Below are positions 1-42,234 of a DNA stretch of 42,234 nt, one piece after another. Position numbers and translations under genes: made by a program. The stretch spans positions 1 through 42,234 of the forward strand of contig CAJXDE010000005.1 of NCBI GenBank assembly GCA_913052635.1. The letters run 5' to 3'. Origin of the DNA: an uncultured Halieaceae bacterium. GTDB taxonomy: Bacteria; Pseudomonadota; Gammaproteobacteria; Pseudomonadales; Halieaceae. The notes beneath the pieces are model-generated. The model saw only the letters and a program-made list of their open reading frames with translations, was not told where the DNA came from and searched no databases. Within the stretch, counting starts at the first letter, position 1; the number at the start of each line of letters is the position of its first letter.

Positions 1-2
1 TG

Positions 3-536
3 ACTCTTGCCAAAGCACTGTCATCGGCTTACGTGCCGGTGTCGGCTGCGATCGTGCGGGGCGACATCGCAGATTGTATTAATGCGTCGGCGACAGAAGT
101 CGGCGTGTTCGGGCATGGCTATACCTATAGCGGACATCCGTTGGGCTGCGCGGTGGCGAGCAAAGTGATCGACATCTATGTACGCGATAAGATCTTTGAC
201 CACGCGGCGACGGTGGGCGATTACCTTCAAGGAAGGCTCAGCGAGTTTGCCGATCACCCACTGGTGGGTGAGGTCTCTGGCGTTGGCATGATCGGTGCGG
301 TGGAGCTCGTGGCCGATAAAGCGAGCAAGAAGCCGTTTAATGGCATGAAGGTCGGTCAGTTCTGCGCCAAGGCCGCAGAGGACAACGGTCTGGTCATCAG
401 GCCGCTGGGTGGCAATCGGGTAGCGGTGTGTCCGCCACTCATTATTGAGACCGCTCATGTTGATGAGTTGATCGAGAAGTTTGGCGCTGCGCTCAATCTC
501 ACCCTCGATTGGGTGACTGCCGAAAAGCTGGTCTGA
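3..536 (+). CDS. Class III (PLP-dependent) aminotransferase, C-terminal part, truncated by the window edge
   Basis: Open frame from the window start (TLAKALSSAYVPVSA... with the AKAL PLP-lysine context; HGYTYSGHPLGCAVA; GLVIRPLG), typical of omega-aminotransferases; stop at 536. Confidence 0.9.
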   Translation, partial: TLAKALSSAYVPVSAAIVRGDIADCINASATEVGVFGHGYTYSGHPLGCAVASKVIDIYVRDKIFDHAATVGDYLQGRLSEFADHPLVGEVSGVGMIGAVELVADKASKKPFNGMKVGQFCAKAAEDNGLVIRPLGGNRVAVCPPLIIETAHVDELIEKFGAALNLTLDWVTAEKLV

Positions 537-584
537 GGCGGATATCGGCATAGGCCTTCCGATCACTAGGCATCCTCTGTTTCC

Positions 585-1700
585 ATGAGTGATATGAAGT
601 CTCTATGCGTCGCTCATATTGAGTTGGGTGCACACCTTTATGGCGGCGCCCAGCAAGTGCTGTATCTGTTGGGGGAATTGTCCAAGACGGAAGTCCGCTC
701 GGTCTTGATTTGTCCCGAGCGCTCGGCAGTAGGGGAGGCAGCGCGGGAGGCCGGAATTGAGGTTGAGGTTATCCCCTACCGCGGTGATCTCGACTGGCGC
801 GCCCCAAAACTCATTGGAGAGATACTGACCCGGCATCAGGTTGATCTGGTGCATGTGCATTCCCGGCGCGGTGCGGATATCTGGGGTGGGCTGGCGGCAT
901 GCAAACGTGGTTTGCCCTGCGTGGTATCTCGACGCGTCGATAACCGCGAACGTGCTTGCGCTGTCGCTGCCAAATACCGGCTTTACGATCACGTGATCGC
1001 GATTTCTGAAGCGATTCGCGATGTGCTGATTGCTGACGGGCTGGTGCCAGAGAAGGTGTCCTGCGTTCGCAGCGCGGTGGATTGGGAGCGGTTTCAGCAG
1101 TCCGCAGACAAAGCGGGCCTAGTGTCACGTTTTGATTTGCCTGAGGACGCAACGGTGATCGGTATCGCCGCTCAGCTGATTCCGCGCAAAGGTCACGACG
1201 TCTTGCTGGAGGCGCTGTCTGATTTGGTTCCGAGGTGGCCCAATTTGTATTTGCTGGTGATGGGCAAGGGCCCATCGGAGTCAGTGATTAGGGAGCAGAC
1301 TCGCACACTCGATCTGAGCCGGCATGTTCAGCTTGTAGGGTTTGTCGAGGATCTAGAGCATGTATTGCCGAGTCTCGATTTTCTGGTGCATCCCGCGCGA
1401 ACCGAGGGTCTGGGCGTGGTGTTATTGCAGGCAGCGTCTGCGGGTATTGCTGTGATCGGCTGTGATGCCGGCGGCATGCCCGAGGCCGTGATTGATCAAG
1501 AGACAGGTTTGCTGGTGCCGCCGGGTGATGTCGACGCGCTCACAACCGCCATCGAGCGCCTGCTGTCAGAGCCTGAGCGAGCAGAAGCTTTTGGCGCCAA
1601 CGGGCGAGATCGCATGCTCGCCTCTTTCTCAATCTCCGCGATGGCACAGGGCAATTTGAACGTGTATCGCGCGGTGATGGCCGCGCGCTCCGGGGGGTAG
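585..1700 (+). CDS. Glycosyltransferase family 4 (GT4) protein
   Basis: 371 aa; N-terminal GGAQQVLYLLGEL, AAQLIPRKGHDVLLEAL, and HPARTEGLGVVLLQAASAGIAVIGCDAGGMPEAV (GT4 EX7E region). Confidence 0.9.
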   Translation: MSDMKSLCVAHIELGAHLYGGAQQVLYLLGELSKTEVRSVLICPERSAVGEAAREAGIEVEVIPYRGDLDWRAPKLIGEILTRHQVDLVHVHSRRGADIWGGLAACKRGLPCVVSRRVDNRERACAVAAKYRLYDHVIAISEAIRDVLIADGLVPEKVSCVRSAVDWERFQQSADKAGLVSRFDLPEDATVIGIAAQLIPRKGHDVLLEALSDLVPRWPNLYLLVMGKGPSESVIREQTRTLDLSRHVQLVGFVEDLEHVLPSLDFLVHPARTEGLGVVLLQAASAGIAVIGCDAGGMPEAVIDQETGLLVPPGDVDALTTAIERLLSEPERAEAFGANGRDRMLASFSISAMAQGNLNVYRAVMAARSGG

Positions 1701-1825
1701 CGGCTACTCCCGCAGAGGTATTTACTAAAGCCTAGATCTATTTCTGCTTTTTCTTTTGCCGACCCGGCCAGGTGGTCTGGTGATGCTTACACATCAGCGC
1801 GCGCATTGATCAACAGGGAGGGGAA

Positions 1826-2083
1826 ATGAACCCGTTTGAAATGTTATTCGTGCCCATGGTGCTGTTTATGGTTATCGTGGCACCAACTTGGATCGTCATG
1901 CATTACCGTAGCGTGAACCGATCCAGTAGCCAGCTCAGTGAGGATGATCGGCAGGCACTGGAAGACATGTTAGTGGCAGTGGATCAAATGGCGGATCGGA
2001 TCGAGTCGCTGGAATCAATACTCGATGCTGATCACCCGAACTGGCGCCAGGAGCGCGGCGGCCAGACCCAAGAGGAGGTGTAA
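1826..2083 (+). CDS. pspB: Phage shock protein B (PspB)
   Basis: 85 aa with N-terminal TM followed by WIVMHYRSVNRSSSQLSEDDRQALEDM...AVDQMADRIESLESILDADHPNWR, characteristic of PspB; gggaggggaaATG ribosome binding site. Confidence 0.9.
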   Translation: MNPFEMLFVPMVLFMVIVAPTWIVMHYRSVNRSSSQLSEDDRQALEDMLVAVDQMADRIESLESILDADHPNWRQERGGQTQEEV

Positions 2084-2085
2084 AG

Positions 2086-2544
2086 ATGTCGAATCGTCAG
2101 CGTAGTTTTGGTCAAAGTCGTCGTCGTGGTTGGGGTATGGGTCTCTATCGAAACCGCTCCGAAGGATGGATCAGCGGTGTCTGTGCCGGCCTTGCTGCGC
2201 ACTGGGACGTGCCCAACTGGGTCGTTCGTTTAGTTGCGGTTGCACTGTTGATGTTTACTGGCGCGCTCGCCTTTTGGCTCTATGTGATTGCCTGGGTAGC
2301 GATTGCGCCCAAGGCGTCGCGATGGTCCGAACTCCCTGAGGAGGAGGTGGAGATCGAGATGGAATGTGACGAGGATCGCCACACCTACCGTCGCAAGACC
2401 GTCTTTCGCTGCGCCGATGCGCCCGCCGAGCGTGTTCGCAAGGCGAAGGAGCGGGTGGCCAAGGCGGCCAGTCGCATCGAGGCCATGGAGCGCTACGTGA
2501 CTTCCCGGCAGTACGATCTGAATCGGGAATTCTCGAAGCTCTGA
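2086..2544 (+). CDS. pspC: Phage shock protein C (PspC)-domain protein
   Basis: LYRNRSEGWISGVCAGLAAHWDVPNWVVRLVAV...YVIAWVAIAPK is a PspC domain; directly follows pspB. Confidence 0.9.
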   Translation: MSNRQRSFGQSRRRGWGMGLYRNRSEGWISGVCAGLAAHWDVPNWVVRLVAVALLMFTGALAFWLYVIAWVAIAPKASRWSELPEEEVEIEMECDEDRHTYRRKTVFRCADAPAERVRKAKERVAKAASRIEAMERYVTSRQYDLNREFSKL

Positions 2545-2564
2545 GATTCGCTCATAATGGCGGG

Positions 2565-3353
2565 ATGCAGTTGTTGTTTTCTCATGCCAACGGTTACCCG
2601 CCGGATTCCTATCGAGTATTGCTTACCAGTCTGAGTGAAAATCTCAGCTTACCGGTCAGCACGCATGCCCACAGGCCACTGATATCGGATGAGCCGCCCC
2701 CCACGTTTCTGACGTGGCAAACCTATGCAACCGATCTGATTGAGCGGATAGAGGGCGAGGAGCAAGGTCCAGTATGGCTAATCGGCCATTCGATGGGGGC
2801 AGCCTCCGCAGTGCTGGCTGCGGCCCGCAGACCTGACCTTTTTGCGGGCATTGTCGCGCTCGACCCGGTGCTGGTGCCGACCCGCATCTGGTTTTGGGCC
2901 CGAGTATTTTCTTTTTTCAAGCCTGACGCGGTGCCTATTGTGAAGCGCGCGCTCGCGCGACCGCATGTGTTTGCGAGCAGTGACGCAGCATTTGACTTCT
3001 ATCGCGGCAAGAGAGTGTTTGCCGAAGTCAGCGACACAGTACTGATGGACTACGTAGCGGCAGGTCATATTGCGCAGCCCGATGGCAGCGTTACGCTGCG
3101 TCATACCGGTGCCTGGGAAGCCTGCATTTATCGATCTGTGCCGAGGATGACCGGTGCGCTTAAAGCGGTGGCGTGTCCAGTCTTGATCGTTGCGGGTGAA
3201 TCCTCAGATGTATTGAACGCAGAAAGGCTCTCGTGGGCGAAAGCAATCAATCCGGCATTGGAAATCCAGTCTTTGCCGGGCGGGCACCTACTACCCCTGG
3301 AGGCGTCTGAAGCGTGCGCCAATTCCGCGGCGGACTTTATACGTCGGCACTAA
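2565..3353 (+). CDS. Alpha/beta-fold hydrolase
   Basis: GHSMGAASAV nucleophile elbow, DPVLVP, late GGHLLPLE catalytic-His region. Confidence 0.85.
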   Translation: MQLLFSHANGYPPDSYRVLLTSLSENLSLPVSTHAHRPLISDEPPPTFLTWQTYATDLIERIEGEEQGPVWLIGHSMGAASAVLAAARRPDLFAGIVALDPVLVPTRIWFWARVFSFFKPDAVPIVKRALARPHVFASSDAAFDFYRGKRVFAEVSDTVLMDYVAAGHIAQPDGSVTLRHTGAWEACIYRSVPRMTGALKAVACPVLIVAGESSDVLNAERLSWAKAINPALEIQSLPGGHLLPLEASEACANSAADFIRRH

Positions 3354-3465
3354 TCCGGCACTAGGCGTTCCTGATGCGATGTGGCTGCGCAACAGTGCGG
3401 TAGCGAATGACATCGAGTTGTGTGTAAGGTGGCGCCCCGGCTTTAGGCAGACATGCCACCTTTGA

Positions 3466-5631
3466 ATGGATGCGATGAGTAATAACCCAGTCACAACCCG
3501 ATGGGCAGATCTCGACGGTCAGCTCTTCTTTCCTCGAGAGCTCAGCTGGCTTTCCTTCAATGCGCGCGTGCTGCAGGAGGCCAGAAATCCGGCGGTCCCA
3601 CTGATTGAGCGCGTGCGCTATCTGGGTATTTTCTCCAACAATCTCGACGAATTTTTCCGCGTTCGCGTAGCGGAAGTGCGCCGGCTTATCAGTGTCTCAA
3701 AAGGGCCGCAGCGTCAAAGTGCGAAGGACCTGTTGCAGGCGATTCAGAAGGAAGTGGTGTCGCTGCAAAAAGAATTTGATGCGATCTACGCCGCCCTGAT
3801 GAAAGAACTGCACCAACAGAAGATCTATCTCATCAACGAAGGGCAGCTTGACGAAGGGCAGGCGGCCTTTGTTCAGCAGTATTTCAGAGAGACAGTGCTG
3901 CCTGAGCTCGAGCCCATCTTGCTCGAGGAGACGCTCGCGATCCCCAATCTCGCGGACGAGTCGCTGTACCTTGCCGTTATGATCCGAACGGCAGAGGGGC
4001 AGCGTTTTGCCGTGCTGGAGGTTCCTTCAGAGCAGCTGGGTCGCTTCATTGAAATTCCCCGGCAGAAAGGTCGCCGTAGGGGCACGGTCTATATCACTCT
4101 GGATAACGTGATTCGAGCCTGTCTGCCGAAAGTGTTCCGTGGTGTGTTTAAGCTGAAATCAGTCGAGGCCTACTGCTTCAAATTCTCCAGAGACGCGGAA
4201 TTGGAGCTCGATCCCTCCATCAGCGAGAGCCTGATCGAGAAGATGGCTTCGAGTCTCAAGCAGCGGCGGCGAGCCCATGCGGTGCGGTTTGTTTATGACA
4301 AAACCATGCCGGAGGTGCTGCTAAATGCCCTTAGAAAAAGTTTTGGTTTTGGACGCTACGACAGCTTGATCCCCGGTGGCCGCTACCATAACTCCAAGGA
4401 TTTTCTGTCCTTTCCTAATCCGGGGGGCAAGGCGCTGGAGTTCAAGCCGCACCCGCGTATTAACCTGCCGGAACTCGAGGACCCGGCCAGTATTTTTGAG
4501 GTCATCAGAGAGCGAGACGTGCTGCTCTACTTCCCCTATCACTCCTTTGATTACCTTGTTGATGTGCTGAAAACCGCGGCGCTGGACCCCGAGGTGACTT
4601 CAATCAAGATTTGCCTGTATCGCACAGCCAAGAATTCGCGGGTGGTCGAGGCGCTGCTGAATGCACTGCACAATGGCAAGCGCGTTACCGCAGTGGTGGA
4701 ACTCGCTGCCCGATTCGACGAGCACGCCAATATCGAAATGGCGCACCGGCTGACCGAGGCCGGTGTAGAGGTGATCTTTGGCATTCCCGGCTTGAAAGTG
4801 CACTGCAAGCTGTTCTCCATCGAGCGACGGGAAGAGAAAGGCATCCGTTACTACAGCCATATCGGCACCGGCAATTTCAACGAGAAGACTGCGCGTCTTT
4901 ATACCGACTTCTCTCTGCTGACCTCCGACCAGACGGTGGGTCGGGATGTGGCCGCGGTTTTTGAGTTTCTCAAATTCAACTATCGGCTGCCCAAGTATGA
5001 AACGCTGCTGGTGTCGCCACACAGCTCCAGATCAGGGCTGGTCGAGCGTATCGATCGGGAGATCCACAACGCAAAGCAGGGTTATCGCGCGCTGATGACG
5101 CTGAAGTGCAATAACTTGGTGGATCGTCAATTGACTATGAAGCTTTATGAAGCGAGTCAGGCAGGAGTAGACATTCGCTTGATTGTCAGAGGGATGTGCT
5201 CGTTGCTACCGGGAGTGAGCGGCGTCTCGGACAATATCGAAGCCATCAGCATTATCGATCGATACCTTGAGCATCCTCGTGTGTATGTGTTCCATAACCG
5301 GGGAAAGCCTGAGTATCTGTTGGGGTCTGCGGACCTGATGACCCGCAATATCGACTATCGCGTGGAAGCGCTGTGCCCCATCAGTGACCCGGCCTTACAA
5401 AACCAGCTGCAGGACATTCTCGATCAGCAGTGGCATGACAACACCAAAGCCAGAGTGCTGGATAAAAATCAGGCGAATGCACTGCGAGAGCGAGGCAAGA
5501 CTACCCCCGTGTTGCAGGCGCAGGAGACGATCCATCGATATCTTTCTGGGGGAAAGAAGCCGCGGATGCCTCGCTCGCTGATGAAGCAGGCGTCAAAGCG
5601 CCGTCGCGTCAGGTCAGCCGGACGGGAATAG
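3466..5631 (+). CDS. ppk1: Polyphosphate kinase 1
   Basis: 721 aa; FFPRELSWLSFNARVLQEARNPAVPLIERVRYLGIFSNNLDEFFRVR and SHIGTGNFNEKTARLYTDFSLLT are hallmarks of PPK1. Confidence 0.97.
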   Translation: MDAMSNNPVTTRWADLDGQLFFPRELSWLSFNARVLQEARNPAVPLIERVRYLGIFSNNLDEFFRVRVAEVRRLISVSKGPQRQSAKDLLQAIQKEVVSLQKEFDAIYAALMKELHQQKIYLINEGQLDEGQAAFVQQYFRETVLPELEPILLEETLAIPNLADESLYLAVMIRTAEGQRFAVLEVPSEQLGRFIEIPRQKGRRRGTVYITLDNVIRACLPKVFRGVFKLKSVEAYCFKFSRDAELELDPSISESLIEKMASSLKQRRRAHAVRFVYDKTMPEVLLNALRKSFGFGRYDSLIPGGRYHNSKDFLSFPNPGGKALEFKPHPRINLPELEDPASIFEVIRERDVLLYFPYHSFDYLVDVLKTAALDPEVTSIKICLYRTAKNSRVVEALLNALHNGKRVTAVVELAARFDEHANIEMAHRLTEAGVEVIFGIPGLKVHCKLFSIERREEKGIRYYSHIGTGNFNEKTARLYTDFSLLTSDQTVGRDVAAVFEFLKFNYRLPKYETLLVSPHSSRSGLVERIDREIHNAKQGYRALMTLKCNNLVDRQLTMKLYEASQAGVDIRLIVRGMCSLLPGVSGVSDNIEAISIIDRYLEHPRVYVFHNRGKPEYLLGSADLMTRNIDYRVEALCPISDPALQNQLQDILDQQWHDNTKARVLDKNQANALRERGKTTPVLQAQETIHRYLSGGKKPRMPRSLMKQASKRRRVRSAGRE

Positions 5632-6543
5632 CCAGGCTTCAACGTCAGCCTGATTCACGATCACAATTTGTTGCGCTCGCGGATCCTCCATCATCTGTGT
5701 CGGGTCGAGACGCAGCAACTGCAATAAGTAGGGCAGTAGCTTTGCTCTAACCGACAGCTGCCATTTGCCATCGGTCATGCCGTAATCGTGGGCCACCACC
5801 GCCTGCTGATCTGCAGTGAGGCGAGGGTCAGGTGCAATCTCAATGGTCACCAGCATATGCCAATCTTCATCTGATGCGCCGGTGTGATCAGACGCATCCA
5901 GCACCTCCGGTTCACCGCGAAAGCGACTGAGGACAAAATCGCGGTAGTCCTGATTTTTTTCGCACCATCCCCTGACATGCCAGCGCAGACCCGTCCACAC
6001 CAATGTATGTGGCACGATGATGCGTCCTTCGCGATCAGGTTGATTCAACGAAACGTAATCGACCTCTACCCTGAGGTGATCCTTCGCCGCGAGAATCAGC
6101 GGTCGTAGAATGGATGGCGGAATTTGCCGCGTCGGTACGGAGAGGACTTCGGTTGCAGTGAGGGAGTCGGGTAGCTGCCCGAGAATTTGCTGGATCTCGC
6201 TACCGCCAGCCAGAATGTCGAGATACTCCTCGGTTTTTCCCTGGGTGACTGATGGCGTAAAAGTGGCGCTGGGGCGGTAGCCCTTTGCGGTGCCGTCGTA
6301 TTCGAGGTTGCCGGGGCCGATCGAACGCTTGTAGTTGTTGATATCTTTGCTGGCCTGCTGGCGACCGATTCCAAAGACCTCGCAGAGGTGCCGGGTGGTC
6401 AGCCTGCCTTCCCACAGGGCGATAATCTCGATAAAGCGATATCTCAGCAGTTGTTCCCAGCGGGTTGCGCTCATTCTCAGCACTCTCTTGCTGGCGAGCC
6501 GCCCAGAGGAGCGCTCGCGATTCTCCGATACTGTAGCGTTCAT
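5614..6543 (-). CDS. HTH / WYL-domain transcriptional regulator
   Basis: N-terminal HTH (LTTRHLCEVFGIGRQQASKDINNYK) plus WYL-like domain (LRVEVDYVSLNQPDREGRIIVPHTLVWTGLRWHVRGWCEKNQDYRDFVLSRF). Confidence 0.85.
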   Translation of the reverse strand: MNATVSENRERSSGRLASKRVLRMSATRWEQLLRYRFIEIIALWEGRLTTRHLCEVFGIGRQQASKDINNYKRSIGPGNLEYDGTAKGYRPSATFTPSVTQGKTEEYLDILAGGSEIQQILGQLPDSLTATEVLSVPTRQIPPSILRPLILAAKDHLRVEVDYVSLNQPDREGRIIVPHTLVWTGLRWHVRGWCEKNQDYRDFVLSRFRGEPEVLDASDHTGASDEDWHMLVTIEIAPDPRLTADQQAVVAHDYGMTDGKWQLSVRAKLLPYLLQLLRLDPTQMMEDPRAQQIVIVNQADVEAWLFPSG

Positions 6544-6569
6544 TTTGACGCCATTGTAGGCCGATCAGG

Positions 6570-7814
6570 CTAGGTTTCCGCTTGCTCGTTGTGGCTTTGT
6601 AGATGGATTAACCGAAGCCCTGAAAAGGCCAGCATCGCGCACCCCAGCATGATAACGGCGGGCTCGAGGAGGCGGCCTTGATATAGGAGACCCGCCACAG
6701 CACCCACCGCAGAGGCTAGGAGGGCATGGGTGAATCCGTATACGGCCGACGCGGAGCCGGCTCTGTGTGCGTAGAGCGAAATAGCGCCCATGGAGGCGTT
6801 TGACGCAGTGAGCCCCACGCCCAGGAAAAGAGTCGAAGACAGTGCGGCCATGGCATAGAGGTAATCGCTGGCCTTGCCGGAGAGGAGCACAATTACGACT
6901 GCGGAGAGCAAGCTGATCGAAAGTCCGGCTTTAAGAGTTTGATTCATGCCGAACCGCATCACCAGGCGCGCATTGATGAGGCTGCCAGTCATGAAGCCGA
7001 AAACCGTTAGTGCGAAGGCATAACCGAACAGAGAGGTCGGTATGTTGAAAACATCGGGGAGAAAAAACGCCACCGTCGATAGATATACAAACAGCGCTGC
7101 AAAGGAGAAGGAGCCCGCCATTTGGTAACCGAGAAAGCTGTGTCGGCGTAGCATCTCCGAAAAGGAACGGATTACCGAAAGCAAGGTGAGCCGCTCACCA
7201 CTGCTGTTGGAGGTGGTCTCTGGTAGACGGCTCAAGGCGATTAGGACCAGTCCGGCAAAGACTGCCAGCGCGATGAAGACTGCAGGCCAGTCAGCGAATT
7301 GCAGTATCAGGACGCCAACGCTGGGCGCGACCATGGGGATGATGGCCATTGCCGCAGACAGCGTCGACATGACCTGCGCGGCACGATTGCCCTCGTATTG
7401 ATCCCGCACGATAGCGCGCGCGATGACAGGTCCGCTGGCGGCTGCCATGCCCTGCAGGCCCCTCATGCCCCACATAAAGCCCATGTCGCTTGCTACGGCG
7501 CATAGTATTGAGGTCACAAGGAAAAGGAGAGTACCTGCCCTCACCACCGGGATGCGGCCGAAGCGGTCTGAAAGCGGGCCAAAAACAAGCTGCCCCAATG
7601 CCAATCCCACCATAAAGACACTGAGTGTGAGCTGACCATCGGAAGTCGTCCCGCCCAAATCCACGATCATGTAGGGGATGGCTGGTAAATAGAGATCGGT
7701 GGCGATGGCGGCGTAGGCCACCAGGCCCACCAGCGTGATGTAGGTGAGTGCTTCCCCGGAACGCGGAGGGGAGGTCAATTCAGTGTCGTAGCCTGAAGCT
7801 CCACCACGGGGCAA
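6570..7814 (-). CDS. MFS transporter, Bcr/CflA (drug resistance) type
   Basis: 12-TM-like profile; ATDLYLPAIPYMIVDL...GLALGQLVFGPLSDRFGRIPVVRAG...RAIVRDQYEGNRAAQVMS typical of the Bcr/CflA family. Exact start uncertain because it overlaps the upstream gene's end. Confidence 0.9.
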   Translation of the reverse strand: MPRGGASGYDTELTSPPRSGEALTYITLVGLVAYAAIATDLYLPAIPYMIVDLGGTTSDGQLTLSVFMVGLALGQLVFGPLSDRFGRIPVVRAGTLLFLVTSILCAVASDMGFMWGMRGLQGMAAASGPVIARAIVRDQYEGNRAAQVMSTLSAAMAIIPMVAPSVGVLILQFADWPAVFIALAVFAGLVLIALSRLPETTSNSSGERLTLLSVIRSFSEMLRRHSFLGYQMAGSFSFAALFVYLSTVAFFLPDVFNIPTSLFGYAFALTVFGFMTGSLINARLVMRFGMNQTLKAGLSISLLSAVVIVLLSGKASDYLYAMAALSSTLFLGVGLTASNASMGAISLYAHRAGSASAVYGFTHALLASAVGAVAGLLYQGRLLEPAVIMLGCAMLAFSGLRLIHLQSHNEQAET

Positions 7815-8129
7815 CTTTCGGGGACGAAAAACTGACCGTTCTCGGCATCCATGACGTCAAGGCCGATGGCCTTGTTGTTGGAAAAGAGGGCAACCCGCAT
7901 CACGTAGGTGGTGTGCTGGTTTTTCATTTCCATTAGCTGGAACAACTGCACCTCAGCACCTTCATCATTAGCGGCCTGACTGGCGACCTGCTCCATGTAG
8001 GTTTTTGCCTGATTGGCTTCCATTGGGGTGAGCGGCTTTTCAAGAATCGCATTGAGCATTGCGCTCACGGATCCTTGGTTATCGTCCGCGAGTAAGGTCG
8101 CGTTAACCACGGTATTCAACTCAGACATT
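7775..8129 (-). CDS. Conserved-looking small protein of unknown function (118 aa)
   Basis: Start chosen at MSELNTVV (8129, preceded by gggggaac), rather than the ORF-track start at 8185; same strand as the MFS gene, with a 40-bp overlap. Confidence 0.6.
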
Positions 8130-8368
8130 GTTCCCCCAGAAGCAGCTTGCCCGTTGAAAGGGGTCGCGATTCTAGCACAGCCCACTTCGAGCCCTGCAAG
8201 TTTTTCCTCCGGGCTCCCATCCGCATTGGTGAGAGATTACTTTAAGTGTCTCACCTAATATTTTTCTTCGTGCTGCAGGTCGCCTTGAAACGCTGTTGTG
8301 GTGGGTCTTGTCAGCCTGTTTTGACATTTGCTTGACCTTTTTCGGCGGGAAACCTAAGCTTCGCGCCT

Positions 8369-8445
8369 CCGCCCGTAGCTCAGCTGGATAGAGCACCAGG
8401 CTTCGAACCTGGGTGTCGGGAGTTCGAATCTCTCCGGGCGGGCCA
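8369..8445 (+). tRNA. tRNA-Arg (anticodon UCG)
   Basis: Acceptor CCGCCCG/CGGGCGG perfectly paired, TAGCTCAG D-arm, anticodon stem CCAGG-CTTCGAA-CCTGG (anticodon TCG), T-arm GGGAG-TTCGAAT-CTCTC, discriminator G, encoded CCA. Confidence 0.97.
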
Positions 8446-8453
8446 CACAAGAA

Positions 8454-8480
8454 AGCGCCCACTGATGAGGGCGTTTTTTT
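8454..8480 (+). terminator. Rho-independent terminator downstream of tRNA-Arg
   Basis: CGCCC-ACTGATGA-GGGCG stem-loop followed by TTTTTTT. Confidence 0.85.
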
Positions 8481-8546
8481 GTATGGGGGTGACCTTGAGG
8501 GTTCGAATTCTCGAGTTCGAGACGCGTCAGCATCGAGGCCAGCGAG

Positions 8547-8576
8547 GGGAAGTCGAAGCTCATCTCTCCGGGCGGG
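8547..8576 (+). repeat. Degenerate direct repeat of the tRNA-Arg T-arm plus acceptor 3' half
   Basis: atctctccgggcggg at 8562-8576 is identical (15/15) to 8428-8442 inside the tRNA; similarity extends upstream (ggga-agtcgaa versus ggga-gttcgaa, with a short insertion). Confidence 0.75.
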
Positions 8577-8757
8577 GAATACAGCGCAAGATCCCTTCTT
8601 GGGGGATACTAGGCGTGTAGCCTGTGAAATTCGAGCCCTGCAGCTCGAGCTAGGCCCTAAACCTAAAAGAGCCCATATCTTGGTTTGCATCCTTGTGATA
8701 GGTCCGTGAGTGTCGTTGATGTTCGTACCGCAACATCTGTACCAACAGGAAAGATAG

Positions 8758-10017
8758 GTGAAGTCAGCAGAGTCGCGAGTCGAGTCGCTGAGCCCATTAT
8801 TGTTAGGCTTGCCAATAGGCTTGATGCTGCTCAACTTATTGCTTCGGCAGGCCGATGCTTTCCCCTCTGAGCTCAGCGACGAGGTCAATTGGTTAGGGCT
8901 AATGCAGCTAATGGAGGGAGGATTTGACCCTCCGGTTTCAGGACCACTGTTTGTCTATGTTATGCAAACGGTGCACGAGCATCTGTCCTTCGGTTTGCCT
9001 GCCATTCTCGATTCCGTCGCCATATTGGGTAGCGGCCTGACCATTGCACTCGTGCTTTCGGGGTATCGGTACCATCTGCCCAATACAGCCTTGATTAAAA
9101 GTGCTGCCATAATGCTGCTCGTCACTAGCTATTTCTTAGCGCCCGCATTGGAAGCTCGTCCCCAGCAACTGGGTATTGCACTGGCTTTCCTCATCTGCCT
9201 GCAAGCTACATCTCAACCTCAGACATCGACCGGCTGTTTGCTGGCTGCGTTGCTTCCTTTAGCGTTCTGGCATGTGCTGTCCTTTTTTGTCGCGATAGCT
9301 TATCTGAGCGTTTGGAAGCTGACTCTCTGGCGGCTTGGTAGCTTGAGGGGTGGAGCAATACTCCTTTGGTTCGTGCTTGCCTCATCTCTTTTGGTGTCGC
9401 TCATTGGGTCTCGCGCTTATCGCTCTCTGCTAGAAGATGTGCTCGCTAACCACTTACCTGACCAGTTCACACTCGCGCTGTTGATTATTTCCTCTGTCTT
9501 GCTGGCGACCTGCTTCTGCGCAGTCCCTGTGAGGCTTTGGAAAAAAGTCAGAGCGCTGTGCCTTTCTCATATAAATGTTGTCGTGGCGATCATTTTTTTA
9601 CTGAGCGCCACGGCGTTGATTTTGCAGTGGCGACTGCTGCCTAGCACGGCCTTACAGGATTACGGTGGCTCCGCGGTAATTTTTTGCATGTGGCATGCTG
9701 GCAACGTGGGGTTTTGTTTCTGTTACATGCTGGGCCTTAAGCTCTGCCTCACGGGAGAGGTCAAGGGGCTGCAGGCATTCGTCATTGGATCTCTAATATT
9801 GCTGGTTTTGGCATCCTTCGCCTTGCTCGCGTCGTTCTTCTTGGCCCATGTGAACTGGATGATAAGAATCCTTTATTTTTGGGTTCCCTTTGCTGCGCCA
9901 TTAAGCGCACTTGGGTTGGGAAAGTTACTTTCTCATGCCGGTAAATTCCGCCATTTCATCCTCGTTTGCCTTTTTATGGCTAGCCTCAGTCATGTTGTTA
10001 GATTGTCAATACTTTGA
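8758..10017 (+). CDS. Polytopic integral membrane protein of unknown function (possible GT-C-fold glycosyltransferase)
   Basis: 419 aa with about 10 or more hydrophobic segments; acidic pair near the first loop (SDEVNW) and an EARPQQLGIAL motif resemble GT-C membrane glycosyltransferases. GTG start. Confidence 0.6.
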   Translation: MKSAESRVESLSPLLLGLPIGLMLLNLLLRQADAFPSELSDEVNWLGLMQLMEGGFDPPVSGPLFVYVMQTVHEHLSFGLPAILDSVAILGSGLTIALVLSGYRYHLPNTALIKSAAIMLLVTSYFLAPALEARPQQLGIALAFLICLQATSQPQTSTGCLLAALLPLAFWHVLSFFVAIAYLSVWKLTLWRLGSLRGGAILLWFVLASSLLVSLIGSRAYRSLLEDVLANHLPDQFTLALLIISSVLLATCFCAVPVRLWKKVRALCLSHINVVVAIIFLLSATALILQWRLLPSTALQDYGGSAVIFCMWHAGNVGFCFCYMLGLKLCLTGEVKGLQAFVIGSLILLVLASFALLASFFLAHVNWMIRILYFWVPFAAPLSALGLGKLLSHAGKFRHFILVCLFMASLSHVVRLSIL

Positions 10018-10028
10018 ATTTGGGAGCC

Positions 10029-11075
10029 CTATTGCATTTTGAGGGGCGCAGTCTCATCAGCGCGGAGGTCCATGGCGACCAGATTTTTACCGATAGTCGC
10101 GCCGCGCATCATCTCGCTATAGGCCCAGCCGGCATTGGGCAGGCCCTCGGTAATGTTCTCCAAAACAGTGATCTCACCCGCCCGGACCCAATCGTGAAGC
10201 TGCTCAGAGGCCGCCGGCACTTTATCCATGTAGGTATAGAGCAGGAAGCCTCTCATGGTGAGTTCTTTCTCCACCAGTTTCCACATGTTGTAAATCGGGG
10301 TTGGATTATCCTGATCGTTATAGTCGCTGATCATGCCGCAGCCAATCACACGGCCAAACGTGTTCATACATGCGAGTGCCGCGTTCAGTGTCGTGCCCCC
10401 GACATTGTCGAAATAGACGTCGACGCCCTCGGGGCGGGCTTGCGAAATGGCGGTAGCGAGATCACCGCAGGTCTTGTAATTCAATGCTGCATCGGCGCCC
10501 AATGTTTTTGTCACCAGCTCAGCCTTTTCGTCACTGCCAACGATGCCAACGACGTTGCAGCCGCGCAATTTGGCGATCTGGGTGGCCATAGAACCGGTAG
10601 CGCCGGCTGCTGCACTAATGAGCACGGTTTCTCCCATTTTGATCTTGCCAATTTCGTGGAGGCCGACGTACGCCGTGTGGCCTGAGCCGCCCAGCCCGCC
10701 GGAGTAGTAGGAGAGGGGTATGTCGGGCTCGGGTGACAGCTTGGAGAGCAGCACCGTATTGGCATCGCTGAGCGAATAATCCTCCCAGTGATGTAGGCCA
10801 AAAATCAGATCGCCGGCTTCAAAGCCCGCAAGGTGAGATTCAACGACCCGGGCAACCGAGGGTCCACGAATGGCGCCGCCAAGCGGGATCGGCTCAAAGT
10901 AGTTCGCTTTGCCATCTAGCCAGCCCCGGATCGCGGCCTCCAAAGAGAAAAATAGGTTGCGGACCAGCATCTGCCCTTCACTTGGCTGGGCGATAGAGCA
11001 CTCGACCAAATCGAAATCTTCCGGCAACGGTATGCCTTGTGGGTGGCGTTTTAAGACGATCTGGCGGTTGAGCAT
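10029..11075 (-). CDS. NADP-dependent oxidoreductase, zinc-independent MDR family (CurA/PTGR-like)
   Basis: Start at MLNRQIVLKRHPQG; VLISAAAGATGSMATQIAKLRGCNVVGIVGSDEKAELV...GVDVYFDNVGG...RVIGCGMISDYN is typical of the leukotriene B4 dehydrogenase/PTGR-like group. Confidence 0.9.
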   Translation of the reverse strand: MLNRQIVLKRHPQGIPLPEDFDLVECSIAQPSEGQMLVRNLFFSLEAAIRGWLDGKANYFEPIPLGGAIRGPSVARVVESHLAGFEAGDLIFGLHHWEDYSLSDANTVLLSKLSPEPDIPLSYYSGGLGGSGHTAYVGLHEIGKIKMGETVLISAAAGATGSMATQIAKLRGCNVVGIVGSDEKAELVTKTLGADAALNYKTCGDLATAISQARPEGVDVYFDNVGGTTLNAALACMNTFGRVIGCGMISDYNDQDNPTPIYNMWKLVEKELTMRGFLLYTYMDKVPAASEQLHDWVRAGEITVLENITEGLPNAGWAYSEMMRGATIGKNLVAMDLRADETAPLKMQ

Positions 11076-11211
11076 TCTGTGCTCCTTGAGTGGCGTTTCA
11101 GCTGGAGTTCGCACGATGGCGCAGAGACGTTATATTGTCACGGTTGGCAGAGACGATGCCATGTCGGTGCTTCGATAACACAGTGCGTTAATAAAAAAGT
11201 GCGTCGCTAAC

Positions 11212-12585
11212 ATGAACAAACCGCAGCTCGAAATTCCCGTCCTGAACATCCCGGTCCACCCCGAGACAATGGATGGTCGAGACCCGACTTTACTGCGGGG
11301 CGATACCATTTCAGGTGATCGATACTACTCAGCAGAGTTTGCGAGCGCCGAATGGAAGCACATGTGGACCAAGATCTGGCATGTGGCGGGGCGACTGGTG
11401 GAGCTCGAGGAGCCCGGCGATTTTGTGGTGCACGACTTCATGGGGCAGTCGGTGATCTGTGCGAAGCAAGAGGATGGGTCTATTCGGGCTTTCTACAACG
11501 TCTGTCAGCATCGCGCGCTGCGACTGGTGGAGGAAAGTTCGTCGGTTAAAGACTTTCATTGTCGTTATCACGGTTGGGTGTGGGGCATCGACGGTGTGTT
11601 GAAATCGGTGCAGGACCCCGAGAACTTCTCGCAGGGCGACCCCCGCGGAAAGCTTAAGCTCAAGGAATTGCGGTGCGACACCTGGGGCGGCTTTGTTTGG
11701 TACAGCTTCAGTGATGACAGCCCGGGGCTTATGGATTACCTGCACCCGTTACCCGAGATTTATAAAAACTATCCCATGGAGACGGCAGTCAGGATCTTTG
11801 CCCGCAAGATTCGCCTCAACACTAACTGGAAGTTCGCGTCGGTCAACTTCAGTGAGTCGTACCACACGCGCACTGCACACCCGCAGGTGCCACCGTGGAT
11901 TGATCAGGACTACTGGAGCGCGCGGTCGGAGATTTGGCCCAACGGGCATGGACGGACGGTGCAGCCGATGCGCCCGAGCCTGCGCGATCGGCTACCCGAA
12001 GGCGAGCCACACCCCTTTGATGACATTCTCCGCATGTGGGATATCGACCCTGACGGCTACCCGGACTTTGAAGCCAAAGCGATTCAGGGCTGGATGGACC
12101 TCAAGGAGGCTAAGCGAAAGCATTGGAAGGAAAAGGGCTACCTGCACTACGAGCACATGAACGACGAGGAGCTCACCGACAGTCCGCACACGGTTATTTT
12201 TCCGAACGTGACGATTTCTTTTCTGCCTGACAACCTGATTTTTTTTCGCACTGAGCCTGACCCAAAAGACCCCGCTAAATGCACCTTCGACCTATGGTGC
12301 ATGGCGTTCCCTGTTGAGGGGCAGGCCGAGGCCCACGGCATCATGACCCAAGGGCTGTTCCCGGTGACCGAATGCGAATCAGAAACCCTAGATTTTGATG
12401 GCGGGCAGGGAATTCCTGAAATCGTGGACTCGATCGTGTGGCAGGACATGATGCTCTCAGAGGCGCAGCAGAATGGCTGGGAGTCGAGAGGCTTCGACGA
12501 TTACTATTTGGCTGATCAGGAGTCGCGGGTGCGTTATTTTCATGAGGTGCTGAACGATTACCTCGCGGGTTGCAAGGGGGGCTAA
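11212..12585 (+). CDS. Rieske [2Fe-2S] ring-hydroxylating oxygenase alpha subunit
   Basis: CQHRALRLVEESSSVKDFHCRYHGW (CxH...CxxH Rieske motif) and NFSESYHTRTAHP mononuclear iron motif. Confidence 0.95.
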   Translation: MNKPQLEIPVLNIPVHPETMDGRDPTLLRGDTISGDRYYSAEFASAEWKHMWTKIWHVAGRLVELEEPGDFVVHDFMGQSVICAKQEDGSIRAFYNVCQHRALRLVEESSSVKDFHCRYHGWVWGIDGVLKSVQDPENFSQGDPRGKLKLKELRCDTWGGFVWYSFSDDSPGLMDYLHPLPEIYKNYPMETAVRIFARKIRLNTNWKFASVNFSESYHTRTAHPQVPPWIDQDYWSARSEIWPNGHGRTVQPMRPSLRDRLPEGEPHPFDDILRMWDIDPDGYPDFEAKAIQGWMDLKEAKRKHWKEKGYLHYEHMNDEELTDSPHTVIFPNVTISFLPDNLIFFRTEPDPKDPAKCTFDLWCMAFPVEGQAEAHGIMTQGLFPVTECESETLDFDGGQGIPEIVDSIVWQDMMLSEAQQNGWESRGFDDYYLADQESRVRYFHEVLNDYLAGCKGG

Positions 12586-12701
12586 CGAGCGCCTGAGGCT
12601 GATGCCGTTGCTGTAGGGTTGGTTGCTAGCCCTCCTGTGCGGGCCACAACGATTGGCGATCTCAATGAGCATTAGAAAAAGTATGAGGAGTATGGGCGGC
12701 A

Positions 12702-13262
12702 ATGAAACGAGCAGTATGGTTAGCCACGCTGATGTGGTGCTGGATGGGGACGATGTCTGTGCAGGCGAATGATCACGACGTGGCCGAGATGTTGGCTAAG
12801 CACGAGATTGAGTATCTCCAGAGACTCTATGCCCGAGCCACGGATCAAATCGGCACCAATGTGCCGGAGAACATCGAAGCCGGCCGAGCGGTCTACCACA
12901 GGATCTTCACTCAGGATGCCACGATTCGCGCCAGTGACCCCACCAGCGCGGAGTTCCGGGTGGTCGGCCCCGATGAGTGGGTGAAGGTGGTGGACGGCGC
13001 GCTCTCGGTATTCGATTCCACGCAGCACCTGCTGGGCACCCAGATTGTGGAGCTCGACAGCTTGCCCGATGCCGACGGAAAAGGCGGTGAGGGCAAGATG
13101 AGTAGCTTTCTGCAAGCGTGGCACCAAGATTATGATCGTGTGATCGATATCTATTTGGGTACTTACTACAGCAAAGTCCGTTACACCCAGGGCATCGGCT
13201 GGCAGATTTATGACATGCGTCTCGAGAAGGTGGCTGGCGAAGTCATTGATAAGCGGCCGTAA
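12702..13262 (+). CDS. SnoaL/NTF2-like protein with predicted signal peptide
   Basis: MKRAVWLATLMWCWMGTMSVQA-ND signal-peptide-like N-terminus; EIEYLQRLYARATDQ...YHRIFTQDATIRAS...GWQIYDMRLEK resembles NTF2-like domains. Confidence 0.7.
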   Translation: MKRAVWLATLMWCWMGTMSVQANDHDVAEMLAKHEIEYLQRLYARATDQIGTNVPENIEAGRAVYHRIFTQDATIRASDPTSAEFRVVGPDEWVKVVDGALSVFDSTQHLLGTQIVELDSLPDADGKGGEGKMSSFLQAWHQDYDRVIDIYLGTYYSKVRYTQGIGWQIYDMRLEKVAGEVIDKRP

Positions 13263-13301
13263 GCTGTCTGGACAGCAGATATTTGATTAGCTGGAGAGAT
13301 A

Positions 13302-14636
13302 ATGAACGCAGCAAACCCCGTGATCCTTGAACGCGCATTGACCCGGCCACCCAGAGAGGCTGAGCTGCAGCTGCGCGGTGACTCTGTAGGCAGTGACCGC
13401 TATACCTGCGGAGGCTACTTGCAGCGCGAGTACCAAAAGGTATGGCACACCGTCTGGAATATCGGTGGGGTGGCGTATCAAATGCCGGAGCCCGGTGACT
13501 ACCTCACTACCGAGCTGGGGATCGACTCCATCATCCTGGTTCGCCAGGAGGATGGTTCGGTCAAAGCGTTTTTTAACTCCTGCCCGCATCGTGGCACCCG
13601 TATCACTGAGGCAGAGGATGGGCACGTGCAGGAATTCTCCTGCCCCTATCACGGCTGGACCTTTGACCGCGCGGGGGTGGTGACTTCAGTACCCGATGAA
13701 GAGGATTTTGCGGAGAGTCCCTGCGGTAAAGCCCGACTGAAGGAAATGCGCTGCGAGGAACGATTCGGGTTGATCTGGTACAACTTCGATCTCGATGCGC
13801 CGACGTTGGATGCCAGCCTGGGCGAGACGATTTGTCGTGAGCTCGAGTCACACCGGATCGAGGACATGCTCCGAGTGCTGGATATGACCGCCGAGACCCA
13901 CAGTAATTGGAAGATCATCACCGATAACTTTAACGAGGCCTACCACGTCAAAGTGCTACATCCCGAGCTGATCCCCTATGTCGCGGCAGACTACGAGGAT
14001 TGCCAGTTCGATTGTCTCCCTAATGGCCACAATCGCGGATGGTTCCCCTCGTTTATGCCCTCTGTGCAATACGGTAGCGACATCATCGGTGAGCCGTTAA
14101 AAAGTATGGCTGCCGCTTGGGAGGTGAACAGCGACGATTACGTGGGCCGCGATACCTGGCAGCAGCTGCGGGTGGATATTCAGGCCGCCAAGCGCGAACA
14201 CGGTGAGAGGCAGGGCTACGTTCATTACGGCTATCGTGCGGATTACCAGCTCACGGACTATGTGATTTACAACTTGTTTCCCAACAATGTGATTACGGTG
14301 GGCCCGGATGGCGTGCAACTGTTGCGCCCGCGCCCGCACCCGACGGATCCTACGCAGTGTCTCTTCGACCATTGGTGGTTGGTGAATCGTGTCGAAGGAC
14401 AAGAGATGACACCGTCGCCGGCGGGTGGGCCAGACCTGCCGGTTGCCGACGCGCCCCATGAGCATATTCAGTATGGCGAGAAGACGCTGGGTACCACGGC
14501 CGATCAAGACCTGAGCATCGCCGAGATGCAGCAGAAAGGTCTGGCATCAGCGGGGTATCAGGGGTACTGGATGCCCAATCAAGAGCGTCGGGTGCAGGCC
14601 TTTCACGAGCACCTGAACGATTTGATGTCCGACTGA
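13302..14636 (+). CDS. Rieske [2Fe-2S] ring-hydroxylating oxygenase alpha subunit (second copy)
   Basis: CPHRGTRITEAEDGHVQEFSCPYHGW Rieske motif; NFNEAYHVKVLHPEL catalytic iron motif. Confidence 0.95.
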   Translation: MNAANPVILERALTRPPREAELQLRGDSVGSDRYTCGGYLQREYQKVWHTVWNIGGVAYQMPEPGDYLTTELGIDSIILVRQEDGSVKAFFNSCPHRGTRITEAEDGHVQEFSCPYHGWTFDRAGVVTSVPDEEDFAESPCGKARLKEMRCEERFGLIWYNFDLDAPTLDASLGETICRELESHRIEDMLRVLDMTAETHSNWKIITDNFNEAYHVKVLHPELIPYVAADYEDCQFDCLPNGHNRGWFPSFMPSVQYGSDIIGEPLKSMAAAWEVNSDDYVGRDTWQQLRVDIQAAKREHGERQGYVHYGYRADYQLTDYVIYNLFPNNVITVGPDGVQLLRPRPHPTDPTQCLFDHWWLVNRVEGQEMTPSPAGGPDLPVADAPHEHIQYGEKTLGTTADQDLSIAEMQQKGLASAGYQGYWMPNQERRVQAFHEHLNDLMSD

Positions 14637-14696
14637 CCATGTCGCAGCGGTCCCCGTCTTGCAGCATTGTTGCTGTTTTCCGTTGAGTCGAGATAG

Positions 14697-15815
14697 ATGA
14701 CGAGTCCTCAAGCTGGTGACGCTGCCGATTGGGGCCCGGGGGCGGGCGCGTGGGAGGCGTGGTCTCGCACCGTGATACAAAATCGTCTCGCGCAACACGC
14801 GCGGGGTATCGATCGGGCGGACGAGGCTCTTCTGCAAGAGGCTTATCAGGGCGACGGCACCGTTGATTATGGTTCACTACAAGGCTCGGCGGCGGAGTTT
14901 GCGGCAGCGATTGCGGCGATGCACGACGGCGCGCCCATGTCCTCGCACCGCACCAGCAATATGTGGATTGTGATTGGAGGTCACAGTGCCATGAGCGAAA
15001 GCTATGTGATGGCCTGGGTGACCCTGCCTACCGACGGTGATTCCCTGCCGCACCTGGTAGGGGGCCGGTACCTCGATCGGCATAGCTACAAGCACGATAA
15101 CTGGCGCATGCAACACCGGCACTACGTGCTGGACTGGATTACCCAATTTCCCTCACCCCAGCCCGCAGCGGCCCGACCGGCGTTTGCGCCCCAGACTTTC
15201 GGCCCCCAGGGAGCGCACTTCCCGTGGGACGCGGGCAGTGCTCTGATGGCAGCACATGCAAGCTCAAACACACCGATGAAGGAGAGTGCTCCGATGGATC
15301 AAACCCAAGCGCTTGAAGAAGTGATCGCACAACAGGCGATAGCAGAACTGGGCTGTCGTTACGCGCGCGGCGTTGACCGGGGTGACCCCGAGATCATCCG
15401 TTCTGCGTTTCACGATGATGCCGCTATTGTGTCCGGTGCCTTCAACGGCCCTGCTGTGGAGTTTGCCACTGCGATTGGCGAGCTGCTCGATGAGACTTCG
15501 GTACGGGTTGCCCACACGGTGACGAATCACTGGATCGACATTGATGGGGACCATGCGGTGGGAGAGAGTTACGTAGTTGCTTTTCAGGGCACCAAAGGTG
15601 ACTCGCCTCAGGATGTGATGACGGGCGGGCGTTATATCGATCGTTATGAGCGCCGCAGTGATGAGTGGAAGATCAGCCACAGGACCTTTGTGATGGATTG
15701 GACGACCTCTGCCGATTCCAAAGACCTGATGGGGTTGGGCATGTTCGAGGACATGGTGAAGGGCGAGCGGGGCAAGGGTGACCCGGTTTACGCGTTTTGG
15801 CAGGCGGCGGTCTAA
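14697..15815 (+). CDS. Tandem two-domain SnoaL/NTF2-like protein
   Basis: Two similar domains: ...VIQNRLAQHARGIDRADEALLQEAYQGDGTVDYGSLQGSAAEFAAAI... and ...IAQQAIAELGCRYARGVDRGDPEIIRSAFHDDAAIVSGAFNGPAVEFATAI..., joined by a Pro/Ala-rich linker. Confidence 0.8.
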   Translation: MTSPQAGDAADWGPGAGAWEAWSRTVIQNRLAQHARGIDRADEALLQEAYQGDGTVDYGSLQGSAAEFAAAIAAMHDGAPMSSHRTSNMWIVIGGHSAMSESYVMAWVTLPTDGDSLPHLVGGRYLDRHSYKHDNWRMQHRHYVLDWITQFPSPQPAAARPAFAPQTFGPQGAHFPWDAGSALMAAHASSNTPMKESAPMDQTQALEEVIAQQAIAELGCRYARGVDRGDPEIIRSAFHDDAAIVSGAFNGPAVEFATAIGELLDETSVRVAHTVTNHWIDIDGDHAVGESYVVAFQGTKGDSPQDVMTGGRYIDRYERRSDEWKISHRTFVMDWTTSADSKDLMGLGMFEDMVKGERGKGDPVYAFWQAAV

Positions 15816-15833
15816 TCCTCTCTTCTTTTAGCT

Positions 15834-17840
15834 GTGGTGAATACGATGAGTTTTGAAGGCGAACAGACAGGGCCAGTGTTAGTAGCGGGCTTTCGGCCGA
15901 TGATCGGCCTTGCGATATTACTCGTTATCTTCATCGGGGCGATCCCGGCACACGCCAACGTGGAATCGCCTAATTCGGCCGCCTATCAGGAGGTCACGGT
16001 GCCGCTGGACCCCGAAACAAAGGCGGTGGGTGGTGCACTCTATGCCCAGCATTGCGCGGCCTGTCACGACAGCAACATGGTGCGCGCACCGCAACGTTAC
16101 GTGTTGGAAAACGTCTCGCCCAGCACGTTACTCGCGGCAATGATTGACGGCCCAATGCGCGAAGTGGCGGCTGACTTGTCTCTTGAGCAAAAAACCGCGG
16201 TGGCTGAGTACATCGCCGAGCGCAAAATCACCGAGACGAACACCGCTGAGGCGGGCATCGCCTGTGAGGCTGCCGTCCATGAGTTCGATTTGTCTCAAAC
16301 GCCAGTGTTTCAGCATTGGGGCCTGAATGCTGGGGCCAGTCATTTCATGTCTCCGTCGGTGGCGCGCGTCACCAGGAAAAATATTGCCTCATTAAAGTTG
16401 GACTGGACCTTTGCTTACCCGGATGCCACCCGGGCGCGTTCGCAACCGGCATTCGGTGCGGGCGCCATGTTTGTGGGCAGTCAGAGTGGCTTGGTTTACG
16501 CGTTCGACGTCGAGACTGGCTGCACCCGCTGGCAATTTCAGGCATCGAGTGAGGTGCGCAACGGACTGACACTCGAGCCCTGGGACACCGCTGTCAAATC
16601 CGTTGATCCGCTGCTTTTTTTTGGCGATCTCACGGGCAATCAATATGCCGTCTCGGCGCTGACTGGTGAGTTGCGATGGAAAAAGCGGATTGAGGATCAC
16701 AGTGCCGCCACACTGACGGCCGCCGCAGAATTATCTGAGGGCGTGCTGTACGTGCCGGTCTCTTCCTTAGAGGAGGGCGCGGCAATCGCCGCCGGCTACC
16801 CCTGTTGTTCCTTCAGAGGATCGATCGTGGCGCTCGATGCCAAGTCTGGCGAAGAGCTGTGGCGCCGGCATTTCATTCCCCCTGCGGAACAGCGCGGCGT
16901 TAACGCCGCGGGCACGCCTCAGTACGGCCCCAGCGGTGTGCCGATCTGGGCCGGCATGGCCATGGATGCGGATCATCTGTACATCGCCACCGGGGATGAC
17001 TATTCGGGAGAAGGGTCGGAAACCAGCGACGCCGTTATCGCATTAGATAAAGCCTCGGGCAGGACGGTCTGGGTCCGCCAGGCGCGCTTTGGCGATGTAT
17101 GGAATGGATCCTGCGAGAACGTTGATCCCGTGAACTGCCCCGAGGATAACGGCCCCGACTATGACTACGGTGCAGGGCCAGTGATCAGTGAAGATTCGCA
17201 GGGCCGGCCTATTATTCTCGCAGGAGACAAAGGCGGGGTTGTGACCGCGATGCTGGCTGAGACCGGCGAATCGCTCTGGAAAACCAAGGTTGGCCGGGGC
17301 GGTGTGGTGGCCGGCGTTAATTTTGGACTCGCGGCCCACGATGGCAAGGTCTTCGTGCCGATCAGTGACGCGCCGGATGGCCGGGATTACGATGAGCCCG
17401 CGCGACCCGGAGTCTATGCGCTAAACGTTGATAACGGTGAGTATGTTTGGCAGGCGCCGGCAGGCGAGGACGTTTGTCTTGGCAGACCCGGTTGCTACCC
17501 TGGATATTCGGCCGCGATTTCGGTAACAAGCGATTACGTACTGGCGGGCTCAAATGAAGGTTGGTTGAGGGCCTTCGATATCGACAACGGAGAGGTGCTG
17601 TGGGAGTTCGACACCACTCAGGCGTTCACTGCAGTCGATGGTCGCATAGCGCAAGGCGGTTCAATCGGTGGTGGTCAGGCGCCGCTTATTGTTGGTGATC
17701 GACTGATATTGAATTCGGGTTATGCCTTCGCCGGCAAGATGCCGGGCAATGCATTACTGGTCTTCAAGTTGCCAGCGAGCGACGCGCAGGTAGCGGCGGG
17801 GTCCGGTGCTCAGGTCTTACAGGAGAGCGCCGCGAAATAA
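15834..17840 (+). CDS. PQQ-dependent dehydrogenase with N-terminal cytochrome c domain (polyvinyl-alcohol-dehydrogenase-like)
   Basis: N-terminal hydrophobic segment, CAACHD haem motif, then repeated quinoprotein blades (GELRWKKR, GEELWRRHF, GRTVWVRQ, GESLWKTKVGRGG, GEYVWQAP, GEVLWEF). Confidence 0.9.
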   Translation: MVNTMSFEGEQTGPVLVAGFRPMIGLAILLVIFIGAIPAHANVESPNSAAYQEVTVPLDPETKAVGGALYAQHCAACHDSNMVRAPQRYVLENVSPSTLLAAMIDGPMREVAADLSLEQKTAVAEYIAERKITETNTAEAGIACEAAVHEFDLSQTPVFQHWGLNAGASHFMSPSVARVTRKNIASLKLDWTFAYPDATRARSQPAFGAGAMFVGSQSGLVYAFDVETGCTRWQFQASSEVRNGLTLEPWDTAVKSVDPLLFFGDLTGNQYAVSALTGELRWKKRIEDHSAATLTAAAELSEGVLYVPVSSLEEGAAIAAGYPCCSFRGSIVALDAKSGEELWRRHFIPPAEQRGVNAAGTPQYGPSGVPIWAGMAMDADHLYIATGDDYSGEGSETSDAVIALDKASGRTVWVRQARFGDVWNGSCENVDPVNCPEDNGPDYDYGAGPVISEDSQGRPIILAGDKGGVVTAMLAETGESLWKTKVGRGGVVAGVNFGLAAHDGKVFVPISDAPDGRDYDEPARPGVYALNVDNGEYVWQAPAGEDVCLGRPGCYPGYSAAISVTSDYVLAGSNEGWLRAFDIDNGEVLWEFDTTQAFTAVDGRIAQGGSIGGGQAPLIVGDRLILNSGYAFAGKMPGNALLVFKLPASDAQVAAGSGAQVLQESAAK

Positions 17841-19162
17841 TCTTGGCTCGCTGTGGCCACTTTCGGGGCGAGGAGGATAGAACTGATCATTGTGGGGATC
17901 GCCATCAGCCCGTAGCTCGCCGAGATCAGATTGAAGACCACATCAATGCTCACGGTTGCACCAAAGATGACCGCGAGGACAAAGAACCAGCGAAAGTAGG
18001 GCTGCCACTGTGCGCCGACTAAAAAGCCGAAGCACTTTGCGCCGTAGTACCAGCCAGTAAACATGGTGGTGGTGCTCAGTATCAGTGCGACAAACCCGAG
18101 CAGCACGAGCCCCAAGCCCCCCATCTGACCTTGAAAGGCGTTCGCTGTGAGCGTGATGCCCGAAAGTTCACCGGGCTGCTGCCAATTACCGGAAAGTAAA
18201 ATGACGATGGCGGTGCAGGTGCAGACGATCAAGGTGTCAAACACCGGGCCCAGCGTGGCGAGCATGCCCTCGCGGATCGGCTCATTGGTTTTCGCGGCGC
18301 CATGGGCCATGACTTCTGTACCCACCCCGGCTTCATTCGAGAAGGCCCCGCGACTGATGCCTATCAGCATAACGCCCAGAAATCCGCCGCCGACCGCAGT
18401 CGGCGACAGGGCCTCGCTGACAATACTCAACAAGATGCCGGGCACGCCGCTCAGATGATTGATGACTACCCAAGCCGTCATCAGTAGATAGACGGTCACC
18501 ATGGTGGGCAGAAGCGCGATCGCCACATTAGCCACCCTTGGCAGGCCACCGAAGATCACGCTGCCAATGACGCTAGCGAGCGACACGCCGATTAACAGCG
18601 GAGCCCAAGCCGGGGCGCTTCCACCGAACGCAGTATCCTGAATGAGTGCAGTGAGTTGATTGGCCTGAAACATTGGCAGCGTGCCGATCAAACCTGCCAA
18701 AGCGAACAACACAGCCAGCGGATAAAAGGGCTTTGGCAGTGCTTCTCTAATCACGTACATCGGGCCGCCCTGCAGATTGCCCAGTGAGTCTTTTCCCCGG
18801 TACATGACACCGAGAGAGCAGGTAAAGAACTTCGTCGCGATGCCGACAATCGCCGAGACCCACATCCAGAACACGGCTCCTGGGCCGCCGGCGACGATGG
18901 CGAGCGCCACGCCCGCAATATTACCCAGCCCCATGGTGTTAGAAAGCGCTGCGGCCAAGGCCTGTTTGTGTGAGATCTCACCTGCAGCATCAGGGGTGTC
19001 GTAGCGCCCAAGTAGAACAGCAATGCCGTGGCCCATGTGTCGATAGGGAGTCGCGCGCGAGATGAAGCAGAAGAACAAACCGCCGCCAAGAAGCAATATG
19101 ACGAGCGGAGTGCCCCACACGGTATCGGCGAATTGTTGTGCAAAGGTTTCAAGACTATTCAT
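17810..19162 (-). CDS. Alanine/glycine:cation (sodium) symporter, AGCS family
   Basis: AALSNTMGLGNIAGVALAIVAGGPGAVFWMWVSAIVGIATKFFTCSLGVMYRG...FSNEAGVGTEVMAHGAAKT is typical of AGCS transporters. Confidence 0.93.
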   Translation of the reverse strand: MNSLETFAQQFADTVWGTPLVILLLGGGLFFCFISRATPYRHMGHGIAVLLGRYDTPDAAGEISHKQALAAALSNTMGLGNIAGVALAIVAGGPGAVFWMWVSAIVGIATKFFTCSLGVMYRGKDSLGNLQGGPMYVIREALPKPFYPLAVLFALAGLIGTLPMFQANQLTALIQDTAFGGSAPAWAPLLIGVSLASVIGSVIFGGLPRVANVAIALLPTMVTVYLLMTAWVVINHLSGVPGILLSIVSEALSPTAVGGGFLGVMLIGISRGAFSNEAGVGTEVMAHGAAKTNEPIREGMLATLGPVFDTLIVCTCTAIVILLSGNWQQPGELSGITLTANAFQGQMGGLGLVLLGFVALILSTTTMFTGWYYGAKCFGFLVGAQWQPYFRWFFVLAVIFGATVSIDVVFNLISASYGLMAIPTMISSILLAPKVATASQDYFAALSCKT

Positions 19163-19311
19163 GTTGGGGATTCACAGCTCTCGGGTTCGGCTCAGATGAC
19201 GTCCGGCGGCTCGCATTGCACCACAGCTCTGCGTGTAGCGACAGGTTTACGAGCGATGGGTCTTGGGTCATGTTAGCTTTGTATCTCGCACAACAATAAC
19301 GAGCGATCGGG

Positions 19312-20622
19312 ATGAATGTAGAGCCCACCAAGCAGCAAAATATGCGTCGTGTAGCGCTGACCTCACTCGCAGGCACCAGTATCGAGTGGTACGACTTCTT
19401 CCTTTATGGCACGGCCGCCGCTGTCATTTTTCCCAAGGCGTTTTTCCCTCAAGATTTGCCGCCTATGGTGCTGCTGATTATTTCTTTCAGCACCTTTGCG
19501 GTGGGGTTCATTGCCCGGCCTCTCGGTGGTGTGGTGTTCGGCCACTTTGGGGATCAGGTGGGCCGAAAGCGCACGTTGGTGATCGCGCTCATGATGATGG
19601 GTGTGGCCACTACGTTGATTGGGCTCTTGCCCACTTATGAGTCTATTGGGATTGCCGCGCCGCTCATGCTGGTTGCGTTGCGCTTCATACAGGGCCTTGC
19701 CGTGGGCGGGCAGTGGGGTGGTGCCATGCTATTGGTCACTGAGAGCGCGCCGTCTGAAAAGCGCGGTTGGTACGGCGCCTATGCGCAGGCGGGTGCCGCG
19801 GTAGGGGTCATTCTGGCGAATCTCGCGTTTTTGTCCGTGAGCACCTCCATGAGCGATGAGGCATTCATAGACTGGGGCTGGCGGCTGCCCTTTATTGCCA
19901 GCATTGTCCTCATCGGTATCTCGCTTTATGTGCAGTTGCGCATGGAGGACACCGAGGCATTCAAGGCGCTCAAAGCCTCGCAGGCGGAAGCGGGCGAGCA
20001 GGCATCAGTGCCAAAATCTCCCGTGCTGGAGGCCATCCGCCGCTATCCCCGGCGAATCATGCTGGCAGCGGGTGCCTTTCTGTCCGTTCAGGTCACCTTT
20101 TACATTCTGATCGCATTCGTCATCGCCTATGGGTTGAATTCGCCGTCGGTGGAACTGACCCGGGATGAAATGCTGACGTCGGTATTGATCGCCGCCGCGG
20201 CGATGATCCCGGCGCTGTTTTACTCCTCCGGCTTGTCAGACCGGGTGGGACGGAAGCAGATTTATCGCTGGGGTGCCGTTTTGACGGGCGTCTGGGGTTT
20301 TGCGCTGTTCCCGCTGATTGATACCGGCAGTCCTTTGATGATCACGCTGGCTGTGACTGTCGGCATGATCTTTCTCGGTATGCAGTATGGCCCACAAGCT
20401 GCTTATTTCACTGAACTTTTTTCGACAGAAGTGCGTTACTCGGGAGCCTCGCTGGGGTATCAGATTGGGGCGATTTTGGGCGGCGCATTGGCGCCCACTA
20501 TTGCTGTCTTATTGTGGACCGAGTTGGGTATCTTTTACGTGTCGCTCTACATTCTGTTGGCTGCTAGCCTCACTCTGTGGTCCTTGTCTCAGTTGGAGGA
20601 GACGGGGGGTCGGTCGCTATAG
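19312..20622 (+). CDS. MFS transporter, metabolite:H+ symporter (MHS) type
   Basis: TSLAGTSIEWYDFFLYGTAAAVIFPKAFFP...ARPLGGVVFGHFGDQVGRKRTLV is the MHS family N-terminus. Confidence 0.93.
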   Translation: MNVEPTKQQNMRRVALTSLAGTSIEWYDFFLYGTAAAVIFPKAFFPQDLPPMVLLIISFSTFAVGFIARPLGGVVFGHFGDQVGRKRTLVIALMMMGVATTLIGLLPTYESIGIAAPLMLVALRFIQGLAVGGQWGGAMLLVTESAPSEKRGWYGAYAQAGAAVGVILANLAFLSVSTSMSDEAFIDWGWRLPFIASIVLIGISLYVQLRMEDTEAFKALKASQAEAGEQASVPKSPVLEAIRRYPRRIMLAAGAFLSVQVTFYILIAFVIAYGLNSPSVELTRDEMLTSVLIAAAAMIPALFYSSGLSDRVGRKQIYRWGAVLTGVWGFALFPLIDTGSPLMITLAVTVGMIFLGMQYGPQAAYFTELFSTEVRYSGASLGYQIGAILGGALAPTIAVLLWTELGIFYVSLYILLAASLTLWSLSQLEETGGRSL

Positions 20623-20775
20623 TCTCGGTTCGCAGGGTGCAGAGAGGTTTGGCTGCAAATTTATCTTTAAATCATCCCTGGCGTCGCCTACTTGCCAAGG
20701 CCTGTCAATAAGGAAAGCTTTGCTCTATTTTGAGGAGACTGGGAATCATATAAAGATCATAGGGAGCAACAATCA

Positions 20776-21621
20776 ATGAGCTACGAATGTTTCGAACTCG
20801 AGGTTACCAACGGCATCGCCCACATCCGGTTGAATCGTCCCGAGAAAGCGAACTCGATGATTCCGTCCTTCTGGACAGAGCTTCCAGCCGCAGTAAACAC
20901 CCTATCAAGGGAGGCCTCTGCGCGCGTGCTGGTCATCTCTGCGGAGGGCAAGCACTTCTCCTCCGGGATGGACATATCGGTATTCACCGACGGCGGATTA
21001 GACGGCCCGGCGGGTACTAACCCCAGCATCGGAGCAGAGGCGTTCCGCCATCACTGTATGGCGCTCCAGAGTGCGTTCACTTGTCTGGAGGAAGCACGCA
21101 TGCCCGTTTTAGTAGCTATTCAGGGGGCTGCGGTCGGTGGCGCCATGGATTTCATCACGGCGTGTGATTGCCGTTATGCCACCAAGGACGCCTTCTTCTC
21201 AATCCACGAGACCGCCATTGGAATGACCGCAGATGTCGGCACATACCCGCGCTTGGTCAAGCTGATTTCTGAGGGTTGGGCGCGGCAAATGTCCTACACG
21301 GCTGAGCGGATTGGTGCGGAAAAAGCCCAATCGATTGGCCTGGTGAACGAGGTCTATGACTCGACAGAGGAAATGCTTGAAGCGGTCATGGGAATCGCCA
21401 AGCAGATTGCTGCGAACTCCCCGCTTGCCGTTACCGGTGCGAAGCGCATGGTCAACTATGCCCGAGATCACAGCACAGCAGACGGCCTTGATTACATCGC
21501 GACGTGGAACGCATCGATGTTAGATGGTGACGCAATCCGCCAAACCTTCATGGCTCAAGCTAAAGGGGACGAACCCGAATACGAGGACTTACTCGCAGTT
21601 AAGAAAACCGCAGGTGAGTAA
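20776..21621 (+). CDS. Enoyl-CoA hydratase/isomerase family protein (dienoyl-CoA isomerase-like)
   Basis: HFSSGMDISVF, GAAVGGAMDFITACDCRYATKDAFFSIHETAIGMTADVGTYPRLVKLI resembles ECH1-type crotonases. Confidence 0.9.
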   Translation: MSYECFELEVTNGIAHIRLNRPEKANSMIPSFWTELPAAVNTLSREASARVLVISAEGKHFSSGMDISVFTDGGLDGPAGTNPSIGAEAFRHHCMALQSAFTCLEEARMPVLVAIQGAAVGGAMDFITACDCRYATKDAFFSIHETAIGMTADVGTYPRLVKLISEGWARQMSYTAERIGAEKAQSIGLVNEVYDSTEEMLEAVMGIAKQIAANSPLAVTGAKRMVNYARDHSTADGLDYIATWNASMLDGDAIRQTFMAQAKGDEPEYEDLLAVKKTAGE

Positions 21622-21676
21622 CTGGCGAAAAAAAAGGATTGGGTCGCGAACCTCTGCCTTAGGTCTGTGAAGGCGT

Positions 21677-22126
21677 CTAAGACTGCAGCGAGCGAGAGGG
21701 GAGTAACCCTGCGTCGCGCAGTCGCGGTATCTCGATCGCCGGACAGCGGTCCACCACCAAGTGCAGGCCGGCCTCTACGGCAGTCAGCTCGGCTGCGCTA
21801 TGGACAACCCCTAACTGTGTCCATATCGCGGGTATCCCGGCAGCCATGACATCCTGTGTGACCTCGGGCAGTGACGCGGCGTCGCGAAAAATATCTGCCA
21901 TATCGACCCGTGTCGGGAGGTCTGCCAGAGAGGCGTGCACTGTTTGTCCGAGTAGTCTCTGCCCCGCCAGGCCCGGGTTGATGGGCAAGACCTCGTAGCT
22001 CTCATCGAGCAGGAATTGCATCACCCGATGGCTGGGTCGCTCGGGCTTGGCGCTGGCGCCTACCAGAGCGATCCTTTTTGCCTGCAGGAGCAGTTCGGCA
22101 ATGGCTTCGTCGGACTCAAGACGCAT
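21677..22126 (-). CDS. CoA-binding (Rossmann) domain protein
   Basis: RIALVGASAKPERPSHRVMQFLLDESYEVLPINPGLAGQRLLGQTVHASLADLP is typical of the small CoA_binding_2 family. Confidence 0.9.
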   Translation of the reverse strand: MRLESDEAIAELLLQAKRIALVGASAKPERPSHRVMQFLLDESYEVLPINPGLAGQRLLGQTVHASLADLPTRVDMADIFRDAASLPEVTQDVMAAGIPAIWTQLGVVHSAAELTAVEAGLHLVVDRCPAIEIPRLRDAGLLPSRSLQS

Positions 22127-22133
22127 GGAGTGA

Positions 22134-22928
22134 CTAACCCCACTCGGGGTCGCGTTTTTCCAGAAAAGCGCCGATACCTTCGTGTGCGTCGCCGTCAGAG
22201 GTGAGGTTATCGCGCATCACCTGATTGGCCAGCTCGAACGCCTTATCAAGAGGCATTTCCACCTGCTGATAAAAAGCCGATTTGCCCCGGGCAATACTCT
22301 CGGCCGAGCGAGACGCAATCTTGCTCGCTAATTCCTGGGTTGCCTGCTCCAGTTCGGACGCGGGGACAGACCGGTTGATGAGCCCAAAGCGTTCGGCAGT
22401 AGCCGCGTCGAATTGATCACCCGTCAGTGCCATTTCCAGTGCGTGCTTTCGGGACAGATTCCGACCGATACCGACCAATGGCGTGGTGCAGAAGGCGCCG
22501 ATATTGACTCCCGGCGTGCAGAAGGTGGCGTCCTCGGAGGCAATAGCCAGATCGCAGGCAGAGACCAGTTGGCAGCCCGCGGCGCTGGCGATCCCCTGTA
22601 TGCTGGCGATGATGGGTTTGGGGGCGTGCAGGATGCTCGCCATCATGGCCGCGCAATCCTGTAATAGCTGATCGATTCGCGCCTGCCAGTCGCCCTGATC
22701 CTCATTGTCGCGACGGCGCGTTTCCCGCAGGTCATGCCCCGCGCTAAAAGCGGGGCCGGCGGCCTTGATCACAATGACCCGGGTGTCCGAGTTGGCATTA
22801 CCGGAGGCAATGGCTCCCGACAGCGCGGCAATCATGTCGCTGGACAGGGGATTGCGGTGCTCGGGTCGATTCAGCGTGACAGACAGCACCGCATCTTTTT
22901 CGCTTGTGATCACTAGCGAGTCAGTCAT
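22134..22928 (-). CDS. Enoyl-CoA hydratase/isomerase family protein
   Basis: LNRPEHRNPLSSDMI...FSAGHDLRE...GIASAAGCQLVSACDLAIASEDATFCTPGVNIG; start chosen at MTDSLVIT. Confidence 0.9.
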   Translation of the reverse strand: MTDSLVITSEKDAVLSVTLNRPEHRNPLSSDMIAALSGAIASGNANSDTRVIVIKAAGPAFSAGHDLRETRRRDNEDQGDWQARIDQLLQDCAAMMASILHAPKPIIASIQGIASAAGCQLVSACDLAIASEDATFCTPGVNIGAFCTTPLVGIGRNLSRKHALEMALTGDQFDAATAERFGLINRSVPASELEQATQELASKIASRSAESIARGKSAFYQQVEMPLDKAFELANQVMRDNLTSDGDAHEGIGAFLEKRDPEWG

Positions 22929-22985
22929 GAACAGCGTCCCGGGCAATAAGGCATGTCTTGGCGCTGAAAGCGCTCATGCGTTACC

Positions 22986-24368
22986 TCATTGTACGCGATA
23001 GTTCTTGATATCGATGGGCGCCACGCCTTTTTCTGATCGCGGTGTGCCCTCAGGGACCCAGTCATAAGGAATGGGCTGCGCGCGGAACACCCAGTTGGTG
23101 GAAACGGTTCGGTTTTCGGTGTTCAAGGAGGTGTAGGTTTGCGAGCCAAAGTGGGGGTTCACATATTCCCATACGATGTCCGCGGCTGGTGTGACCTGAA
23201 ACATGCGACCGTTCATCCCTTCGTTTATCAGCGTATTGCCATTAGGTAGCCGGCGGGCACTGGAGATGAAGGAGCTCGCGAAGGTCCAGCTTGCGGCGCC
23301 TGACTCTACCGCTGTGTATTGCCAAACAATCTGTTTCTCAATGGGATCAATCTCGAGGATTCGTGACCCATAAAATAGCGGCAGCCGGGTCGCCGGATAC
23401 CCGGAAGGCGCAACGTTATCAAAAACCAGCAGGTTGCCTGCGCCAGGCAGCCCTTTGGGGATAATGTGTGCATCGTGTTGGCCACTGGTCTGATCAACCG
23501 GACGGGGTACGTAGGTATCAAGCCGGGGTCTGAGTTCTGCCGACGACTGAGTGGGATAATCTGGGCCGATTCTCCAAACAATGTCACCCGATGTTTTTTC
23601 TATGATAGCGATGAAGCTTGCTTCCCTAGAATCGATAACGATGTTGTCGGGGTGAAAGCGCGTGTCGCCGGCGTCAAACCACTTGTTGGGGCCAATAGGT
23701 GCCATGTCATTAATGGTGATGAATCCTGCTCGCAGCCCCCCCGTTTCTTCAATCAGTTCTCGCCAGAGGTTTAGCCCTTCTTCCGACAGCCCAAACTGAT
23801 CTAGGTGAAGCCCAGCGGACCAGCGCCATACCACTTCTCCACTAGGGCTAACTTCAACGATGTGCTCGTCGGTAATGGGTTTTGTCTTGGAGAGCGCCAG
23901 GACCAGTTGCGGGACTGCCACAACCGCCAGCGTGTTGCCATTTGGCAGCCTTGCCCAGTCGTGGCTTTGGTCGGCGCCCTCTCCATTTTCGCCGCGCCAT
24001 GACCACACCGTTTCGCCGTCCCAGTCGACTTCACCGATGGCAACGTTGTTGAAAATGCCTCCCCACATACCTTCGTTGTTTTCAATTTGAACCAAGATAT
24101 GGCCTTTCTTCCCATCATTCAGGGTTGGATCCAGCATTTCCGCAGGAAAGCCAGGCCGGTCCCATTGGTTCACCTCGTTTCCATCCATATCAATAAGATG
24201 TGTATTCCCCGTTGGTGCGGAAAAGAGCACGTATCCGTTCCATGCTCGCTCGGGGTCATAGATCGTCGTGCCAGTAGGGAAGATGGTGGGGTTCGCCACC
24301 GCCGTAGGAGCGACGATTGCTAAAAAGCAGAACGTAAAACTGCTTAAAGCTAAGCCAGTAACGCGCAT
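22986..24368 (-). CDS. Arylsulfotransferase (ASST)-like exported protein
   Basis: Signal-peptide-like N-terminus; GYVLFSAPTGNTHLIDMDGNEVNQWDRPGFP...SHDWARLPNGNTLAVV...HIVEVSPSGEVVWRW...NGNTLINEGMNGRMFQVTPAADIVWEYVNP, ASST-like repeats. Confidence 0.8.
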   Translation of the reverse strand: MRVTGLALSSFTFCFLAIVAPTAVANPTIFPTGTTIYDPERAWNGYVLFSAPTGNTHLIDMDGNEVNQWDRPGFPAEMLDPTLNDGKKGHILVQIENNEGMWGGIFNNVAIGEVDWDGETVWSWRGENGEGADQSHDWARLPNGNTLAVVAVPQLVLALSKTKPITDEHIVEVSPSGEVVWRWSAGLHLDQFGLSEEGLNLWRELIEETGGLRAGFITINDMAPIGPNKWFDAGDTRFHPDNIVIDSREASFIAIIEKTSGDIVWRIGPDYPTQSSAELRPRLDTYVPRPVDQTSGQHDAHIIPKGLPGAGNLLVFDNVAPSGYPATRLPLFYGSRILEIDPIEKQIVWQYTAVESGAASWTFASSFISSARRLPNGNTLINEGMNGRMFQVTPAADIVWEYVNPHFGSQTYTSLNTENRTVSTNWVFRAQPIPYDWVPEGTPRSEKGVAPIDIKNYRVQ

Positions 24369-24510
24369 TTTTTATCCTTATTTTGCGGTGTAGAGAGCTC
24401 TTTAAGCTTGACATAGGCGCCGCTTACACAGAAGTGGCGTTTGTTACCTCTGTCATCGGGGGCTGAGCGCGATCTGATGCGAATTTGCGCCGTGCTCGGG
24501 GAGTCAAGCT

Positions 24511-24574
24511 CACGAGACCGTGGTACAACAGTAGTCTCGTGATGGTTTATCGGACGTTGATATCGAAACCATCA
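24511..24574. promoter_or_regulatory. Two abutting perfect inverted repeats in an intergenic region
   Basis: CACGAGAC(24511-24518)/GTCTCGTG(24534-24541) and TGATGGTTT(24540-24548)/AAACCATCA(24566-24574). Confidence 0.55.
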
Positions 24575-24615
24575 ACGCACCTTGTGATGATCTGCTGACG
24601 AAGGGGAGGTTGGCA

Positions 24616-25272
24616 ATGTCTCGAATCACGACGGGCCTATTTCTGGCGCTCACCTGTGGTCTGGGGATGTCAGCACAGGCCGGGGTCGAATTTATTGACT
24701 ATGGCTACGCCCGATTTTCACAGGACGTGACCGAGTGTGATCGCCTGGCCTCACATGGTTGGGACCCCGGTCATGTCGCGGCCGCTGTCAGCAGCGGCGG
24801 GATGAATAAGCCCGCTGCGATCGCCGCCTGCCAACGAGCGGTGGCCGCGGACCCCAATAACCCCAGGCTCAACTATCAGCTCGGCCGCGCGTATGGCTAT
24901 TCGGGTCGGGGCGAAGAGGCGATGCCCTACCGACTGAAGGCGCTCGAAGCCGATTATCCCCAGTCGCTGTTTGTTATCGGATACCTGTACTCCATTGGCC
25001 GCACCATCCAGCCCGATATCTGCAAAACCTACGAGCTGTGGCAACGGGCCGCACGCTACCGGCGTCTTGCTGCATTGGTTGCGCTCCCCAGACATAGCCT
25101 GCGCGGAGATTTTGAGGCCTGCGGCCCGGCTATTTCGCCTGAGGATCTCCGGGCTTACTTGAATGAGGCGAAAGCGCAATCGAACGACTACTACGTGGGG
25201 ATGTTGGTAGATGACCTGCTGGCCGAGGTAGATGAACGCTATCCGACGCAAGTTGGTGAGACTGATGGCTAG
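24616..25272 (+). CDS. Exported TPR/Sel1-like repeat protein
   Basis: Signal-peptide-like N-terminus (LFLALTCGLGMSAQA); NYQLGRAYGYSGRGEEAMPYRLKALEADYPQSLFVIGYLYSIG repeat-like helices; ATG at 24616 preferred over TTG at 24610. Confidence 0.6.
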   Translation: MSRITTGLFLALTCGLGMSAQAGVEFIDYGYARFSQDVTECDRLASHGWDPGHVAAAVSSGGMNKPAAIAACQRAVAADPNNPRLNYQLGRAYGYSGRGEEAMPYRLKALEADYPQSLFVIGYLYSIGRTIQPDICKTYELWQRAARYRRLAALVALPRHSLRGDFEACGPAISPEDLRAYLNEAKAQSNDYYVGMLVDDLLAEVDERYPTQVGETDG

Positions 25273-26188
25273 CGCATGGCACTGGGTCAGCATTGGCACC
25301 GCCGATATGGGGGCCGCGCTCGATTTCTGGGTGGGTCGGCTTGGATTTGAGTGCGTTGCCCGTGCGGAAGGGGATGACCCGGGTCTGCGCGAACACTGGG
25401 GCGTAACGGATCGCCAGATTGCGCAGCAGGCAATGGTGCGGTCAGCGGGGGCTGAAAATGGTGGTATGCATCTGGTGGAGTGGAATGTGGCCGCCGAATC
25501 CGTGCGCGCAGAGGCACAGGTTTTTGATCTCTGCCCCAAAAATCTTGATATCTACGTCGACGATCTGCCGGTGCGGATGGCCCAGCTAACGGAGCAGGGC
25601 GTGGTATTCCGCAATGAACACTACAGCGAGGCCGTTTCGCCCGACGGGGTGCACTTTCGGGAGATCCATCTGGCGGGTCATGATGATGTCAATATTGTGT
25701 TGCTTCAAGTGATTGGCAGTGATACGCCTATTCCCGATTCAGGATTTTATGGCCTAGGTCCACTGGTGTGTATTGTGAGAGATCCTGCTGAGGAAAAACG
25801 CTTTATTGACACGATATTGGGCCTCTCGCTGTCTCATAACAATATACTCGAAGGGCCCGAAATTGAGGAAATGATTGGCCTGCCGGCGGGTTGCGCGCTC
25901 GAGGTGAGCATCTGGGCTGAGCCCGGTCAGCCGCTGGGGGAGGTGGAGCTGGTGACCTACCATGGCACCGACGGTGCAAATCGCTATCCGCGGGCCCAGC
26001 CTGGTGCAAGAGGGGTCACGCACCTTAACTGGTGGCTAGACGATATCGAGGCCTTTGCCGCGCACCTGACCGAGCAGGGTGTCTCATGCAAGTTGTCTAA
26101 AGTAGAGGGCAGCTTGATCCAATCGTCATCCAGCCTAATATTCCAGTCCCCCGCGGGCTTGCGACTGGAGGCTCATGAGCGGAGCTGA
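25265..26188 (+). CDS. VOC (glyoxalase/bleomycin resistance/extradiol dioxygenase) superfamily protein, two domains
   Basis: WHWVSIGTADMGAALDFWVGRLGFECVAR...FREIHLAGHDDVNIVLLQ...YGLGPLVCIVRDPAEEKRFIDTILGLSLSHN; start MASAWHWVS overlaps the upstream stop. Confidence 0.85.
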   Translation: MASAWHWVSIGTADMGAALDFWVGRLGFECVARAEGDDPGLREHWGVTDRQIAQQAMVRSAGAENGGMHLVEWNVAAESVRAEAQVFDLCPKNLDIYVDDLPVRMAQLTEQGVVFRNEHYSEAVSPDGVHFREIHLAGHDDVNIVLLQVIGSDTPIPDSGFYGLGPLVCIVRDPAEEKRFIDTILGLSLSHNNILEGPEIEEMIGLPAGCALEVSIWAEPGQPLGEVELVTYHGTDGANRYPRAQPGARGVTHLNWWLDDIEAFAAHLTEQGVSCKLSKVEGSLIQSSSSLIFQSPAGLRLEAHERS

Positions 26189-26340
26189 CACACTACTGCC
26201 AGAGTGCCTTTCTGAGGTGGGTCACTGAGTGGTTAGCTAGGGTCCCTGCGCATACCCCCTCTGGAGTAGTTAAAGTGATTTTAATTGTGGGGCGGTGGCG
26301 GTAGCATCGCCCGCGATTTCACGAATGCTGGAGCGCCGTC

Positions 26341-27780
26341 ATGGCCGAGCAAAAAGCCTTATATATCGACGGTAACTGGGTCACTACCCCTAATCCGGTC
26401 GTCAACACGAACCCTTCCGACATAAACGATGTGATCGGTGAATACGCGCAGGCCAGTTCGGGCCATGTTGACGATGCGCTGGCCGCCGCCAACCGCGCGG
26501 TTGGCGAATGGGGGGTGTCTCCGATGGAGACGCGCTACCAGGTGCTCATGGCCATTGGTAACGAGTTAATTGAGCGCAGTGCGGAGCTCGGTGAGTTGCT
26601 GGCCCGCGAGGAGGGCAAAACCCGGGCTGAGGGTGTGGGTGAGGTCTATCGCTCCGGGCAGTTCTTTCATTATTTTGCCGCTGAGGTTCACCGCCAGATC
26701 GATGACCGAGCTGATTCGGTGCGCCCGGGCGTGGAGATCGAGACGCGACGGGAGCCCGTGGGCGTGGTCGCGATCATCAGCCCATGGAACTTTCCCATGG
26801 CGACCGCTGTATGGAAAATCGCGCCCGCGCTGGCCTTTGGTAACGCCGTTATCTTCAAGCCAGCCAACCTCGTGCCTGCCAGTGCTTGGGCGCTGACCGA
26901 GATCATCTCTAGGCAAGGTCTGCCCGATGGCACCTTTAATCTGCTCATAGGCGGTGGCGGTACGGTGGGTGATCAGATCATTCACAGCGATCAAATTCAT
27001 GCGGTGTCATTCACGGGCTCGCTCCCGGTTGGTAAGCAGGTCGCGGCTGCGACCGCTGCGAACCTCGTGAAGTGCCAGCTCGAGATGGGTTCCAAAAACG
27101 CGTTAATCGTGGCCGCTGACGCCGATCTGGATGTGGCGGTTAACGCGGCGCTCGTCGGTGCCTATAGCGGCACGGGGCAAAAATGCACCGCGTCGTCGCG
27201 CCTGATTGTGGATGACAGCGTGCACGACGCCTTCGTGGAAAAATTGCGGGCCAAGCTGGCCGCTGTCACGGTGGGGCACGCTCTGGAGAAGGGGGTCGAT
27301 ATGGGCCCGGTCGCCTCCGAGGTGCAGCTCAACGAGAATCTGGCCTGGATCAAGCGAGGCGTGAAAGAGGGGGCGACCTTACTCTGCGGCGGCGAGCGAC
27401 TCGACATGCCCACACCCGGCTACTACATGTCCCCCGCGCTGTTTGTGGATACCGACAACGACATGGCCATCAACCGGGAAGAGCTGTTTGCGCCGATCGC
27501 CTGCGTGATACGCGCAAAAGAATACGAGCACGCGCTGTCGATCCTCAACGACACGAACTTTGGTCTCACCGCCGGCATTGTGACGCAATCGTTGGCGACG
27601 GCGTCCGATTTCAAAAAGCGCGCCGTGAGTGGCTGTGTGATGGTGAACCTGCCGACAGCGGGAACCGACTATCATGTGCCCTTTGGCGGGCGAAAGGACT
27701 CCAGCTTCGGCCCGCGCGAGCAAGGCCAGGCCGCGCGTGAGTTTTACACCACGGTCAAAACGACCTACATTCAGGCCTGA
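26341..27780 (+). CDS. NAD(P)-dependent aldehyde dehydrogenase
   Basis: PVGVVAIISPWNFPMATAVWKIAPALAFGNAVIFKPA, VSFTGSLPVGKQV, LEMGSKNALIV, GQKCTASSRLIV catalytic Cys motif. Confidence 0.95.
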   Translation: MAEQKALYIDGNWVTTPNPVVNTNPSDINDVIGEYAQASSGHVDDALAAANRAVGEWGVSPMETRYQVLMAIGNELIERSAELGELLAREEGKTRAEGVGEVYRSGQFFHYFAAEVHRQIDDRADSVRPGVEIETRREPVGVVAIISPWNFPMATAVWKIAPALAFGNAVIFKPANLVPASAWALTEIISRQGLPDGTFNLLIGGGGTVGDQIIHSDQIHAVSFTGSLPVGKQVAAATAANLVKCQLEMGSKNALIVAADADLDVAVNAALVGAYSGTGQKCTASSRLIVDDSVHDAFVEKLRAKLAAVTVGHALEKGVDMGPVASEVQLNENLAWIKRGVKEGATLLCGGERLDMPTPGYYMSPALFVDTDNDMAINREELFAPIACVIRAKEYEHALSILNDTNFGLTAGIVTQSLATASDFKKRAVSGCVMVNLPTAGTDYHVPFGGRKDSSFGPREQGQAAREFYTTVKTTYIQA

Positions 27781-27793
27781 TGCGGGAGCGACT

Positions 27794-28810
27794 GTGGACC
27801 CAGACTGGACAGTCATCGACGGCCTGCAGTACTCGGCTTGGTCGCGTGAGATCTTCGAGCAGATGCACGAGGGCGGCCTCAATGCGGTCCATGTCACGAT
27901 TGCCTACCACGAGAACACCCGTGAGACTCTGACGCGCTTTGGGGAATGGAATCAGCGCTTTGAGGCCTACCCCGATCTGATACGACCCGTATATGAGCCT
28001 TTGGATATTGAGCGCGCCAAGGCAGAAGGGCGCATCGGTATAATTTTCGGTGCGCAGAACTGCTCACCCATCGAAGACGAGATCCGTCTGGTCGAGGTGA
28101 TGCGTCGCCTCGGCCTCATGATCATGCAGCTCACCTACAACAATCAGAGCCTGCTGGCCTGCGGTTGTTATGAGGAAGAGGACAGTGGGCTCACTCGTTT
28201 TGGGCAGCAGGTAATTCGCGAGATGAACCGGGTCGGCATGGTGGTCGACATGTCACACAGCGCCGAGCGGTCCACACTGGAAGCCATCGATTACTCAGAG
28301 CAGCCTGTCATCATTTCCCACGCCAACCCGAGTCACTTTCATCCGGCGTTGCGCAATAAGTCCGACAAGGTGCTGGATGCGGTTGCAGCGAATGAGGGCT
28401 TGTTGGGCTTCTCGCTGTATCCCTTCCATCTCAAAGACGGGCCGCAGTGCACACTGGAGAGCTTCGCTGAGATGGTCGCTTGGACGGCTGAGCGAATGGG
28501 CGTGAATCGCATCGGTTTTGGCTCGGATCTCTGTCAGGCCCAGCCGCAGTCAGTGCTGGAGTGGATGCGCGTTGGCCGCTGGTCGAAGGTCATGGATTAC
28601 GGCGAAGGCTCTGCAAGTGACGCAGGCTGGCCCGAACCACTCGGTTGGTTTGCGGATAATCGGGATTTTCCAGGTATCGTGAGTGCGCTCCGAGCCAAAG
28701 GTTTTTCTGAGGAAGAGCTCGGTTTGATCATGGGTGGCAACTGGGTCGGCTTGCTCACCCGGGTCGCGCAGTCACCCTACGGATTGTTGGAAAGCGGCGC
28801 CGAACCATGA
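27794..28810 (+). CDS. Membrane dipeptidase / peptidase M19 family
   Basis: VIDGLQYS, FGAQNCSPIEDEIRLVEVMRRLGLMIMQLTYNNQSLLACGCYE, VVDMSHSAERSTLEAIDYSEQPVIISHANP, NRIGFGSDL; GTG start at 27794 chosen. Confidence 0.9.
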   Translation: MDPDWTVIDGLQYSAWSREIFEQMHEGGLNAVHVTIAYHENTRETLTRFGEWNQRFEAYPDLIRPVYEPLDIERAKAEGRIGIIFGAQNCSPIEDEIRLVEVMRRLGLMIMQLTYNNQSLLACGCYEEEDSGLTRFGQQVIREMNRVGMVVDMSHSAERSTLEAIDYSEQPVIISHANPSHFHPALRNKSDKVLDAVAANEGLLGFSLYPFHLKDGPQCTLESFAEMVAWTAERMGVNRIGFGSDLCQAQPQSVLEWMRVGRWSKVMDYGEGSASDAGWPEPLGWFADNRDFPGIVSALRAKGFSEEELGLIMGGNWVGLLTRVAQSPYGLLESGAEP

Positions 28811-30543
28811 CTCAGCTGACCCCAACTGTTGAAGACGCCACGCTGTCGCTCCGATCACCCGCGACTGTTATGGAACTTGAGCGGCTGGGGTCGTTTTCAC
28901 CGACACGACTGAGCTTCGCAAGACGGCTCACGCGCTTGATGTTCGAGCAACAATGGCAGGTATCTCGCACACAGTTTGAGCTGGACGAGAACGGTCATGG
29001 TTTCGCGATCTATTGCCTGCAGACATCAGCGTACCGCTACCATGTGGTGGTTTTCTCTCGGCATCTCGAGGATGCTCAGCGGACTGATAGGGTAATCGCC
29101 GAAGCCTGGGATCTCACTTTTTGCCTGTTGGAGGGCGAGGTAGATGCTGAGCTGATGTCTGCGTTGTCCGCTAACGTGCCATTGCAAGAAGCAGGTCGTC
29201 AGCACCCGAGATTATTGGTCATATCCCGAGCGAATAAGTCGGTACGTGCCTTCGCGACTGTTTCAGCGGCGTTGGCATCGGGCCAGCAGCCGGACATCGA
29301 TCACCTTAAAGAAGCGGGGTATCTGTATCGAACAACCGCCGTTTACGGCAACGGTAAGTTTGGCATTGCCGATTTTGATCGTATCAAAGGCTATCAGGAC
29401 TTTTGGCAACCTTTCTCGGCGCAGATGGCGGCGGTCTATATGCTCAGAGAATTTTCAGTGGATCAGGTCGAGCACATCGCGAGGCAGGCAGACCCGGGCC
29501 ACGCCGTGGCCCTGCACCTCGACGCGCGACGCTACCTGGGAATCGGCAATTCCACTGGGCTCGGAATGGCCCCTTTTCTGATCAATCACCCCCAACTCAT
29601 CAGTCAATGGGTTTGGGTTCGGGAGCGAGCCTTGGCTGTGGCGGTTGCACAGCCGCCCAGCGAGCACGATCGGGACAGGATGCTGGCGCTGTGCCGTCGT
29701 GCAGCCGCCTATCTAGCTGAAACCCATGTTGAGGATGCACCGCAAAGGTTGCGCAATAGCGAAGCGCATGAGGAGCTCACGCAGGTCATAGCGTGGTTGG
29801 AACAGGTGCCGCTCGATGAGGCCCTATGGCAGCAGCTCCTCGACTGGGCGCAGACGCAACTGGCACTCGAGACTCAAGAATTACTCAACACGCTGCTGAT
29901 CGAGCTTTATCCCCAGCAAGTCGACGGGCTGAATGATGCGATGGGTGCCGACGAGAATCTGGATCTGACACCCGATATGCCTTTGGTCCAGCTCAAGCAA
30001 ATTCTTGAGACGCACTTCGACTGGGCGATTGACGCTGATTATGAGTGCGAGGACGCCCGTTATTGGTTCTGGTATCAGTCGGCGGACAAAGAGGAGCCGC
30101 GGCTTGGTGTACGAGGAGAAGAGTTGGGGGAAGAGAAAGAGCTTGCGCTCGCTATCGCTCCCACTGCGCAGCGTGTCTACCGAGATCTTGTCGATTTGTT
30201 GGATGCACAGCCACGGGCGCTAACAATCGATTTGCTGATGGCGTTTCCCGAGCATATGCGAGTCATACGGCGCATACAGACAATGGCTGCTACTTTTTAC
30301 GGGGAGATCAGGGCCAATCTGTGGCATCGCGAAATGAAGCCCATGCATTTGTTGCGCGCCAAACTGTCGTTTCTGGGTGCGCACCGCTTCGATCCCAAAG
30401 GCGACCGCTGGGTGCGCGTCACTTTTTTCCAAGGAGCGCCGCTGCTGAGTGATTACGAGGACAGCGCTGCGTCCCCGCAGGTATTTGATGATTGGAGCTT
30501 CCCGGTGGCGCCCGTTGCTGAGCGGATTAGCGCCTCGCAATGA
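28807..30543 (+). CDS. Protein of unknown function, 578 aa
   Basis: Long ORF with no family I can name; ATGA overlap with the M19 gene and with the downstream gene supports it being real and co-translated. Confidence 0.85.
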   Translation: MTQLTPTVEDATLSLRSPATVMELERLGSFSPTRLSFARRLTRLMFEQQWQVSRTQFELDENGHGFAIYCLQTSAYRYHVVVFSRHLEDAQRTDRVIAEAWDLTFCLLEGEVDAELMSALSANVPLQEAGRQHPRLLVISRANKSVRAFATVSAALASGQQPDIDHLKEAGYLYRTTAVYGNGKFGIADFDRIKGYQDFWQPFSAQMAAVYMLREFSVDQVEHIARQADPGHAVALHLDARRYLGIGNSTGLGMAPFLINHPQLISQWVWVRERALAVAVAQPPSEHDRDRMLALCRRAAAYLAETHVEDAPQRLRNSEAHEELTQVIAWLEQVPLDEALWQQLLDWAQTQLALETQELLNTLLIELYPQQVDGLNDAMGADENLDLTPDMPLVQLKQILETHFDWAIDADYECEDARYWFWYQSADKEEPRLGVRGEELGEEKELALAIAPTAQRVYRDLVDLLDAQPRALTIDLLMAFPEHMRVIRRIQTMAATFYGEIRANLWHREMKPMHLLRAKLSFLGAHRFDPKGDRWVRVTFFQGAPLLSDYEDSAASPQVFDDWSFPVAPVAERISASQ

Positions 30544-31295
30544 AGATCTCCCTTAATGAACTGCAGTCGGTTTGCCGTAAGGCTTTTATGGGTATGGGGT
30601 TCACAGCGGGGCATGCCGATGATGCCTCCGCGATGGTGGCGTGGATGCAGAGCTACAAGCTTGACGGCATGAAAGAGCTCAGTGAGGGGCTTGAGTGCGT
30701 GGTGGCATCCGCGGCGTCAGCCCGACCCAACGTGATCTATCAGGACGCAGATCTCGCTGTCGTGGACGGGCAACACATGAGCGTACTGTCCTCCGGTAAC
30801 CTGGCGCTGGAGTTGGCTTTTGCGAAGGCGCGGATTCGTGGTCTCGCCGTCATCAAGATTCGGCATTGCCGTCAGCGCCAGCTCATTATGGGGTATCTGG
30901 CCCGTCTCTCCAGCCGGGGTATGAATGTGACCGCATTCTGGCGACATTCGCAGTCGCCTATTACCGAGCAAGTCGTCGGTTTTCGCGCTGGCTCTGCGGT
31001 ACCGTCCATTAGGGTCTATGAGCTTGCTGACATTCCCGAGGATGATGTCCCTAATGATGGGGTGACGATCCTGATGGCGAATCATGTCGATTTGTTGCCC
31101 ACCATTCGTTCTGAAGACGAGTACAAATTGCTTGCTTGTCACGATGAGTCTGACTTGCTTGCTGCTAAGCAGCAGGCTTTGGAGGAGGGACTCACCGTCG
31201 ATCCTGAGATTTGGCAGCAGCTTAAAAGCTTTGCTGCGAAGACGTTGGTCGAAGCCTCTGAGCAATCGCGCTCCGGTGCGGGGCCTGCAGAATGA
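30540..31295 (+). CDS. DUF3726-like protein, distantly similar to the Ldh_2 (malate/L-lactate dehydrogenase) fold
   Basis: ISLNELQSVCRKAFMGMGFTAGHADDASAMVAWMQSYKLDG resembles DUF3726 N-termini; pattern alignable by eye with the Ldh_2 protein at 36490-37491. Confidence 0.7.
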   Translation: MKISLNELQSVCRKAFMGMGFTAGHADDASAMVAWMQSYKLDGMKELSEGLECVVASAASARPNVIYQDADLAVVDGQHMSVLSSGNLALELAFAKARIRGLAVIKIRHCRQRQLIMGYLARLSSRGMNVTAFWRHSQSPITEQVVGFRAGSAVPSIRVYELADIPEDDVPNDGVTILMANHVDLLPTIRSEDEYKLLACHDESDLLAAKQQALEEGLTVDPEIWQQLKSFAAKTLVEASEQSRSGAGPAE

Positions 31296-31474
31296 ACACG
31301 ACAGTGAGCTTGGTCATCGAGATCAGAGAGCCCTCTCAGACAGTCTGTGCCGCCGGAGGGTTCACCCCACGGACACACTGGCTTAATGCCCACGATCGAG
31401 CGGTAGCCTGCTTGTTGGGATTTCAGAGACCGTTCGATTCTTGCCTTCTTTTTCTTGAGAGAGGCTATCGATAG
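31292..31474 (+). CDS. Possible small ORF (60 aa) bridging DUF3726-like gene and soxB
   Basis: Start overlaps the upstream stop (ATGA, 31292-31295) and its stop overlaps the soxB GTG start (TAGTG at 31472-31476). Otherwise a 178-bp gap would interrupt a fully overlapping gene series. Confidence 0.45.
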   Translation: MNTTVSLVIEIREPSQTVCAAGGFTPRTHWLNAHDRAVACLLGFQRPFDSCLLFLERGYR

Positions 31475-32721
31475 TGCCGTTCTCACTGCTGAAATTCGGT
31501 CTGAATAAAGACTACCCGCTTGAGCAGATCGCCGATCTGCCGGGCCCCACTGATCTCAAATCGCAATATGACGTGGTGATTATCGGCGGCGGGGGGCATG
31601 GTGTGGCGACCGCGTATTACCTCGCCAAATATCACGGCATCACGAACATCGCAGTGCTCGAGAAAGCCTATTTGGGTGGCGGCAATACGGCACGTAATAC
31701 CGCGGTGATTCGCTCCAATTACCTCACTTCAGCGGGCGTTCGCTTTTACACCGAGTCGGTAAAGCTTTATGAGCGGCTGTCGAACGAGTTTGATTTCAAC
31801 ATCATGTATTCGCAGCGGGGCCAGCTGACGCTGGCGCATACCGATGCCACGGTAAGGGCGTTCCGGCAGCGGGCTGAGGTCAACAAACATTTTGGAGGTC
31901 GCACCGAACTGATCGATCGGCAGGCGGTGGGCGAGTTGGTGCCCAGTCTCAATTTGGATCCTGCCGGCCTGCCGATACTCGCGGGCCTCTGGCACCTTGA
32001 TGGCGCCACCGCGCGCCATGACGCGGTCGCCTGGGGCTACGCCAAGGGCGCGACCCAGCGTGGCGTCGAATTGCATCAGCTGACAGAAGTCACGGGCGTC
32101 GATATCGAAGCGGGGCGCGTTACCGGGGTGCAAACCAATCGTGGGAAGGTGTCTTGCGGCTGCGTGGTGCAGGCCGTTTCTGGCCTCAGTGCCGACGTCT
32201 CCAGAATGGCCGGGTTTCAGCTCCCGATTGTGGCGTACCCGCTGCAAGCAATGGTGACCCAGCCGGTAAAGCCGTGTTTAGATCCTCATGTGAGCTCTTC
32301 TGCGCTCCATTGTTATGTCCACCAGACCAGTCGCGGCGAGATTGTGATTGGCGGTGGGTCCGACCCTTACCCGCTCTATGGCACGCGTTCCACGCTCGAG
32401 CTGAAAGAGGGCTTGATCGCGTCCGCAGTCGAGATGTTCCCGTTCATGAGTGAGGTGCGTCTCATGCGCCAGTGGGCAGGTATCACCGACATGACCAGCG
32501 ATTACAGTCCGATCATGGGGTTGAGTCCCGTCGAGAAGTATTACCTGGACGCGGGGTGGGGTACCTGGGGCTTCAAAGCAACGCCTATTTGTGGCGTCAC
32601 CATGGCTGAACTGGTGGCATCCGGTGGCAAGGTGCCCGATCTTATTGCGCCCTTTAGTCTCGATCGTTTCGATGCCTTCCGGCAGGTGAACGAGATGGGC
32701 GCCACGGCGGCGAGTCACTAG
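31474..32721 (+). CDS. soxB: Sarcosine oxidase subunit beta
   Basis: YDVVIIGGGGHGVATAYYLAKYHGITNIAVLEKAYLGGGNTARNTAVIRSNYL, GATARHDAVAWGYAKGA (region of the covalent FMN His). Confidence 0.95.
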   Translation: MPFSLLKFGLNKDYPLEQIADLPGPTDLKSQYDVVIIGGGGHGVATAYYLAKYHGITNIAVLEKAYLGGGNTARNTAVIRSNYLTSAGVRFYTESVKLYERLSNEFDFNIMYSQRGQLTLAHTDATVRAFRQRAEVNKHFGGRTELIDRQAVGELVPSLNLDPAGLPILAGLWHLDGATARHDAVAWGYAKGATQRGVELHQLTEVTGVDIEAGRVTGVQTNRGKVSCGCVVQAVSGLSADVSRMAGFQLPIVAYPLQAMVTQPVKPCLDPHVSSSALHCYVHQTSRGEIVIGGGSDPYPLYGTRSTLELKEGLIASAVEMFPFMSEVRLMRQWAGITDMTSDYSPIMGLSPVEKYYLDAGWGTWGFKATPICGVTMAELVASGGKVPDLIAPFSLDRFDAFRQVNEMGATAASH

Positions 32722-32729
32722 GAGGCGGC

Positions 32730-33032
32730 ATGAAAATCCTCACTTGCCCTTTGAATGGCCCGCGCAATATAACCGAGTTCACCTATGGCGGTCAGGTGAA
32801 GCCCATGCCCAGTCTGACCGAAGCCACCGATCAAGAGTGGGCGCATTACGTGTTTTATGGCGACAACCACATTGGTGTGGTGCGCGAGTGGTGGATGCAC
32901 ACGCCCAGCAATTACTGGTTCATCGTTGAACGCCACAACCAGACCGATGAAGTGATTCGCACCTGTGACCCGGCAGAACTGTTTGATCCGGGTGCTTCAG
33001 CCGCGACGGAACCAGTGGAGGCTGATTCGTGA
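32730..33032 (+). CDS. soxD: Sarcosine oxidase subunit delta (variant)
   Basis: Between soxB and soxA; MKILTCPLNGPRNITEFTYGGQVKPMP...HIGVVREWWMHTPSNYWFIVERH...TDEVIRT matches the SoxD layout. Confidence 0.92.
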   Translation: MKILTCPLNGPRNITEFTYGGQVKPMPSLTEATDQEWAHYVFYGDNHIGVVREWWMHTPSNYWFIVERHNQTDEVIRTCDPAELFDPGASAATEPVEADS

Positions 33033-35926
33033 CGGAGCGATTGCCACTGCCCTACGGCAGCCGCATCAAGCGCGATTCCCCGGTGAGCGCACGATTTGAT
33101 GGGCGCGAATTGCCCGCGTTGGAGGGCGATACCGTTGCCTCTGCCCTGGTGGTCAGCGGACAGTGGGTGATCTCGCGGTCCTTTAAGTACCACCGACCGC
33201 GGGGTCCGCTGACCATGGCGGGGCACGACGCCAACACGCTGGTGCAGACGCCGACGGCGCCCAATCGCCTTGCGGATGAGTTACCCATCGCCGATTACCC
33301 CGAGACCACGGCTCAGAACGTATCGGGCAGCTTGATGGCGGACCGTAATGCCATCATCGACTGGTTTGGTCGCTTCCTGCCCGTAGGTTTTTACTACCGC
33401 GCCTTTTATCGACCGTTCGGCGTGTGGCACTGGTGGGAGCGAATGATTCGCAAAGCAGCTGGGCTTGGTGTGGCCAATCTGTCTGCCAGCCCTCACTACC
33501 AGGACAAGCAGTATCTGTTTTGCGATGTGGCGGTGGTCGGTGCGGGCCCTGCTGGTCTCAGTGTTGCGCTAAAGGCGGCGGAGGGCGGTGCCTTGGTCTT
33601 GCTCATCGATGAACAGCCCGAGTTAGGCGGCTCCCTGACGTATCATCGCTTTTCCATCGATAGTGATGCCGTGCGAAGCGAGGCGGCGACCCTCATCGCT
33701 AACGTTGCATCGCATCCCCGTATCAAAGTGCTCACCCATGCCCTCTGTAACGGCTGGTTTACCGATCATTATTTGCCCGTGATCCAAGGCGATCGCCTAT
33801 TCAAGGTGCGTGCCAAAAGTTGTGTGTTGGCAACAGGCAGCAGTGAGCAGCACGTGGTCTTTCGCAACAACGATCTCCCTGGAGTGTTGCTCTGTAGTGC
33901 GCTTGAGCGCCTGCTCAACCATTATGCGGTGGCGCCTCAGGGAGAGCTGGTGGTGCTTGCGGGGAATGACCCGGCCTGGATGACCGCGCTCACGGCGGCA
34001 GAGGCGGGCATGTCTGTGGCGGCAGTGGTAGACCTTCGTGAGGTGCCGGACGACAAGGGGTTGCTAGCTGAGGCGATTGCGCGGGGCATCACGGTCCACA
34101 TGGGTGCCACGGTTTACACCGCGCGGCGTGGTGCGAGGAGTCAGTCTCTGTGTGGTGTTGATATTCATCGCATCGACACTCAGGGCGAAGTGGGTGAGTT
34201 AATCGCGCAAACGGATTGCGCAGTTCTGGCCATGAGTGCGGGCTTTATGCCGTCATACCAGCTGGCGTGTCAGGCCGGGGCAAAACTCGACTATGACGAC
34301 GACCGCGCGGCCTTTACCTTGAGCGGACTTCCCGCAGGCCTATTTTTGGCCGGCAGCGTGAACAGCACTCACTCGATGGATGCGGTGTTAGCCGATGGCC
34401 GCAACGCGGCGCGCGCCGCCCTGCGTTTCATTGATATGACCGCCGACGAAGATGAGCTCGTTGCCTGCGCCGCGCAGGTCAATCACCCCTGGCCCATCTT
34501 CCATCATCCAAAGGGCAGGGAATTCGTCGATTTCGACGAGGACCTGCAAATCAAAGACATCGTGAACGCGACGCGGCTGGGTTACCGTGATGTGCAGCTA
34601 GTGAAACGTTACTCGACGGTTGGGATGGGTCCCTCGCAGGGCCGCCATTCTGCGCTACCGACCGCGCGCTTGGTGGCAAAAGCCACTGATCGTACGGTGA
34701 GTGAAACCGGCGTCACCACGGCGCGACCTCCGGTCAAACCCGAGGCGCTGGGCCACATAGCCGGCCGACGATTCCACCCCCATCGGCATACGGCGATTGC
34801 GGATCGGCACGACACTGCGGGGGCGCAGTGGATGCCTGCGGGCCTCTGGGGGCGACCCGCATTCTATGGTGAGCCCGATGACAAGCTGGGCTGTGTGGCT
34901 GAGGAGGTCACGGTGGTGAGGACCGGCGTCGGTGTCATTGACGTCAGCACTTTGGGTGGTATCGAGCTTCGTGGTCCCGACGCCGCCGAGTTTATGAATC
35001 GCTTTTACACCTATGGGTTCCTAAAGCAACCTGTGGGACGCACCCGCTACGCCGTATTGGTCAGTGAGCAAGGTGTTGTTATCGACGATGGCGTCGCCGC
35101 GCGCCTCGCAGAGGATCATTTTTACGTCACCGCGACCACGGGCGGGGTCGACCGGGTGTATCGCGAGATGCTGCGCTGGAACGCCCAATGGCGGTTATCT
35201 GTAGATATTGCCAACGTCACGGCGGCCTTCTCGGCCATCAACATCGCAGGGCCAAATTCCCGCGCGGTGCTCGAGGCATTGGGCTGTTCGATTGATCTCA
35301 GTGCCGACGCCTTTCCCTATCTCGGTTGCAGAGAGGGCGATGTGGCGGGTATTCCCGTGCGTTTGATGCGGGTCGGGTTTTTGGGGGAGCTGGGCTACGA
35401 GCTCCACGGGCCGAGCCTGGGCGCCGCCGCTTTGTGGGATGCTGTTTTAGAGGCGGGTGCGCAATGGCATATCAAACCCTTTGGTGTGGAGGCGCAGCGT
35501 CTCCTGCGGCTAGAGAAGGGCCACATCATTGTGGGGCAGGATACCGATGGCATGACACACCCGGGTGAGGTGGGGCTGGACTGGGCGATGAATCGCAGCA
35601 AGCCCGATTTTGTGGGGCGTCGCTCGGTGGATATTCTTGCGGCTTCCGCGCCTATTCGGCAGCTGGTCGGGTTCTCCCTGGACCTCGAGGCACCCAGGCC
35701 ATTGGAAGGGCACCTGGTGATAAAAGATGGGGATATTGTGGGAAACGTCACCTCCTGCGAGATCTCGCCCACGCTGAATCAGATCATCGGGCTAGCTTAT
35801 GCGCACCCCGATGATGCGGGCCCCGGTGACCGCATTGCGATACGCACCGAGGGCGGTGTGCTGGTGCAGGCACGTGTTGAGGCGTTGCCGTTTTACGACC
35901 CCGACAACGCGAGGCAAGCGTTGTGA
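33029..35926 (+). CDS. soxA: Sarcosine oxidase subunit alpha
   Basis: 965 aa; N-terminal FDGRELPALEGDTVASALVVSG...SRSFKYHRPRG, VAVVGAGPAGLSVALKAAEGGALVLLIDEQPELGGSL, C-terminal GcvT-like folate domain (GMTHPGEVGLDWAMNRSKPDFVGRRS). Confidence 0.96.
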   Translation: MTERLPLPYGSRIKRDSPVSARFDGRELPALEGDTVASALVVSGQWVISRSFKYHRPRGPLTMAGHDANTLVQTPTAPNRLADELPIADYPETTAQNVSGSLMADRNAIIDWFGRFLPVGFYYRAFYRPFGVWHWWERMIRKAAGLGVANLSASPHYQDKQYLFCDVAVVGAGPAGLSVALKAAEGGALVLLIDEQPELGGSLTYHRFSIDSDAVRSEAATLIANVASHPRIKVLTHALCNGWFTDHYLPVIQGDRLFKVRAKSCVLATGSSEQHVVFRNNDLPGVLLCSALERLLNHYAVAPQGELVVLAGNDPAWMTALTAAEAGMSVAAVVDLREVPDDKGLLAEAIARGITVHMGATVYTARRGARSQSLCGVDIHRIDTQGEVGELIAQTDCAVLAMSAGFMPSYQLACQAGAKLDYDDDRAAFTLSGLPAGLFLAGSVNSTHSMDAVLADGRNAARAALRFIDMTADEDELVACAAQVNHPWPIFHHPKGREFVDFDEDLQIKDIVNATRLGYRDVQLVKRYSTVGMGPSQGRHSALPTARLVAKATDRTVSETGVTTARPPVKPEALGHIAGRRFHPHRHTAIADRHDTAGAQWMPAGLWGRPAFYGEPDDKLGCVAEEVTVVRTGVGVIDVSTLGGIELRGPDAAEFMNRFYTYGFLKQPVGRTRYAVLVSEQGVVIDDGVAARLAEDHFYVTATTGGVDRVYREMLRWNAQWRLSVDIANVTAAFSAINIAGPNSRAVLEALGCSIDLSADAFPYLGCREGDVAGIPVRLMRVGFLGELGYELHGPSLGAAALWDAVLEAGAQWHIKPFGVEAQRLLRLEKGHIIVGQDTDGMTHPGEVGLDWAMNRSKPDFVGRRSVDILAASAPIRQLVGFSLDLEAPRPLEGHLVIKDGDIVGNVTSCEISPTLNQIIGLAYAHPDDAGPGDRIAIRTEGGVLVQARVEALPFYDPDNARQAL

Positions 35927-36480
35927 GCCTGCGTAGCCCGCTTGAAGGATGCCAAGTGATCGAAGGACTCGGTGGATTGCTACTGCGTGATGTATCGCTC
36001 GCGCGTCGAGAGGGTGTGCGGGGCGCTGGTGCCCGGGAGTGGTTATTGAGTCAGGGACACACTTTGCCGGATGCGCCAAACCAGATTGTTGCCAGCGGCG
36101 AGTCAGGCTTTGTGATGTCACTGAGTCATCGCGAGTTCTGGCTGTTACAACCGGATAGCGAGGCCTCATCCGGCCGACCGGCATCCGAGGCCGTCGCGGC
36201 GGGTGTGTGGCCGCTGTATTGCCAGCACAGTCATGCGTGGCTGCAGTTGGGAGGAGAGCCACGGGCCGGGGTCATGGCAAAGCAGTGCAGCGTGGACCTC
36301 TCAGAGGCGGCCTTTCCGCCGGGCAGCGTCGCCCAGACGCAGGTGGCCCGGGTGTCGGTGATTATCGCCGCTCATCAGGATGAAAACGATCAACCCGTGT
36401 TTTCGATATTTGTAGATCAATCCCTCGCCCGTTACCTATGGGAGGCGATTGAAGATGCGATGGGAGAGTGGCGCGAGTAG
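35923..36480 (+). CDS. soxG: Sarcosine oxidase subunit gamma
   Basis: 185 aa directly after soxA with GTGA overlap; length and position match SoxG (sequence WPLYCQHSHAWLQLGG...DLSEAAFPPGSVAQTQVARVSVII). Confidence 0.88.
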   Translation: MSLRSPLEGCQVIEGLGGLLLRDVSLARREGVRGAGAREWLLSQGHTLPDAPNQIVASGESGFVMSLSHREFWLLQPDSEASSGRPASEAVAAGVWPLYCQHSHAWLQLGGEPRAGVMAKQCSVDLSEAAFPPGSVAQTQVARVSVIIAAHQDENDQPVFSIFVDQSLARYLWEAIEDAMGEWRE

Positions 36481-36489
36481 CGCTGCTCG

Positions 36490-37491
36490 TTAGCCGCCGG
36501 CCGCTAGCGTCTCGATTTGCTCTAACAGCGTCTCCGGCACTTCAACGCCCTCCGCTTTATGCTTCACGCGCTCAGCCCCGCGGCGCTGGCCGGGGATCCG
36601 CACGTCGTTGTCCTCAGTGAGTGCGTTGAACATCCTCTCCAGGTGAGGGACAAAGCCCTCGCCGAAAAAGGCCGGATCCATCGCGATAATGGTTTGACCG
36701 ACATTCGGGGGGCCGCCTTCGGTATTGGAGAACATCGAGGCCTCATAAGAGCAGTTGCTGCCAGTGAGCACGCCGGCCAGCACATCCACCATCAAGCCCA
36801 GACCAAAGCCTTTGGGCCCGCCTACGGGGAGTTGTGAGCCTTTGAGTCCTGCCGCCGGGTCCGTGGTGGGATTGCCGTCCGGGTCGATCGCATGGCCGGG
36901 CTCAATCTCGCGGCCCTCTGCCGCGGCGCGCACCAGATTCACTCGTGCAGTTGAGGCAGTCGCCATATCGATCACCAGTGGCTCATCACCCGCGCGAGGG
37001 GCGCCCATCGCGAAGGGGTTGGTGCCAAAGAAGGGCACCTTGCCGCCTTGGGCCGCCACGGCTTTGGAGCTATTGGCGAACATGAGCGACACCAAGCCCT
37101 CGTGCGCGAGGCGTCGCACAAACCACCCCAGCACGCCCGCCGATGAGGATTGATGAATCGACATGAGCCCCACACCCTGGGCGCGGGTTGTTTCGATGAG
37201 CCGTTTCTCGGCAATGACATAGGCGTGGTGGCAGAAGCCAAAATCGGCATCGACAACTGTGGTCGATTCCGAGGTCTTAACGATCTTCGGCGCCGCGGCT
37301 GAATTCAGCTTGCCGCAACGAAGATGCTTCAGGTACAGGTGCAGGTAGCCGAGCCCCACATTGCGGATGCCCTCAGCCTCGGCGTCCATGATCTCCTCGG
37401 CGACGATGGCCGCTTGGTCATCGCTGGCGCCCGCGCGCTTCAGCGCATCAGCGCAAAGGGATTCAATTTGATCGAGGGTGAGTACAGGCAT
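36490..37491 (-). CDS. Ldh family oxidoreductase (malate/L-lactate/ureidoglycolate dehydrogenase family, Ldh_2)
   Basis: LFANSSKAVAAQGGKVPFFGTNPFAMGAPRAGDEPLVIDMATAS...HAIDPDGNPTTDPAAGLKGSQLPVGGPKGFGLGLMVDVLAGVLTGSN. Confidence 0.92.
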   Translation of the reverse strand: MPVLTLDQIESLCADALKRAGASDDQAAIVAEEIMDAEAEGIRNVGLGYLHLYLKHLRCGKLNSAAAPKIVKTSESTTVVDADFGFCHHAYVIAEKRLIETTRAQGVGLMSIHQSSSAGVLGWFVRRLAHEGLVSLMFANSSKAVAAQGGKVPFFGTNPFAMGAPRAGDEPLVIDMATASTARVNLVRAAAEGREIEPGHAIDPDGNPTTDPAAGLKGSQLPVGGPKGFGLGLMVDVLAGVLTGSNCSYEASMFSNTEGGPPNVGQTIIAMDPAFFGEGFVPHLERMFNALTEDNDVRIPGQRRGAERVKHKAEGVEVPETLLEQIETLAAGG

Positions 37492-37583
37492 AGCGGGCTC
37501 CTTGCTTCAGCCCTGATTGTGTCAAAAACCCGCGTTACCTGCAGAAATGCTCTTGATTAGAGGCGTTATCCAGCTTCGGCTGA

Positions 37584-38438
37584 CTAAGCCTTAGCCAGCT
37601 GTTGGACCGCGTCGTAGAGATAATGCGTCAACGCTTTGCGTCCCTTTATCCCCTCCAGAGATTCATAGGCTAGGGTGTCCCCGATTGTGACGTCAAAGCG
37701 GGTGCCAAAGCGGGCCTTCGCTTCGCGAATGAGAAACGCCATGCGCAAGCATTCCGAGAGGTGGGACGCGATATGAAAGGCACGGCTGTTTTGGCCGTGA
37801 AAGAAGATCGGCACCACATTGGCGCGCGCGTCACTAATGAGTTTGGCGGCAAAGGTCGTCCAGGGCGCGTCGACGGCTCGGCCAGTGCCGAATTTCCCGG
37901 CCGTTGAGACAAATCCCGAGGGAAAAATCAGCACGGGGATATCTTCCGCCATCGCCTCTCGGGCGCGGCGCCCCATCGCTACGTTGTTTTTCATGGCGGC
38001 CCTGCTGGGCGAAAAATCCACTGGTAAAAAATGGGGCGCCAGATCCTTATCACGGCACAGCAAGGCGTTAATAAGGATGCGAAAGTCGCCTCTGACCTTT
38101 GCTGCGAGGTGACAGAGGATGGTGCCGTCCATCACGCCAAAGGGATGGTTGGCTACCATGACCAGAGGCCCGGTCGATGGGATTTTTTCTAATTGTGCGC
38201 TGTCATAGCGCACTTCGATTTTAGTCACCGCAATCGCGTCTTCAAAAAACCGAACCAGCTCAAAGGGTTGTGACTTTAACGTGTCATAAAGTCTCTGCAC
38301 GTTGCGCCGCCCGAAAAGATTTTCGATGCCCATGATCATCTGGCGAACAACCCAGGGGTCATCAGGCTGCGCATAAGTCAGAGTGGGGCGCTCTTCCAGA
38401 TAATGTCGGAAGACCGGGTCATCCAGCGAGATGGTCAT
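37584..38438 (-). CDS. Lysophospholipid (1-acylglycerol-3-phosphate) acyltransferase family protein
   Basis: GPLVMVANHPFGVMDGTILCHLAAKVRGDFRILIN (NHxxxxD-like motif), VLIFPSGFVSTAGKFG. Confidence 0.85.
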   Translation of the reverse strand: MTISLDDPVFRHYLEERPTLTYAQPDDPWVVRQMIMGIENLFGRRNVQRLYDTLKSQPFELVRFFEDAIAVTKIEVRYDSAQLEKIPSTGPLVMVANHPFGVMDGTILCHLAAKVRGDFRILINALLCRDKDLAPHFLPVDFSPSRAAMKNNVAMGRRAREAMAEDIPVLIFPSGFVSTAGKFGTGRAVDAPWTTFAAKLISDARANVVPIFFHGQNSRAFHIASHLSECLRMAFLIREAKARFGTRFDVTIGDTLAYESLEGIKGRKALTHYLYDAVQQLAKA

Positions 38439-38516
38439 GGGTTATGCCCTCTGCCAACTGTCTTGAGGATACACGCTGAGAGCGACAAATTGGTGTCAGC
38501 GGCAACACCGGTCTCT

Positions 38517-39272
38517 TTAAATCGCCGTCCAGCCACCGTCTACCGAGAACAGCATGCCGGTGACGAAGCTAGACGCATCGCTCGCCAGCCACATGGCCGC
38601 TTTAGCCACATCTTCAGGGGTGCCGAGGCGATTCATTGGATGACGGCTTGCGAGGTGCGCGCGATCTTCCTCTGGCACCGAATTCCTAAGCAGTGGCGTC
38701 TCGATAAAGCCGGGACAAATTGCATTGATGCGGATGCCAGACTCGCCATATTCCACAGCCGTATTGCGGGTAAGCCCGCCCACGGCATACTTTGAGGCTA
38801 CATATAGTCCCGCACCGGGGAAGGTGGTTTTGCTCAACGCTGAGGCCATGTTGATGATGTGTCCTGAACCCTTAGGAGACATGATCTTGAGGCTCTCGCG
38901 CATGCAGAGCCACACCCCCTTGAGATTGATGCCCATGAGTCGATCGTAGTCAACCTCGTCGGTCTCCTCTAGCGGCACCAGGGGTGAGCCGACGCCCGCA
39001 TTGTTCAGCACAATATCCAGTGACCCCAGCGCTTTCACGCTACTGGCGAAGAAGTCTGTCACGGCGTCGGCGCTTGCCACATCACACAGCTGGCCATAGT
39101 GGGTCCCGCCAATGTCGGTGAGCGCTGCCAGCGCGTCGTCTAACCGAGCCTGCTCGACGTCACAGATGGCGACATCTGCCCCGGCAGTCACAAATGCATC
39201 AGCACAGGCCAAGCCAATGCCGGCGCCTGCGCCAGTGATAAGTATTTTTTTACCTTTCAGTGACAGCTCCAT
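38517..39272 (-). CDS. Short-chain dehydrogenase/reductase (SDR)
   Basis: KKILITGAGAGIGLACADAF, LNNAGVGSP, YVASKYAV, SVDGGWTAI. Confidence 0.95.
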   Translation of the reverse strand: MELSLKGKKILITGAGAGIGLACADAFVTAGADVAICDVEQARLDDALAALTDIGGTHYGQLCDVASADAVTDFFASSVKALGSLDIVLNNAGVGSPLVPLEETDEVDYDRLMGINLKGVWLCMRESLKIMSPKGSGHIINMASALSKTTFPGAGLYVASKYAVGGLTRNTAVEYGESGIRINAICPGFIETPLLRNSVPEEDRAHLASRHPMNRLGTPEDVAKAAMWLASDASSFVTGMLFSVDGGWTAI

Positions 39273-39372
39273 GGCAGCCCCCTAATTCAATCCTGTCCAA
39301 GAGAATACTCGGGTTGCTCCCTGTGCGCTAAGTGATTAGGCAAAGACGGAGACTTCCAATTAGACTTCGCCC

Positions 39373-40332
39373 ATGCAATACGACGTGTTTAATGGCGACG
39401 CTGACGGCATCTGTGCGCTGTTGCAGTTACGGTTGGAGCAGCCACTAGTTTCGACGCGCATTACCGGCATCAAACGCGATATTGCCTTGTTGGAGAGAGT
39501 TCACGCGGAGCCGGGTGACGCCGTAACAGTGCTCGATATCTCCATGATCAAAAATAGCGACGCCCTCAGGCAGTTACTCGATAACGGCGTCGTTGTGGAC
39601 TACATTGATCATCACGCTGCCGGTGAGATCCCCGATAACCCCAATCTTACCGCTACTATTAGCGAGGCCCCTGAGGTGTGCACCGCTTTATTGGTAAATG
39701 GGCGTCTGCGCGGTGCCCGGGTGGCGTGGGCAATTACGGGTGCTTTTGGCGACAATCTGGATGAGCCCGCCCAGCGCCTTGCCGAGAAATCAGGGTTGCG
39801 GGTATCTGACGTTGCGGCGCTCAGGGAGCTTGGTATCTGCATCAACTACAACGGATATGGGCCGTCGCTGGATGACCTGCACTTTCACCCCGACGCCCTG
39901 TACGAGAGCTTGTTCGAGGCAGAGCAGCCGCAGGCGTTTCTCAATTCGTCGACCTTTCGCAAGCTTCAGCAAGGCTATCAGCAGGACCTCGCGGCGTCTG
40001 CGGACCTGAAACCCGTGGTAGAGCAGCCCGCATTCGCCGTGTATCAATTACCGAATGCGTCTTGGGCGCGGCGTGTCAGCGGGGTGTTGAGTAATGATCT
40101 GGTGCGGGCTTATCCGGGACGTGCTCACGCCGTACTGACAGAGCGCGACGACGATTCGTTTCTGGTCAGTGTGAGGGCGCCTTTTGAGCGACGCACGGGC
40201 GCCGAGGCGGTGTGTTCGCAGTTTGAAACCGGCGGGGGTCGGGAGGCGGCGGCGGGCATTAACCGCTTGCCCGCCGGTGACCTCGATCGCTTGGTGAATG
40301 CGCTTGCCGCCGAGTATAGCGGCCAGGCCTGA
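39373..40332 (+). CDS. DHH-family phosphoesterase
   Basis: MQYDVFNGDADGICALLQLRL, VVDYIDHHAAGE (DHH motif), C-terminal FETGGGREAAAGI (DHHA1-like GGG). Confidence 0.88.
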   Translation: MQYDVFNGDADGICALLQLRLEQPLVSTRITGIKRDIALLERVHAEPGDAVTVLDISMIKNSDALRQLLDNGVVVDYIDHHAAGEIPDNPNLTATISEAPEVCTALLVNGRLRGARVAWAITGAFGDNLDEPAQRLAEKSGLRVSDVAALRELGICINYNGYGPSLDDLHFHPDALYESLFEAEQPQAFLNSSTFRKLQQGYQQDLAASADLKPVVEQPAFAVYQLPNASWARRVSGVLSNDLVRAYPGRAHAVLTERDDDSFLVSVRAPFERRTGAEAVCSQFETGGGREAAAGINRLPAGDLDRLVNALAAEYSGQA

Positions 40333-40337
40333 CTGCC

Positions 40338-41960
40338 TCAGGCAGCGCTGTTGCTGAAGGCCAGCTCAGGGAAGCCGCCGTCTGCTGACTCGCGTAACTT
40401 GTCATAGTAGATATGCGCGCCACCGAAGTAGACCAGTACGCGCGGCTTTCTTTGCTCGAGGTTGGCGCCCATCATCCATGAGTTCACCTTGTCTCCCTGA
40501 GCCATCAGAGTCTGCTCGTGAATTTCGGCGGTGTGCGCTGACCACTCGTCTTCTGCCTCCTCGCTTGGCTGGAAGAGGTCATAGCCCTCTGACTCCATCT
40601 TTTGGATGCAGTCCGTGATGTAGGCCACGTTCTGCTCGATGGAGGTTGGCAGGTTGGCGAAGGGAGCCTGAGGGCCAGTAATCATGAAGAAGTTGGGATA
40701 GCCGGCAGCATAGACGCCCATGATGGACTTGGACTCTTCGTCCCACTTTTCGCGCAGGGTGTGGCCGTCGCTGCCGCGGATATCGATCGCTTCCAGCGCG
40801 CCGGTGTAGGCCTGGAAACCAGTTGCCAAGACGATGATGTCAAACTCGTAGAGGTTCTCGGTCGTCTGAATGCCGGTCTCGGTGACTTCTTCAATCGGCT
40901 CGCGATCCTTGATGTCCACAAGCTTCACGTTGTCGCGGTTAAAAGTCTCGTAGTAACCGTGATCCAGAGGCGGGCGCTTGGCAAAGAGCGGATAGCCCTT
41001 AGGCGTGAGTAGCTCAACCAATTCGGGGTCATCCACCTTCTCAGCGATCTTACTGGTGATGAAGTCAGAGGCCATTTGATTCGCCTCCGCGCTGCCTAGC
41101 AGGTCATCGAATGTCTCAAATACCCAGCGGAAGCTGCCCTTCCAGTGCTCCTCAAAAATGCGTTGCACCTCTTCCGGCGGCGTGTCGACGGCGTTGCGTC
41201 CCGGTGGTTGCTCAAAGGCCATGCCAAACATGTGGTTACGGGCTTTGGCGATGATTTCTTCGTAGTTGTCTTTGATCTCTTTTTCCCACTCGGGCGTCAT
41301 ATCTTTCTGCATGGCGGGCAGTACGAAATTCGGTGTTCGCTGGAATACCGTCACCTGCGCTGCAGTCTTGGCGACCTCTGGCAGCATTTGTACCGTGGTC
41401 GCGCCGGCGCCAATGATGCCGACGCGCTTGCCCGCCACGTTGAGGCCTTCTGGCCATCGCGAGGAGTGGAAGATCGGACCATTAAAGCGGTCTTGCCCAG
41501 CGATGTTGGGTACTACGGGCTGCGAAATCATCCCCATGGCGCTGACAAAGTATTTGGCGGTGTAGGTTTCTCCACCCTGGGTGCGGACGTTCCATAGCCC
41601 CGTCTCGTTGTCGAACTCGGCGCTCTCGACTTCGGTGCTCAGTTGGAACATGGGCCAGAGTGAAAACTTGTCCATGACGAATTTCAGATAGTTCTGTGTC
41701 TCCTCCCAGCCCGAGTAGCGTTTGCTCCAGGACCACTCTTGCAGCACCTCTTTCGAGAAGGTCAAGCAGTAGTAATAGGACTCGCTGTCAGTGGCTGCCC
41801 CGGGGTATTTGTTCCATGCCCACGTGCCGCCCACATCACTGGCTCGGTCAAATACCTTGACGTTAAAGCCGGCTTCCCGAAGGTGGTAGCTCAGCGATAT
41901 GCCGGCAAATCCCGCGCCAACGGCGATCACATCGTAGTCTGCAGAATGGTTGCTGCTCAT
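40338..41960 (-). CDS. FAD/NADPH-dependent Baeyer-Villiger-type monooxygenase (cyclohexanone monooxygenase-like)
   Basis: VGAGFAGISLSYHLREAGFNVKVFDRASDVGGTWAWNKYPGAATDSES; BVMO fingerprint FNGPIFHSSRWP (FxGxxxHxxxW[P/D]); second Rossmann GIIGAGATTVQ; start MSSNHSADYD with aggag upstream. Confidence 0.93.
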   Translation of the reverse strand: MSSNHSADYDVIAVGAGFAGISLSYHLREAGFNVKVFDRASDVGGTWAWNKYPGAATDSESYYYCLTFSKEVLQEWSWSKRYSGWEETQNYLKFVMDKFSLWPMFQLSTEVESAEFDNETGLWNVRTQGGETYTAKYFVSAMGMISQPVVPNIAGQDRFNGPIFHSSRWPEGLNVAGKRVGIIGAGATTVQMLPEVAKTAAQVTVFQRTPNFVLPAMQKDMTPEWEKEIKDNYEEIIAKARNHMFGMAFEQPPGRNAVDTPPEEVQRIFEEHWKGSFRWVFETFDDLLGSAEANQMASDFITSKIAEKVDDPELVELLTPKGYPLFAKRPPLDHGYYETFNRDNVKLVDIKDREPIEEVTETGIQTTENLYEFDIIVLATGFQAYTGALEAIDIRGSDGHTLREKWDEESKSIMGVYAAGYPNFFMITGPQAPFANLPTSIEQNVAYITDCIQKMESEGYDLFQPSEEAEDEWSAHTAEIHEQTLMAQGDKVNSWMMGANLEQRKPRVLVYFGGAHIYYDKLRESADGGFPELAFSNSAA

Positions 41961-42097
41961 AGAAATTCTCCTGCTTCCCGGAAACCCTGCCCAGAGGTCA
42001 ATGCTCCAGTACACTCTTTTTTGCTGCGACGCCTGATTTGCGCCGCTGGTTTTTCTTGTCTTCTGGCTAATGTCTCAAGCCAGTCTGCGCTAAACTT

Positions 42098-42131
42098 ACT
42101 TGCGTTAAGCAAGTCGCCGATAGCACTATCG
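42098..42131. promoter_or_regulatory. Two adjacent palindromes in the divergent intergenic region upstream of the BVMO gene
   Basis: ACTTGC-GTTAA-GCAAGT (42098-42114) and CGATAG-CA-CTATCG (42118-42131), both perfect. Confidence 0.5.
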
Positions 42132-42175
42132 CCAAGGCTCTGAACCTTGTCAACGATGACGCCACAATAGAGGTT

Positions 42176-42234
42176 ATGAATATGTCTTCCAATACAACAC
42201 CATCGATCGGAATCGTCGGTGGCACTGGTGATCT
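42176..42234 (+). CDS. Start of a Rossmann-fold gene, possibly NADPH:F420 reductase-like (truncated)
   Basis: MNMSSNTTPSIGIVGGTGDL with upstream gagg; the IGIVGGTGD start resembles F420-dependent NADP reductases, but only 19 full codons are visible. Confidence 0.4.
   Translation, partial: MNMSSNTTPSIGIVGGTGD

Follow-up and report, generated by a model that had tools for sequence, protein, structure and literature searches.

The window, that is, the whole stretch of 42,234 nucleotides that was analysed, corresponds to contig C5 of a MAG (84% complete) of Luminiphilus type, family Halieaceae. It contains a cluster with the order divergent MDR gene (B), Rieske1 (C), SnoaL1 (D), Rieske2 (E), double SnoaL (F) and cytochrome c-PQQ (G). 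B (10029-11114, minus strand), which diverges from C, encodes a zinc-type MDR enone reductase resembling CurA and leukotriene B4 12-HD (PF16884, 101.7 bits; PF00107, 96.9 bits), with a score of 293 bits against the NCBIfam CurA profile (cut-off 440). On the plus strand, C (11212-12585) and E (13302-14636) encode Rieske oxygenase alpha subunits of 457 and 444 residues, both matching PF00355 and PF00848, D (12702-13262) encodes a SnoaL_4 protein of 186 residues (PF13577, 37.3 bits, cut-off 24), F (14697-15815) a protein of 372 residues in which two SnoaL_4 domains are fused in one chain (PF13577, 138.6 bits over two stretches, cut-off 24), and G (15834-17840) a cytochrome c-PQQ-type dehydrogenase of 668 residues (PF01011, 95.4 bits). 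The intergenic gaps measure 116 bp (C-D), 39 bp (D-E), 60 bp (E-F) and 18 bp (F-G), so that D to G at least could form one operon. Convergent with G, and overlapping it by 31 bp, is H (17810-19162, minus strand), an AGCS sodium:solute symporter gene (TIGR00835, 358 bits over cut-off); further downstream are I (19312-20622, plus strand), encoding an MHS-family MFS transporter (TIGR00883, 398 bits, cut-off 443), two crotonase genes (20776-21621, plus strand; 22134-22946, minus strand) and a gene for a VOC protein (25232-26188, plus strand). Pfam and NCBIfam profile matches place all of the genes and families named in a sequence-only reading of this DNA where that reading had put them; the fusion of two domains in F and the signal-peptide-like start of D had escaped it. 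The window also encodes a 419-residue membrane-like protein (8758-10017), which matches no Pfam or NCBIfam profile, adjoins the cluster and is conserved at 88-90%; an arylsulfotransferase-fold (ASST) protein with a signal-peptide-like start (22986-24368); and a 578-residue protein without a Pfam match (28807-30543), 77% kept in locus L046, between an M19 dipeptidase and a DUF3726 protein.

The entire C-D-E-F-G series is found in five relatives (G091, G099, G105, G067 and G061) at ~70-98% identity, in agreement with the earlier proposal of a real oxidative cluster, and in other Luminiphilus relatives the series is interrupted by contig ends. H is retained by most relatives, and I is also retained by relatives. 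Among 140 Halieaceae genomes, F occurs in 16, the window's own included, either in full (41-92%) or cut short by a contig end, and E, the most widely retained Rieske gene of the set, occurs in 24. Each of the 16 F-bearing genomes has E (in one as a partial gene at the edge of a contig), versus 9 of the 124 others, a co-occurrence with p ~5e-15 that treats genomes which are not independent and is uncorrected for relatedness. Furthermore, parts of the cluster recur in other arrangements, several of them with a CoA module composed of a CoA ligase, two acyl-CoA dehydrogenases (ACADs) and an SDR. E, B and a G paralogue (~41%) come together again beside this module in G104, G059, G108 and G078; B again adjoins Rieske2 and the PQQ protein in loci L067, L068, L078 and L079; and F and G share one locus with the module in G112. 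The pairing of oxygenase and quinoprotein, which the sequence-only reading had singled out as unusual, thus recurs in a second gene arrangement. These recurrences bear on whether the genes are chance neighbours, that is, unrelated operons alongside a PQQ protein of some other pathway. C, F and G are absent from certain relatives with D and E (for instance G094 and G095), as would be expected of chance neighbours, but the E-MDR-PQQ and F-PQQ pairings recur in differing arrangements and the gaps from D to G are short, and we consider this explanation quite unlikely. The linkage within the cluster is beyond chance.

SnoaL_4 genes do not all show this linkage: of 16 loci with generic SnoaL_4 paralogues in the family, only 5 have a Rieske gene within 1.5 kb. 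In G112 and G015, a C-type Rieske gene and a SnoaL gene overlap or are almost contiguous (L072, 10492-10956; L074, 8110-8661), which suggests translational coupling there. Outside the family, Novosphingobium pNL2 and Sphingobium TomTYG65 carry homologues of E (40-42%), C (45-49%) and F (40-42%) within ~9 kb, accompanied by NTF2 and SDR genes. The multi-Rieske/NTF2 region of Novosphingobium aromaticivorans pNL2 (E homologue 40%, C homologue 45%) resembles the window in this gene content and differs from it in having a P450, a third Rieske type and another gene order; unlike the Luminiphilus cluster, the pNL2 stretch has no annotated PQQ gene. The linkage of SnoaL to Rieske genes is therefore conserved in Luminiphilus and partly in sphingomonads; an absence of conserved linkage would have spoken against the original proposal. 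A search of open-licence papers returned no description of such a cluster, and the gene set is apparently a coherent, undescribed variant.

Both oxygenases belong to the Rieske superfamily, with the Rieske CHCH and the HHD iron ligands intact. The bridging residue is Glu in every C/E-type alpha subunit, and Asp in 9 of 9 alpha3-beta3 references. CntA is an alpha3 homotrimer in which Glu205 (E205) carries intersubunit electron transfer (PMC7948474). As cited in the same paper, Asp is also the bridging residue in phthalate dioxygenase (PMC7948474), so only the Glu side of this comparison is informative. In the tree, the alpha3-beta3 references form one group (support 100/99) with C and E outside it, whereas the CntA branch is long and weakly placed, and C and E lie far from it. 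Together, the bridging residue and the tree suggest that C and E are of the homotrimer type.

The Glu residue raises the question of whether C and E are Rieske demethylases of quaternary amines that feed the sarcosine-oxidase-like genes downstream (31.5-36.5 kb). Indeed, C and E share the CHCH and HHD ligands and the bridging Glu with CntA and GbcA, and GbcA is their best NCBIfam match. The scores, however, are 94 and 117 bits, far from the equivalog cut-off of 670, the sequences are distant from both proteins, and no reductase gene adjoins C or E. SnoaL proteins, an enone reductase and a CoA module fit poorly with demethylation, and relatives place E with the CoA module instead. On score and context, GbcA/CntA-type demethylation is unlikely, and the full scheme ending in sarcosine oxidation appears very improbable. 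The region 31474-37491, which holds the sarcosine-oxidase-like genes (a DAO protein and a large alpha subunit with Fer2_4/GCV_T) together with Ldh_2-like proteins, all next to an M19 dipeptidase and an ALDH, is probably a separate amino-acid or betaine operon.

F has no visible export signal. An AlphaFold2 model of F contains two NTF2-like domains; it reached pLDDT 81.7 with a 31-row alignment and pLDDT 36 from the single sequence. The fold is lyase-like, and the best matches of the model in a fold search are Lsd19, the scytalone-dehydratase-like protein 3ef8, LinA, BaiE and LdpA, in agreement with the F profile, in which LinA (38.5 bits), a scytalone-dehydratase-like protein and BaiE rank above any beta subunit. 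A search of a viral fold library gave nothing useful. At the positions corresponding to the BaiE/LinA-type site, domain 2 has Y222, D227, H273 and R329, and domain 1 has H34, D39, H84 and R141. In 10 of 10 beta subunits the position of Y222 is Glu, but Asp, His and Arg are shared by several of them, so the site of F is suggestive of catalysis and no proof of it. Domain 2 resembles the SnoaL_4/NTF2 lyases BaiE/Hsh2 7alpha-dehydratase, LinA and scytalone dehydratase in its fold and in the Tyr/Lys-Asp-His-Arg positions, whereas F differs from them in having two fused, unequal domains, with His replacing Tyr in domain 1. Like F, the polyether epoxide hydrolases Lsd19/MonB have two NTF2 domains, and Lsd19 (3rga) is the top Foldseek match; unlike in those systems, there are no polyketide genes near F, and the identity is ~12% with a whole-chain TM of 0.28, so only single domains are well matched. 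We read F as a putative stand-alone enzyme, either a lyase, an isomerase or an epoxide hydrolase, in which one domain may be catalytic and the other degenerate. In other Halieaceae, separate tandem SnoaL_4 genes of an H-type and a Y-type (L060, 9270-10389; L062, 9435-10537; L061, 9951-11084) are oriented divergently to a third Rieske type, and F has the appearance of one such H-type/Y-type pair fused together.

D begins with a basic and then a hydrophobic segment that ends in a signal-peptidase-like site, and 9 of 9 true orthologues have the hydrophobic segment although its letters vary. D is therefore probably a periplasmic SnoaL_4 protein, whereas C and E have no export-like N-terminus. Alone, D has no convincing match in the PDB (phmmer), and its profile matches two NTF2-like entries, 3b8l and 3ef8.

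The sequence-only reading had suggested that the SnoaL proteins are diverged beta partners of the Rieske alpha subunits, which would make C and E parts of alpha3-beta3 oxygenases. The NTF2 fold is common to SnoaL proteins and beta subunits, Rieske and SnoaL genes are adjacent (with overlap or near contact in L072 and L074), and F has a weak match to Ring_hydroxyl_B (PF00866 type), at 19.8 bits below the cut-off of 27. Against a beta-subunit HMM, however, F domain 2, F domain 1 and D score only 6.9, -2.4 and 5.0 bits, compared with 182-243 bits for true beta subunits, a contrast somewhat inflated by the presence of the latter in the HMM training set. The top 50 fold matches of F include no named beta subunit, and 3b8l among them is labelled only 'putative aromatic ring hydroxylase'. 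Furthermore, C and E have the bridging Glu and lie apart from the alpha3-beta3 clade, D looks exported and they do not, and G062 and G098 retain C and E without D. The Rieske partner is not fixed either, since related SnoaL_4 pairs stand beside another Rieske type elsewhere in Halieaceae. The cluster has none of the marks of an alpha3-beta3 system, namely a PF00866-type beta subunit, a clade with bridging Asp and a linked ferredoxin and reductase. The proposal that the SnoaL proteins are beta partners thus does not hold up, and we regard it as highly unlikely.

G has a strongly hydrophobic, signal-peptide-like N-terminus, an N-terminal CAACH haem-c motif and a vicinal CC in the propeller. Quinohaemoprotein alcohol dehydrogenases, including polyvinyl alcohol dehydrogenase, can have their haem domain at the N-terminus. 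G resembles these enzymes in its PQQ propeller, CXXCH motif, export segment and vicinal Cys pair, and differs from them in falling under the TIGR03075 cut-off (103 of 480 bits); its haem domain profile, at 24.0 bits, is under the cut-off of 27, and none of the structure matches of G covers a haem domain at this position. These features point to a putative periplasmic dehydrogenase of the quinohaemoprotein type. A search for pqqC came up empty in the window's own genome (84% complete) and in six tested relatives, so the cell may not make its own PQQ for G; pqqC is present in G099, G112 and G104. PQQ-type dehydrogenases without pqqC in several Luminiphilus genomes may reflect MAG gaps or PQQ scavenging.

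As the sequence-only reading had observed, the cluster has no ferredoxin or ferredoxin reductase gene, and none is found among the window ORFs scanned. With two probes, a dedicated Rieske reductase was found neither in the cluster nor in the genome, and PF14759 had no match in the genome. The genome does contain candidate [2Fe-2S] ferredoxins elsewhere; the search retrieved NqrF, an Isc-type ferredoxin beside an Hsp70-like gene, a P450-linked ferredoxin and others. In the genome that the window comes from, the CoA module is found on contig C91, and in some relatives it adjoins E, B and the PQQ gene. E and F share one locus with it in G062, G098 and G015, and orthologues of Rieske2 and F stand with it in loci L045, L050 and L051. 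In G099, rated 100% complete, the window cluster is present but a close orthologue of ACADa is not. The module may act in the same pathway.

The CoA module and the fold of F both bear on a further explanation, a cluster for steroid or bile-acid degradation with BaiE/Hsh2-type dehydratases. BaiE and Hsh2 are NTF2-like dehydratases (PMC12175502), there is a resemblance to steroid side-chain genes in the two ACADs and in a thiolase-DUF35 pair, and steroid degraders, predicted or isolated, are known from Halieaceae/OM60 (PMC5790920, PMC4810484). However, KshA_C (PF19298), which is present in other Halieaceae, had no match in G000, the window's own genome, or in seven cluster-bearing relatives (G091, G099, G067, G105, G061, G062 and G112), and the associated thiolase keeps CATGG, whereas Sal2/Ltp2 are without the catalytic Cys. 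The classical steroid route was set aside on the KshA result in these eight cluster genomes. The 9,10-seco route is unlikely, and a steroid or bile-acid cluster more broadly is also improbable, if somewhat less so than the demethylase and beta-partner explanations.

We therefore favour, with moderate confidence, a modular pathway of hydroxylation, elimination and oxidation or reduction that comprises the Rieske enzymes E and C, F as the lyase, B, G and D, together with the CoA module. The substrate, probably an alcohol or acid with a cyclic or branched structure, would be imported and degraded aerobically by a route bypassing KshA; we agree with the earlier reading that the substrate itself is not readable from the sequence. 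C and E, as homotrimer-type Rieske monooxygenases, would hydroxylate it in the cytoplasm with electrons supplied by a shared ferredoxin system that is encoded at another place in the genome. F, also cytoplasmic, could then carry out water elimination, double-bond isomerisation or epoxide opening, and B would reduce the resulting enone. In the periplasm, G may oxidise an alcohol and D may act on substrate or product, and the CoA ligase, the two ACADs and the SDR would continue the degradation.

More tentatively, the combination of a Glu-type Rieske oxygenase with a fused SnoaL_4 protein could be a dedicated hydroxylate-then-eliminate module in marine Halieaceae and sphingomonads, performing ring opening or desaturation by an undescribed route. 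Since the fold is shared, SnoaL products encoded next to Rieske genes are easily mistaken for beta subunits. Their apparent role as separate lyases changes the annotation of such clusters and offers a testable two-step chemistry, and the cluster suggests that marine Luminiphilus uses a carbon source not yet characterised.
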